A stretch of 64,000 nt of DNA from Scolanthus callimorphus (Eukaryota; Cnidaria; Anthozoa; Actiniaria; Edwardsiidae). Location: contig CM066922.1 of the NCBI GenBank assembly GCA_033964015.1, forward strand, positions 26,096,961 through 26,160,960. Direction: 5' to 3'. The translations under genes were made by a program, and so were the position numbers. This document shows positions 1 to 64,000 of this stretch, piece after piece; position 1 is the first letter of the stretch, and each line of letters starts with the position of its first letter. A model generated the notes under the pieces. The model did not search any database. It was given only the letters and a program-made list of their open reading frames with translations, and was not told where the DNA came from.

Positions 1-297
1 ATGCTCTCCAATTTGCAGCTATATTCCTTCTTGAATTGAAATGATGCAATATATTGCTCGCTACATGTCCAAATTTGTTGAAAATCCCTTGAATTGTCCA
101 CTTTTTCCGCAGCTTTTCAAAGTAAATGCTTGCAAACTTTCTAGAGCTGTCAAAATCGACCAAAACGTGCTTATGCAAATCACCTATAAAGTTTGCGTGA
201 GTTTTGTCACGCACGCAGTTTTAAAACGCTAACACAACTTTTCTTATTGTTTTCCGACTGAAAATTCGGCAGGTTGCCTTGCTGGTATATACTAAAA

Positions 298-410
298 CAC
301 TTATTCTATTTCAATTTCGGTGGATAGTGGCTTTAGGAATATTTACCTCGAGCCTGCGGCTCTCGGTAAATATTCTGCCACTATCCACCTCAATTGAAAT
401 AGAATAAGTG
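298..410. repeat. Hairpin MITE
   Basis: Two arms of about 33 bases (298-330 and 378-410) are near-perfect inverted copies: the left begins CACTTATTCTATTTCAATT and the right ends with its complement. The spacer of about 45 bases is itself partly self-complementary (GAATATTTACC / GGTAAATATTC). No coding capacity. It abuts the satellite array and may have truncated it. The call as a MITE rests on structure only; the family is not recognised. Confidence 0.75.
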
Positions 411-1595
411 CTAAATATTATCTCGTGAAGGGAAGACTCTAAAACAACCAAACTTGGGTAGTGTTGTCTAGGTCACCAGAGGAGTGATGTCTAGTGGCCA
501 CGTGATGTGACGTCATCGATGACGTCATCTATGCTTGAAAAATTAATATCTTGTGAAGGGAACAGTCTAAAACAACCAAACTTGGGTAGTGTTGCCTAGG
601 TCACCAGAGGAGTGACGTCTAGTGGTCACGTGATGTGACGTCATCGATGACGTCATCTATGCTTGAAAAATTAATATCTCGTGAAGGGAAGACTCTAAAA
701 CAACCAAACTTGGGTAGTGTTGTCTAGGTCACCAGAGGAGTGATGTCTATTGGTCACGTGATGTGACGTCATCGATGACGTCATGTATGCTTGAAAAATT
801 AATATCTCGTGAAGGGAAGACTCTAAAACAACCAAACTCGGGTAGTGTTGTCTACGTCACCAGAGGAGTGATATCTAGTGGTCACGTGATGTGACGTCAT
901 CGATGACGTCATCTATGCTTGAAAAATTAATATCTCGTGAAGGGAAGACTCTAAAACAACCAAACTTGGGTAGTGTTGTCTAGGTCACCAGAGGAGTGAT
1001 GTATAGTGGTCACGTGATGTGACGTCATCGATGACGTCATCTATGCTTGAAAAATTAATATCTTGTGAAGGGAACAGTCTAAAACAACCAAACTTGGGTA
1101 GTGTTGTCTAGGTCACCAGAGGAGTGAAATATAGTGGTCACGTGATGTGACGTCATCGATGACGTCATCTATGCTTGAAAAATTAATATCTCGTGAAGGG
1201 AAGACTGTAAAACAACCAAACTTGGGTAGTGTTGTCTAGGTCACCAGAGGAGTGAAATATAGTGGTCACGTGATGTGACGTCATCGATGACGTCATCTAT
1301 GCTTGAAAAAATAATATCTCGCGAAGGGAAGGCTGTAAGACAACCAAACTTAGGTGGACTTGTCTAGGTCATAAGAGGAGCAAAACAACACAGTCACGTG
1401 ATGTGACGTCATCGATGACGTCATCTATGCTTGAAAAATTAATATCTTGTGAAGGGAACAGTCTAAAACAACCAAACTTGGGTAGAATTTTTTAGGTCAC
1501 CAGAGGAGCGGAACAAAATGATTACGTGATGTGACGTCACTGATGACGTCATCTATGTTTGAAAAATGTATTTCTCGTGAAGGGAAGGCTCCAAG
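411..1595. repeat. Satellite array, about 130-bp units
   Basis: About nine direct copies of a unit that reads TATCTCGTGAAGGGAAGACT, then ACAACCAAACTTGGGTAG, a CACGTG box and the 20-base palindrome TGACGTCATCGATGACGTCA. Units differ by a few substitutions; the last two are most diverged. A related array lies at 6838-7905 and a remnant at 52424-52520. No ORF of note. The array appears to be the inside of a non-autonomous element whose right end is at about 52570 and whose left end is missing here. Confidence 0.9.
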
Positions 1596-3607
1596 TTTTC
1601 GTATATTAAGGGAGTATTCGGACCAAGACGTCAGCTAAGTATGATTGTGGCGCTGCATGTTATGAAGTAGTATGGAGATGATAGGAAAAATAATTAAATA
1701 AAAAATAAAAATAAAAATAGGAAAACAAAAAGTGAAATTAAACTCCATAAATAAAGTAAAAACTAAGAAAAAGAATAATAATATAAAAAGCTTTTGTTAT
1801 GGTATATTAAAGGGATATTGGGACCGAGACATTACCTGTTGCTGGCTGATTATGATTGTGGTGTATTGTGTAAAGAAGCAGGATGAAGATGAAATAGGAT
1901 TTTTATAAATTTAAAATAAAGATAAGAATAAGAAAATAAATAAATAAAATTTTCGTTTTCGTATATTAAGGGAGTATTCGGACCAAGACGTCAGCTAAGT
2001 ATGATTGTGGCGCTGCATGTTATGAAGTAGTATGGAGATGATAGGAAAATAATTAAATAAAAACTAAAAATAAAAATAGGAAAACAAAAAGTGAAATTAA
2101 ACTCCATAAATAAAAGTAAAAACTAAGAAAAAGAATAATAATATAAAAAGCTTTTGTTATGGTATATTAAAGGAATATTGGGACCGAGACATTACCTGTT
2201 GCTGGCTGATTATGATTGTGGTGTATTGTGTAAAGAAGCAGGATGAAGATGAAAGGAGATTTTTATAAATTTAAAATAAAGATAAGAATAAGAAAATAAA
2301 TAAATAAAATTAAAACTATTTAAATAAAAATAAGAAAATAAGAAATAAAGAAAAAAGGAATAAATTAAGATAAAAAGTAAAAAGATAGGTATAGGGAATA
2401 AACAGGTGGAAAAATTAGTTGGGAATAAGAAAATGAATGTATTTCAAAATGGTAAATGAATGAAATATCTGAAGTAATAAATAAATAAATAAATGAATGA
2501 ATAGATAAAGATACTAGAGGGATGTCCTATGTGCGATGAATATAATTCATATACAGGATTTGTAAAATGAAATTACAGCACTTGAAGCCAACCAAGTGGT
2601 TCTCGAGATATCGCCAAAGCTATTTGTGTCACGCAACACCAGTTACGTATCTTAAACTTTCCGCAATTACCGCACAAGATGGCGTGCTTAAACGTGCTAA
2701 TATTAGCCTTGGAAAATGACCAATGGGCTCAAAATTTACCCAGGAAACATAATTATGTGAATTCTATATAGCCCCACCAGGCATACAGTGTAACAAGTTA
2801 ATTTGGAGAAATAAATTTCGTAACGTGACAAATGAAAACCAAGAATGGAGTGAAAAAAAAAAACGAATAAGACTTGCTAAAAGTTAGATTGTGTTTCGCT
2901 GTGTTTTGTTGTGCGTTTATGCGTGTTGAGCGTTTATGCGGTGTTGGCGGGATTTTACTTATACGTCAGTGTGATACGTTACAATGCTAAATGGGGGTGT
3001 GGTTGTGATATGACATATCTGGATGTAACATGGGGGAATTCGCTAGTTCCCAGCTAAAATGGAACGTGATGAGTGGAGAAGTTTTATCAGTAAAATAGAA
3101 GTGAAGAGTGATATGTGGGTGAAAAGATACACCGAGAGAGCAAAGGTGGAGTGCTATGTTGGGCGGGGAGCCTTTATGCTTAGATGACGGAAAGACAGAT
3201 GTCAGTGTAGTTATGCCTAGGAATGTTTGTTAGAGTAGATAATGCCTGTTTGAGTATACAAACGTTGCAGTGAAAGTTTAATCGCGTGCGCGTAGAACAG
3301 TAAGTGTGTGAAGGGTGACCGAGAAAGTTAACGAGAGTTGTGACTGAGCCGAAAGGGTAATGACCGTGGAGTGGTTTAAGAAGACTAAACGCTCAGGCCC
3401 CAAGTGTAAATTGAGGTCAAGCGGATGTTGAAATTAAAGTTGAAACCGAGGGTGAAGTGTAATGAGATATGAACGTTGGATAGCGTGTGTAAACCCCGAA
3501 ACACTGCGCGCGGGCGGGCACCTAAACGGAACAGAATGCTAATAACAAAATGTAAAGTAACTAAATGAGCTCATCTAGGACAAGGATGAAAGCACAAAAG
3601 ACCGATT
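1596..3607 (+). repeat. Left TIR of outer element
   Basis: Contains two direct copies of a unit of about 360 bases (1596-1955 and 1956 to about 2315), each starting TTTTCGTATATTAAGG, then very AT-rich DNA and a stretch similar to a GC-poor promoter region. TGCGGT at 2937-2942 is the undisturbed single-copy counterpart of the site that the Polinton duplicated in the other arm. The inner boundary at 3607 is where identity with the right arm stops. No gene. Confidence 0.85.
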
Positions 3608-5228
3608 CTAAGATGATCTCATCAGGGGGCGGCATCCAAGAACCTCGACTTTACTGGGGGAAAATAAAATAAGGGGGAGGCGAGGGAAGGGGGTGTAAAA
3701 GAAGACACAGGCAGCAAATTGCTACGAATGAAAGTAAAAAATACATAATTGTACGAGGGAGAGCCGCGGCGGTATTCTGTAAAGTCGACACACGTTTCGA
3801 AATACTAGGAATTCCACAGTATCTCGCCCCGACGTGTGGTTTTTTTTTGTGCTTTCCATAATGAAATAAATGGTTATGAAGGTGTTACCTTTTCCGTTCA
3901 TTTTTGAAGTAGGTGTTTTTATGTTTTCTTTCAATTAAAGTCGCTGGAATACTCTGCGTGTATATATTTCGCACTCACTGTTGAATATACACTGCGTGCG
4001 AACTATGCCCTGGTGTCTACTGTTCTTTGCTAATGGGGGCGGCGCAAATGTCAGATTTATGGAATATGATAAAGACAAGATATGTTGCAGTTGTGACGGA
4101 GGATATGTGTGTAAGGCAACTCTGTTTCTTGAGTGAAAAAATGACATGTTCTAAATGTCACTGAAATTGGTTGACCAATCAGAGTAGAGGCCCGAATGAA
4201 GGTGAAAATGTGGAGGGGATGTATGGGTTTCCTGTGTTAAACGAAAATCGTGTGTGAGAGACTGGGCGCGAAAAGGTCTAAAAATAGAGCGTAAAGATTG
4301 CCGTATAGCGTTCAATGGTTCAATGCCTGAAAGATGAGCTTTCTTCACTGATCGCAGAAACATACACGGACTGTTGTCGGAAATCAACGTTGCTTGATAA
4401 TGTTTGCAAATCAACAGACCAGCTGAGTGTAAAATTTATACTAACGAACTTAGAAGTGCCGATTCGAGAGCCGGGTTATCGTGGTCGTGCAATTAATCTT
4501 AAAAGTTGCCTGTTGTAAAATGTATGAAGAGTACCATGGTCGCCGCATACATACACCGTTTAATGGAAAAAGGGTTGCAGAGCACATGGACTAATACATG
4601 GAGTCTGATGCCGTATAAATGCTGAGTAATGGACTATTTACAATTCACAATAATTCTGGTATGTATTAACAATATATCTAAGTTTTAACTGTGCAATTAA
4701 AGTCAGGCTGTAAGCTTAATGATTGTGTATGACTTGTTCCCTGTAGAGTTCCCGACGTCATGTTATAGTATCCTTGTTTTTGCTTCAAGAAATTATCCGT
4801 AATGGTCCGATGAATAACATCCCTTCAAGATCCATACTGTGTTTCGGGTGAAAGTGACCGTGGTGTCATAAATTGAATGGTGTGTCTGAGGAATGAACTG
4901 ATACCTTCTTTCCCTAAGAGGACGTAGGTTATTGTTGTAATATTTTAATCCCTTGTTTCTACTTGAAGTAATTATCCGCAAAGGTCTGATGAATTATAAC
5001 CCAGAAGATCCATATCGAATTTCGGGCGAAAGTGACCATAGTTGCAGTAATAAAGAGTTGTTTCTTGGGTTTAGCTGTTGGCTTCTGTTTTAAAGCTACA
5101 TTGTTGATAGTGCTGTCATATTTTTATGCTTGTATATTATAAGTATTGTGTAGTGAGTCTTCTGTCTCAGGCTTCATTGAATATGTTTTCATGTTCCTGG
5201 AAGCTTGTGATGTATTTGTATATATAAT
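3608..5228. other. Non-coding interior of outer element
   Basis: No convincing gene. Two direct repeats of about 100 bases (about 4770-4870 and 4950-5045) share the order CTTGTTT, AATTATCCG, GATGAAT and AAGATCCATA followed by TTTCGGG(T/C)GAAAGTGACC. Short ORFs here have no recognisable features. Confidence 0.6.
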
Positions 5229-5367
5229 AGGACTCCATGCTGTCCAATTAAGAAAAATTTGGATGATTCAGAGGAACTCCAAAATTGGACGAGGCCGCAG
5301 GCCGAGTCCAATTTGGAGTTCCGAGGAATCATCCATTTTTTTCTTAATTGGACAAACATGGAGTCCT
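5229..5367. repeat. Hairpin MITE
   Basis: Near-palindrome: 5231-5252 (GACTCCATGCTGTCCAATTAAG) is matched by the inverted 5343-5365, with a second arm pair, GGAACTCC and GGAGTTCC, around a GGCCGCAGGCC centre. Related half-arms (CTGTCCAATT) continue at 5405-5470. Function none apparent. Confidence 0.75.
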
Positions 5368-6507
5368 GTTATTTATTAATTATATAACATCCATGTTCAA
5401 ACCCAAACTGTCCAATTTTAGCGCGAACTGTCCAATTAGAGCGCGCGCGATCCAATTAAAAAATAATTGGACGATTCAAGAAAAATCGATCTGCCGGCAC
5501 AATGGGATTTCGAGCTGGCTATATAATTAAATGCAGAATGGCCCCTAAATTTGTGTGTATTTAGTGTTGCTGTGTGTCATTGTTAGCAGTGAATTTTGTG
5601 TGTACAAGTATATCTTTGAGATTTTTGTGGCGTGAGAAAGCAGTGAGGGGTGGATTGGGAAATATGTGAGATAGCTCTGGGTCTGTAGAGATGAGGTTCC
5701 AGTTAAGACGCAGTGTATTGCCCATATCATGTGTGTTTTGGTTGAATGGAATTACAAAGGGAAGGGGTTGTGAGTGTGGGGAATGTTTTGGCTTTTCTAC
5801 GTTTTGTGAAAGGAGTTGTGCTTGTGAGAACTGAGTGGCTTGTGGAAACATTGAGTGATATGTGTGTTAGGGTATCCCTGGAGAGCAGTATGCATCTGAG
5901 TTTGTTTAGACTATGTTGTAACTCTTCGTCATCAGTGATTATTGTTCTGTAGCGTAGGGCCTGGCTATATATAGTTCCCTTCTTACAGGATGGGGGGTGA
6001 TGAGAGGAGTGATGTAGGAGTAAGGTGCTGTCAGTGGGTTTAATGTAAAGTGAAGACTTGAGGTTTCCGTCAGAGGTGATATGTATGTTGGTGTCCAGAA
6101 AGTTTATTTTTGTGTTGGAGTAATCATTTGTGAATTTTATGGTCTTGTGAAATGAGTTAATGTGTGTAAGAAAGGTTTTGAGTGCTGTTTCGCCATGTGT
6201 CCAGATGAGGAAGATGTCGTCAATGTATCTTAGCCATGTTAGGGGTAGGAGGTGATTTGGTGCATGTCTGAGTATGTTTTCTTCCAAGTCAGCCATGAAA
6301 AGGTTTGCATAGGAAGGTGCCATGCGGGTTCCCATGGCTGTGCCTATAAGCTGGAGGTAGTGTTGGTTGTTGAATGAGAAATAGTTGTTGCGAAGTATAT
6401 AGTGTAGAAACTGGAGAAAGACCGGAAGTGGTGGGCGGGTGTGGATAGGGGTTTTGGAAATTGCATTCATTGCTGTTTTAATTCCCTCAGAGTGTGGGAT
6501 GTTTGTA

Positions 6508-7982
6508 GCGGAGCTCCTGCGCGGGCCGAAGGCCCGCGCAAGCGGAGCCCCATACCTAAGGGAAAAACGTATAGTATACTATCGAGTTGATTTTTGAACG
6601 TCACGGGCATTATGGATCATTTTGATGACGTCATTGATGACGTAAGGGCACGTGACTTCAGTGTAGACTTCCTCTTATGGTCTTTCAAACTTTGTCCAAG
6701 TTTGGCTTCGTTAGAAGCTACCCTTCGGGAGATATGATTTTTTCTTTATTTTTCTGGTATTAAACCTATAGCGTACGCCGTCCGTCCGTCGTCCGTCCGT
6801 CCGTCCGTGTACACATGGGAACCCTGTGGTATGCAAAGAAAAAATTATATCTCCTCAAGGGAACATGCAAAGACAACCATACTTGGGATATTTTGTCAAT
6901 GCCACAAGGGGGGGGGGGGTGCTGTAACACGGACACGTGATGTGACGTCATCGATGACGTCATCTATGCTTGAAAAATCAATATCTCGTGAAGGGAAGAC
7001 TCTAAGACAACCAAACTTGGGTAGTGTAGTCTAGGCCACCAGATGAGCGAAATGAGGTGGTCACGTGATATGACGTCATCGATGACGTCATCTATGCTTG
7101 AAAAATCAATATCTCGTGAAGGGAAGACTCTAAGACAACAAAACTTGGGTAGTGTAGTCTAGGCCACCAGATGAGCGAAATGAGATGGTGACGTGATATG
7201 ACGTCATCGATGACGTCATCTATGCTTGAAAATCAATATCTCGTGAAGGGAAGACTCTAAGACAACAAAACTTGGGTAGTGTAGTCTAGGCCACCAGATG
7301 AGCGAAATGAGGTGGTCACGTGATATGACGTCATCGATGACGTCATCTACGCTTGAAAAATGAATATCTCATGAAAGGAAGACTCTAAACCAACCAAACT
7401 TGGGTAATGTAATCCAGGTCACTAGATGAGCGAAATGAAGTGGTCACATGATGTGACGTCATCGATGACGTAATCTATGCTTGAAAAATCAATATCTCGT
7501 GAAGGGAAGACTCTAAAACAACCAAACTTTGGTACTGTAGTCTAGGTCACCAGATGAGCGACATGAGGTTGCCACGTGATGTGACGTCATCGATGACGTC
7601 ATCTATATTTGAAAAATCAATATCTCGTGAAGGGAAGACTCTAAAACAACCAAACTTGGGTAGTATAGTCTAGGTCACCAGATGAGTGAAATGAGGTGGT
7701 CTCGTGATATGACGTCAGCGATGATGTCATCTATGCTTGAAAAATTTATATCTCGTGAAGGGAAGACTCTAAAACAACCAAACTTTGGTTGTGTAGTCTA
7801 GGTCACTAGATGAGCGAAATGAAGTGGTCACGTGATATGACGTCATCGATGACGTCATCTATGCTTGAAAAATTAATATCTCGTGAAGGGAAGACTCTAA
7901 AGCAACCATGTAAACCATTTATTCACACAGAACATTTTATAACCAGGAGCTCCGCTTTTAGCCAGTGGCTAAATCTATATAT
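6508..7982. mobile_element. TA-flanked non-autonomous element carrying satellite
   Basis: Starts GCGGAGCTCC followed by a GC hairpin (GCGCGGGCCGAAGGCCCGCG) and ends with GGAGCTCCGC about 40 bases before the right edge. TA at 6506-6507 is repeated at 7983-7984, and joining the flanks restores the reading of the split reverse transcriptase, so the boundaries are firm. The inside (6838-7905) is about eight 130-bp units of the same family as 411-1595. No protein gene. TA duplication fits Tc1/mariner-type mobilisation but no transposase is seen. Confidence 0.85.
6838..7905. repeat. Satellite array, about 130-bp units
   Basis: About eight units with the same order of motifs as 411-1595 (CTCGTGAAGGGAAGACTCTAA, CACGTGATATGACGTCATCG). 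These copies carry ATGAGCGAAATGA where the left array has GAGGAGTGATGTC, so the two arrays are distinct subfamilies. Confidence 0.9.
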
Positions 7983-9726
7983 TATATAAGGAGGTTACGT
8001 CTATTGTGACAAGTAGAGAATGTGCTGGGAGTTGGGTGGGGATTTTGAAAACTTCGTTGAGGAAGTGTGTGGTGTCCTTTATATATGAGGGTATTGTAGG
8101 TACTAGTTGTTTAAGAAAGGTGTCAACGAAAATGGACAGGTTTTCTGTGGGAGAGTCACACCCTGAGATAGTAGGCCTTCCAGGGGTGTTTTGTTTGTGA
8201 ATTTTAGGGAGCATGTAAAAAAAGTGGTGTGCGAGGTGGTTGCTTGGGGGAGAGGAAAGTGTGTAGGTTCTCGTCAATATAGTCCTCCTGTAAAAGGGTG
8301 TCAAGGTAGGTTTGAATAGAGGTTGTAAGTTGTGGTATGTTGTCCCTTGACATCTCCCTGTAGTGCTGTGTGTTTGTTAGCTGTCTGTTTGCTTCATGAA
8401 GGTACTTGTCTGTCTGCCACAGAACTATAGCCCCACCCTTATCTGCTGGTTTTATGATAGTGTCAGGGAGTTGAGAAAGTTCTAGAAGGGCTTGTCTTTG
8501 ACTGTGTGTTAGGTTTGTATATTTGGGTGTTTGAGAAGTTGCATGGTGGAGTTTCAGTTCTGTCCAGAGGTTAGTGGTGTAGATCCGGAGGGTGGGGTTA
8601 GAAGGTATAGGGGGATTCCAGTCACTAGGGTTGTGAAAGGGTTGGCGTGTGAAAGGTTTGTTTCTGAAGTGGTAGCGAAGGAACATGTTGCGTCTGAATT
8701 GGAGATATGATTGTTTTAGGGCATTAGGGGTGTGTGTTTGGGGGTTGGCACAAACTTGAGTCCTTTGTGGAGGACCTCAATTTGTGGTTCTGAAAGTTTG
8801 TGTTTTGTAAGGTTAACTATTGCCCTTTTGTGTGTTGTGTGCTTGAGCTTGTGTATGGCATGTTTCTTACGTTTGTTTTTTCCACCCTTTGTTTTATGTC
8901 TGGTATTTGTGTATTGTTTTGTAAGTAATGTGAGTGTGCGTATATGTGGATTGTGGGCTTCTTGTCTAGTGTGAGAGGAGTTATCTTCTGCTGTTGCTAG
9001 TCATTGTGTGTTGGTCTTAGTTCTTTTTGGGTTTTGTTCAGGTTGCTGCATTTTTCTTTTAGGCTTGGTTATAAAGTTTGGGGGATGGGCTCTGTAGTTG
9101 CTGTAGTAATTGTGGTGGATGATCTTTTTGTGTCTCCATTGTTCTGATTTTTCATTTGAGGGCGGTGTATGTGGGGGGGTGGGGGGTATGACCAAGGTGG
9201 CGTATGGAATGTTTTTAGTAGGTCTGCTTGTTGTTTGTGGTATGTTATTGTTGCTTGTGTCATTTCCATTGCTGCTTTGTGGATGATGTCAGAATATGTG
9301 AAGGCTAAAGGTGGGGTATTGATGTTGGTATTGGAGTCAGGTTTACAAGTGTTGTTGGGGGTAGGTTTCTGTCCATGAAGTATTGTAGGTAGTGTGCCTG
9401 TTCCTCGTGATCCTGTACTCACGTGTGCTTGTTTACGTTAATGCCGAGGAGTGCTTGGTTTTGTTGTAAATTGGGGGTTGGTAGTAGAGCTTGCTTAATG
9501 ATGGGATGTGTTTTATAGTTGTTGTTGTTGTTTGGGTAAGGTGTGTCCTGTTTAGTAGTTGTTTCTTGTTGGTGTTGGGGTGGGTGTGTCCGTGGGTGGG
9601 TTTTCCATTGACAGGTGTAGGGGGAAGGCCTGGCTTAACATTGCTTGCTGTTGTGTATTTGTTGTTGTATAAGGAGAATGTGTACAGTTCCTTAGTTGTT
9701 CCTTCCAGGGTTTGGGAGGTGTGTGT

Positions 9727-10398
9727 AATCGGTCTTTTGTGCTTTCATCCTTGTCCTAGATGAGCTCATTTAGTTACTTTACATTTTGTTATTAGCATTC
9801 TGTTCCGTTTAGGTGCCCGCCCGCGCGCAGTGTTTCGGGGTTTACACACGCTATCCAACGTTCATATCTCATTACACTTCACCCTCGGGTTTCAACTTTA
9901 ATTTCAACATCCGCTTGACCTCAATTTACACTTGGGGCCTGAGCGTTTAGTCTTCTTAAACCACTCCACGGTCATTACCCTTTCGGCTCAGTCACAACTC
10001 TCGTTAACTTTCTCGGTCACCCTTCACACACTTACTGTTCTACGCGCACGCGATTAAACTTTCACTGCAACATTTGTATACTCAAACAGGCATTATCTAC
10101 TCTAACAAACATTCCTAGGCATAACTACACTGACATCTGTCTTTCCGTCATCTAAGCATAAAGGCTCCCCGCCCAACATAGCACTCCACCTTTGCTCTCT
10201 CGGTGTATCTTTTCACCCACATATCACTCTTCACTTCTATTTTACTGATAAAACTTCTCCACTCATCACGTTCCATTTTAGCTGGGAACTAGCGAATTCC
10301 CCCATGTTACCTCCAGATATGTCATATCACAACCACACCCCCATTTAGCATTGTAACGTATCACACTGACGTATAAGTAAAATCCCGCCAACACCGCA
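9727..10398 (-). repeat. Right TIR of outer element, inner part
   Basis: Reverse complement of about 2937-3607. It is cut at 10398 by the Polinton and resumes at 51083. Between this TIR and the broken reverse transcriptase, 9441-9726 holds nothing that I can call. Confidence 0.85.
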
Positions 10399-10834
10399 AG
10401 TAGTAAGCTGATGGGAAGATTTTTACCTGAATCGGTTAAACGTTTAACCGATCGAATTTTTCACAAAATTGTGATTGGTCGAGAGAACAATGGTTGTCAA
10501 AACAAGCAACGTGATTGGTCGAGAGAACAATGGGAGTCGAAGGTCACGCACACAACGCAAAAAACGTGACAAATCGCAACATTTTTTACCTGAATCGGTT
10601 AAACGCATAATTAATGAGCATGATGGGGCCATTTTTACCTGAATCGGTTAAACGCATAATCAACGGAATTTTTCACAAAAATTCAGGTAAAATGTTTACC
10701 CGACGGAATTTAATCAATGACTTGATTCAGGTAAAACGTTTACCCGACGGAATTTTTCACAAAAATCGCGATTGGTCGAGAGAACAATGGAGGTCAAAGG
10801 TCACGCCAAAGAGTAACGCAAAGGGATCACACAA
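10399..10834 (+). repeat. Left Polinton TIR
   Basis: 436 bases that match 50640-51076 inverted with a few substitutions. It is built from iterated motifs: ACCTGAATCGGTTAAACG (several copies, one forming the palindrome CGGTTAAACGTTTAACCG), TTTACCCGACGGAATTT, and GATTGGTCGAGAGAACAATGG (three copies). Such iterons are plausible binding sites for integrase or replication proteins; that is inference. Confidence 0.95.
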
Positions 10835-10860
10835 CGCAATAACGTGGTCAATTTTTTATT

Positions 10861-11061
10861 TTAAAGGTTTACACTTTGCGTTCTTTGTTTTTTACAGAAT
10901 GCATGATAGAATGCATTACCATAGATCAGTAGAATGTAAGCAAGTAAAAACATAATTAATCCATAAAGCGTCCATACAGTAACCAATGTAACGTTGTGCA
11001 TGTCGATGCAGTAACAAGGAGTCATCGGATAAAGAATTCCTTTTGCATTACAAACTTTCAT
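10861..11061 (-). CDS. Small membrane protein
   Basis: 66 codons. One strong hydrophobic segment at about residues 23-47 (VTLVTVWTLYGLIMFLLAYIL) follows a Cys-containing N-terminus, and the tail is basic. Its start overlaps the stop of the next upstream gene (11058-11285) as ATGA, and that gene overlaps 11282-11545 in the same way, so three ORFs form one tight minus-strand unit. No family recognised. Small membrane proteins are common accessory products of such viruses, but the role is unknown. Confidence 0.6.
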   Translation of the reverse strand: MKVCNAKGILYPMTPCYCIDMHNVTLVTVWTLYGLIMFLLAYILLIYGNAFYHAFCKKQRTQSVNL

Positions 11062-11285
11062 CTTGTCTTGTCTTTACAAGAGCGGTTGCATCCAACAACT
11101 GAACAGTATAGTAGGAATCCAATGATTATAATACACAAGAGGGTAAAAGTGATAATTTGTGGTAGTAAATCTTTAGCCACTCTATCCGGGTAACATAGGC
11201 ATAGCCAATCTAAAAGATCGTACTGTTCTAGGCAGAAGGTAACAGACATAGCACCTCCCGTTTTAACTCGTTCGGTTACGTTCAT
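11058..11285 (-). CDS. Small membrane protein
   Basis: 75 codons. A hydrophobic segment at about residues 43-62 (LPQIITFTLLCIIIIGFLLY) is followed by a Cys- and Lys-rich tail; the N-terminal part carries several Cys. Stop and start overlap both neighbours (ATGA junctions at 11058-11061 and 11282-11285). No family recognised. Confidence 0.6.
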   Translation of the reverse strand: MNVTERVKTGGAMSVTFCLEQYDLLDWLCLCYPDRVAKDLLPQIITFTLLCIIIIGFLLYCSVVGCNRSCKDKTR

Positions 11286-11545
11286 GATGACTTGTCTGGG
11301 GAATTCACAAAACTGATGGGCCAGGCGGGGCTGCTTGTGTAGTAGATATAGTGTTTTGGATCACTGCTCGGAACAGTTTCAGGCGGCAGGATGTTTGCAC
11401 TCCATACTTGTTTCGGCAACAACGGTTGTCTGGTTGCTTTTACCTTGTCTTGTGAAGCCCCTTTTAATACTTTGTTGGGCGGTTGCATTGCTGTGGTGGT
11501 GGTGGCGTCTCGCTTGCTGGCCATGATTGCGGTTAGAATGAGCAC
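11282..11545 (-). CDS. Unknown small protein
   Basis: 87 codons. Low-complexity Thr/Lys-rich N-terminus followed by a Pro/Ser-rich region; no membrane segment. It is first in the three-gene minus-strand unit. A TATA-like run (TATAAAAAAA on the minus strand, about 11591-11603) lies about 50 bases upstream of the start. M8 is an alternative start. Function unknown. Confidence 0.5.
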   Translation of the reverse strand: MLILTAIMASKRDATTTTAMQPPNKVLKGASQDKVKATRQPLLPKQVWSANILPPETVPSSDPKHYIYYTSSPAWPISFVNSPDKSS

Positions 11546-11714
11546 CGAGCGTGTTTTTTAAATAGCTTCAGGTTTACCCGATGAGCTCAACAGTTTTTTT
11601 TATAGGTGCGTGGATAGTAAATATGGAGCTCGGTTAATTTTGTTCGGTATCGTCGTAACCGCCATATCAGGGTCAAGTTAGAACAGCAGCACACGTTGTA
11701 TCGATTTCGAAGAG

Positions 11715-11882
11715 TTAAATTTTTTCTAGGTAATCAATTTCTGCCGTATACCAGTTAAGTTTTTCTTCTGGAGTTAACTGGTTGTGTAGTTGAGTCTCCA
11801 AAATCCAAACAGTTAAAAATACGACGGCAATGATTAAAATTATTGATCCAACGACGTAAAAAGTTACCCAGCACTCGTCCAT
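11715..11882 (-). CDS. Small membrane protein
   Basis: 55 codons. Starts MDECWVTFYVVG, with a membrane segment covering about residues 6-30, then an acidic/polar tail (about QLTPEEKLNW). It overlaps the end of the next upstream gene (11864-12187) by about 19 bases. Not recognised. Position and shape suggest it is co-expressed with the PPxY membrane protein. Confidence 0.55.
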   Translation of the reverse strand: MDECWVTFYVVGSIILIIAVVFLTVWILETQLHNQLTPEEKLNWYTAEIDYLEKI

Positions 11883-12187
11883 CTTGTTGGTTCGCCAACT
11901 GACTCGTAGGTTGGTGGAGGCATATTCAGTTGATCCAATTTGTTTATATATTTGTCCAGTTCTTGTTTTGCCGGGCCTAGAACGTAACCTTCTACCAGAA
12001 AAGCCTGAAAGGCGTTTGTTTCTTTATCATATTGTCGTTGTATTTCAGGTATTTCTTTTTCCAATTTCCTGATCCGATCCAGGTAATCATTAAACTTTTC
12101 TTCATGGGTTCGTGTACCCTTTTTACGACAGTAATACACACAAGTTATAAAGATTGCAAGGCCTGCGATTGAGGCAGAAGCAATCAC
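11864..12187 (-). CDS. Membrane protein with coiled coil and PPxY motif
   Basis: 107 codons. An N-terminal membrane segment at about residues 3-20 is followed by basic CRKKGTR, a charged heptad-like stretch (about 30-55, DRIRKLEKEIPEIQRQY) and near the C-terminus PPPTYES. PPxY is the known late-domain motif that binds WW domains of Nedd4-type ubiquitin ligases; adenovirus protein VI uses one. Orientation, with N-terminal anchor and cytosolic tail, would place the motif in the cytosol. The role in budding or trafficking is inference. The start is the first ATG after an in-frame stop. Confidence 0.65.
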   Translation of the reverse strand: MIASASIAGLAIFITCVYYCRKKGTRTHEEKFNDYLDRIRKLEKEIPEIQRQYDKETNAFQAFLVEGYVLGPAKQELDKYINKLDQLNMPPPTYESVGEPTRWTSAG

Positions 12188-12299
12188 CCAATACTTAGCC
12201 CATCCATACCCGATTCGACGTTTTTTACCCGATTCAGGTAATCACAAAGTTATAAAAAAAGCCGCAACGTATCGTGGTTCATCATTCTGTTCACACATT

Positions 12300-12878
12300 A
12301 TGGCTTCAATCACATGCCTGTGTACGTTTTATAACCATGCTACTGGCAAGTACCAGTTTTGTAAAGCCGTGCAAGTTGAGAGCGAAGCCAAGGGTAAAAT
12401 GTATTACAAGTGCGGCAAGAAGTTGGATTATCAAAATCCGAAGGTTGAGCAAGGGTGTACGTTTTTTTTGGAAAAGTCGGATGCGCGCAAGGTGAACATG
12501 GTGTGTGGCGAAAATGTAATTCGTTTACCGCATCGGGTGCTTCGGTGCAAGCACGGTTTGAATTGCAAGCTGGGTGTCGCAAAGAACGGAGAGAGAAAGG
12601 GGGAGGTTTTCTATGCTTGTCCATTGTCGTTGCCACACGTGTCGTGTGGTACGTTTCGGTTTGTTAATGATTGCAAGGAGTTGAATGGAAGAAAGCATCC
12701 CCCCTACTATCCCTGGAAACATGATCCGAAGTATGCGGATAATAGCGTGGGCGGGGTGGAAGATGATGATCCTACACCGTTACCTACGTACAGCTTCGAC
12801 GAAGAGGGTGGTGATGACGAGGATGAATTTGAGGAAGGTCAAGTATCTCCTGCCACGAAGCGTGTCAAGCGGTCGTAA
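12300..12878 (+). CDS. GRF-type zinc-finger-like protein
   Basis: 192 codons. Two similar Cys-rich modules: residues about 6-57 (CLC...CK...YYKCGKK...GCTFF) and about 82-122 (CKHGLNC...FYACP...CGTFRF). The order Cys-x-Cys, YxC, Cys-x-FF/FRF resembles GRF zinc fingers, which bind single-stranded DNA in cellular topoisomerase III and APE2. The C-terminal 50 residues are strongly acidic and end in a basic KRVKRS. TATAAAAAAAG lies about 48 bases before the ATG. It diverges from the minus-strand membrane cluster. A DNA-binding role is inferred. Confidence 0.65.
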   Translation: MASITCLCTFYNHATGKYQFCKAVQVESEAKGKMYYKCGKKLDYQNPKVEQGCTFFLEKSDARKVNMVCGENVIRLPHRVLRCKHGLNCKLGVAKNGERKGEVFYACPLSLPHVSCGTFRFVNDCKELNGRKHPPYYPWKHDPKYADNSVGGVEDDDPTPLPTYSFDEEGGDDEDEFEEGQVSPATKRVKRS

Positions 12879-12934
12879 CTAGTTAACACACAACAGTTGT
12901 TAGTAATCGATGTTTATTTTTTAATAAAACAGAC

Positions 12935-14252
12935 TTAGCAACAATGTTGGCATGGGGCACTTGTGCTCAACGTCAACCAGGCTGATCGACCTATTTTTAC
13001 AATAAACTCATTTCTATGAAAATTGATGACGTAGCATTTGTTTGTGTTTGTCAGTTTTTTTACCTCTAACGCTATCTTGACAGTGTTGCTCTTAGCTCCA
13101 CGAAACACGATTTCGTTTTTTAACAGATGTGTTATAGCTGTGATTCGCAGTGGTATTGCTTTCTTGCTACCGTTAGCATTGTGTGCCACCTTGTATTCGT
13201 TCACAAACGAACACTTAATATCCTTTGAAAGGAAAGGACGAAAAGATGGCGAAGTTTCGCTGCACACCACGTAAGCTGCAAGACGATTGTATAGAAAAGC
13301 ATGTGCTGACTTAACCGGTTTTTTGCGATGAACGGCGCTGCTACAGAGGCACCTGACTAACCTGCACGTTTCTAGTTGCGTGTACGTGGCAATGTGCTCC
13401 ACTTCTTGCAGTGGGGCTGAGATGCAAAAGTGCAGCGAAAATTGGCGATATTTTGCGTCTTCTTTGGTGACCTTCTCGTCAAACGGTCCCTTGATAATTT
13501 TTTGTTTTTTGAAAGAGTTCCTTATCTAACACATCTATCGCTTGGGTGCGAGATACATTGTGTTTGCCGATGACCAACAGCACTGCTAGTGTAGGGGCAA
13601 ATAGTTTCATATGCAGTACCAATGCATGTCGATCATTTTTGTTTGTTTGTTTCAATAGTGCAAATTCTCGCTCTACTTCAAGGATGGAGCATACTGGCTC
13701 TTCTACCCTTTGATAGTGTTTCTGCAACAAGACGCGATCTACCAAAATTGATTTGTTATAGTATTGGCTAGACCCGATCACGGCAGACCGTTTTCGCGTG
13801 CTTGTTGCATTATAAGGTAAAGCCACAGCATTTGTAAAAATGATGGACGATGGTTTTTTCGTCTCATCGGAATTGAGTGTCTGTCTTGCCAAATAGGAGA
13901 CTACATTGGCCCACTGGCAGTGATAATCAGATAGCATTTTTTGGTCTACTTTGCCTGATAGCATTTGTTGGTTTATTTTGTCTGATGCCACGTTTAGAGG
14001 AACTGCGAACTTCCAAAATGCATCTGTGTTTAATCGTCCATCTGGTCGAAACGAGGTAATAATATCCTCTTCAGTTAAAAAACCCAAGCATTCTACGTTT
14101 TGTTGCTTTACGACTAAATATCGTGATTTGCTATTTAATGGCCAAAGTTGACGGTCTGTTCGGAAGTCGTTACCCAAAATACAGTCTTGTGTAGTTTGGG
14201 TTGCGATGCTTCCGCTTACAAGATTAAGCGTAATTTGCTTGTGGATTTCCAT
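12935..14252 (-). CDS. Unknown protein, frame broken
   Basis: The first part is 14252-13479 (257 codons, ATG at 14252) and the second part 13402-12935 (155 codons) in another frame. The inter-ORF sequence is open in the second frame, and a run of A residues (minus strand, about 13498-13511) sits at the switch, so this is probably one gene of about 440 codons with a single-base indel. No recognised domain; mixed alpha/beta composition, no membrane segment. The second part ends in a Cys/His tail (QHCC). It converges with the GRF-like gene, with AATAAA at about 12922 between them. Confidence 0.5.
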
Positions 14253-14339
14253 CGGATTAACACTACATCCAGCGATGTACCCTGCGAGTTTATCTGTAAC
14301 AGTCTTGAGTGTTTTTGCATACTCCGTTTGGAGTAAAAT

Positions 14340-14573
14340 CTACAAACAAAACAACATTTTAATTTTGTTGCATTCGTACGAAGCGTTATATAGTTTTTGT
14401 AATACTTGAATTTTTTGTTCACTGCTCCCTTTCTTAAAAATAGAATGTGCCTGGTATTGAAAGTTTTTATCGAGTGTGATCGTGGCGCTATGGGTAAATT
14501 CTAAATATTTACGGGTACATTGGTTTAAATTACTAAATTCTTGCTGGTCTAAAAAATTACAAAAACCTCCCAA
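14340..14573 (-). CDS. Unknown ORF, possibly an exon
   Basis: 77 codons without similarity that I know. TTGTTTGTAG at its 3' end and TTTTTTAG at about 14548 resemble splice acceptors, so it may be part of a spliced left-arm transcript instead of a stand-alone gene. The start is uncertain. Confidence 0.3.
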   Translation of the reverse strand: MGGFCNFLDQQEFSNLNQCTRKYLEFTHSATITLDKNFQYQAHSIFKKGSSEQKIQVLQKLYNASYECNKIKMLFCL

Positions 14574-14771
14574 TTCGTGAGCTGCTGCTGCTTGTTGTAA
14601 AATTTCGTGTGATATGTTAAATTTGAATTTCCGTTACCGCTTAAAAAATTAATCATAGGCTAATACATGGGGTAGCTAATAAATCGAAATACTAGCTCAT
14701 ACAGTCTGAACTGTTTTCTAAAAATTAAGTGTAAATTAGGGGTAAAAAAGTTAAAAAGTCGTTTAATGTCT

Positions 14772-15053
14772 TTAACCGGAAAAAAACAAAGGAAGGGCGC
14801 AATTATCTAATAGCCATAAAATTTCGTCTATAGACCAAACACTACTTTGTTTTTCTTGAACTATGTAGTACTCATATTTGTAACAGGCGGCTGACGTTGC
14901 TCCATGTCCTTTAAGGAGACAGAAGGTTGCATCATCCTCGAGACAGTTGGGACATCTTGAAATCTGGAAATCGTTTGATACTATTTCTTGAAAGTAATTC
15001 ACGAAAAAGTGAATTCTCTCCCCTTCACTATGGAATCTAATTGTAGTCATCAC
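14772..15053 (-). CDS. Unknown Cys-containing ORF
   Basis: 93 codons at most; the first true ATG is at 15050. It contains CPNC and further Cys residues and ends in a hydrophobic stretch. A splice-donor-like GTAAGTG starts at 15057 on the minus strand, just after a short open stretch beginning ATG at 15090, so transcripts may remove part of this ORF. Function unknown. Confidence 0.35.
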   Translation of the reverse strand: MMTTIRFHSEGERIHFFVNYFQEIVSNDFQISRCPNCLEDDATFCLLKGHGATSAACYKYEYYIVQEKQSSVWSIDEILWLLDNCALPLFFSG

Positions 15054-15168
15054 TTACGGTGCCACTGCTGTTTTCTGTCAAGCGATCCATTGTGTTGCTT
15101 TAGTGTCTGTTTTGTTAAAAAAAATACAATATTAGTCTTTGGCCAGTAGAAACATCGGCATAGTAGAA

Positions 15169-15444
15169 TCAATTTTTGTCTTTTCCAGTAGTATGTACAT
15201 TGTCTTGTCCATTAACTGTTGCAGTAGTATTTTTTTGCAACAGTTTCTGAGCAGCCCTTATGTTGAACACGCCATCCGCCGTCGTAGTGTCGTCCAAATA
15301 CAGTAAAGCTTCGAATAAATTTTGAGGTGGATCGTCTTCTTTCTCTTTCTGCCATTGTTCAATAGTTGTCAGTTGATCAAGTCTCTCCAAAAATCCTTCA
15401 GTCGCTCTAGACACGTCTGTATAGTTATTTTTCACGCACCCCAT
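15169..15444 (-). CDS. Unknown small acidic protein
   Basis: 91 codons, ATG at 15444. Predicted helical and charged, with no membrane segment; the C-terminus is polar. It lies 57 bases downstream of a clear splice acceptor (intron 15501-15574), so the mRNA probably has a spliced leader. Not recognised. Confidence 0.5.
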   Translation of the reverse strand: MGCVKNNYTDVSRATEGFLERLDQLTTIEQWQKEKEDDPPQNLFEALLYLDDTTTADGVFNIRAAQKLLQKNTTATVNGQDNVHTTGKDKN

Positions 15445-15500
15445 GATTGCAGTAGTAGAGAGTTGTTGTTGGTTGGAGAGAGGTTATTGAAGAGAGGTTT

Positions 15501-15574
15501 CTGTAAGAAAAAACAGAGAGAGTCATGAGAGAGAGAGAGAGATTCTTCGATCATGCGATTTTGTGTTAACTTAC
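15501..15574 (-). other. Putative leader intron
   Basis: Minus strand: donor GTAG|GTAAGTTAAC, then a pyrimidine-rich CTCTCTCTCTC tract and CTGTTTTTTCTTACAG|AAACC. It is 74 bases with canonical GT-AG ends. Unspliced, the region encodes an 87-codon ORF (15432-15695); spliced, that ORF stops within a few codons and the ATG at 15444 would be used. Seen by eye only, no transcript support. Confidence 0.55.
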
Positions 15575-15864
15575 CTACGACGGCGGATGGCGCTTTTCTT
15601 GATTTCTTTGCTTCTTGAACTTGCTTTATCTGTTTGGCTGCTTGCTTGCTTGGTTGTGGCTGGCTACCGTTTCGCGCCAATATTATACCCCACAAATCTG
15701 GCTATTTTGGGAAAAAACTGCCACTCAAAAAAAGAGGAGGAGGAGGGGGTAGGGGTGGGGGGGTAACCCCCCTGGTGATGAGGAAGTGTTGCAAAGGATT
15801 GTGGGACGGTTGAGGTGTGAATATATAGAGCTATCGTGGCGGGTAAGTTTCATAGAGTGGTGCG

Positions 15865-16872
15865 ATGGACGATGATGAGCCTAGCGGATCAAGTATTTTG
15901 AAAGACTTATTTCATCTAAGCCAAACTCCTCAATGTAGTAGTCGATTCGAAGAGGATGAAACAGTGTTGTTTGATTTTCTGTGTCCGGGTGAAGATCATC
16001 ATGATGAGGCGGAAGAAGAAGAAGGACAAGAAGGACTGGGTTTGGGGTTGTTTGCTCATGAGGAGGATTTGATCGAAGAGGAATATCGACGTTGGGAACA
16101 GCTAGGAGGAGGTCGTGACAATCGCGTTTTATGGAATGATGGCAATGTGAGTGTGGTGGTTTCGAACTATCATCACAGTAAAAAGTTTTCCACAAATCAA
16201 TTGCAATTTGAATGTGAAATTAATCGACAACCTTCGTCTGACGCTTTGGAACGAGCGGTGCAATTGATATCGAATTTTGAAACGATAGTGAACACGATCA
16301 AGGCTTACGTCGAGGCTCGACCTATGGACAAGATGAATTTTGTGTTACAATGCGAAGGCATGGAATATCCTGTGAAAATTACTTTTGTACCCGCCAAGCT
16401 GTTGACAGCTGAGTTGATTTTTAAGGAATTTACAGTGGTGGCACAAAGTCAGACGAGTATTGAACTGCAAAAGCATATTAAAGTAGATGTTAGTCATATC
16501 CCGTATCTTGGGGGGAGTGGTAAAAGGAAACACGATGGGATTCGCCGTGGAGATTACAGGTTAAAGCGAGATCGTAATGTGCCTGGATTGATTACCCAAT
16601 TGGAAGGATTGGGGTGTTTACGCCGATACGACCCGCCGCATCATCATCGTCCTGGCGTGCGCAGTTTGTACGAGCAATTTGACATTCCTATTCCCACCGC
16701 CGAAGAGTTTGGCGGCGGCGAGGAGCGGGAAGTGTTGGCACACGTGGGCGGCGTGTTGTTTAGTCAGGGTTTCAATTTGGTGGTCGTGGACATGATGGCT
16801 GCAGACGAGGTAATGTATCGCCGTTGCGACAAGCACGAGGGGTCTGTTTATGCGAAGTGGTGTATAAAATGA
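15865..16872 (+). CDS. PolB N-terminal region (separate ORF)
   Basis: 335 codons, ATG at 15865, with TATATAGAG about 44 bases upstream. An acidic N-terminus (about 1-90) precedes a region like the N-terminal domain of Polinton polymerases: MDKMNFVLQCEGMEYPVKI near residue 160, an SQTSIELQKHIKVDV stretch, then GGSGKRKHD. The stop overlaps the ATG of the next ORF (AAATGACC at 16868). In most Polintons this domain is fused to PolB, so this is either a genuine split or the first of several frame changes. I favour one polymerase gene running 15865-20524. Confidence 0.65.
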   Translation: MDDDEPSGSSILKDLFHLSQTPQCSSRFEEDETVLFDFLCPGEDHHDEAEEEEGQEGLGLGLFAHEEDLIEEEYRRWEQLGGGRDNRVLWNDGNVSVVVSNYHHSKKFSTNQLQFECEINRQPSSDALERAVQLISNFETIVNTIKAYVEARPMDKMNFVLQCEGMEYPVKITFVPAKLLTAELIFKEFTVVAQSQTSIELQKHIKVDVSHIPYLGGSGKRKHDGIRRGDYRLKRDRNVPGLITQLEGLGCLRRYDPPHHHRPGVRSLYEQFDIPIPTAEEFGGGEEREVLAHVGGVLFSQGFNLVVVDMMAADEVMYRRCDKHEGSVYAKWCIK

Positions 16873-19800
16873 CCAATGATAAGGAGGAAGTGACGTATGC
16901 GCGCGTCGTGGATCCTGATAAATTGATGACTAAAACGATTCGGTATTCGTTTTGTTTTAAATGTTGTGCGTTTTACAGCACGCAGGCGCGTGTTAAAAAG
17001 CATGAGTGCGGCGATACGAATGAAAAAGCGGCGCGCTGCACGCAGTTGTTGAAAAACAAGCGAAAACACGTAAAACTGCGAGCCATTGAAAGCGGTAGAC
17101 ATTTTGATGAAAGCAAGATCGAGCGCGTCGAGAAAAGTGATGATGGAAATTGTTTTGTTCGAGCCATTTGTCAAGCACGCAGCAGGCAGTATGGCGAGGT
17201 GGTTTGCCCGCTGCAGTTGTTGTTGGAAATTTCGGAATTTGAGGAAAAAGTTGGACGGATGATGCTGAGAAAGGACGCAGGGTTTGAAAAATATGCGGGG
17301 CCGGGAGATTGGCAGCGTTATCAACAGTGTCTTGCCCCCAACGAGCGCCTTCGCATTTTTAATGCGGAAAATGGGATGCTTTTGTTTTGCGGCGAGGTGA
17401 AAGAGCAAGAGATGCTGGATGTGGTAAATATTAACTTACTGTTGGAGAATGATCATTATGACGTGATCAAGTCGATGGACGGCTTGTTTGCAGCTGGCAA
17501 ATACTGCTCCAAGTGTGACAACTACTATACCGTGTTGTTTTTGTAAGGCACGGGTGTGTGATGCACGACGGTTTTATCCTGTAAATCATTCGTACAAGGT
17601 GTGCAAATTGTGTCATCGTCGTTTTCCTACCAAGGATTGTTTTGATAATCACTTGGTGGTGACACGTAATAATTATCGTTTGCCGAAACGAAAAGAGGAA
17701 CAACGAGAGGATGAGGAAGATGAAGAGGAGGAGGAGGAGGAGGAGGACGGCTTTACGGTGATGGAGTATTCCACGTGTTGTCGTTATGTGTTTTGCAAAG
17801 AATGTGGAAAGACGGTGGATTGCTTAAACAAGAAGAAAATGAAAATGGTGGTGGAACACGATTGTGGGATGGAAAAGTGTAAAAATTGTAAAAGGACCTA
17901 CAAAGGAGAGCACAATTGTTTCATACAACCGACGCAGGTGGACAACTCGTTCGATTACTGTTTTGGATTTTTTGATTTTGAGACGATGCCTTACGGGGAG
18001 GAGCAGGATGAATCTCATCATCACGTGGTTAATTTGGCTGTAGCGATGAAGTGTTGTTCTGGCTGTGAGCACTTGCCGTCGCGACAGGCGGAGGGATGCA
18101 CCAATTGCAAGCAACGATACGCGGTGTTTCGTACGCTGGATGCGTTTTGCGAGTGGCTGTTTAGCCCCGTGAATGTGGGGTACACGTTTTTTGCTCACAA
18201 CATGCAAGGTTACGATGGTTACTTTATTTTGAATTATTGCATGAGACACTCGATTGTGGTGTCGAAACCCGTGTTTCGAGGAGCGAAAATTTTGTACATG
18301 TGGTTTCCTCAGCTCAAGATTCAAATGAAGGATTCGTATGCGTTTATTCCTCTGCCTTTGGCCGCGTTTCATGGCACGTTTAATCTGGGTCACAAATTAG
18401 TGGAGGAAAAGGGTATGTTTCCTTATTGTTTCAACACGCCCGCAAATCAACGTTACGTTGGGCCTCTACCTGACAAACGAAGCTATGGTTACGAGGAGAT
18501 GAACAAAAAGAAGCGTCAAGCGTTCGATTTGTGGTATGACTTGGAAAAAGCAAAGAACAAACCGTTTGATTTGCAAAAGGAATTGTTGGAGTATTGTGTC
18601 AAGGATGTGGAGTTGCTGAAGGAGGGCGTGTTGGCGGTGGGTCGCGAGTTTTTTGAGCAGCACGAGGTGGACATTTTCAAAGGAAAGCGCTTCACGTTGG
18701 CTCAAGGAGTGTTGCAAATTTACAAAGCGAACGATTTGAAAGAGGGGCAAATTGGTATTATTCCTCCACAAGGATATCGTCGGCATGACACGCAATCGAT
18801 AGCTGCGTTAAAGTGGTTAAGTTTTTTGGAGTCCCAGTTGGGTCGTCCTATTCGCCGGGCTACTAGCGAGGAGGGGGAGTTGCGGATTGACGGCATTAAG
18901 GTGGATGGCTATGACGTCGACACGGGAACCGCGTACCAATTCCACGGATGCTATTACCACGGATGCCCTGAATGTTATCCACCTACCGCGTACAACAGAG
19001 TGATTGGTGCTTCTATGGAAGCATTGTACAACAAAACGGTTCGTACGAGTCAAAAGCTTCACGATAAGGGGCATGAACTCTACGAAATGTGGGAGTGCAA
19101 GTGGAACAAGATCGTGGAGGAGGACGAAGAAATCGAGTTGGGTGAGGACGAGGATTACGATCACTTGTTACCCATACGCCCGCGCGATGCGTTGAGTGGC
19201 GGGCGCACCAATGTGGTGATGTTTCACCATCGCGCAGGCGAGGGGGAAAAGATCCGGTACGTGGACTTCACGTCGCTTTATCCGTTTTGTCAGACCAAAG
19301 TCTTTCCTGTGGGCCACCCCGAAGTGAAAACGATGGTGGACGTGGACGAGTTTGATTTGGATCAGGTGTTTGGCGTGGTGAAGTGCAAAGTGATGCCCCC
19401 TTGTTCGCTTCATTTGCCCGTGTTGGGGCTCACGCTCAATCACAAGTTTGTGTTTCCTCTTTGCAAGGCGTGCGCTGTCGAGGATCGTCAAGCTGAATGC
19501 ACGCCACGACAGTTCAACGATGTTTTGTTGGAGTTTGGTGCACGCCTGAATTGAAGAAGGCGGTGGCGATGGGCTATCGCATTGTCGCCGTGTACGAGTA
19601 TTGGCATTACTCTGAGTGTACGGATGCGTTGTTTGCGGAGTACGTTAAGCGAAATTTGCGAGCAAAACAAGAGGCGTCAGGGTATCCGCCGGATTGCGTG
19701 ACCGATTTGCACCAACACGAGTACGTGCATGATTATCTGCATCACGAAGGGGTGTTGTTGAGACAGTCTCACATTGCTAAAAATTCGGGAAAACGTTTTG

Positions 19801-20524
19801 TGGCAAAATTAACGTTGAACTCGCTGTGGGGTAAGATAGGACAACGTACCGATTATTGCAAATCGGAATACGTGTATGACCCCGATAAGTTTTATCAGCT
19901 GGTGTTTGCCGAGGAGAATGTGATCAAGGATGTGTTGATTGTGAACGACGAGAAAGCGTTTGTTCGTTACACGACCAAGAAGGAATGCGAAGAGTTAAAC
20001 TACAATGTGAATGCGGTCATTTCGTCGTTTACCACGTGTTATGCCCGTCTCGAGTTGTACGAGTTGATGGACGTGTAGAGCGTGGCGGGGGTACGGTTCT
20101 CTATTTCGACACGGACTCGTGCATCTACGTGGAGCGCGGCGATGGGAGACCTCACATTCCGATCGGCCCGTATCTCGGACAGTTGACCGATGAGTTGGAT
20201 GCGGGAGATTACATCGAAGAATTCGTTTCCATTGGTCCGAAGGCGTACTGCTATCGGACGCATTTAGGGAAAACGCCCTTTCGGCTGAAGGGGGTCGTGA
20301 TGAACGCTTCTGCCGAGGAGGTGGTGGTGTTGGACTCGTTAAAAGACCTGGTGTATTCTCAAAGAGATACTTTGGACGTGTCGTCTGTGAGAATTTCTCG
20401 TGACAAGGACACGAGGACGTTGAGGACCCACCGTGAAAAGAAAACAATTCGTTTTGTCAATTCGAAGCGGTGGCGCTTGCCAAATTCGGTCATGACTCGC
20501 CCCTATGGCTATAAAGGAGTGTAA
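16868..20524 (+). CDS. Protein-primed family B DNA polymerase, frame broken
   Basis: Three frame changes (near 17540 in a T run, near 19510-19530, near 20070-20085) divide it. An N-terminal segment has DDGNCFVRAICQ and NDHYDVI, usual in Polinton polymerases, then a Cys-rich zinc region (CKLCHRRFP, CCRYVFCKECGK). Exonuclease motifs: FDFETMP (about 17970), FAHNMQGYDGYF (about 18190), YCVKDVELL (about 18592). Polymerase motifs: YVDFTSLYPF (about 19258), KLTLNSLWGKIGQR (about 19807) and the catalytic YFDTDSCIY (about 20101). All catalytic residues are present. Function by family: replicates the linear element genome with protein priming. The breaks would inactivate it unless they are assembly errors. 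Confidence 0.92.
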
Positions 20525-20700
20525 CGGATAAGGCGCGCGTAATAAAACAACCATGATGTTTCCTTCAGGTGTGAGAGTGTCTTTGAGTAATTTTTTAAGG
20601 AGTTTTAAGTGCACGAGTGCGTGTTGCGGGGGGCGTGTTATAAATATGACAGCATCGGTTCGCAAGCGGTTTCGTTCAACAAACGGTAATACGAGAAATA

Positions 20701-21846
20701 ATGGCTCGCCGCCGTCGACGCAGGCTGAGCCCGCAGACGTCAGCACGGAGTTTAAAACAACGACGTATTGCTGAGTTGCGCGCAGCGTACACGAACCCCA
20801 AAAGCCCCGTGGCGTTTTCGGGGTTGGCCAGTTTGTTGCGTTATGCTAAAGCGAAAAAAATCCCCGAAGAGTTGGTGCGTGATTTTACCCGTTCGAATTT
20901 GACGTTCACCCTGCACGAGCAACCGAGGCGCAAGTTTCCTCGGCGTAAAATTCAAGTGCACGGGTTGGATGAATTGTGGCAAATGGATCTTATGGATATG
21001 CAAAAATCGAAAGAAGAAAATCACGGGTATCGTTTCCTTCTAACGGGGATTGACGTGTTTTCAAAAAAAGGGATGGCACTTCCTTTGAAAAATAAAGGGG
21101 GTAAAGAGGTAGCTGCCGCTATGGAAACGTTGTTTAAAGACACGGTTCCGGTGAAGCTTCAAACGGACGAGGGTAAGGAGTTTTACAATAAAGACGTGAA
21201 TCAAGTGCTCAAGTCTCGAGACGTGATTCATTTTCATTCGCAAAATCGAGAAACCAAAGCTCAGGTGGTCGAGCGCTTTAACAAAACGTTGCGGTTGCGT
21301 TTGCAGCGCTATTTGTTTGAAAATCAGACGTTAAAGTGGGTGGACGTGTTGCCGGATTTGGTGGAGGGGTACAACGCAGCGTATCATTCGAGCATTGGCA
21401 TGGCTCCTTCTGAAGTGACGTGGGATAATCAGGAGCAGGTGTATGAGCGTTTGTTTGGTTCCGTTGTTGGAGAACCTAAGAAGGCCAAGTTTTCGGTGGG
21501 GGATGCGGTGCGGTTGTCGCACGTGTCTAAAGTGTTCAAAAAAGGGTATGCACCGCAGTGGACGGAAGAGGTGTTTCGCGTGGCGCGCGTGATTGATTCC
21601 ACGCCCGTCACGTACAAGGTGAAAGATGAGCAGGGCGTGATTATAAAAGGTACAATGTATGACCAAGAATTGCAAAAGGTGGTGGTGGATGACAATACGT
21701 TGTATCGCGTGGAAGAAGTGTTGGACACGCGTGGAAAAGAGGGTCCTCAACAGGAGTTGTTAATCAAGTGGAAAGGTTATCCGTCGTCGAGCAACAGTTG
21801 GGTGAAACGCAAAGATGTCGTTGAGTTTGAAAAGTCGAAACGATGA
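20701..21846 (+). CDS. Retroviral-type integrase with chromodomain
   Basis: 381 codons, intact. Basic N-terminus, then an rve-fold core with the catalytic triad D96 (WQMDLMD), D156 (LQTDEGKEF) and E191 (KAQVVERFN), the last two 35 residues apart as in retroviral integrases. After a linker, residues about 334-376 form a chromodomain (YRVEEVLDTR...LLIKWKGYPSSSNSWVKRKDV). No clear HHCC zinc motif is seen at the N-terminus. It follows PolB by about 180 bases and overlaps the next gene. Role by family: joins the element ends to host DNA with 6-bp duplications; the chromodomain may steer target choice. Confidence 0.95.
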   Translation: MARRRRRRLSPQTSARSLKQRRIAELRAAYTNPKSPVAFSGLASLLRYAKAKKIPEELVRDFTRSNLTFTLHEQPRRKFPRRKIQVHGLDELWQMDLMDMQKSKEENHGYRFLLTGIDVFSKKGMALPLKNKGGKEVAAAMETLFKDTVPVKLQTDEGKEFYNKDVNQVLKSRDVIHFHSQNRETKAQVVERFNKTLRLRLQRYLFENQTLKWVDVLPDLVEGYNAAYHSSIGMAPSEVTWDNQEQVYERLFGSVVGEPKKAKFSVGDAVRLSHVSKVFKKGYAPQWTEEVFRVARVIDSTPVTYKVKDEQGVIIKGTMYDQELQKVVVDDNTLYRVEEVLDTRGKEGPQQELLIKWKGYPSSSNSWVKRKDVVEFEKSKR

Positions 21847-21853
21847 GCGCGTG

Positions 21854-22818
21854 ATGGTGTTGTTGAGTAATGGCGGTGGACCCACGTACACGCCCACGAA
21901 CACGTCTGCCGACTTTACCATCCCCTTTACCAGGCCGTTGGAAATGAATCGCCGTCTCCCCACGGCGGTGGCATTGAAGTTTATCAGTATCCCTGGTATT
22001 ATTGGTGCTGAGGGGTATACGACGCACGTGTTGAGCGAGTCCTTTTTTATGGCCATTGTGCGACGTGAAGCGGTTGGTGGTAGGCCAGCAATGATTTCAT
22101 CAATATTACATCGTTATCACATCGAGCGCATTTTTGTGTTCGATAAGCATCATTTTGACACCATACCCCAATTGCTTGCTTATTTGAATGAGAACACGAA
22201 ACAGTGGGGAAAGAGGCCGCGGGCGCTGTTTACGTGGAATGCGGCGCGACGTCGCGTGACGTTGCATGCTCCCGAATGGTCGTACGACGATCCTGACATT
22301 GACAATTTTGTCGGACTATCGAAACCGTTGGCCAAAGCGTTGGGGCTGCAAAAGTTGTCTAGCGAAGAAGGAGAAGAGTTGCAGGTGCCTTTGACACAGT
22401 ATTGGAAAGATCGGTTGTTGATAGAGAACGGGGTAAAAGAGCCTTTGCCTGACAACATGGTTGTGGCGGCTATGTTGGCGACGAGCGGAAAAAAATATGG
22501 CGGCGAAAATGTGGAGATGGAGGCGTTGGTTCACGAAAAGTTGAGGCAATTTCAGCAAGAGCCTTATCTGGACGTGTTTACGGATGTGGTGGACACGGAG
22601 TGGTCGGGGGGTGAGCAAAAAGGCTGTTGGCGAGACTTCCGTTGATGCAACAACAAGGAGGAGAGGTGCGTGTGCCTCATCATTATTCTCCAGAAACGCT
22701 ATTGTATAAAAGGTTGTGTTTGGATGTCATCGAGACGATTAGCATTTGGATTCGCGATCCTCGAGGAAAAACACCGCGTTTTGCAGGCAATGATACGGTA
22801 GTGGAACTGAATTTTGCC
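21854..22818 (+). CDS. Minor-capsid/penton-like protein A, frame broken
   Basis: The reading frame starts inside the integrase end (ATG 21815) but ATG 21854 is a better start. The N-terminal segment (TSADFTIPFTRPLEMNRRLPT) and the C-terminal segment in another frame (ISIWIRDPRGKTPRFAGND near 22740, then VVELNF) match the two ends of the neighbouring gene B and of a structural protein family that I recall from Polintons. The frame change lies between about 22600 and 22680. The stop is not clear: in the present sequence the C-terminal part reads straight into gene B. Single-jelly-roll or penton identity is inferred from position and similarity, not proven. Confidence 0.6.
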
Positions 22819-22838
22819 TGCGTGGAGTTGACGAGCAT

Positions 22839-24365
22839 GGATCAGCGGCTCATTTGCACCAACAAGGATGGGGTGAAGGAGTTTGCCCACAACACGCCGG
22901 GCGAGTTTCGTTTTCGTCTCAACGTGCCGTTGACGTTACCCCGCAGCATCGACTACGAGGTGGGATTGGAAATGTTGACCACCCCTTCGATGAAAAAGGT
23001 GGCGGCTTTGCTCCCCGCACAATTGGCGTTTGGCGTGTGGGAACAACAGCCGGTGGACGTGAATGGCGTGGCGTTGACGCGCCAAGGAGACGCGTCGTGG
23101 TCCGAGCGACCGTATGTCGAATACGATTTTACCCACAATTCGACGTATTTGGCGTTTGCAGCACCTTCTCAACGGGCAAAGTTGGTGACGTTGGGGCGCT
23201 TGAATCACATTCATTACGATTCGATGGAGGCGTTGTTGTTCGAGCTGACGGAGAAATTCAATCCCGAATTGCCCAACGTGAACGCGTCGAACAATGGGTT
23301 GCGGTTCAAGCGTGACTCTGCCAACGCCACGTGGCTGGAAGCCTGGATGCCTGTGGGGCATTTCATGCCTAACGACATTGCCACCTGGCTTTACGAGACG
23401 CTTGCCTTGGAGATGCGTCCAGCGGCGTCGCCTCGTCGTTGCGCGTTTGTCAGTGCTTCGTTTCCTTCGAAATTGATCATTGATGTGAACTCGAAAAGCG
23501 TGCTTCGATTGTTGGGGTGGCGCGTGGGCTCCCAAATTGGTCACGCTGTAGTCGATATCTATGGTCGCACTGGAGCCGAAACGTTGACCGCGGCGGCGGA
23601 CATGGATCCGAACACATTTCGAGGGTTTGTCAAGTTTTCGTGGAGCAAAACGTCGCCGCTCAAGATGGAGACGACGGGGGTGCGATGGGTGTTTGGCAGC
23701 GAAACGCTGATGAATTCCGTGTTTGGGTTCCCCTTGGCGCAATTGATGGCCTGCCCCATGATGCTCGAAATTGCGAACGGCGACATCAAGAAGCACCCCA
23801 CGCTCCCCAGCAAATTCCCAGCCACCGCGGATGGCCTGCATCTAAAAAATCCGTACCGCAGCGAGGACGAGTTGACCAAGCAGCGTTATTTTGCGTTGAA
23901 CCCGCAACCGTACGACCCTGCGATGGAGAGCTCGTTGGAAGCGTATCGTCGAGCCGTGGCGGGCGGCCAGCTGGAGTCGTATTCGTCGCGCGTGTTTTTA
24001 CCCTACGGGTTAAGCACGTACACGACCATTTCCAGCCAATTGCCTTGGCAGGATCATTTCGATTACATGTTTTCGCTGATGGGGGATCAAATGCTGGTGT
24101 ACCTGTTCAACCTGGTCGAAGAATCGGTGGTGAGCAATCGGACGTTACCTTTGGCAGGGGTGTTCCCCCTTACCCAGCGTGCGTACCATTACGAAACGAC
24201 GCACCAGCTACCCGTGTACAATACTATAAAACACGGACGACGAGCATTACGGAAGTTCATTTGAAAATAACCAATCAAAGGGGGGAGTCGTTAAACTTTA
24301 ACCCCAACGAAACGACGTCGGTGGTGTTGCACATTCGCCCCAAACTACGCGTGACCGGACTGTGA
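22839..24365 (+). CDS. Minor-capsid/penton-like protein B, frame broken
   Basis: About 510 codons; proposed start at the MDQRLICTNK Met near 22839, aligned to the N-terminus of protein A. Early segment GEFRFRLNVPLTLPRSIDYEVGLEM and late segment SITEVHLKITNQRGESLNF correspond to the same segments of A, but the middle is longer. The end lies in a different frame after a one-base change near 24215-24235. In this sequence a single ORF (22627-24264) fuses the tail of A to B. Tandem duplication of a capsid gene with divergence is the simplest reading. Virion function is inferred from family and from placement before the major capsid gene. Confidence 0.6.
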
Positions 24366-24366
24366 G

Positions 24367-24887
24367 ATGATTAGTACGTTTCAGCTTGGTGGTGGTGGGG
24401 TGGCGAGGTATACAAGGTGCCACGGCCCCCCATGCCCCATCCGATTTACTCGGAGCCGTCCACGATACAACACGGAGGCATTATAGGTGCGCTTCTCCCT
24501 AAACTTGGCATGAGTTTGGTTCGAGGGGTGGGAAAGTTGGTGGCGTCTCGACTGGCCAAAAAAGCGGCCGTGACGTTGGGTAAAGCAGCAGCAGGGTCAG
24601 CTGCGGCGGCCGGGTTAGGTGTCACGCAACGAGTGCTCAAGGGAGACAGTATAAAAGGAGCGGTGAGAAAGGAGGTGGCTAATAACGCCAACAGCTTGCA
24701 AAAAAAGGTCAATCAGGCGTTAACGGGGAAAAAACGCAAAGCCCAACCAGCACAAACAGCGGCGTCAAAGCCTAAAAAAGCAAAAAAACAACCCTCTAGT
24801 AGTAGTAGTAGTAGTAGTAGTAGTAAGAAGAAAAATAAAAATAAGAATAAAAAACCCGTAGTTCACGCGACCACGGTCTTTGATTGA
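24367..24887 (+). CDS. Membrane-active-like basic virion protein
   Basis: The long frame opens at GTG 24417, but an ATG at 24367 in another frame gives a Gly-rich start (MISTFQLGGGG) usual for these proteins, so a frame change near 24410-24420 is likely. Features: GGIIGALLPKLG amphipathic/glycine motif, Ala-rich hydrophobic helix (about residues 50-70 of the 156-codon frame), then Lys/Ser-rich low complexity (ten consecutive Ser) and a lysine-rich tail. Polintons and adenoviruses (protein VI/X) have comparable small basic proteins with a membrane-lytic helix; the role here is inferred. Confidence 0.6.
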
Positions 24888-24899
24888 TTGAGAAACAAC

Positions 24900-26335
24900 A
24901 TGGGGGTCGATCCTAAAGCCGGAGAGGAGGACAATATCGAGGTGATAGAAGAGCCTCCTAGCAAAAAGGCCAAATTTAACGTGGAAGGCGAGCAAGTGGT
25001 GGAAGATCAGCGGGTGGTGGACATGTTCAACACCCCACCCTTAATGAAAACGTTCAAGCACCATGGGTTGTTGAGTTTTCGAAGAATCGAAGGGAGTTCG
25101 GACAATCCGATGACGTGGCGCATCATGCCCAATTCGAGTTGGTTTAACATGAGCAGTTTCCGTTTTATTTTGAACTTAAATTGGTCAAGGCCGACGACAA
25201 CACGAGTCTTCCTGACGACAACACCGTGAGAGTAGCCCCCCTTAATTTCCCCATTGCGGCCATGATTCGAAACTTGTCGTTCAAAATCAACGGGGAAGAA
25301 TTGGAGGATCAGAACAGCTTGTACCCTTACAAGGCGTACCTTCGCGCCTTGTTGGGGTTTGACCGATGGCAGAAAAAGTACCTCAAGGGGACGACCGAGT
25401 GTTGGCTTCAAGACGACATCGACAAGCATGACACCACCACTCTGGACGAAGCTGCACCGGCGGCTGCGGACAATTCGGGGTTTTGGCACAGGCAAAAGAA
25501 ATTTCGTAACGGGTCAAAAGTGCGGCTTTGCCATTACCCATTCATCAACTTGAGAAATTCGGCGCACAATTTTCTACCCGATGGCACGTCGATCGAAATT
25601 GAAATGTACATGAACGAGCCCAAATATTACCTGATGGCCAACAGCGAGGCGGTGGGGGTTCTGTACAAGCTGAAAGTGCTCGACGTGAAGGTCGAGGTGG
25701 AGGCGGTGAAACTCGAGGACGACTTCAAGATCGCGTTTGAAGAGATGGTGTGGAAAAAAGGCATGAAGGCCCAGTTTCCCTACATTGACACGGAAGTGCA
25801 GACGCGGGTCATGCAGGCGCAGCAATCGGAGTTCTTTTTTGGCGATTTGTTCACTGGGAAGATGCCGCGACGCATGTACGTGTGCTTCATCGAGCAAAAC
25901 GGGTTTACAGGGCGCTTTGCTAGCAACATGTGGAAGATGGTGGTCCCGCCCAATTTGTCCGAGTTCGAGGTGTTGGTGGATAATGGGGCTTTTCCGAGAC
26001 CCAAGGTGACGTTTCTCAACGCCGACGATTATGCCGAGTTGTACGAGGTGTCGATCACGTCCATGGCTCGAGGGCGTCACGAATTTGCACCCCCGCCGCC
26101 GATCAGCCTGAACGAGTTTAACAACGGCTACGGGGTCATTTGCTGGGACTTTATGCCCAACAACGGGGGTGGTGGTAAAGACGAGTACCTGACCCTGGAC
26201 CAGCAAGGCAAGGTGGATTTGAAGTTGCGCTTATCGGCGAATTTGGTGGCCAATCACTACGTGGTGATTTTGTGGGAGACGGCCAAAACTATTAAAATGG
26301 ATTGTAATCGTTTGGTGCGTGACGAAGAGCTGTAA
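24900..26335 (+). CDS. Double-jelly-roll major capsid protein, frame broken
   Basis: ATG at 24900. The first 95 or so codons end in a frame change near 25150-25165 (a T run); the rest (from about 25170 to 26335) is one open frame. Recognisable blocks: APLNFPIAAMIRNLSFKING (N-terminal jelly roll), QSEFFFGDLFTGKMPRRMYV and GFTGRFASNMW (second jelly roll region), LNEFNNGYGVICWDF and a C-terminal LRLSANLVANHYVVILWE. These follow the pattern of Polinton major capsid proteins. About 478 codons, usual size. Forms the hexon-like shell by family analogy. It is followed within 3 bases by the protease gene. Confidence 0.9.
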
Positions 26336-26337
26336 TA

Positions 26338-26911
26338 ATGACATCATCACCAGGGGGTACGAGTAACGTGCTTCTTCAGTCGTTGTTGCATCGCAACCCC
26401 ATCACGCGTGGTCACGTGCGTGGCGTAGTGGCGGCAGATCGCTTACCGGTGGGGTTATTAAAGCGACGGCGCAATCAAGGCTTGATTGTAAACACGGATC
26501 CGCACGGTCAACCAGGGACGCATTGGGTGGCCCTGTGGCGTCCTGCTCGAGGACCGGTCGAATTTTTTGACAGTTATGGCGGCAGACCGGAAGACTATCA
26601 TCCTCATTGGTTGTACTACATACAAAAGACGTTAAAGAGTCCTAGCGTAGAAACGAACGGAAACCAACTTCAGCAAGAGACCACGACCGTGTGTGGTCAT
26701 TATTGTCTCATGTTTTTTGTATTTTCGGTGTCGAGGACGCACCATGCGGGAGTTTGTGCGCTTGTTCGACGCCAAACGGCTGGCTCAAAACGATATAAAA
26801 GTTTGTCGTTTGACGTGCACGGCATTTGGCGAGTTTGTGGAAACGCCTGCCGAAATGCGAAAGGTGTGCAGTCGTCAAACCAATCGTTGTAAAACATCAT
26901 CATGTCCATGA
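26338..26911 (+). CDS. Adenain-like cysteine protease, frame broken
   Basis: Starts ATG 26338. Catalytic set as in adenoviral proteases: H62 (GTHWVAL), D78 (FFDSYGG), Gln at 112-113 and C123 (VCGHYC). A frame change near 26710-26730 (T-rich) moves the C-terminal part (REFVRLFDAKRL onward) to another frame that ends at 26911, overlapping the ATPase start. The catalytic residues all precede the break. Family role: matures capsid and core proteins in the virion. Confidence 0.9.
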
Positions 26912-27624
26912 AAAACACCTACGCACCTCGTCTGAAAAACCCTTGCACCATTATGGTGGTGGGACCGACGGGGTGCGGCAAAACCGAATTTGTGATTAAA
27001 ATGATTCTGGAACGTCAAGATTTGTTTGAAAAGCCTATCGACGAAATTGATTTTCATTATTCGCAATGGCAAGACAAGTACAGCGACTTGCAGCGTCGCT
27101 GTAACGCTGTGAAAATGATCGAAGGCATCGAGACGACGCGCATGCAACAATCGGACGACGAAGCAGACGACGAGAAAAAAGAGCATGAGCAATCGGGCGG
27201 CGGCGGCGGCGGTCCAAAGCAGGTGATGGTGGTGTTTGACGATCTCATGTCGGAGGTGAGTTCGAACACGGAGGTGGAAAAAATGTTCACCAAAGGCAGT
27301 CACCACCTGAACATCACGGTGGTGGTGATCACTCAAAACCTGTTTTACGGCGGACCGAAGTCGCGGACGAACAGCATCAACACGCATTACTATTTTTTGT
27401 TCAACAACCCGCGCGACCAACGTCAGCCCGACATCCTATTTAGTCAAGCGTTTCCCGGGCAAACCAAAGCAGCGCACGAAGCGTTTGCCCACGCCACATC
27501 TCAAGACCCCGAGCGATTGTTCATGTTGGATTTTTCGCCGCATTCGGCGCCCGAGTTGAGACAGCGATCGAACATTTTGCCGAGCACGCGTCAGTGGCAA
27601 ACCATTTACCTGAGCAAAGCATGA
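26902..27624 (+). CDS. FtsK/HerA-type packaging ATPase (A32-like)
   Basis: 240 codons, intact. Walker A GPTGCGKT at residues 21-28, Walker B VMVVFDD at 108-114, ITQN sensor-like motif (VVITQNLFYGG) near 148. Size and motif spacing match Polinton packaging ATPases, with a Gly/acidic low-complexity insert (residues about 85-104) before Walker B. It overlaps the protease end and the next gene start, so the late block is tightly packed. Role by family: ATP-driven packaging of genome into preformed capsid. Confidence 0.95.
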   Translation: MSMKNTYAPRLKNPCTIMVVGPTGCGKTEFVIKMILERQDLFEKPIDEIDFHYSQWQDKYSDLQRRCNAVKMIEGIETTRMQQSDDEADDEKKEHEQSGGGGGGPKQVMVVFDDLMSEVSSNTEVEKMFTKGSHHLNITVVVITQNLFYGGPKSRTNSINTHYYFLFNNPRDQRQPDILFSQAFPGQTKAAHEAFAHATSQDPERLFMLDFSPHSAPELRQRSNILPSTRQWQTIYLSKA

Positions 27625-28478
27625 GCGACAGCAGCAGCAGCAGCAGCAGCCGCAACATCACGCGTGCCTTGGCGGAGCTGCGCGAGCTGGCGAGTCAACT
27701 TGACCAACCACCACCAAGTCGTCGTCGCCTAGACTCCCCAGACCCCACCCACATGATCAACCCTCTCGATCAAGTGTTGCTTGGCGGCGACGACGACGAG
27801 GCTGCCACGTCGTTGGCGAGCACGGCGGCGGTGTTGCAAGCTGTTCGAGAAGTGGTGGACGAAAATCCTGGTCTGTTTTTGAACGTCACGGATCCCCAAC
27901 AACAACAACAAATGTCGTCTTTACCACCACCACCACCAGCAGCAGGTCCATCGACGTTAACGCAACAGCACGTCAACACCATCTCACCTGTCCAACCGCC
28001 GGCGTCGGCCGTGGCGTTACCAAGCCGTTCGGGATTCGTGGGCACGTCTCGCGTCGACGCCGCCGCACCACCACCCGCAGCACCAGGACCCACCACCACC
28101 GGCAACAACAACAGGTTTGACAACGGACAAAACCAACACCAGCCGCCGCCGGACGACTACGCGGAATTCGCGCGTCAGTTTGCCGAACAGCACGGAGCGT
28201 ACAACACGTCCACGTTGCGAACGCCGTTGAGCGACGGCGACCACCAAACCACCACCCTGACCAAAACCACGACGACGGTGCGCAAGGGCCAACGGCCGGT
28301 CGTGCAACGCGAGTCGTTCAGTTCGTCGACGCCCGCGAGCGAGGCAAACGCCGCGGCGGAGCCGCGGCGCCCCCGGGCTGCAAGGGCGCGTCGAACGCGT
28401 CGTCGCGGTGGGCCCAATATAAGGAGGGTGCGTGCACGAAGGAGAATTCCTGAATCGCCGAGTGGATCGTCGTCGTGA
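27621..28478 (+). CDS. Disordered Pro/Ser-rich protein with Arg tail
   Basis: About 285 codons from the ATG at 27621, which overlaps the ATPase stop; an upstream in-frame ATG at 27594 is less likely. Ser run at the N-terminus, Gln and Pro runs in the middle, and a C-terminal 45 residues rich in Arg (RRPRAARARRTRRRGG). No fold is expected for most of its length. A DNA-condensing virion core role is plausible from the basic tail and its place among late genes, but unproven. Confidence 0.6.
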   Translation: MSDSSSSSSSRNITRALAELRELASQLDQPPPSRRRLDSPDPTHMINPLDQVLLGGDDDEAATSLASTAAVLQAVREVVDENPGLFLNVTDPQQQQQMSSLPPPPPAAGPSTLTQQHVNTISPVQPPASAVALPSRSGFVGTSRVDAAAPPPAAPGPTTTGNNNRFDNGQNQHQPPPDDYAEFARQFAEQHGAYNTSTLRTPLSDGDHQTTTLTKTTTTVRKGQRPVVQRESFSSSTPASEANAAAEPRRPRAARARRTRRRGGPNIRRVRARRRIPESPSGSSS

Positions 28479-28711
28479 TGATGAAAAAGCGTCGTCGTTT
28501 GAAACAGCGTCGATTGCGTAAAGTGGCGCGCCATAATTTGATGATGCCGTACGTGACCATGCAAATGATGCATGGGAGGGGTGGGTTTGGTTTTAAGCGT
28601 CTGGGCTTGATTTACGTGGGTGGTGATGGTTTTAACCCTCGCCGCGCGCTCGTCAAGCTGCCGTTAACGCCCACGGCACCGCCGCCGCCACGACTTCGTT
28701 GGAGAGTATAA
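28475..28711 (+). CDS. Small basic core-like protein
   Basis: 78 codons, ATG overlapping the previous stop (ATGATG at 28475). N-terminal KKRRRLKQRRLRK cluster, Met-rich centre, glycine/aromatic segment and a Pro-Arg end. Similar in style to adenoviral core peptides but with no detectable identity. GAGTATAAATAAAG just before its stop may serve as a promoter for the next gene. Confidence 0.55.
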   Translation: MMMKKRRRLKQRRLRKVARHNLMMPYVTMQMMHGRGGFGFKRLGLIYVGGDGFNPRRALVKLPLTPTAPPPPRLRWRV

Positions 28712-28748
28712 ATAAAGAGTGGTGGCGTGTTTTTTAAAAAGAAAAAAA

Positions 28749-29009
28749 ATGATACGTCGACGAGGCAGGCCGGGCAAGCAATTGCCCGTGTCGTTTACGG
28801 CGGCTTCGGCGAGAAAACCCTATGGACCGGCGTTTATTCGTTACGATGGGTACGAGGACAAATTGAAAGGGCGCGGCGATGCGCTGTTTCACGGCGGTCA
28901 AATTGGCAACGTGGTCACGTTGGCGGGTCAACGCTATTTAATGATGAACCGATTTAACGAACGCGCCACACGATTCAAGAAGAAGAAGCGTCGTCGTCGT
29001 CGTCGATAA
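28749..29009 (+). CDS. Small basic protein
   Basis: About 86 codons from ATG 28749. Basic N-terminus (RRRGRPGK), a folded-looking middle (PYGPAFIRYDGYEDKL) and a terminal run of Lys then Arg (KKKKRRRRRR). TATAAATAAAG lies 35-45 bases upstream. Core or nucleic-acid-binding role inferred from charge only. Confidence 0.55.
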   Translation: MIRRRGRPGKQLPVSFTAASARKPYGPAFIRYDGYEDKLKGRGDALFHGGQIGNVVTLAGQRYLMMNRFNERATRFKKKKRRRRRR

Positions 29010-29012
29010 AGA

Positions 29013-29473
29013 GATGGGGTCTCGATTGTTTCGCAACAAATTGCTTTTCCAAGCGCTTCAAGAAAAAGCGTTGGTGCCCAACGTGGTGAATCAATTAGGA
29101 AAACGCGAAGTGGATGCGTTGAGCGAAACGATTCACAATGCCATTTATCAGAACACCCGTTGGACGAGGAGGTGAAGAACAAATTGATGCCTTTTAAAAA
29201 GCGGCTAAAAACGATTATAAGTAAGCGCACGTTACGAGCCAATCGTCACAAAGCGTTACGATCACGCGATCCACGCTTTCACGAGGTGATTAGCGACATA
29301 GTCAAAGCAACGCTACGTCATCACGTCCCACGCCGCAGCGCTAGCAAAAAGCAGAAACCCAAAAAAAAAATCTGCTGAGTCCGGAAGAACAAAAAGAAGA
29401 ACACTTAGTGGTGGAATTGCCCGAACAACAGGATAAAAAGGACTCGTCGGAGGAGGGTGAGCATGAAATATAA
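29013..29473 (+). CDS. Basic-to-acidic unknown protein, frame broken
   Basis: ATG 29013. Two frame changes are likely: near 29155-29165, and at the A run 29361-29370. After the second, an acidic Glu/Gln-rich tail stays open to a stop at 29473, which overlaps the next gene's ATG at 29463. The N-terminal part is helical and mixed-charge, the centre is Lys/Arg/His-rich. No family known. Confidence 0.45.
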
Positions 29474-29511
29474 TAAACTGGCGTATTTGATTCCCGTGGA
29501 ACGTGCACCCT

Positions 29512-29542
<31 letters not shown>

Positions 29543-30197
29543 TCCGCAGGAAGAACAACAAGAAGGAGGCATGAATCCGTTAAACGTGCAACGCATTAAT
29601 CAATTGAAGCAAATTCAAACGGTGGAAAATCAAAGCCCTTTTACGGAACCGTTGTTGGAAAAAGCCAAATGGGTCAATCACACGTTGGGCAGCAAGCATC
29701 AATGGACGCCCGACATTCTGGCTAAATTAACGTCCAAAGCCATTGCCAATTATGCGTTATTGCTGCAACAAGCGCGCGACTATCGCAAAGCGCAAACGTT
29801 GGACACCACGGCGAATGGTAATAGCCGTTTGGATCGGACGTCGTCGTCGGCGTTGGGTTTGTCGTCGGCCCCCACGCCACCGTCCGCTCTACCCGGCACC
29901 ACAACCAAAACACGCAAATCATTGCTGGCTACCCCGTCTTCCTCCAAATTAACCTCCGAAGTGCAAAGACAATTGGCCAAGGCGTATACAAGGTCAACCC
30001 CTTCTGCCTCGCACGAAAAAGCAGCCAAAAAATCGTTGGCCATGTTGAAAAAGATCGACACGGCCTTGACATGGACTCCTGCCGTGACGCGCAGCAAAAC
30101 GCACAAGAAACAAGATGGGAAAGGAGGACTGACTCGTTGGTCACGCGTTGCTTTAAAAAAAAAAAATACGCATGTCATTTTCAAATTTAAAATTTAA
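29463..30197 (+). CDS. Unknown protein with Ala run
   Basis: About 244 codons, ATG 29463. A run of about nine Ala encoded by GCT repeats (29511-29540) follows a short N-terminus; then a helical region (about 40-110) and a Ser/Thr/Pro-rich basic C-terminal half. The last 15 codons after the A run at 30156-30167 may be out of frame. It is the last plus-strand gene of the core block and converges with minus-strand genes at about 30200. Confidence 0.5.
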
Positions 30198-30682
30198 TAA
30201 ATTTTTTTTATTATCACACTCTTTTTTACATTTTTTTCTTACGAGATGCATAGCGCATCGAGGCGATCAGATCGCAAGCCTCTTGCAAAGGCTTGTTGCT
30301 TTTCGCATGAAAAGTCTTGGTGTTTTTGTGCATTTCCTTGAACAGCGGACCCACGTTCTCGGTGTAGCCAAACTTGTCTTGCACGGGTGACACGAGCATG
30401 TCGATCACCTTGTTGAGGCTCGGCAACATCTCGTTGCTAGCAAACGCTTTGAGCCGAATCAGACAGTCGAGATAATTGTGATGCACGTGTGCAAAATCCG
30501 ACATGAGCATCGCGATCGGTGGATGACCACCTTCTTCTGTTTCTTGAAATAGCGCCTTCTTCTTAAAAATCAAAGGTGAGCAAACAGCAATGTGTTTCTG
30601 GATCCCTTCGGGATGCCTTGGTTTGAGGTAATGCAATGTAAAAGAAGGAAAAACCAACACAGAAACGCAAGATTTGCCAACG

Positions 30683-30712
30683 TTTCGGACCTTTATTTCG
30701 GTCCTTCTTCAG
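30683..30712 (-). ncRNA. Hammerhead-like ribozyme core
   Basis: Minus strand reads CTGAAGA, a stem AGGACC / GGTCC around GAAATAAA, then GAAAC: the conserved CUGANGA-stem II-GAAA core of hammerheads, known in PLE terminal repeats. Stems I and III could not be fixed by eye. Confidence 0.45.
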
Positions 30713-30829
30713 GGCGACTAAAACCGTTACAGAAATCACGTATATATACACAAATGCGCGCGCGCACAAGGTTGCGCGCGACACAAACAAGATAGAGAAT
30801 ACGGGATAATAAAAGGGCTGAGTTCTAGA

Positions 30830-31592
30830 GTCCTCTCTGATATTCAGGCCATTTGGGACCATGGTTTTCAGTGTGTCCATCCAATAGCCCTCAACACCTG
30901 TGAGGTCTCTAGAGTTAGTAACCCGCTTGATGCATTTAATCTTCAGATCTTCTAGATTGTGTCCCGCGTTGCTTGTGTTGAAATGAGCAGCGACGGGGTT
31001 GGTATCCGCATATTTAACCCAGTTCTTAATAGTGCACTTATGTGTGCGAAAGCGTGCGTGTAGAGAGCAGCTCGTTTCCCCAACGTACTGCTTTTCGCAT
31101 CTCTGGCAGGTAATGAGGTACACAACGTTCTTCGTTTTGCAGTTGAGCTGGCTATTGATGTTATACTCTTTGCCGGTAGTGGTGCTGGAGAACGTGGCGC
31201 TCACATCCACATATGCACATGTTCCACACCTTTTGTCGCCGCACAGCTTCATGCCTCGCTCGGTTTCTAATGTCTCGGATGCCGGTAAGCGAGCTCGCAC
31301 CAGGTGGTCCCTCAGGTTGGGTGGGCGCCTGAATGCTACCATAGGTGGTTCTTGTAGCGCTGCGCGTATCCTGTCAGAGATGCAGGCGATGGGAAATGCG
31401 TCTCTGACAATTCTTGGGGCGTTACGTAGGAGTGGATGGTACGTCATGACTAGCGGAACTCTGTTGTTGTTACGCTGACGAGACCGCACCTGGGAACATC
31501 GGAACGACGGTTCTGTGAGACTCGTGCGATGCTCTGCAGTACAAGATCTTGTTTGTACCCTCTTGAAACTTGTACTGCAGAGCATACAAGTA
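30830..31592 (-). pseudogene. PLE GIY-YIG endonuclease, truncated
   Basis: Minus strand. It starts mid-protein: RRPPNLRDHLVRARLP marks the end of the RT region, then a Cys-containing linker (CGDKRCGTC) and GIY-YIG motifs VVYLIT ... YVGET with Arg (LHARFRTH) and Glu (GVEGYW) positions of the family. One base fewer near 30830 than the plus copy changes the end. No RT domain, so not autonomous. Confidence 0.8.
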
Positions 31593-32205
31593 ACGCCCCC
31601 TACGTAACGCCCCAATAATTGTCAGAGACGCATTTCCCATCGCCTGCATCTCTGACAGGATACGCGCAGCGCTACAAGAACCACCTATGGTAGCATTCAG
31701 GCGCCCACCCAACCTGAGGGACCACCTGGTGCGAGCTCGCTTACCGGCATCCGAGACATTAGAAACCGAGCGAGGCATGAAGCTGTGCGGCGACAAAAGG
31801 TGTGGAACATGTGCATATGTGGATGTGAGCGCCACGTTCTCCAGCACCACTACCGGCAAAGAGTATAACATCAATAGCCAGCTCAACTGCAAAACGAAGA
31901 ACGTTGTGTACCTCATTACCTGCCAGAGATGCGAAAAGCAGTACGTTGGGGAAACGAGCTGCTCTCTACACGCACGCTTTCGCACACATAAGTGCACTAT
32001 TAAGAACTGGGTTAAATATGCGGATACCAACCCCGTCGCTGCTCATTTCAACACAAGCAACGCGGGACACAATCTAGAAGATCTGAAGATTAAATGCATC
32101 AAGCGGGTTACTAACTCTAGAGACCTCACAGGTGTTGAGGGCTATTGGATGGACACACTGAAAACCATGGTCCCAAATGGCCTGAATATCAGAGAGGAAC
32201 TCTAG
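31593..32205 (+). pseudogene. PLE GIY-YIG endonuclease, truncated
   Basis: Plus-strand mirror of the preceding copy; the nuclease part is open to a stop at 32205 (ending NIREEL). It lacks the RT domain and a native start; the ATG at 31687 is internal. Near-identity with the minus copy says the two arrived together or very recently. Confidence 0.8.
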
Positions 32206-32317
32206 AACTCAGCCCTTTTATTATCCCGTATTCTCTATCTTGTTTGTGTCGCGCGCAACCTTGTGCGCGCGCGCATTTGTGTATATATACGTGATTTCTG
32301 TAACGGTTTTAGTCGCC

Positions 32318-32347
32318 CTGAAGAAGGACCGAAATAAAGGTCCGAAA
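32318..32347 (+). ncRNA. Hammerhead-like ribozyme core
   Basis: The same core as at 30683-30712, in the plus-strand PLE copy. Its conservation in both copies at the same distance from the 3' end fits a functional terminal-repeat element. Confidence 0.45.
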
Positions 32348-32806
32348 CGTTGGCAAATCTTGCGTTTCTGTGTTGGTTTTTCCTTCTTTTACATTGAAAT
32401 AGCGCCTCAAACGGGTGAAACCCCATCTGTGGTGGTGGTGGTGGTGGTGGTGGTGGTGGTGGTGGTGGTGGTGGCGGCGGCACCGCAGCCATGCCGCCTT
32501 GACCGTTTAACAGAAATTCCGTCGGTGGCGCCTGGTCGTTTAGCAAAAATTCCCACAAGGGATCTTTTTTTTCCTCCATCACAACAGTCGTCGTCTCCGG
32601 TGGTTTAGGTTTAGGTTTCTTTTTCTTTTTCTTTTTGTTGGGTTCTTCGTCGTCGAGCGGCAGCATTTGGACAAGTCCTTGGTGGCCACAGGACATTTTC
32701 GTTTTTTCGATTCCTCGTTGTTGTTGTTGAGAGGAGGAGGGCTAGTAGCCGTTACAGGTACGTCGCACATCATTTCTAGGGTTGTGATTTAAACGAGGTA
32801 ACCGGT

Positions 32807-33349
32807 TCAATTTATACCCGACGAGCTACGCATCATTATTGCGTAGTCTCGCTTGCATTTTGCCATTGTACCTGCTCCGTCAGGTAACAGAGGGAGATTA
32901 TTACCCTGTTGGCCATTCAGAAGGTAACGACCGTACTCTTCTAAACTTCGTCTCCTCACGTAACCGAAGAAAAAACTTGTGCTGTGAATCCACAAGTGTA
33001 ACTGACTGTTCAGTTTATCCAGCAGAACGGTTAACTCTGGCCATTCTGGACGAAGGGCATCACGTTCGTGGTACAAGCGTTCAAGACTATCGTATAACGT
33101 GTCCCAGTACAAGAACGTGATGCACAATCCACCAAAACACGAGCACCCCCCTTCATCTGTTTCTCTCTCTTCCACGATCAGGGCTGCCTCTTCGCGAAAT
33201 TTAAGCACCGCATTCATTAGATTGTTGTCCTTCGTGTCGACCGCATTGAGCAGGGGCAAGCATTGTCGAAGAAGAGCAACCACTTTTTGCGCATGATGAT
33301 AATCTACCGCTTTTTCGGCTTTATCGGTGAGCGTCGCACACTCTGCCAT
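32807..33349 (-). CDS. Unknown helical protein
   Basis: 180 codons from ATG 33349; an upstream GTG at 33406 is not a likely start because a TATA box (TATAAAAAG, minus strand, about 33389-33398) lies between. Helix-rich, with a Cys-rich hydrophobic patch in the middle (GGCSCFGGLCITFLYW). No recognised domain. Confidence 0.55.
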   Translation of the reverse strand: MAECATLTDKAEKAVDYHHAQKVVALLRQCLPLLNAVDTKDNNLMNAVLKFREEAALIVEERETDEGGCSCFGGLCITFLYWDTLYDSLERLYHERDALRPEWPELTVLLDKLNSQLHLWIHSTSFFFGYVRRRSLEEYGRYLLNGQQGNNLPLLPDGAGTMAKCKRDYAIMMRSSSGIN

Positions 33350-33555
33350 TGTGCCACTCTCTGTGTGTGTGATGGTCTCGAGCGCGCTTTTTATAACGTA
33401 GATCACAAAGACACGGTTTTAGGAAAACTCTTTTTTTATTACATTTCTTTAACAACTCGTCTTCGTCGTCTACACATTCTATCACTCATTTCAGTGGCAA
33501 ATTTTAAATTAAACGTAACGCCTCCATCAAGCAGTCTCGTGTCACTGTTCTTTGT

Positions 33556-33741
33556 TCAGGCATTTTTCGCGACGATGCCACGCTTCACCAACGCTCTTTT
33601 GGCACGTCTAAATAAAGCAGTTCCTGCGCTTTTAATTATGCTACGGGTCATCGGGCTTTTTATAAGACTACCGCGACCTCGTTGTCCACGCCGCCGCCGA
33701 CGCCGCCTCCGCCTTCCTCCATGTTGTTGTTGTGATGTCAT
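33556..33741 (-). CDS. Small arginine-rich core-like protein
   Basis: 61 codons. Residues 9-22 are almost all Arg (GRRRRRRRRRGQRGRG), followed by an amphipathic helix and a basic end. Charge and size resemble protamine-like virion core proteins. Minus-strand TATA-like TATAAATA lies about 35 bases upstream of the start (about 33776-33783). Confidence 0.55.
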   Translation of the reverse strand: MTSQQQHGGRRRRRRRRRGQRGRGSLIKSPMTRSIIKSAGTALFRRAKRALVKRGIVAKNA

Positions 33742-33790
33742 TGTGATGCCATTGTGATGGCGCGTCTATATCTGCTATTTATATTGTTTT

Positions 33791-34543
33791 TCAAAAGGTG
33801 ATGAGTCCTGCAGAGGGTGTGCTGGCGGCATACCCTTCCCAAGCAAAACGATGACATCGCGCAAAGGCCAACTGACGTTCCAAATACCGCTGAATCATAA
33901 ATTCGGTAAGATCTTGTGGGTGCTGATCCAACAACGTGTGTAAAAAGTCCAAAATACAATCGTGCGTGGGAGATTGATCGCCATCATATCGCGGTGGCAT
34001 AGCAATTCGCCCTTGCTGTTGTTTAACGATGTCGGCCAGCTTGTAAAAAAAAGGATGCACTTTATTTTTTCGTCCGTCGACGACATCGCCCAGCCCAAGT
34101 CGTGCTCGAGTCTCAGAAGCTACGTGTTGCAATTGCACACCCAGTAAACGTCTGCAGACGGCGTCGTTGAGAAGCTGTCCCAAAACAGCGAGAATCAAAT
34201 GATTATTGGGCTTTTGTAGGCTGCTAAAAGAACTCCAAATTTCGGCGAGTTCTTGATCGCTAAACGTTTCGTCGATAAAATCTCGGCTTGGCGGTTGCGA
34301 CTGCAACGACTCCATAATAAACAACACGCTGCGCAGCACTTGAGATAAGGGTAGAGTTTGATTAAAAAACGTAAACGTGAAGCAATCATCATCTACTCTT
34401 GAAACAGCCAAACGAACAGCCTTGTCGCTAGCGCCCCATTTCTTGAGCACGTTCTTCCACAACGGAACAAAATGTGCGTTTTTTTTATGAAAAAAATAAA
34501 AACGAACATGTTCTAAATAATTCCCTGGCACCACTTTTTCCAT
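33791..34543 (-). CDS. Unknown protein
   Basis: 250 codons, ATG 34543. Mostly helical, with an aromatic N-terminal part (HVRFYFFHKKNAHF) and a central leucine-rich region. No membrane segment or metal motif. It lies in the minus-strand block 32.8-35.5 kb and ends close to the small basic gene's promoter. Not recognised. Confidence 0.6.
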   Translation of the reverse strand: MEKVVPGNYLEHVRFYFFHKKNAHFVPLWKNVLKKWGASDKAVRLAVSRVDDDCFTFTFFNQTLPLSQVLRSVLFIMESLQSQPPSRDFIDETFSDQELAEIWSSFSSLQKPNNHLILAVLGQLLNDAVCRRLLGVQLQHVASETRARLGLGDVVDGRKNKVHPFFYKLADIVKQQQGRIAMPPRYDGDQSPTHDCILDFLHTLLDQHPQDLTEFMIQRYLERQLAFARCHRFAWEGYAASTPSAGLITF

Positions 34544-34588
34544 ATCCGCAATACGGCGAAAAAAAGTTCGTCGGTACGATCACCGCAA

Positions 34589-35093
34589 TCAGCCATGTTC
34601 TTGTTCTTGTTGGTCTGGTGATGGTGCAGGAGAATTAGGCACCACTTCGATCGGGACGATGGGTTTTATGGTAACACGCTGTTTTTTCTTTTTCCTTTTT
34701 CGGTGGTGGTTCGTGACCTAAATTCGCGTACGTTTGACGCACCACATCTTCTAAAGAGGCGCCGCCACCTTCGCGCTTGATAACCTTTTCTTTTTTCTCT
34801 TTTACGTAGCAAGAAACACACAATTGCATCTGCTCGCGTCGCCGCAATTCCTCGTGCAGGTTGATCATCACACGAGTGTACGTGGCTCTCGCCGCAGCAC
34901 GACCTTCGGGATTACCAAACACCCACTGTTCTAAACCCTTGATTAGGGTTTGTGTGGGTAACACCCGGCTGTTGGCCATTCCAAACAAAATGTGATTTAA
35001 CACATTAAAAAAGTGCGCCTTGTCTTCCACGGAAAAATCAAATCCGTGAGGCGTTTGATCGCATACGCTACACGACGTGTTGCTCAAGGCCAT
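34589..35093 (-). CDS. Unknown protein with CxxC pairs, frame broken
   Basis: ATG 35093. The present frame closes at 34635 (152 codons), but a homopolymer stretch near 34682-34695 is followed in another frame by a Pro-rich tail open to 34589, so about 167 codons are likely. CSVC near residue 8 and CVSC near residue 92 could bind one zinc. Function unknown. Confidence 0.5.
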
Positions 35094-35157
35094 TTTTTTT
35101 CTTTTAGCTTCTGAGTCACACTGAGTTCGTTTGTCTTTATAGTTTTTTTCCTTAGAA

Positions 35158-35463
35158 TCAGTTAAAGGTAAAGCTCATGTGTACTTCACGACCCCGAGAG
35201 GGTAGATCTTCTTCATCTTCTCCCTGCACCTCTTGCTCTTCTTCTTCTTCCTCTTGTGATTCACCCTCTTGTTGAACGACATCACGAAATACGAGCCGAC
35301 GAAAGTCATCCTCGGTTAACCCAGTACGTTGTTTGAGCTTAGCGATTACCTGCATCATCTCAGCGGTCAGTGTTACAAAATCGGCCGAGGGCAAAGCCAT
35401 TTTTCCGTGTTCATAATCAATCATGTGCTCCAATTGAGCAATATGTCGCTTTATGTGCTCCAT
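35158..35463 (-). CDS. Unknown acidic protein
   Basis: 101 codons from ATG 35463; the longer frame upstream runs through the promoter and is rejected. A helical N-terminal half is followed by a Glu-rich stretch (EEEEEEQEVQGEDEED). A minus-strand TATA (TTATAAAAGG, about 35510-35519) lies about 50 bases upstream, next to the oppositely directed TATA of the basic gene at 35533. Confidence 0.55.
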   Translation of the reverse strand: MEHIKRHIAQLEHMIDYEHGKMALPSADFVTLTAEMMQVIAKLKQRTGLTEDDFRRLVFRDVVQQEGESQEEEEEEQEVQGEDEEDLPSRGREVHMSFTFN

Positions 35464-35532
35464 GACGAACGCGCACCAGTCTATAAAAGCGCGCTCAATC
35501 CACCCTACCCCTTTTATAAGCACACACACACG
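35464..35532. promoter_or_regulatory. Divergent promoter
   Basis: Two TATA boxes pointing apart in 69 bases: TCTATAAAAGCGCGC (plus, about 35480-35494, for ATG 35533) and TTATAAAAGG (minus, about 35510-35519, for ATG 35463). Each is about 45-50 bases from its ATG, which implies overlapping core promoters and very short leaders. Confidence 0.65.
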
Positions 35533-35814
35533 ATGAAACGCCGGCGCAGGAAGCAGCGTGGAGGTATTGCCATAGGCCACCGCCGCCGCCGAACGGGTGC
35601 CGCAAGTTCGGTACCTCAAATCAGTCACGCGTCCATAAAGCGTCCGGTATTCAAAGCGTCCAAAATCACCAACACCATAGGAGAGGTATTGTCGGGGCTT
35701 GTGAACGTGGCCCCCTCTTTTGCTGTCGGATTTCGAACGCTAGGAAGCTTGGGGTTAAAAGGGGTGACGAAACAACCCTACGTTCAAAAACATTTGAAAA
35801 GACTGTTTAACTAA
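35533..35814 (+). CDS. Small basic protein with Gly/hydrophobic segment
   Basis: 93 codons. Starts KRRRRKQRGG, a second RRRR cluster, then a moderately hydrophobic glycine-containing region (about 50-80, SGLVNVAPSFAVGFRTLGSLGLKG) and a basic end. The shape recalls membrane-active core peptides such as adenoviral protein X/VI, like the gene at 24367, but no direct similarity is visible. Confidence 0.5.
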   Translation: MKRRRRKQRGGIAIGHRRRRTGAASSVPQISHASIKRPVFKASKITNTIGEVLSGLVNVAPSFAVGFRTLGSLGLKGVTKQPYVQKHLKRLFN

Positions 35815-35840
35815 CTGTGGATTATTTTTTATTGTAACAT

Positions 35841-36440
35841 CTACAAACACTGCCACTGCAATTCACAAGCCATTTGCTCAATGCGCTTCATCAGCGATCC
35901 GCTATAATCTGCTAATAAATTTTGTTGAACACAATATTCTTTACACTGATTTTCACTAGGAAGGTGGGTTAAAGCTGCTTTTAAATAACCGCCCAATTTC
36001 AACAACGGAGACACGATCACCTCGGTTTCCAACATCGTTTTTACCTCGGTTACAAACGACATGCTAAACTCATCTTGTCCATGCATACCATTCATGCAAA
36101 AATAAGCCTTTTGACACACGTCGGACATTTTTTGGTGCAAAGCGGCGTTCACTAGGTTTGGAGTTTTTTTAACAATCCCCTCCAATAACCGTAATAACAT
36201 AAGCATTTCCGACATCAAAAAATGAGTCAACGGTAACTGCCTGGGTAAAGCATAATCTAAAAACAAGTCACACAGCCCCATCAAGGCTTGACGGCAACAC
36301 GCCAACTCCGTCCATGGATGGTGTTCAATTTGACGCGCTTTATCCCACAAACGGAGGACCAACTGAATCAAGTGAGGATGCTCTACCAAAACGGACGCTA
36401 AGGCACGAACTTCTTCCGCTGATTCTTCAATCGAATTCAT
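35841..36440 (-). CDS. Unknown helical protein
   Basis: 199 codons, ATG 36440, overlapping the stop of the gene at 36427-37167 by 14 bases. Almost entirely helical and Leu-rich, with several Cys in the C-terminal third. Not recognised. Convergent with the basic gene ending 35814, with a 26-base gap. Confidence 0.6.
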   Translation of the reverse strand: MNSIEESAEEVRALASVLVEHPHLIQLVLRLWDKARQIEHHPWTELACCRQALMGLCDLFLDYALPRQLPLTHFLMSEMLMLLRLLEGIVKKTPNLVNAALHQKMSDVCQKAYFCMNGMHGQDEFSMSFVTEVKTMLETEVIVSPLLKLGGYLKAALTHLPSENQCKEYCVQQNLLADYSGSLMKRIEQMACELQWQCL

Positions 36441-37167
36441 TATTTAATTCGCTGGCCGACTCCTTCAAAACCACTTGGATCTGCTGCTGCAACTTCTCTT
36501 TTGAATGGATGAGCAACGCTTCACGATCGACACAATAAATATCGCAACGCTCCAGTTTTATTAAACATTTTTCAAAAGGGTTCGTTTCGGGTAATTTCGC
36601 CCCAAACCACAAATTCCCCTTCCAAAAATAATCACGCCATTGACCCACCCACGCCCCATCAGCCAGCACCAGGTCGCAAACCGTAGTCATACACTCGTAA
36701 AAATCGTCTTTCAACTCACTACATCCGCAATGCGATTTTGAATAAAATGTTTCAGGAGGGCCGACGGGGATCGTGTACTCCGCAGCCCATGCCGTGTTGA
36801 GAAATCGAAGCATTTTATACAGCACCCATTGAACGTTTAACACGTAATCCACATCGCCTACAGTTTTGCAATGTTTATTCATTTCGTTACACAAAAGCCA
36901 CAAGATGCGAGTCGAGCTCGAGTTGAAATCTTCGGCACACCACAAGTCAGCAAAGTCCATCTGAAATCGAGCATCGGTTAAACCAAAACCACAATCCTCG
37001 CTGTCAGGCCACCACACGTTGTGATTCTCCCTCTCACGCGGCCGGCACACCTCCACAAATGGGGGTTGATGAAACACGTGATACGTAAACACTTGGCTCC
37101 AATAAGCGATCAACGATCTAGTCACTTTGTTCGACACCGTCCTTGCGAGATTTTTTTCCATCATCAT
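36427..37167 (-). CDS. Unknown protein
   Basis: 246 codons, ATG 37167 within ATGATGATGGA. Trp- and Cys-rich; a HCGCSELKDDFYEC cluster near residue 150 could bind metal. No family recognised. It is probably co-transcribed with the following 199-codon gene because of the 14-base overlap. Confidence 0.6.
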   Translation of the reverse strand: MMMEKNLARTVSNKVTRSLIAYWSQVFTYHVFHQPPFVEVCRPRERENHNVWWPDSEDCGFGLTDARFQMDFADLWCAEDFNSSSTRILWLLCNEMNKHCKTVGDVDYVLNVQWVLYKMLRFLNTAWAAEYTIPVGPPETFYSKSHCGCSELKDDFYECMTTVCDLVLADGAWVGQWRDYFWKGNLWFGAKLPETNPFEKCLIKLERCDIYCVDREALLIHSKEKLQQQIQVVLKESASELNNEFD

Positions 37168-37284
37168 CGCTGTCCGCTTTACGCGATACCATTAGAGCAC
37201 CCAAGGTGAATCCAGCAGAAAAGGGGATAAAAAACGCCAACGCCGTCAACAAAGCCGCTTTAAGCGGCTATACTAGACAATGAC
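37118..37284 (-). CDS. Possible small membrane protein, start unclear
   Basis: An open minus-strand frame of about 50 codons encodes a hydrophobic segment (LLTALAFFIPFSAGFTLGAL) followed by a charged Asp/Lys tail. An ATG at 37284 is in another frame, so a frame change or other start near 37262 is needed. It overlaps the start of the 246-codon gene. Low certainty. Confidence 0.3.
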
Positions 37285-37338
37285 ATGATGATGATGTTTC
37301 GTTGCGATGCCTAAATGTTATATATATATTTTTTTTTG

Positions 37339-37761
37339 TCAAACCGTTGGATAATGCCTCAACAGGTAAACGAGCAACGTGTGTAACTCCTCCCAATCGT
37401 CACTCCACTCACGAAAATGTGAAAATTTGCTTGCTTGTTTCTGCTGGTCTTCGAAATCCACAAACCGCTGGGTAATGGCACCATGAGCAATACAACACTC
37501 GAGAAGAAACGATGCATCGTCGGTGCGGTCTTTGAGCTGTTTCAATTCTTTCTTTTCGATTTCATCACAAAACCGAAGAAACACGCCTCCGACAAAGGCT
37601 ATGTGAAAGGCGTTATCATCCCCATCTTCACACATCTCGTACGTTGCCCCTTCTCGAATCGGGTAAAACCGATTGCTTTTTACCCGAGAAAGGATAAATT
37701 CGCGAAACTGTTTAACGTGCTCGCAGAATCGGCTATACAGAAAAAGGCTCAACATCATCAT
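37339..37761 (-). CDS. Unknown protein
   Basis: 140 codons, ATG at 37761, overlapping head to head with the plus-strand gene that starts at 37760. Helical, charged, with a hydrophobic Cys-containing patch. Not recognised. The shared start region means the two promoters must lie inside the opposing coding sequences or very near them. Confidence 0.5.
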   Translation of the reverse strand: MMMLSLFLYSRFCEHVKQFREFILSRVKSNRFYPIREGATYEMCEDGDDNAFHIAFVGGVFLRFCDEIEKKELKQLKDRTDDASFLLECCIAHGAITQRFVDFEDQQKQASKFSHFREWSDDWEELHTLLVYLLRHYPTV

Positions 37762-38353
37762 GGTGGTGACGTGCTTTGATCACCAAGGATCTGTTCAGAT
37801 TGGGGGGATTCTCGATATGGAAGGATTTTTCATCCAGCGCCGCTTTTATCCCAAAGAAATTGGAATCATCACGGTGGAAGCTTGGCCAAATTATTCACCT
37901 AAACTACACCGCTATTTCGTCAGTTATCCGTTCCACTATTCGTCGCTTCGTCACAAGGACAAAAAATCATGCAACTATGTGAAAAACTTTATTCATGGAT
38001 TTCGCGTCGATGACCGCCCTCGTGGACACATCGCTCTTTCCCAAGTGCAGGCCAAAATCAGGCAAATTTACGACTACCACTGCAGCAAAGAATCACTGAT
38101 GGCTTACAAGGGAGGTCACGTGGAAAAAGATGTGCTCGACGCATGCGGAATCCCCAACTACAACCTCGAAACGCTAGGATGTCCTAAACCCGACGACGAT
38201 AAGTTTAACGAATACGCGTACAATCACCCATGGCCATTCAACAAAGAAACTAACACGTGCGGAAAACATCGTCCTTTAATCGACGGTAAAACACCACACT
38301 GCGCCATTAAAGAAGCCTGTTTCTTTTTTAATTGGTGTGCTTATCACAGTTAA
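37760..38353 (+). CDS. Exonuclease-like (DEDD/RNase H fold) small protein
   Basis: 197 codons from ATG 37760. The layout matches a short family that I recall from invertebrate and viral ORFs: DMEGF near residue 20 (motif I Asp/Glu), FHYSSLRHKDKKSCNYV, HGF near 75, a KGGHVEKDVL segment near 116, and a Cys/Pro GCPKPDD motif with Asp. These suggest a DnaQ-like 3'-5' exonuclease or RNase fold, but I have no alignment. The C-terminal 60 residues hold His/Cys that might bind zinc. Function may be nucleic-acid processing; inferred. Confidence 0.5.
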   Translation: MVVTCFDHQGSVQIGGILDMEGFFIQRRFYPKEIGIITVEAWPNYSPKLHRYFVSYPFHYSSLRHKDKKSCNYVKNFIHGFRVDDRPRGHIALSQVQAKIRQIYDYHCSKESLMAYKGGHVEKDVLDACGIPNYNLETLGCPKPDDDKFNEYAYNHPWPFNKETNTCGKHRPLIDGKTPHCAIKEACFFFNWCAYHS

Positions 38354-39934
38354 TTGACATTAAATAAAGCCGTTTCTCTACAACAACACGCGTGATGGTG
38401 ATCTTTACAATAGGCACGAATTACAAAATTGAGATAGAATTTACTACGAGGAATAAACAGCGCTTCCGCGAAAACCTCCTCACATTGATCGCTTTTCTCT
38501 ATAACCTCGCCAATTTCCTTAGCCACTTTCCAACACACATGAGATCGAAGTTCAAAAAGGGGTGGCACTGTTTCAAACGATTGTTTTAACAGAGAAAAAC
38601 ACGTTTTTTCAACATGCGGTTGCATCACACGAAACGCCGTAAAACACACCTTGTCGTGTTGTTCACCCATTTCGGCAGATACGTGATCTCTGAAATGAGG
38701 TATCGAAGCAAACATGAACAAGCACAATATCTCCTCGTGGGTAAACGACCCCGACGGCGGCAGTAAATTTAAACCTAGAACTGCAGTTAAAAACGCATCA
38801 TCCGTTACAACCTTTTCCACCCCTTTAGGAAGAAGCACATCTCTTTTGTGATTTACCTGACACACCTCGCCATTCTTCCTCACGTGCCCCACCACTTGAC
38901 AAAGATGATCTTCAAAACACCTCACGAAATGCTCAAAACGAGCCCCGTTGATCGTACGAAACAGCTTACCCTTTTCATTATGAACCCAAAACACGGCAGG
39001 TAATAAATGCTCAACCACAACCATCCAACGAGATCCATCCCATTCAACACAATCGCGAACCGCAACCGCCTCGAGAGGACACCGCGGAAATACGTTTTTG
39101 TGACGTCACATCCCGTGGCCAGCGGAGTTACTTTGCAAATTACACCCTTCGGTGCTTCCACACCAAAGGTTTGACCTCGAACGAAGGAGAGTTTCTGTGA
39201 GAGAGGTTTATCCGGACTAAATCCATACGATTTACAGGGAACATCACAATACAATCGAACCCATGGATTCCCCATATATCTTGTCGTGTTTCTTGCTTGC
39301 GCAGGATCCTATACACTCACCAGAGCGCCTGATTTATGGTAGGTAAACTGTGTATTTCGCAGACTCGTGCAATTCACCACAGCAATTTGATTTGTTTTGA
39401 TTGTTTTATTGATCTCGGAATGCAGAGATCTTTTGTGGCGTTCAATATCGATATTTGCAATTACCTATTTACAATATTGAGAGTTCTTTTGTCTGAATTA
39501 TTTCACAAGATTATGACAAAAGTTCAGTTTTGTCTTGAACGTACTCGAGCTCTCTTTGAATCTTTTATCAATTTTATCTGCTAGCTTGTGACAAAGAGCA
39601 GAAGAATAAGACGAATTTTGTACTAATTCAGCTTACTACATTGTAAGTCTTACTTTTATTTGATTATGTATAAAAACCTTCAATCCCGGGATCCGCTGGT
39701 ACTAGCGCTTTTATGGTAAGAAAAGAGTAAGAAATGATTTGGATTCAATTTAAATATCAGCCATCTCATGACAGTATAATAGAATAGAAACTTTATTGAT
39801 GTGTCAAGGAACCTATTAGCCTGGTCTAAGCCCATACTAATTAGGGGACAAAAAAAATAAAAATAAAATGTACAATTGAATCACTGTGACAAACTATTAG
39901 TGGCCTTTTAAAAGCACTGTTGCGGTCAATTCTA

Positions 39935-42900
39935 TTATTCTTCTCTTAACTTCTCTCTTTGGATAGCAGCCTTCATGTTAGCTACTTTACTTGTTATAAG
40001 ATCTTTGTAATGGCTAGACTGGTAGTAACCTTTAGATCTTTCTTTTCCAGGCTTCTTCAGCTGGTCAGGGTCGTCATCGCCATCCTGATCAGGGCCATCA
40101 GGCCTGTTACCCCCACCATCATGTGGACCTGCATCCAGCAAACCTTTATTCCAGCTGTCTGCAAGCTTCTCAACATCTTGAAGAACTTTTGGTAGACAAA
40201 CGGTGCAGCCTTTTGGGATTCCATTTACTGACATACATGCAAGATGCAATGTATGCCCACAAGACAGGCGAACTGTGTCTTTGACTTTGTCTTCAGTGGT
40301 GCAGTTTGGATGATCACAGTCAAGCAATGGGTTTGGTTCATTTCCTGGCCATCGGTATCCAAGTGGTAGACACTTGCGGGAAACATCTTTGTCAAAACTG
40401 GACAAATGATATGGGGATTTTCCATATGGTCTGCCAGCTCTGTTGAGTGGTCTTGGTTGTGTTTTAGATTTCCCAAGATTTGTCGAGACCCTCTCAAACA
40501 TTGACAGGATCACCTCAGATGAGAGACCTATTTTGAACAAAAATATTACAAAATTTACAAAACACCAGCCAAAACAAATTGAGAAATAAAGGAAGTAACA
40601 GGACAAAATTTTGCTTTTTATTCAACCCTCATCATGACAGCTGCAAAATATCTAGTTGAACATTGCTCCTCCTGTTATTTCTTTTACTTCTTCAGTAGAC
40701 ATTATACACCTTATTCCAAAATAGCGGAATGGCTCTTGTGGCCTTTTTCTCATGAAATTATTCTTTTCTTTCATATTCACTCGAGCACAAAGAAAAAAGA
40801 TAATTTCATGAGAGTGTGGCCAAAAGGGGCCAATGGAATAAGGTCGGTCATAAGGTGTATTACCCCTAGTGGCTTTTCTCGTACAGCTTCTAAGTTCAAG
40901 AAATCTAGTTAACAAATTCTACTACGAGTTCAAATTTTCTATGAGTCAATAGATAGTTAATCCCAAACAGCTTCCCTCAGTCTGGCATTTTACAGTTAAA
41001 CAACAGCTGAGTGACAACTGACAATCAAAGACCCGCAGGCCCGCTCCTTTTATACCGGAACTCCGTGTTTGAGCCCTTGCATTCAGCTTTCAGTTTTAAA
41101 TAATGATGATGATTTACCTGTCAAAAGCAGTAAGTCTTGGTCACTATAACCACGTTGATACTTAGGGACGTAAGACTGCTCAAACCCATTCTCAGATGTG
41201 GATCTTGCCAGCAACCTTGCAGTTTCTTGGATCTTTGCTGCTCCGTCAGTCTTTCTTATCCTGGATCTAATTCGTGAATGGAATACTTCCACCTTCTTGT
41301 CTGTTATCACTGAGCAGAGCTTCTCCTTTGCTTCATAATAGGCAGGGACACTTTTCTGTTGGTAGTCGGTATCACTGATCCAGGACAGGCTGGCTTTATT
41401 GTAATGATGTCTATCCATTGATATGAACATCATCGCCAAGCGCATCATTGACCGCTTCAGGTAACTAAAGTTCCCTCTCTTGACAATAACAGGATGGTGG
41501 AGATAGGCTAGTGGAACAAGCTCCTCAAACAAGTGGAACAAGCTGGCATACTCGACATCCTTGCACTGTCCAAAGGCATCTAGAACTTGGTGCCGTACCA
41601 TCAGCCACCCACAAAAGGCAAGGACTAGACAAATCGCTACTTTCTCAGGCTTGGGTTTTACATGTAGATGAGCCCTTTCTCCAAAGACCCCAGAGTAGAT
41701 TTCTTTGAATACATGGTGATAGTTCTGTACAACATCTTCAGAACTGTTTAGGTAAACATGGAAATGGCCAAGTTCAGGGATAAGTGATAGAACTGACTCA
41801 TTGACAGGGGCTTGACAGATTAACTTTTTCTGAAAGTACCAAGTTGGCCAGTCTCCAACTGTAGGGGCTAAGTGGTTATTCAGAAATTGCTTGAATTCTG
41901 GGAGAACATCAAAAATGTAGTTGTGACAGTAACTGTAGTCATCTTTACTGTGGAGGGACTTTTCCACCTCATCAATCAGAAGTGAAGACTGTAGGGTCTG
42001 ACATTCTGTCTGGTCTTCTCGTGAGTAGACTCTGCAATACAAACCAGAATTTGTGATGAACATGTATTGTGCATAACTTTTTTTTTTTGGGGGGGGGGGG
42101 GGGGCTTGGTTTTTATATTTTATAGTATTACTGTGACATCACAAGTAACTAAAAGTTATTTATGGTCAACATTTTCCAGCCCTCTGTCACAGTTTTCCCT
42201 ATATGGACTGACCTAAAGCCGGTAAATAACTTATTTAGTTTTTTTTTTTTCAACTCTAAAATTAGATTTTTTATTAAAAACATGCTTACACCAATGGTTA
42301 CCTTGACCTAGGTCAGAGATAGGAAAATAATGCCCTCGTGTGTGCGCTCTAAGAACCGATCAGAATGCAGAATTTGTTACTGTGCCCTCTAGGAAAAAAA
42401 TAATATTGTTCCATGCTTTGTACCTTAAATCTTTCAAAGCTTGTTGCATTGCTGTTGTATCCAGCAGCTTGAAGGCTGGGGGTAAACTCTCCAAGTAGGA
42501 TGATAAGGAGTAGCTTGGCCAGAACTCTGAAATAGCCTTAGTGACACACATGTTACTGATTCCACCTCTACAGAGCTGGGGCTGGCCACCAGGTACTGTT
42601 ACCATGATGTTCCTGTGAATGCTATTGGCTGGATGTGGGACTGCCTCCACTGGCTGGATATCAAGCAGTAATGTGGCCATGTGTACAGCATTTGTTGTGA
42701 CTCTCCCAGTAGGCATCTTTACAGTATTAATGTTGTGAAAATCGTCCACGGAGAGTATCTGGAATGATTTCTGTACAAAAAAAGAATGATCACACATGTT
42801 TGTGCTGTACATGCAATATGCACACTTTTTATCATATCAGTTTCATACCCAGGATTTTTTAGTGGGGGGGGGGGGTGTTCCACCACTATATTCCTGTGCC

Positions 42901-45069
42901 TACCCATAAATTTTAGGAGTAACACTATTCAGAATACACGAACACTACAAATAGGGGGGTTTCGGAACCCCTGGAATCCTTCTTGGTATGCCCCTGCATA
43001 TGGCTGAAATGGTATGCGTGCTCTGGTTGACTATGTGCAGTGTATAGGCCAGAGATTCCATGTATACCTTAGTGATTGCTTGAGTTGCCTTTTCTCTCAC
43101 TAGCTTGAGGTGATGTGCTGCAATTTCATGTTTCTTTGAAGTTTTTGTTCTGACTGCTCTTGAGAAGCCAAGCACTTTACCAAGTTCCATTCCGCCAGAG
43201 GAGAGCCCATGTAGGTCAAGGAAAATGGAGCTTTCATCCATGAATTCTCCATGCCTTTGATTCCTAAGGAAACCAAGAACCAGAGTATAATATTGCCCAC
43301 TGAAACCTCATATCAGAAGTATTGATGTTTTTTGTTCCTTTGAAATTGGATGTCCTTACATTTCCACAATCCACAGAGGGTTGTACTTGCTTTCACAATT
43401 TCAATATGGTTAAAACAAGCAGAGATAATATCAATATTGTCTAAGTTCCCTGTCTGAACCTAAATACATTTTAGACAATTTTAGTCATATTCTAGTTTGT
43501 TAACATGTAACATAAGAAGTAAATACCTGTAGAAAATTAATTGCCATATAAGAGCTGTTGTTCTCTTCTCCTGAAGTTGAGCTCTGGCCGTCCCATGCCT
43601 CTCTGAAAGAATACTTCCATTGATTGTTTTGAACAGAGAAGATCCAGATGGATTTGACAGTAAAAACTCTTTGAACTTGTCATGGCTGACCAACTCCTGT
43701 CGATTTGGATGCTTTTCCATGTGCTGGCTAAGGTTGTCCAGAAGCTGTGTGAAAGTTGGCTCTGTGAATCACACAATACTTGGTTTAAACAAAAATTATT
43801 CCAATATGATATGTGTTACTTGTAAAGTAAGGTGTGCAATTCAAACTGCTCACCATTTAGTCTTGCCAGCACTGTTTTCCAGGTTTCAGATTCCATCATA
43901 ACATCTCCTTCCTTGCCTTGAAGCACCTCCCCATTTCTTGTATGTACAAATGTCCAGTAGCTAGCAGCCTGATGGTGAGGAAAGACAGAAAAATGTAGGA
44001 CAACAGTGTGTGAACATGAGGGGATTAAAAAAATGTGCAATGTTTCACAAGTTAATGAAAACCCCTCTAAATAAAACTTTTAAAAATACAGTCAGTATTT
44101 TTCATTTAATTTCTGTACCTGTTCTTGACATTGTTGTGGTTTGTTGTTGTCTCCCTCTATGCTCTCGGGCTGTCCAACTACAATTTTCTGTTTGAAATGA
44201 AATATTTTGTATAATCATTAATTCCCTGAGATGAGCCATTAGCTTTTTGCATATGTAAAATATAGTTTAAAATAAAGTTAATTATAATGATAAAACTAAT
44301 TAAATAATTCATTAAATTTTCATACCTCTTGTGTGCATTGTTGTGGTTGCCCACTGTCTCCCTCTATGCTTTCCGGCTGCCCAACTGCTATTTTCTGTTA
44401 ATAGATGGAAATGTTTTTGTTTGTAAGACCTGATGTTGACAAGCTACTTGCATTTTTAAATAGGTCCAAATAATTATCATCGATTTATAGTTCTCTAGAA
44501 AGTCACGTAAAATTATTATTATTGTCCATTAATAAAGAGACACCTGTCTTTGTGTACTAGCTAATAATTATGTCAAAGTATGTAGGATCGTTTCCAATGT
44601 CTTGGTTACTCAATAAATACCAGGCTTTCACGAGAACTGATCTGAGTGTTTCGATCATACGATGAAAAAAAAAACATAACATAGAAATAAAATTTACCTT
44701 TCTTCGTTTTGGTAAGTGATCCGGGCCAAGAAGAAATCTGACTGGTGCCTCTGTATGGCATTTGTTGCACCATCGAGTACCAGGCTGGTAGGTATTGAGT
44801 TTCTGTCCTTCTGCATCAAATACATCCCAAAAACGTCGAGGGATTGGCTGGACACGGATGTTTGAGTGCCCCCATGTTGACGGGCACGAGCATGTCTTCT
44901 CGTTTTTTCGCCGAATTTCATCGAAATGGCGCTGACACACAAGGTCTCCTTCCTCCAATTCTCCAAATCTTCGAACTTCTTTTGATGGCCTTTTGAGTGA
45001 GCCTTTGCAAAACTCCGACGAAGTCCTAGTTTTGGACTTTGAGCACAACATTGCAACAAAATGTCGCAA
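39935..45069 (-). CDS. Multi-exon candidate transposase with RING-like end
   Basis: Nine exons with GT-AG borders and compatible phases: 45069-44698, 44394-44326, 44187-44119, 43968-43854, 43761-43527, 43263-43068, 42770-42424, 42031-41118, 40527-39935; 2,910 bases, 969 codons. Exon 1 has paired Cys/His (CQRHFDE, CSCPS, WCNKCH), likely zinc. Exons 2 and 3 are duplicates of 69 bases (GQPESIEGD). Exon 7 has VDDFHNINT, exon 8 GHFHVYLNS and KKVEVFHSRIRSR, patterns that might supply catalytic Asp/Glu. Exon 9 has a RING-like set, CDHPNC ... SCGHTLHLAC ... CTVC. Similar proteins are, to my recollection, multi-copy in cnidarians and uncharacterised. Transposase function is inferred from the TIR/TSD frame around it. 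Confidence 0.8.
40690..40865. repeat. Hairpin repeat in intron 8/3' region
   Basis: Inverted arms CACCTTATTCCA (about 40690) and TGGAATAAGGT (about 40832), and a second pair ATGAAATTATTCTTTT / AAAAGATAATTTCAT, form a long imperfect palindrome between exons 8 and 9. MITE-like; does not disturb the splice sites. Confidence 0.55.
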
Positions 45070-46241
45070 AACGTCAACAAACCTCGGATCGCTACGGGCG
45101 AAAATTCGTCATCCCTCGTAGTTTTCCTCACATTTTACACTGAGTGCAAAGTTTTTACAAGCTGTGCACAAGATATGTTTTGTTAAATATATCAAATAAA
45201 CTATTCCCAAAGAATAAAGACTAACTTTCAAGTTTTCGCCTTAACTTTCCAACTTTTGTTGACCTGTTTTGGTGCCGGGTGAAAACAATTCAAATTTGCC
45301 GGTGTTTTTAAAATATGCCGCTGACCAGCAAAATAGATGGTTCGCGCGCTCGAAAACGTATTTCCGCGGTGTCCCTCGAGAGCGGAAACACACACGGCGT
45401 GAAACTTAACCACACGGCTAGGACAAAAATCCTCAACACGGTTACACTGTCGAGTCACCTGCACGATCAGGCGCTTAAGCCACTTACCCAACCCCGAAAA
45501 ACGCCACGTTGACGACACATGACACAAACCATCGTACTGCACACAATACACCCAATGCCCCTGTCGTGATTCAAACGCCATGGCCACCCCATGCAAACAC
45601 TGAGGGGGAGTACCATAAAAACAATGATTGATTTCGTTGAACACCATCACCCCTCGTCTATCGTGCTGAACTGGCCACGAATCAAACACCTCGCCATACA
45701 CTTTAACGCACGCCTGACACACCGCTCTAGTGTGTTTGATCGGGGGTTGAGTTCTCAGGTAAAAATAATTTAACAGTTGACTATAATTAAAGTTACACTG
45801 AGTTAAATGCCAAGACGAAGTAAGCATCTTGAGGTAAAGATTATTCAGGTAATCTACATGACTAGCGTATTCGGGGTAAAATCCAAACAGATAAAACGCG
45901 TCTGTGACAGTCCATCCTTCGCGGTGACAAGGTCTTTGATACACCAAAAATTTAATCACCCCTTGTTGGGTAATCTCCAAGTGTGCTAGGCGGTTTAACC
46001 GACCGGTTCCTAGATCGTTGCGAGTCGCTTGCCATAACGCCATCTCATCGTAACGAAGCGAGGGGGACGACGAATGATACGAGCACACCACACGATCTTC
46101 ATTCTGAATCCTTCTAGAAATGACACATTCGCACTCATCCCCATCACAAAGACCCACCATACTATGTCGAGAATCGTACAGTCGATAACACACCACAAGG
46201 CTTTCGAGAAAATTACAACGCGTGCGCCACTCATAAGGCAT

Positions 46242-46383
46242 AGTGGTGTGGCGGCGGCGCCGCGTTCATGGCTTTTACTAATTACGAACTTGTAATTATA
46301 CCCCATCGGTTACAAAACAAAATTAAAGGTTACAAAAACGGCTATAAAAAAGAGGCGCGCAACTCGCTTTTTTTCAACCAACC
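46242..46383. promoter_or_regulatory. Divergent promoter
   Basis: TATAATT on the minus strand (about 46297) serves the split 529-codon gene, and GGCTATAAAAAAGAGG (about 46342) on the plus strand serves the gene starting at 46384. Spacing to ATG is about 40-55 bases in each case, as for other genes here. Confidence 0.55.
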
Positions 46384-46983
46384 ATGTCACTTCTAGTCAT
46401 GTCTAAAAATGATCGCTTTCGCTGCATCTGTGACACAGCAATCCCTTGCGTTAAACGAGGATGGGCTTGCATTGTGGAATTTTGGTGTTACCCCGATCGT
46501 AACACTGCGTTACGCAAACTCTCGAATGGGTTCATGTTTTGCAAGACGGCGTTTTTAAAAAAAGCGGAACACGATGTCATGTTACGCACCCTGCTCGAAC
46601 AACAGTTTGTGCGTCAAGAGGATAAAGTCTATCGCTTAGGTAAAGAGTTCCCCTACGACTACCTCCGATGGAGATGCGCTTTTGTGATCACGCTACGACA
46701 TCAAAAACTAGCATTAACCAATAGACCCAGATCAGAACGTAAACGTAAAAAACCTCACCGCTATGGCCAGTCAATAATGATGGCTACGAATGCAGGTAAA
46801 CGATGCATGATCGGCGAGTACTGTCCTCCAGAATTTATAACATTGAGCGATGATGGATTAACCTACCGCTTCATCTTTACTAAAAACTGGCAATTTCCTT
46901 ACTTTAACACGAGCCGATTCCATAGACGAAGTCGTCGCCTTTCAATCAAGCGACTACGGCGCGAAGGTCACACATGGCCGTGA
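46384..46983 (+). CDS. Unknown basic protein
   Basis: 199 codons, ATG 46384 preceded by a TATA box about 40 bases upstream. N-terminal CICDTAIPC Cys cluster; basic centre (RPRSERKRKKPHR) and strongly basic C-terminus (RRSRRLSIKRLRR). Folded-looking aromatic regions between. No family recognised; nucleic-acid binding is possible from charge. Confidence 0.6.
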   Translation: MSLLVMSKNDRFRCICDTAIPCVKRGWACIVEFWCYPDRNTALRKLSNGFMFCKTAFLKKAEHDVMLRTLLEQQFVRQEDKVYRLGKEFPYDYLRWRCAFVITLRHQKLALTNRPRSERKRKKPHRYGQSIMMATNAGKRCMIGEYCPPEFITLSDDGLTYRFIFTKNWQFPYFNTSRFHRRSRRLSIKRLRREGHTWP

Positions 46984-47459
46984 GCGTCAATAGTCAACGA
47001 CTGTACACAATGCCCTGTTACTGCGACACGACACCAATACAACTCTACTCACCAAACACCTTATGTGCGCTTTACAAGAAATCAACCGGCCATACGATCG
47101 TGCGTGATCAACGGAACGGCTGTGTGGATGACGATAAAATTACCATGTCTCAATCACAACATCAATTTGTTTTTTTGTGACACTCAATTTATGAACATGA
47201 TTTACAACGCTCGCGTGCAAGACCTTCTCCCACGACTTCACCCCGCTAAAAAACACAACCTTTAGGGAGGCGACATGCAAAACGTTTGTTTATGGCGTTA
47301 CGTCTACATCAGGCCACCACCAGAGACTTTGAACAGTGGAACATTGCACGACAAAACTTTGATCGAGTTAGATTTAGTTTAAGCTACCCCAACAAGCATG
47401 TTTATGTCAGTGTGTATGCGTGGGGGATAGAACGAACGCGTATGCGTGACTTTACCTAA
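46974..47459 (+). CDS. Unknown protein, frame broken
   Basis: Open pieces in successive frames (46974-47180; 47065-47265; about 47272-47459) overlap end to end, with A runs near the switches (for example 47249-47255). This fits one gene of about 160 codons with two single-base changes. The last piece includes ATTRDFEQWN and ends RMRDFT. No domain recognised. Confidence 0.35.
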
Positions 47460-47624
47460 AAACAAATGCTTTGCTCTTTTTGATCATTTTTACAGGTAAA
47501 TTTCAATGTGTGTGAACCTGAACGTCGAATGAACGTGTATGCCGTTCTTTTTAACCGCGATTAACCAACTCTTTTACCTTATAAAACCATTACAGTTAGT
47601 TCAAATGCTTGAGGCTTGCCAGCC

Positions 47625-48158
47625 ATGCCATTGTACAGCTATGGCAACTGGACTTTTGACTTTAGCTATGTTTCGCTAGAAGAATCTTCAGGCAGTTACA
47701 AATGGGTTAAACGCAACGGATGGAAATGGTTAGACGAAAAGTGGACCAAAAAGGAAAAATGGATAAGGGTGAGCATCGTCAAACCGTCAGTCGATGCTTT
47801 ACCCTTACTGCCTTGGGATGTTAAATTGATCATCTGGAAATCCTATCACATACCCCTCGTAAACAACCTTCTAGAACGAAAACGCAAGATGGGATGGGAT
47901 AAAATTCACAGAAACGTGCGATTACTCATCGAAGGGCCATGGTGTGACATTCAAAAATGCCAAACAAAATTGTACGTTTGCTGGAACTGTGCCCAATGCT
48001 GTCCCCTCTGTGCTGCCTGTTTAGACAACGATAAAAGAGAACATCGCTTTGAAGGTATTGACATTGGTATTTTATCCAAACAATCACAATTTACAGAAGA
48101 AGCTTGTATGCGTGGTTATAATAAGTTTAATAAGATTATTAAAAACATTTTTTTATAA
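47625..48158 (+). CDS. Unknown Cys-rich C-terminal protein
   Basis: 177 codons from ATG 47625 (the reading frame extends 9 bases upstream). TATAAAACC lies about 45 bases before. Trp-rich N-terminal half (GWKWLDEKWTKKEKW), then a compact Cys cluster near residue 125-145 (CWNCAQCCPLCAAC) that probably binds zinc. AT-rich end. Not recognised. Confidence 0.6.
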   Translation: MPLYSYGNWTFDFSYVSLEESSGSYKWVKRNGWKWLDEKWTKKEKWIRVSIVKPSVDALPLLPWDVKLIIWKSYHIPLVNNLLERKRKMGWDKIHRNVRLLIEGPWCDIQKCQTKLYVCWNCAQCCPLCAACLDNDKREHRFEGIDIGILSKQSQFTEEACMRGYNKFNKIIKNIFL

Positions 48159-49534
48159 CATGAGAGAGATTTTGTGTTAACTTACAATTGAGGTGCTTGA
48201 CTTGGCTGTTCACGATGGTTTAAACGAGATCATTTTCCTCCATCTCGCTATGCAGAGAGCTGGGAATTTATCCGATTTATGTCAAATTTGGCAAGGTATT
48301 AGTATCTGGAAAGATGTTTCGATTGATGGAAATCTGAAGATGATGACTGACAATGTGACGTCACTACAGGCCGTTGAAAATGGCGCCAAAGTTAGGAATG
48401 TGTATATCAACCATTTTAAACATTGGTAAGTGTTCTAACCATTAAGTCCACTCCAAAACCGAAAACTTCATTAAAATCGAACATATAGATCAAAAGTTAT
48501 TAAGAAATCGTGATTTTGAAGCTCCCGCCGGAATCTCTGGAATTTAATTGTTCCTTGACCATATAAGGTAAAATTTCGGCGATTTTAAACGTCAACGCGT
48601 CAACTCCTATGATGTTGTTTCAAGCAGTTATAGCAATATTTTAAAATTTGTAGTTACTTTGACTTTGACATGAAACTCGATACCTTGTTTACGTCACTTT
48701 GACGTAAAAATTGCATGTTAGAAGACGTCATACTGACGTAATATGACGTCTAAAGTATCAGATGACTAAGTCAAAGTAACTACAAATTTTGAGACATTCC
48801 TATATCTGAAACGTATATCTTCAACAGATTTAAGCAGCGCCCTCTCTAAATCGCCGAATTTTTACCATATATGGTCAAATTGACCATCAAAGCGGGAAAT
48901 TTGAACTTTTTTAATTAGTCATAACTTCTCTCGGTTTTATCAGAATTCAGTCCGGTTTTCGATACAGTCGTTCATTTACTGCGACGATTAAAAAGAAACT
49001 GATTGCATAGCCGATTTCCTAACTAAACTTTTTTGGGCTATGTTCCCACGGTGATGATGACGTCACATTGTCAATCAATCAAACCGTGTCATCATATTTT
49101 GATTGGCATTCCGTGGGCTGCTCGCCTGCCAAGTTACAGCTCATTTGCGCTACGTGTTAAAACGTTATGAGCGTAATTCGTATGAAAGCTGTCCAACTGG
49201 AGGAAAATAGCTACGTTATAACCATCGTGGTTAAAGGCTTGCTTGGTCGTTCGCTAACTCGTGCCAAGATATATATATACACCACAAGCTGCTGAATCGC
49301 AGCTGAAACTGAATCGCGAATGAATCGTAACTTAATCAACTTACAAGAGAGTTACAATTCGCTACTGGAATAAACTTTTCTTCCTTTTTTTTCAGATTAT
49401 AAAGACAACTTTAAAAGAGACAATTTTAAGGGATCACGTATTCGCGGAATTTTTTTAAAAGGGATAGAAACGTTCTATCTTCACTGTGATATGCAAAATA
49501 TCTACCCCGACAAAATAAACTATGTTGAATTCGA
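48159..49534. other. Non-coding stretch, probable inserted repeat
   Basis: No convincing gene (the 78-codon frame at 48193-48429 lacks features). 48570-48890 is a long imperfect inverted repeat: TGACCATATAAGGTAAAATTTCGGCG pairs with CGCCGAATTTTTACCATATATGGTCA, with GTAGTTACTTTGACTTTGAC / GTCAAAGTAACTAC inside and CRE-like TGACGTCA variants at the centre near 48720. 49035-49135 has a smaller pair around CCCACGGTGA / TTCCGTGGG. The 5' edge (48160-48187) copies the donor side of the leader intron at 15561-15574 (GATTTTGTGTTAACTTAC). Edges undetermined. Confidence 0.5.
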
Positions 49535-49857
49535 TTGTATTACTTAACCACAATTTCGCTTTTCTTTTTTATAGATGAAAACCAAAGATATGCCCAACAA
49601 CATTTTTGCGATGGATTACATGTGAAATTTATACAATCGGTTAAACTATTTTATTTTAACTGTAACGTTAACCAAAATATCACGATCAATCAACTAACTA
49701 ATCTCAAAAACTACAAAATCGATTTAAGCATGTATTATAATCAACCATGCTTGTATCACTTTTTCAGGTGAACAATTTCTTCTGGACCACAAGAAACAGA
49801 AGAAATTATGTTTTAGCGGTATTAAAAAATATTTCTTTTGTCCAATTGTAAAAATAT

Positions 49858-50098
49858 ACTTAAGGTAATTTGCTGAAATAAAAAAAAGGTCAACCAATTT
49901 ACCCCTGTGTGTTCAGTTATATAACGACCTCACGAGCTGTAATTTTAACTTAAGGTAATTTGCAGAAATAAAAAAAAGGTCAACCAATTTACCCCTGTGT
50001 TCAGTTATATAACGACCTCACGAGCTGTAATTTTAACTAAGGTAATTTGCTGAAATAAAAAAAGGTCAACCAATTTACCCCTGTGTTCAGTTATATAC
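49858..50098. repeat. Tandem repeat, about 88-bp units
   Basis: Three copies of TTAAGGTAATTTGCTGAAAT followed by an A run, GGTCAACCAATTTACCCCTGTG and TCAGTTATATAACGACCTCACGAG; the third copy is partial and leads into the promoter of the 50146 gene. Could be regulatory repeats; nothing coding. 49535-49771 holds an AT-rich 78-codon frame that I do not trust. Confidence 0.8.
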
Positions 50099-50145
50099 CA
50101 CAGCATAAAAGAAACAACAAAACGAGTACACCGCATCAGTTCATC

Positions 50146-50622
50146 ATGATCATTCTCCCGGCAGGAACCAGTAGCTTAAAACTACTGCACCTAAAATGTG
50201 TTTGCAAGGTTTACCGCATGAAAGACGAGGTGATAACCCTCAATTTTAACCATCGCACCTGCAAGTATTACCTCGAACGAGAAGGCTACTCGAAAACATG
50301 CATACCCAACATGATGGCTTACAAACTTTGCTGCTCTTTCAAAGACAAGCCGGATTTGGAACTCTTCTTCTGCAGAGGCGAGTTAAAAACACTATTAGCC
50401 AAGCCGGGGAGTAAAATTGCTTATTGCAATCGCCTCCATAACGCCCTAAAGACAGGTGATGAATACAACTGCGACCAAGGAATACGAAGAAATGAGCTCT
50501 TGCGACTACGTAAACTATTAGATATCAAAGACATTATAGAAATCAGAGGACAGTCGTGGGGTATTGCCTGCAGCGATAATACACCCTGGACTAAAGATCA
50601 TATGTCTACTGTAGAATTCTAA
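50146..50622 (+). CDS. Unknown Cys-containing protein
   Basis: 158 codons from ATG 50146, with CATAAAAG about 42 bases upstream; the longer frame from 50083 runs through the repeat and is not preferred. Cys-rich N-terminal half (KCVCKVY, CKYYLEREG, LCCSF), basic centre, ends DHMSTVEF. It stops 18 bases before the right TIR, so it is the outermost right-hand gene. Not recognised. Confidence 0.6.
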   Translation: MIILPAGTSSLKLLHLKCVCKVYRMKDEVITLNFNHRTCKYYLEREGYSKTCIPNMMAYKLCCSFKDKPDLELFFCRGELKTLLAKPGSKIAYCNRLHNALKTGDEYNCDQGIRRNELLRLRKLLDIKDIIEIRGQSWGIACSDNTPWTKDHMSTVEF

Positions 50623-50639
50623 AAAACAATAAAAAAAGA

Positions 50640-51076
50640 TTGTGTGATCCCTTTGCGTTACTCTTTGGCGTGACCTTTGACCTCCATTGTTCTCTCGACC
50701 AATCGCGATTTTTGTGAAAAATTCCGTCGGGTAAACGTTTTACCTGAATCAAGTCATTGATTAAATTCCGTCGGGTAAAAATTTTACCTGAATTTTTGTG
50801 AAAAATTCCGTTGATTATGCGTTTAACCGATTCAGGTAAAAATGGCCCCATCATGCTCATTAATTATGCGTTTAACCGATTCAGGTAAAAAATGTTGCGA
50901 TTTGTCACGTTTTTTGCGTTGTGTGCGTGACCTTCGACTCCCATTGTTCTCTCGACCAATCACGTTGCTTGTTTTGACAACAATTGTTCTCTCGACCAAT
51001 CACGATTTTTGTGAAAAATTCGATCGGTTAAACGTTTAACCGATTCAGGTAAAAATCTTCCCATCAGCTTACTACT
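50640..51076 (-). repeat. Right Polinton TIR
   Basis: Reverse complement of 10399-10834 with few substitutions and one or two single-base length differences. Ends GCTTACTACT at 51076, followed by the duplicated ACCGCA. Confidence 0.95.
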
Positions 51077-51082
51077 ACCGCA

Positions 51083-52420
51083 TAAACGCACAACACGCAT
51101 AAACGCACAACAAAACACAGCGAAACACAATCTAACTTTTAGCAAGCCTTATTCGTTTTTTTTTTTTCACTCCATTCTTGGTTTTCATTTGTCACGTTAC
51201 GAAATTTATTTCTCCAAATTAACTTGTTACACTGTATGCCTGGTGGGGCTATATAGAATTCACATAATTATGTTTCCTGGGTAAATTTTGAGCCCATTGG
51301 TCATTTTCCAAGGCTAATATTAGCACGTTTAAGCACGCCATCTTGTGCGGTAATTGCGGCAAGTTTAAGATACGTAACTGGTGTTGCGTGACACAAATAG
51401 CTTTGGCGATATCTCGAGAACCACTCGGTTGGCTTCAAGTGCTGTAATTTCATTTTACAAATCCTGTATATGAATTATATTCATCGCACATAGGACATCC
51501 CTCTAGGTATCTTTATCTATTCATTCATTTATTTATTTATTTATTACTTCAGATATTTCATTCATTTACCATTTTGAAATACATTCATTTTCTTATTCCC
51601 AACTAATTTTTCCACCTGTTTATTCCCTATACCTATCTTTTTACTTTTTATCTTAATTTATTCCTTTTTTCTTTATTTCTTATTTTCTTATTTTTATTTA
51701 AATAGTTTTAATTTTATTTATTTATTTTCTTATTCTTATCTTTATTTTAAATTTATAAAAATCTCCTTTCATCTTCATCCTGCTTCTTTACACAATACAC
51801 CACAATCATAATCAGCCAGCAACAGGTAATGTCTCGGTCCCAATATTCCTTTAATATACCATAACAAAAGCTTTTTATATTATTATTCTTTTTCTTAGTT
51901 TTTACTTTTATTTATGGAGTTTAATTTCACTTTTTGTTTTCCTATTTTTATTTTAGTTTTTATTTAATTATTTTTCCTATCATCTCCATACTACTTCATA
52001 ACATGCAGCGCCACAATTATACTTAGCTGACGTCTTGGTCCGAATACTCCCTTAATATACGAAAACGAAAATTTTATTTATTTATTTTCTTATTCTTATC
52101 TTTATTTTAAATTTATAAAAATCTCCTTTCATCTTCATCCTGCTTCTTTACACAATACACCACAATCATAATCAGCCAGCAACAGGTAATGTCTCGGTCC
52201 CAATATCCCTTTAATATACCATAACAAAAGCTTTTTATATTATTCTTCTTTTTCTTAGTTTTTACTTTTATTTATGGAGTTTAATTTCACTTTTTGTTTT
52301 CCTATTTTTATTTTTATTTTTTATTTAATTATTTTTCCTATCATCTCCATACTACTTCATAACATGCAGCGCCACAATCATACTGACGTCTTGGTCCGAA
52401 TACTCTCTTAATATACGAAA
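51083..52420 (-). repeat. Right TIR of outer element, outer part
   Basis: Reverse complement of about 1596-2936, including both 360-bp units. It ends ATATACGAAAA and is followed by satellite sequence. Few differences from the left arm, so the element is fairly young. Confidence 0.85.
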
Positions 52421-52423
52421 ACT

Positions 52424-52575
52424 TGGGTAGAATTGTCTAGGTCACCAGAGGACTACAACGAAGTGGTCTCATGAATGATGTGTACGTCATAGAGACATCA
52501 ACGATGACGCCAAGCTTTATAAATGGCAAAACATTGACTGGGAGCTCCGCTTTTAGGCAGTTCCTAAATCTATAC
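52424..52575. repeat. Satellite remnant and element right end
   Basis: One diverged satellite unit (CTTGGGTAGAATTGTCTAGG) and then GGGAGCTCCGCTTTTAGGCA with CTAAATCTATACA, matching the right end of the element at 6508-7982. This marks the right edge of the array-bearing element that the outer element interrupted. 52576-53578 holds nothing that I can identify. Confidence 0.7.
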
Positions 52576-53581
52576 ATTAATATTGCTCTGTAGATGGTGA
52601 ATAATATTGCTCTGTGGGTGTGCAGACCTATTCCAGGGCTGTTCCTTTTACAAAAGCAATTGTATTCTTATATGTTAAATATAAAAAAAAATAATTAGTT
52701 TCGACATAGTAGAAGGCATTTTACAGGTAGTCGAGGGGGATCACACTTTTCTTTCGTTGCGCATGAAGCGGGCCCATAGTTTTGATAAGCAGGTTTTGTC
52801 TTCGAGGCTCATCAGACTTATTGGTTATTTTCTTTAAATTTCAGTGACAACAGCAGCCAGAGGTGGCTTTTGCCAGAGGCGGCTTTCGGAAAGACCATAC
52901 CATGACACAAGTAAAACATAATTAGAGCAGTTTCCACATGACTGTCATGAGTAATTACAAATAACTTGGTAACTGTGATTGGTTTGGGTTGTGATTGGTC
53001 AAGAGCATGGTCTTTGATCCTTATACCAATCAGATTGTGTAGAGAAAATAATTACACAATTATACGTCTAATTAAATTGCTGACAAAAAAGAGAGATTGT
53101 GAATCACCTCTCGCTCTGTGATTGGTTAATTGTTGAATTTCTATGCATTTGATAGGATAGTGAATTACTCATGAATTGTTTTCACAGCAGTTATGTGAAA
53201 GCCGCTATACAGTGTATTTTTACTATAAATAGTTGTTAATTGTTGCAAATGTTTTAAACTACTTAAAAAAATGGTGAAGACATCCTCCCTTCTAGTGTCG
53301 TCTGTTTGAAAACAATTGGAAGTGAAACTTGATATGTTTCATTAAAGTTGCTATGCAAATTAGCTACAACCACTAGTGGTTGTATCAGATTTACAACATG
53401 CTACAGTATGCCCAGAGGGGACTCCCCTATTTTTGGGGCAGGGGTGCTTGTCAGGAACTTTCAATTTCATCCCTAAAAGGTACCATACATGGCATCACTT
53501 AGTTGACTTGGGCTCCTAAAAAGGTATCAGCAAGACATATATTTTTACGAGGGAGAATACGTCTGAAATTCAGGCAACTAA

Positions 53582-54508
53582 GGGACCGTTCATTTTTTAT
53601 CAGGGAGAGGGGGCTGGTGGAAATGAGGGGGGGGGGGGGGGGGTCACCCAATAAAATACAAGCACATAACAGGGAGGAAACGAAAAGTTTGTATTTTTTA
53701 CAGCATGCAATATGTTTGTTACATGTTTCAACTCGCTTATATGTTTCTGATTTCACTAAATACTTAATAAAAATTTCGGCACGCTTCGCGCGTATGACGA
53801 ATTTAACATCTAATATGCTCTTTTACTTTTTTGATAAGAACAAATAAACCCTCTCAAAAATGCCCTGCACTGATAGGCCTGCCGTGCAGTCTATGAACGA
53901 AAGAACACCCCACAGGTATAAGCGTGAGTTCAACGTTTACTTACAACAAGCATAGAAATTCGTCATTTGGTCTGCGCTTCACGCACATGAATAATAATAA
54001 TTTCTTCATTTGCGGCGCTCATGAAAAATATTACGTAAAGGCTCAGGATCCCTTCACTAGGATCTTTCTGGGCTCCTGACAGGCTTTGTTTACTATACAC
54101 AAAAACCTTCATTTACCCTTTTTACTGAGGCTTGATGAAATGCGGTTATCAAAAGTTGGCCGCAACGAAAGAATTATGTGACCCCCTCTTTATGTAAAAT
54201 CTTTTCTACTAGGATCTGAGGTGGGTGTCACGAAAACGTTTAATAGTTCTGAGGGGGGATCGGTTCCTTAGCTTTGACAGAAGTAAGAAAAACGTTAAGA
54301 AGAATGAGACTGCATCACTTAGGCAAGAGTCTACCTTACAGGGCAAGCATTTATAATAGAGGGGGGGGGGAGGCACCAGAAAAAATACATTGGATTTTGG
54401 GGGGCCTCCTAAAAAAATACGGACATGAAAGGGGGGGCCAACCAAAAAATACAGGGTACCCCCTCATTTCCACCAGCCCCCCCTCCCTGATAAAAAATGG
54501 ACGGTCCC
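53582..54508. mobile_element. MITE, TAA-flanked
   Basis: The left end GGGACCGTTCATTTTTTATC and right end GATAAAAAATGGACGGTCCC are inverted copies extending about 45 bases with G/C runs. TAA lies on each side (53579-53581, 54509-54511). 927 bases, no transposase. The three-base TAA duplication fits PIF/Harbinger-type elements. Confidence 0.75.
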
Positions 54509-54819
54509 TAACAAGTGTAATTTGATTGATTTGCTAGAATGGACCTCTAATGGGTACCTATCTGGAAACTTTTTTTTGCAAGTTTTCTAATTTTTCCAGA
54601 TGCCTGATTTTAAACCCTAAAAGGTGTGACAAGTACCTGCACCCCAAAAATAGGGGGAGCCCCCCTCCCCCGGGATGCTACGGTCCTGTGATTCTTATTG
54701 TGTTTCTATTGTATTGTTCTTATAAACTATTCATGATTTTTTTAAGCATGAAATATAAACTTCTTGTCTTACTCATTGGCTGATTGCATTTTTAAACCGA
54801 ACCAGGGAGGTTGAGGACC

Positions 54820-55115
54820 AATGGAAAATTTTCCAGGGGGGCTGTATTAAACTCTGAAAATTCCAGGAGAGGGGTGTGTCTGGAGACTGGAAATTTCAAA
54901 GGGGAGGAGTAAAAAAGGTGATTTTCCAGGGACATTTTATCCAAAAAGAGATTTCCCAGGGGTATTTTGCAAGAAAAAATGGAAATTCCAGGGGTGGGGG
55001 TCATTTATGGGGTTGGAAATTCCAGGGGAGGGGTTGGTTCCACGAGTGGAAATTCCAGGGGTGGGGTCGGATTCACGAGTGGAAGTTCCAGGGGAGGGGT
55101 CTTTTTAAGGGAGGT
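54820..55115. repeat. G-rich tandem repeat
   Basis: Irregular array of about eight copies of GGAAATTCCAGGGG(A/T)GGGG with spacers of 10-25 bases. Degenerate, non-coding. 55116-56140 shows AT-rich sequence without a supported gene. Confidence 0.75.
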
Positions 55116-56159
55116 CCTCAGCCCCTGGTGCGGTTTATAAATGCAGTCAGCCATTGTATAATAGGTTTGTTTAAAGTGCAACTCAAGGCTGAAATTTTAA
55201 TGGCTTATTTGATTGCACATTCAAAATACGAAAGAATTTTTTTTTCGTGTTCATAGCTCTTTTGGTTCATAGCTTTTTTGATACTCAAGATTTGTACTAA
55301 TGCAAATTAGCAAAAAATGACGTCACAACAAGACTTGGACAAAGAGGCCAAACAATGTTTATGTATAATTCTGTTTTGGATATTTCGATTCAATTCAAAC
55401 TTGGTAACAACAAAGAATGACCAAGACCTCATAAACCCATATGCTAACTAGTGTTTCCATGGTAACCCGTTTGGCTCTGGAAGTGATTCCTTGAAAAATA
55501 AGTAAAACATTTGCTAATGTGTTAAAGGTTCTAAAATAAACTGTCTTTAGGCTGCGTGCGCGATGTTGGTGACCAATTTCAGAGGACATGAAAAATAAGA
55601 GTTTTTGTGTAAAAAAACAGATGATAACAACCATATTACATTTTGATAATTACGATACCAATTAAGCTGCTGCCGAACCACAAGGAAGTTACAATAAACT
55701 CAAAGATTTTAAAAAATTACCACCGAAAAATGATAGCTAAAGTCGCGAAAATCGAAAAACAAGCGTAACATATTCCGTACACAATTTCAATTCGCGCAAA
55801 TTTTAAAATAAGCTTTCGTTTGTTTAGAAAAATGAAACCATCATATGGGATGCACATGAGCTGTAGAATGTGAAACAAGAATTTGTTTTTTGATTTTTTA
55901 TGAATAACCACCTGAAAATATGCAAAAACTAGCGTGAGAACAATGTCAGCTTTGTACTTCCTGTAGATGTACACAAGATGTAAAATTGCTTTAAAAGAGT
56001 GCATTCCAGGTCTAAAAAATATATATCTGCGTGGGTATGATGCACATGAAATATACTTTATCCTGCAAAAAAAATCATCTTTACAACTCCTTTGTTTTTT
56101 CTACGAGAAATATAAAACCACCGTGAGAACAAATGTCCAATCCTCCTTCACAATTTTAC

Positions 56160-56410
56160 ACCATGACGATGCCTTTTTCGTTGCCTTTTATGATGCGTTT
56201 TGCAATGCAACTTTGTCAGATGCCTTTTTCGATGCCTTTTGTGATGCCTTTTTCGTGGCCTTTTATGATGCGTTTTGCAATGCAGTTTTGTGATGCCTTT
56301 TTCGATGCCTTTTGTGATGCCTTTTTCGATGCCTTTATGATGCGTTGTGCAAAGCCTTTGTTGTTCCATTATTTACGATGCCTTTTGTGATGCGTTTTCG
56401 ATGCCTTTCT
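56160..56410. repeat. Short-period tandem repeat
   Basis: About fifteen variants of GATGCCTTTT(T/G)(C/T)G, with TTTATGATGCGTTTTGCAATGC interspersed every 60-90 bases. Open in several frames but only as a result of the repeat. Confidence 0.8.
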
Positions 56411-56525
56411 GTCTGCTTTACAGTGATCTAGCATTAGATTTTACATTCGACCTTACACACAGTCACAGGGTTACTCCTTTTTAGAACATATTTTTGAGAA
56501 GTTTTGAACTGCTCTGCTTTCTGTT

Positions 56526-58425
56526 ATGTTGAAAACCGGTGCCAAGCGCTTATTGAAATCCCGGAAGCGAAATCTTGAGCTGCAAAATGAGCGAGCAAAA
56601 CGGTATTACGAGCGAAAAAGAGAAGAAATTTTGGCAAAAAAAAAGGAAAAGAAAAACAGTTCTGGCCCAAAGTCTTCAGAGCAGGTGAGAGCGAAATGGC
56701 GTTTCTATAAGAACACGGAAAGACAGCGAAAGACGAAGGCAAAAAAAAACATCCTCGAGTGCTGGTAGTGGTTTCGCGAACAGGTCATCTCGAAAACGAG
56801 CCATCGATAAAGTGCGAGAGGCGCTTCCTCATTCGCCGAGCAAAAAGGCAGCCATCCTTAAGTCGCTAATTGACAGCCCACAAACTCGCTCCCACCTAGC
56901 TGACACTGGTATTTTAAATTCCACCAGCAACGACGAGGCAGCAATCGCAGCTGCCATTCTCGACGATGTATCAGAAGCTTTAACTAGCGTAAAAATGAAA
57001 AGGAGTGATGATGCCATATGCACTAGCAGGGCCGTAATTGGGTTTTTCTCTGGGGAGACAACTGCTAAAAAGCGGCTTAAAACGAAGGTAGCTCGGAAAC
57101 TAAACGTAAACCGGAGAGCATTATCAAGGGGCTATAACCATAGGACTAAAACGTTACGAAGCGAAAAGTCGTGTTGGTTAGTAACGAAAAGAAAAACTCG
57201 CTTAGATGCTATATCCGAACAAAACAGAGAGAAGGCATATAAATTTTGGGCAAGTCCTGGCATTTCCCGTCAAACGGCAAACAAAAAGGACATAAAAGAA
57301 AACGCATTGCTCAGAAAACGTACGTAAGTCACCCAAAGCAAGTATTGGAGGTCACTCAAACTGAAGCTTACCGGAAATTTAAGTCTGAAAACCCAGACAT
57401 TAAGATGGGACAAAGGGCTTTCGAGAAATGCAAGCCCTTCTATGTTGTCCCTGTCAGAAGCCAGGATCGTATAACATGCTGTTGCCGTTCACATGTCGAG
57501 ATTCGTATGATTTTCAATTCATGCATGGAATCGCGGAGAAAAATTATCTCGGACTGTGAAAATCCTGCTCAAAATGCCAAAGTGTATGAACACCTAAGCG
57601 ATCTCGTAGACGAGACATTATGCCCGAGGTCTGGGGAGGGGGCGCACAACATCAAGTGCGTCAAAAGGGAATGCGAGAAATGCGGTGTGCCAAATCTCCA
57701 TTTACTGCCAGAAGAACAAGACATGAGCAGTGAAGCTTTGGTGGCAAGATGGCAGAAATTTGAATACATAACCGAGGAAATCTCAAAGAAGAGGAAACTC
57801 AGCATTGTGCCACAAGAAACCGCAGTTGGTGTGTTATTTGCATACCTTAAAAAGTTATTAGAGACTTTTCCTGTACACCAGTTCCGTGCCAATTGGCAAA
57901 ACAAACAACTGAAAGAATTGCAAGAAAACCTCCCCCAAGGTCACGCCCTATGTGTACATGACTTTTCAGAGAATTACTCCTGCGTTCACCAGAACCAGGT
58001 CCAGAGTTGCTACTATTCCCAAACCCAAGCCTCAATTCATGTTACAATTTTATCACGGCACGCAATTGAGGAGATAGATGGCGAAAAGAGTACTCCAGAA
58101 GATCCTGTTGTTGTAAATGAGCACATCTTCACCATCTCTGGAGACTGCTCCCATAATCACCACTCAGTACACCAAGTGAGACAGCTAATTTCCGAATATT
58201 TAAAGTCCATTTACTGTGAAATAAATGTCATGCACGAATTCACTGATGGCTGTTCGGCGCAGTACAAGAGCCGCCACTGCATGGGTGACATTAGTAAGTC
58301 TTCCTCAGATTTTAATTACACTACTATTCGGACTATTTTGAAACATCTCATGCCAAAGGCCCTCAGGATGGCGCAGGAGCAAACCTGAAACATAAAGCAG
58401 ACACAGCAGTAATCCAAGGAAAGGT
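56526..58425 (+). pseudogene. Multi-copy uncharacterised gene, frame broken
   Basis: Pieces 56526-56768, 56812-57327 and about 57300-58388 lie in different frames; changes are near 56740-56770 (A run), 57280-57300 and 58330-58340, after which the frame stays open to about 58425. Contents: basic coiled start (AKRYYERKREEILAKKKEK), then CKPFYVVP, CCCRSHVEIRM, CGVPNLH, HDFSENYSC and FTDGCSAQYKSRHC. I recall this as a conserved repetitive family in cnidarians, fish (cc8L18.2-like) and others, with DG-containing motifs that may be a nuclease fold; activity is unproven. 58426-58875 shows nothing further. Confidence 0.6.
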
Positions 58426-58875
58426 AAATGTTAACTGAAAGTATTTGTACCTAATTAGACCCAACCCCAACTTCCCATAAAATCCAAATCAACACTGTGG
58501 ATTAAGCCCTGTGAAATTGAATTATTTCTGATGCTTGGGGCAGCTGCCAAAAAATCTTCATTCATTTCAATCCACACAATATCCATCATCTTCCGAGAGC
58601 GGCTAGATCATGGCTCTGGGGATAGGCCATCTCCAGTACTTGAATCTGGGTCAGATACTGTTGGTCATTTGAACTTAACCAATCACCCAGTCAGATTCGT
58701 CATACAGAATCCTACAGAACCCTGAATCTTGCCGACTGAATAGAGACTCGAATAGAGCATCTACAATGAACTTGAACTTTACAAGAGATTCTTTGTGATT
58801 ATTCGTTTGTATTGAATAATGGGACAACTTCAGAATACCTGGCCACATTTATATTCTCTCATTGCCTCTCATAGC

Positions 58876-58935
58876 AGAGCTCCTTTGCGGCCGAAGGCCG
58901 CAGAGCGGAGCACCATACCTAAGAAAAAAGCGTCC
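58876..58935. repeat. Element left end (solo)
   Basis: GAGCTCCTTTGCGGCCGAAGGCCGC and GCGGAGCACCATACCTAAG match the left terminal layout of the element at 6508. No satellite follows, so this is another family member or a fragment. 58936-59358 is GC-richer and without a clear gene. Confidence 0.6.
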
Positions 58936-59400
58936 AAATGATCGCAAAGCGCATCACAGGTTGCATCACAGGTTGCAAAGGGATGCGAGTGAATTTTCGA
59001 CGTCGAGAGGCATTTTCCCGCCATTTCCCGTGATTTCTGTGAAGCCCTACGTCACAACTTGGCGTGACGTCACAACATGGCGCGACAGGGGGAGGGGTGG
59101 ATGGCGCGCGCTCATGACGTCGCAACGACAGGTCTGCAAAACATCTACGCATGCGTACGAATGTGGCCGCGCGAGGCTTGGGGATGACAACAGCTTGTTG
59201 CAAAGAGGCGGTGTTTCAAAATTTGTCTGACACCTGCCAGATTTTTACCAAACCCAAAGTTTAAGGCAAACCCTGAGCCAGGTTTTTTATAGTAGATAAA
59301 ATATTACATTAGAAGGACCTGAACGTTTGCACACAATAGGTTTATTACTGAACAGTCAGTGAAAACCGCGAGTGAAGTCGTCGTAACATCGCGCGGCGTA

Positions 59401-62400
59401 ATGTTAAAGGGATCTACACGAGAGATGGCAATTTCCGTACGAGTTTTGTTGTGTGTTGCCGTGATTTTTGAGGTGTCCGCAGAAAAATCATGCTGGTTTT
59501 GTAAGAAAACAAGATCGGGAGAGGAGTGTAGAGGTCCGCTCAGGCGATTTTCAAGTGTCATGTCACGAACTTTCGCGGGGTTTGGCGGCAATCACGACAA
59601 GTGGGCGTGCACTCGACATTGGACACGAGCGTCACGGGAAGCAAATAGTTTCTGCTCATGTCCACTCACCACGCATTCAAACCAACTCGAAACAAAAGAA
59701 ATCCCGAAACGACTATATCCGTTGTTTGATCGTGTTGGCGAGACAATCCCTGACTACAAACCGGGGACGCGGTGGTGCAACAGGTGTGCCAAGACGGCTG
59801 ACGATACGTTTAATAAAGAACATGACTACATCCCACCTACCAAGGTATTGATGTCAAAAACAGTGTACTTGTAAAGTTCTCTCTCGGCTGTATTTATAAA
59901 ACATTTTATCATTACTTAACAAACAGAAAAGTAAACCAGAGAAAATAAAATAATTTATTAACAGAAAATTTATTAATTATTATTATTTTCTGACAGCTTC
60001 ATGTTACAATTGCTCAAAGTTCTAAAGCAATCGGTCTTTTTAAAATTATTCAACAAAATATTTCCCTCACAAAACATATTTACAATTTTAGAAGCCAATT
60101 AAAGTTACAGCAGCCATGACAGATGGAATGGATTCAAGTGACTATAGTCAGGTATATATTTTTTTTGTAAACAAAAAAAATCCCTGCAACATTTTCTAAA
60201 CAATCATACTATCTACATCCAATCAACCTAATGACGTCCTAACTCTATATATAAAACCTTCCCTAGATTTCAGAATACTTACTGTGCGACTACGTCAACC
60301 AGGCCATTTTGTAAGAAGTTAGCCAATCAGAAAGCAAGTACAGAACAAAGGATCTTGACTTTCTTGATATCTCAGGCATGCATCAAAATATTCACATTTC
60401 TCTCAAAATTTTGAAAAATTATAGCAAAAATCACTTCAAAACACTTAATTACTCATCTGCAAATGAAGTTCAGGTATTAAATTTCTTAGCATTTATTGAA
60501 TCTTTGAATGATAAACTTAATAGGATGGCCCAGTTGACGTAGTTGCACAGTAACAACTTAGTTGAATGTGAATTTTGTTTTATGCTGCCTGTCCAAATCA
60601 GTGGACAGGTATTCTGCAACAATTGCTCCAGGCCCTTTGTATTAGAAAAAGGTATAAACTGGAGTTGATTATGACAGATTGAAGGAACTACATGCTTACT
60701 ACTGTTGCTACTTCTCAGTTTGTGCTTTCTGTTTGTGATCCCACAGCAGAACCAAAGAACAGCAAATCATGAAACTGCAACAGATGAAAATAAAGAAAAT
60801 GAACATGCAAAAGAAACAGGTAAAAGCATACCCCACACAACAGCAGTCTACTCAATTTACTTTCAGTTAAGCACTTGGGCCTGTTTGTTATTTTCAGGTT
60901 ATATCTAGATAGGTCTAAATATTGAGAAGCTGACAATTTCAAGAGACCATAAAAAATATTTCATGTTTTCATAGAACCAAGTTTTGAAGAGCTGGTAGCC
61001 GAATTCCAACTCAAGTTATATCGCCAACAGGAGCAAGGAGAAAGCTCTTTATACTCACCACAGGAGATGGAGCAGTTTGCACCAAAGTTGTTCAATACAA
61101 TTGAAGCTGCCATCACTAGTTCTACGGACAAATCAAAAACAAGAGCTGAGCTACAAAAGAAAAGGACAGTAGGGCTTCTTCACACCCTTGCATACTTCAG
61201 GTAAACAATGGCTAAGATACTGTTGTGTTTTAAGTTCACATCCAGATTGATTTGTGCTGACAAAATTATTTATAACACTATTGTGCCATCGACTAAATGT
61301 TATGCTGGTAAAAAATAATGATAAGAAAAATGAAAATCGTACGCATGTTAAGAGAAACACATTGCAACATAAAAATATAACAAGTGTTTCTATTTGTGCA
61401 TAGATCCCAGAAAACCTCCAAGTTTGTTAAAGAAAGTGGTCTTCATGCTAACTTGTGTGGAATGTCTATGACAGGTATGATTTAATTTTCATAGATAGAC
61501 AGATAATTTAAAACTGAAAGTATGGTGCAAAAGGGGATAATGCTTGGCTATACAACTGTATCGTATTTGCATTAACCACGACATAACCATTTGAACAGGT
61601 ACAGTTTTAGCTTATGGTTATGTGACTGTGCTTTAACTCTTTGGCAGGTTTGTCATCTGGGCAAGTACAGGGTTACAGTGTACATCCCAGAACCCTACAC
61701 TACCTTAAAAAGCAGCTCTCCGGCGGCCATACTGACTATATCAATGGACAACTACAACAAGCCCAAAATGTAATTACAATGTCAATATTTTGATGATGAT
61801 TACACTCTTGTAAAAATACATGAACAAATGAAATCTTTACATTTGATACCATCCTGAAATGTTATAAATTATCACTTTTTGTAGTTGAATTGCTTGATTG
61901 TAAACATGCTGGATGACTACCATAACATACATACCCACAAAGTCCCAAACAAGCTGAGAACATCTAAGGCTGTACATATGGCATCAAGTTTGCTGGATAT
62001 CCAACCATCAATACCATCAGTCCCACGGCCACACAATGTTTCCCTTCATCGTCCTGTTACCATCCAAGTTAATGGAAGTACCAGACTCTGCTTGGGAGGC
62101 ATTGATGTCCATGTAGTTAGCTCAATCCTTGTAAAAGCACTGACAAATATGAGGGAACATTATATCTGTCAAGTCCCAAGCAATGCACAGCTCAATCCAA
62201 GATGTCTGAAGCAATCTCTGAAAGAATTCCGGTAAGGCATAAATTAATATTAACAAAAACATAATTTTATACTTTCAGGGAAAGCCTCATCTACATGGTA
62301 GTTCTTGCATAGCAGAGGTCTTTTTAAGGAAAACAAGGAGTAAATTCAAGAAAAAAGCTTATCCCCACCAAATAATAGAATAACATACACCATTCCACTG

Positions 62401-64000
62401 GGGTGGTCAAAACACCTCTTGTAGTTCCATTTTAAATTTGTTCTTAAAAATATTTTAATAACTTTCTTTTCAGAGCATACAAGAACCTTGACCACGGAGA
62501 ATTATGTCGGCTGGAAACATGTATGCTAGTAGATGAATTCGAACAGGATCTCAAAAGCAAGGAGAACTATCGTGAAGCTATCAAGCATGTTTTCAATCAA
62601 TGCCCTCAATACAAAGATTATCTCAAGTTCAACATGGTCCCATTCCCAGCAGATTGGCCAGGCTGGTATTTTCCAAAGAAAATAATCGCTCAAGGTCTTC
62701 TCCCTGAAATGGAATCCTTTATACCAGAGCAAGGCCCATTCCATGTCCACTTGAATGCAATGGAAAATGCTGTTCTCAAATTTAAATTTTTCTTTAACAA
62801 ACTGTACAGCAGTGTATTTGGAAGGACCCTAGCTAACAAACCCAAGCCGTTCTGTGTTTCCCTCTGTGTCACAAGTGCTCTTCTTGGTTGGTTAGTGGTT
62901 CGGGACAAGATTCTACAAAAGTTTGGCAATTGCAAAGCACATGAGTTTAATTGCATTTCCTATCTTCTGGAAGATGTCATTCCACTGTGCTTTTTTCAGT
63001 ACCACATATTCCGTAGTGGTGACTTTGAAAGTTATGAGAGACTCATGGGACAATTGGCTATCATGTTCATCTGCATGAAACGAAAGCACTACGATAAATC
63101 AACATTGTCTTTTCTTAGTGACTGCTCATATCAACAGCAAAATTTACCTGGATATTTTAGACTGAAGCAGAAGTTCTTGTCATTGATAACAGAGAAAAAA
63201 GTTGAAGTTTGGCACTCTGTTCTGCGCTCAAAGACAAATGACTTTGATGATGGAGACACAATTCAACAGAAGGCCAGAACACTGGATCATGTGGCTTCTT
63301 ATCAGAGTATATGGAGTACTTTGTACCAGGATATAAGAAAGGAGATGGAGAGTTGAACCTCTGGCTTATTGCAGGGAGGACAGCAGAGTTTATGGTGAAT
63401 CTGTTTCATGACATCGCAGGGAATTCTCATCAAAATATTGAAGTAAGTGATGGACAGGTGTAGAATAAGCTTCAACGTGTATGAATGACATGAATACATA
63501 ACAGAGTATGAAATCCAATGAAAAATAACCCCTATTCAATATGAGAAAAAGCTCCTCAACTCCCTGAGACTTGCAATTATTGTATTTGTTTTGATTTTTT
63601 ATAGGTTCCAAGAGAGTATTACCAAAATGGGAAACCAAAAGGCTGCCCCCTGTATCAGCTGCCAACATTTGATGAGGCCATAGGCACAACAAGTTTCCCT
63701 CTTGGATATGCACATGACAGTTATAGCCCTGGTTTGGAACCTAATCCTAATGTGTACTGTGATCTGCCAACCTGCAATAATAACTCAACTGATGGTTTGA
63801 TTCGGTTTGCATGCTTCCACATGTTCCACTCTTCTTGTATCAACTCTTCATGTGTTATTTGTGAGGAGCCTCTTAAAGAAACTGTCAAGACCTTAGCAGC
63901 AAGTTTCAACAGTGGTTTGTTGACAGATTCTGGGCACACTGGCTCTATCCCTGATAATGATGTAAGTGAAGATGATGAGCTTCCATCGACAAGCATGAGT
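59401..64000 (+). CDS. Paralogue of the nine-exon transposon gene (partial)
   Basis: Exons: about 59401-59844, 60747-60819, 60975-61200, 61404-61474, 61648-61769, 61885-62231, 62474-63442, then 63605 running past the window end. Splice phases correspond to the transposon gene; the 347-base exon (61885-62231) equals its exon 7 in length. Matching motifs: DYKPGTRWCNRC, DDYHNIHT, GPFHVHLN, KKVEVWHSVLR, and RING-like CDLPTC ... CFHMFHSSC ... CVIC. One frame change near 63290-63310 in the seventh exon. Exons 2/3 are a single unduplicated exon here, while exon 6 is split into two. ATG 59425 is an alternative start. It may be a host gene or another transposon copy; the right edge is not visible. Confidence 0.7.

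Follow-up and report, generated by a model that had tools for sequence, protein, structure and literature searches.

A probably unnamed superfamily of DNA transposons with 9-bp target site duplications, represented by an intron-rich element inserted in a Polinton of Scolanthus callimorphus

The window analysed here, a stretch of 64,000 nucleotides from Scolanthus callimorphus contig CM066922.1, contains a Polinton whose terminal inverted repeats (TIRs) lie at roughly 1.6-10.8 kb and 50.6-52.4 kb of the window and whose genes encode a type B DNA polymerase, an integrase with a chromodomain and an adenovirus-type protease. Together with a sub-threshold match to the A32-type ATPase, these features agree with the Polinton setting proposed in an earlier note on this DNA. 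Comparison of ends and copies delimits a transposon of 6,296 bp inside the Polinton (39078..45373, gene on the minus strand). Its two 21-bp TIRs, at 39078..39098 (plus) and 45353..45373 (minus), are identical to each other and are flanked by a 9-bp target site duplication (TSD), CCTCGAGAG, at 39069..39077 and 45374..45382. These coordinates bear out the perfect 21-bp TIRs, the 9-bp duplication and the length of 6,296 bases given in the earlier note, which had also described the insertion as an in-frame cut of a Polinton ORF. The upstream (45383..46265) and downstream (38350..39068) pieces of this minus-strand ORF, both located from the ORF list and the empty-site frame and both lacking a Pfam match, indeed form a single frame across the rebuilt empty site. 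Uninterrupted targets were detected at 21 other genomic places, seven of them in a tandem array on C1, which match the 129-bp flank join contiguously at 92-96%, and CCTCGAGAG is present once in all four uninterrupted targets that were fetched.

On its minus strand the element carries a gene whose nine exons, separated by GT-AG introns, join into a reading frame of 963 codons and a stop codon, free of internal stops. No other ORF of 150 codons is found on either strand, aside from the Polinton ORFs entering its left and right ends. Exon 1 (44698..45051) encodes an N-terminal Cys/His region ending in PGTRWCxxC, which is kept in P0004, P0005, P0007 and the two further families described below. 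The short, repeat-like exon 2 (44326..44394) and its near-repeat, exon 3 (44119..44187), are defined by splice sites only, and splicing places exons 4 (43854..43968), 5 (43527..43761) and 6 (43068..43263). Exon junction 5/6 agrees with Actinostola gene model P0002, and junction 7/8 with Actinostola gene models P0001/P0002. Splicing and alignment define exon 7 (42424..42770), with a DDFHNI motif that contains the candidate first catalytic Asp, either D355 (codon at 42744-42746) or D356 (42741-42743), and exon 8 (41118..42031), with the motifs GDWPTW, GxFH..LN, RHHYNK and KVEVFHS. The candidate second Asp, D522 (41851-41853), lies in GDWPTW, and the candidate final Glu, E710 (41287-41289), in KVEVFHS; a GxFHV.LN motif sits between them. 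Exon 9 (39935..40527), placed by splicing and profile scans, encodes a RING-like Cys/His region, an acidic tail and the stop codon.

The acidic residues are invariant among the alignment rows with a letter at each position (10/10 for D355/D356, 16/16 for D522 and 14/14 for E710), and their conservation makes it likely that the protein adopts an RNase H fold with a triad of D355 or D356, D522 and E710. Comparison of exon 8 with copy L015 (pS 0.87, pN 0.18) reveals purifying selection; a dN/dS of 0.62 against copy L018 was discarded, since exon 8 of L018 is frameshifted and had been compared out of frame. Most of what had been read from this gene was upheld: the nine-exon structure is intact, the N-terminal Cys/His region is kept in relatives, and the anticipated DDF/DDY-HNI and VE-(F/W)-HS motifs correspond to the conserved DDFHNI and VEVFHS, with the predicted 969 codons giving way to 963, a difference within splice-site choice. 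The C-terminal RING-like domain stood as a conserved Cys/His region, but not as a match to a Pfam RING model at its cut-off. The best score, for zf_RING_Vps8 in P0003, was 24.1 against a cut-off of 27.3 bits, and the region is hence termed only likely RING-like.

The search of the assembly for second copies that the earlier note had proposed was productive. Allowing up to two mismatches, the TIR returned 156 genomic matches, whereas a reversed-pattern control returned none, and exact 9-bp TSDs were present at all 20 fetched loci with paired TIRs, about 18 of them independent. Neither the TIRs nor the TSDs can thus be attributed to chance. The matches listed include at least another five TIR pairs, spaced by over 10 kb, that lie outside the 20 fetched loci. 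Three full-length copies were identified (L018, L021 and L023, with 96.9%, 98.9% and 98.7% identity), and at 14 of the 20 fetched loci the gene is missing and the similarity is confined to the ends.

Two further families are present in the same genome, with a transposase about 40% identical to that of the window element and different TIRs that start with G(A/G)CA; those of family 3, missed by a first scan, were found by relaxed TIR scans. Exact 9-bp TSDs flank two of three family-2 loci (the exception being locus C293) and nine of nine family-3 loci, so that, leaving the window copy aside, 31 of the 32 loci tested across the three families present them. One of these families is also represented in the window, by an element of 6,557 bp recognised from its TIR, TSD and ORFs (59127..64000, plus strand), which runs past the window end to 65683. 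It begins with GACAGGTCTGC, within a 29-bp TIR preceded by the TSD CGTCGCAAC at 59118-59126. On its plus strand, ORF readings place a DDYHNI motif at 61885..62232 and a RING-like region at 63605..64000, while comparison with copy L057 defines a core ORF with ADWPGW and KVEVWHS at 62448..63353, whose frame breaks near its end relative to that copy. Named homologues were found in anthozoans and in the acorn worm Ptychodera; none of 540 pattern stretches in viral contigs was a relative.

The sister families possess a C-terminal deubiquitinase-like (VTD) domain that the window element lacks; in the second element of the window, this domain lies beyond the window end. The sole PDB match of its profile was the deubiquitinating enzyme 8adb, at an E-value of 0.029 that falls below significance. 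Fusions of VTDs with transposon-associated domains have been reported from Cnidaria, including corals and anemones (PMC9741609).

The absence of a named superfamily, as put forward from the sequence, was supported by model searches: no MULE, P, KDZ or other transposase model in Pfam and NCBIfam was matched by the 29 aligned members and pieces, nor did the window protein match any Pfam transposase model, with MULE, hAT and PF20231 included. The unmatched models comprise PF10551 and the other Pfam and NCBIfam MULE models, PF18758 for KDZ, and PF21787 and the other P-element models. In the same genome, the MULE, KDZ, TNP-like RNase H (P-like) and DUF6589 models detect 33, 27, 53 and 103 places, respectively, none of which is a place where the window protein matches. 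Duplication length also departs from KDZ (8 bp) and from hAT, with TSDs of 5-8 bp. NCBIfam yielded scattered weak matches only (best E 0.0076); one of these, to RuvC, a nuclease with an RNase H-type fold, involved one of the 29 members (E 0.051) and was taken as chance. The core profile had no match by sequence in the PDB. These negative scans are nonetheless compatible with deep kinship, since HMMER filters remove most matches above E 0.1. Profile comparison with hhalign, against a small and partly incomplete set of 11 MULE, four KDZ, four P-like (short pieces) and 10 DUF6589 pieces, gave no link to any of these groups; its power here is low, as it also missed any link between MULE and P-like proteins. 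No description of this transposon family was recognised in the literature searched, which takes in few subscription journals and neither bioRxiv nor Repbase Reports. The general features of TIR DNA transposons are all present, namely TIRs, a TSD of fixed length, an intact transposase-like gene, dispersed copies and empty sites.

The main rival explanation is a very divergent MULE, or some member of the broader C/DxxH group, in which the motif has decayed to GxFH. The 9-bp TSD falls within the MULE range of 8-11 bp, with 9 bp in Rehavkus, TvMULE TIRs span 20-38 bp, and one Ghost MULE is reported with a RING zinc finger ORF (PMC6446971); moreover, GxFHV.LN is placed between D522 and E710 like the C/DxxH motif described as common to MuDR, hAT, P, Kolobok and Dada (PMC10045372). 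Against this, the position of C/D is occupied by G in 16 of 16 rows, the MULE models pass over every member while detecting their targets elsewhere in the genome, and hhalign, a weak test, assigned a probability of 0.5%. We regard this explanation as unlikely, if still worth serious consideration. That the element belongs with DUF6589, a family of transposase-like proteins that has yet to be described and is likewise abundant in this genome, appears quite improbable. These proteins have GDQLT and (G/E)xxH motifs (GDQLT and EDWH are both present in L075), which resemble motifs at similar places here; yet their C-terminal motif is mostly DL..EHxN rather than VExxHS, PF20231 is unmatched, and hhalign gave 0.2-0.3% with a comparator lacking the GDQLT part. 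The likeness of motifs thus received no support from this profile comparison.

A last alternative, in which some other transposase of this genome mobilises the element in trans and the 963-aa protein is carried as a passenger, draws on the gene-less loci, since something must move such copies in trans. We deem it very improbable: each of the three families, with their different TIRs, encodes a relative of the same protein, purifying selection acts on this protein, and the element has no other ORF of 150 codons beyond the Polinton ORFs entering its ends.

With reasonable probability, the window element is an autonomous DNA transposon with TIRs, from a superfamily lacking both a Pfam or NCBIfam model and any description in the literature searched, and its transposase is most likely of DDE/RNase H type. 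As judged from sequence, it probably represents an unnamed DNA-transposon superfamily, of DDE type.

For such an element we assume cut-and-paste rather than copying. The N-terminal Cys/His region of the 963-aa protein would bind the 5'-G(A/G)CA ends, and the transposase, through presumed DDE chemistry at the candidate triad of D355 or D356, D522 and E710, the last two separated by a long insert, would free the element and link its 3' ends to a pair of target phosphates spaced by 9 bp; gap repair by the host would then leave the 9-bp TSD. The C-terminal RING-like zinc region and the VTD-type domain of the sister families suggest that these transposons may act on ubiquitin, for instance to shield the transposase. 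On a fuller proposal, which we hold with slightly more confidence than doubt, these elements form a new eukaryotic cut-and-paste superfamily of anthozoans and a hemichordate, marked by 5'-G(A/G)CA termini, TSDs of strictly 9 bp and the motifs DD(F/Y)HNI, (G/A)DWPxW and KVExxHS in its D-D-E transposase; the ancestral protein would have united transposase, RING-type ubiquitin-ligase-like region and VTD deubiquitinase, the last later lost in the lineage of the window element.

If true, another superfamily would be a notable addition, given that the DNA-transposon superfamilies in Repbase number no more than about two dozen (23 in PMC10045372, 24 in PMC12730594). Since its gene is intact, its ends are clean and other copies are 97-99% identical, the window copy lends itself to direct testing as a transposition system. 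The pairing of RING-like and VTD-like domains would provide a concrete TIR-transposon carrier for the transposon-fused VTD genes of corals and anemones (PMC9741609), and would open to experiment the question of why one mobile element should combine domains resembling a ubiquitin ligase and a deubiquitinase.

Several known systems share part of these features. In families 2 and 3, P0004 and P0005, the domain at the C-terminus shows invariant Q, C and D-S-H, as in VTD deubiquitinases. P elements and TNP-like RNase H proteins resemble the window element in their TIRs, and the P superfamily is said to have C/DxxH; they differ in a TSD of 8 bp, against 9 bp here, and in the lack of any match. KDZ (Kyakuja-Dileera-Zisupton) elements likewise have TIRs and a large, intron-rich transposase. 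Zisupton-1_PGr, however, has 8-bp TSDs (PMC12730594) instead of 9 bp, and no KDZ match was found. MULE/MuDR elements come with TSDs of about 9 bp, TIRs, zinc regions and a conserved motif with His that precedes the final Glu and follows the second Asp, whereas the window element has no sequence match to them, presents GxFH in place of C/DxxH and has nine exons, and its own and the two sister families show an exact 9-bp TSD at 31 of 32 loci. Lastly, while Helitrons are the main transposon vehicle of VTD genes in the account of PMC9741609, the carrier in families 2 and 3 is a TIR element.

The window element (element 1) spans 39078-45373 (6,296 bp), with its gene on the minus strand, and is bounded by perfect 21-bp terminal inverted repeats (TIRs; GACACCGCGGAAATACGTTTT) with CCTCGAGAG directly on either side, reproducing the length, TIRs and 9-bp duplication reported in the earlier note. 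Its gene was described there as having nine exons and 969 codons. The nine exons and the intact frame were recovered, with GT-AG introns, and the open frame comprises 963 codons, the difference being due to splice choice alone. Exons 2 and 3, defined from splice sites alone, are short and near-repeats of one another, while the 5/6 and 7/8 junctions are supported by Actinostola gene models.

The element lies within a Polinton with TIRs at ~1.6-2.9 plus 10.4-10.8 kb (left) and 50.6-52.4 kb (right), encoding a type B DNA polymerase, a chromodomain-bearing integrase and an adenovirus-type protease, together with a sub-cut-off match to an A32-type ATPase (18.9 of 22.8 bits). The insertion point falls in a minus-strand Polinton ORF without a match in Pfam, which reads as a single frame across the reconstructed empty site, as had been claimed. 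The 129-bp flank join matched contiguously at 21 other places in the genome (92-96% identity), these being matches to the join alone and not counted as whole Polintons, and CCTCGAGAG was single-copy in the four empty sites fetched (4/4). These uninterrupted targets constitute direct evidence that the element inserted and duplicated 9 bp. About 17 bp from the target site, 6 bp are missing from the window copy, a difference unconnected with the insertion.

Seven of the 21 places belong to a Polinton-related unit arranged in tandem, in which the target stretch of the interrupted ORF is repeated on one strand at ~5.74-kb spacing (C1:20596686-20631267). Two further structures were observed in the window. 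The left Polinton TIR is split by a 7.5-kb insertion (2937-10398) that is probably itself a long-TIR mobile element, and whose arms are 100% complementary over 511 nt (2937-3447, 9888-10398) and 99% over a further 165 nt. A near-perfect palindrome (30629-32401), with arms of ~800 nt (600 nt at 100% and 203 nt at 99%) separated by a centre of 168 nt, overlaps the Polinton's GIY-YIG ORF.

As the earlier note had proposed, the 597-Mb host assembly was searched for the TIR; with at most two mismatches allowed, 156 matches were returned, against none for a reversed-pattern control. From the ~100 first matches listed, 20 loci with paired TIRs less than 10 kb apart were fetched, leaving out at least five pairs more than 10 kb apart. 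All 20 presented an exact 9-bp target site duplication (TSD), and exact 8- or 10-bp TSDs were found in none of them. The loci represent ~18 independent insertions, since flanks are common to L015 and L026 and to L016 and L017. Full-length copies of the window element were identified at L018 (96.9%), L021 (98.9%) and L023 (98.7%), and a decayed copy at L025, with L015 and L026 defining a sister subfamily (68-69% in the main core exon). The remaining 14 loci (L009-L014, L016, L017, L019, L020, L022, L024, L027 and L028) have only their ends in common with the window element: the terminal 48 bp in 11 of them, and 44-46 bp at one end and ~230 bp at the other in L016, L017 and L028. These end-only elements, 3.8-7.9 kb long and mostly ~4.5 kb, are akin to one another among the matches listed, and yielded no transposase match by tblastn at E 1e-5; the 872-aa ORF of L011 encodes a LINE-like reverse transcriptase nested in the element. 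Among the matches listed, the TIR variant GGCACCGCGGAAATACGTTTT also gave many partnerless single matches, pointing to a further family with a different second end.

At least 64 matches were obtained in a six-frame genome search with the window protein, outlining, beyond close copies, families ~37-42% identical to it. Family 2 is also represented in the window (59127-64000, extending to 65683 on the contig; TIR GACAGGTCTGCAAAACATCTACGCATGCG; exact 9-bp TSD CGTCGCAAC), where it was the sole hit of a combined TIR-plus-TSD scan; the transposase frame of this copy is broken near 63.3 kb relative to copy L057. Two other loci carry exact family 2 TIR pairs, one with an exact 9-bp TSD (C135) and one without a TSD (C293). 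The ends of family 3 read G(A/G)CACCGCTGCCAAACGT; all nine loci with paired exact ends bear exact 9-bp TSDs, and identity among copies L043-L049 is 98.3-99.5%. The three families, whose TIRs differ, have TSD length and a 5'-G(A/G)CA in common.

In a large protein database, homologs of the window protein were detected in Actinostola (P0001, P0002, P0006), Exaiptasia (P0003), Nematostella (P0007), Oculina (P0005) and, at full length and 33%, the acorn worm Ptychodera flava (P0004), along with twelve unnamed partial sequences (P0008-P0019; 262-336 aa); each search scored ~8000 word-sharing candidates, and the true range may be wider. These homologs suggest an anthozoan host. The Exaiptasia relative presents a QRICH1 domain in place of the N-terminus; it could represent a fused gene model or be a candidate for domestication. 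In the tree, host families and families of other species are interspersed: Nematostella clusters with family 3 (support 0.92) and Oculina with family 2 (0.93); the window element pairs with L041 (1.00) and, at the next level, joins Actinostola plus two unnamed sequences (0.79). Between subfamilies, exon 8 is under strong purifying selection (pS 0.87, pN 0.18 in the comparison with L015).

The C-terminal Cys/His region is probably RING-like; the best Pfam RING score was 24.1 bits, under a family cut-off of 27.3, and the PDB chain closest to the window protein was an E3 ligase (E 0.1). Families 2 and 3, P0004 and P0005 contain an additional C-terminal domain (L059:455-874 and relatives) with invariant Gln, Cys and Asp-Ser-His in four sequences. 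A single family 2 piece matched Herpes_teg_N (E 0.015), whole P0004 and P0005 gave no hit to this model, and the sole PDB match of the domain profile was the deubiquitinase 8adb (E 0.029), with no individual stretch significant. PMC9741609 describes an Asp-x-His motif and transposon-borne spread for viral tegument-like deubiquitinases (VTDs), and cnidarian genes in which VTDs are fused to transposon-associated domains. We tentatively regard the domain as a VTD-like (herpes tegument-like) deubiquitinase, an assignment carried by the common catalytic pattern, the matches being individually weak. It is absent from the window element, where it may have been lost, since Ptychodera has it.

Searches with the 963-aa protein against Pfam returned nothing above the weak RING matches. 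No transposase model was detected in 29 aligned members or exon pieces with Pfam (threshold E 10) or NCBIfam (threshold E 1), scans in which HMMER filters discard most matches above E 0.1; the clear match to MULE, P or KDZ that would have contradicted the earlier note did not appear. RuvC was hit in one member only, at chance level (E 0.051), and the core profile had zero PDB matches. As a positive control, MULE, KDZ, TNP-like RNase H and DUF6589 were located at 33, 27, 53 and 103 places in the host genome, none overlapping window-protein matches or elements with known ends; on C9, one DUF6589 match and a distant family member, which is not among the elements with known ends, are ~5 kb apart. 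The DUF6589 proteins (L062-L076; at least 103 genome matches, many lying in extended open frames and several scoring identically) are possibly another undescribed transposon group. Profile-profile comparison linked two halves of the new family (E 4e-118) and gave no link to MULE, KDZ, P-like or DUF6589 (probabilities 0.1-0.5%), but is weak evidence against kinship because MULE and P-like sequences were likewise unlinked.

The observation in the earlier note was correct, and its interpretation stands after all tests possible. No prior description was found in Pfam, NCBIfam or a literature search, with Repbase and most subscription papers outside this scope. The window element probably represents an unnamed DNA-transposon superfamily with probable DDE chemistry; we do not class it as a categorically new type of mobile element. 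The fixed TSDs, the TIRs and the invariant acidic residues inside conserved motifs are consistent with a DDE transposase that would make a 9-bp staggered cut. Candidate catalytic residues are D355 or D356 (DDFHNI), D522 (GDWP) and E710 (KVEVFHS), invariant in a 17-sequence alignment in 10/10 (rows with a letter), 16/16 and 14/14 rows, respectively; the triad is a proposal, since other acidic residues (e.g. D383, E483, E622, D682) are also invariant. The main alternative, a deep relation to MuDR, hAT, P, Kolobok and Dada, is plausible. According to PMC10045372, these superfamilies have a C/DxxH motif in common, and GxFH..LN occupies the corresponding position after D522 in the window protein, but with a glycine replacing the C/D in 16/16 rows.
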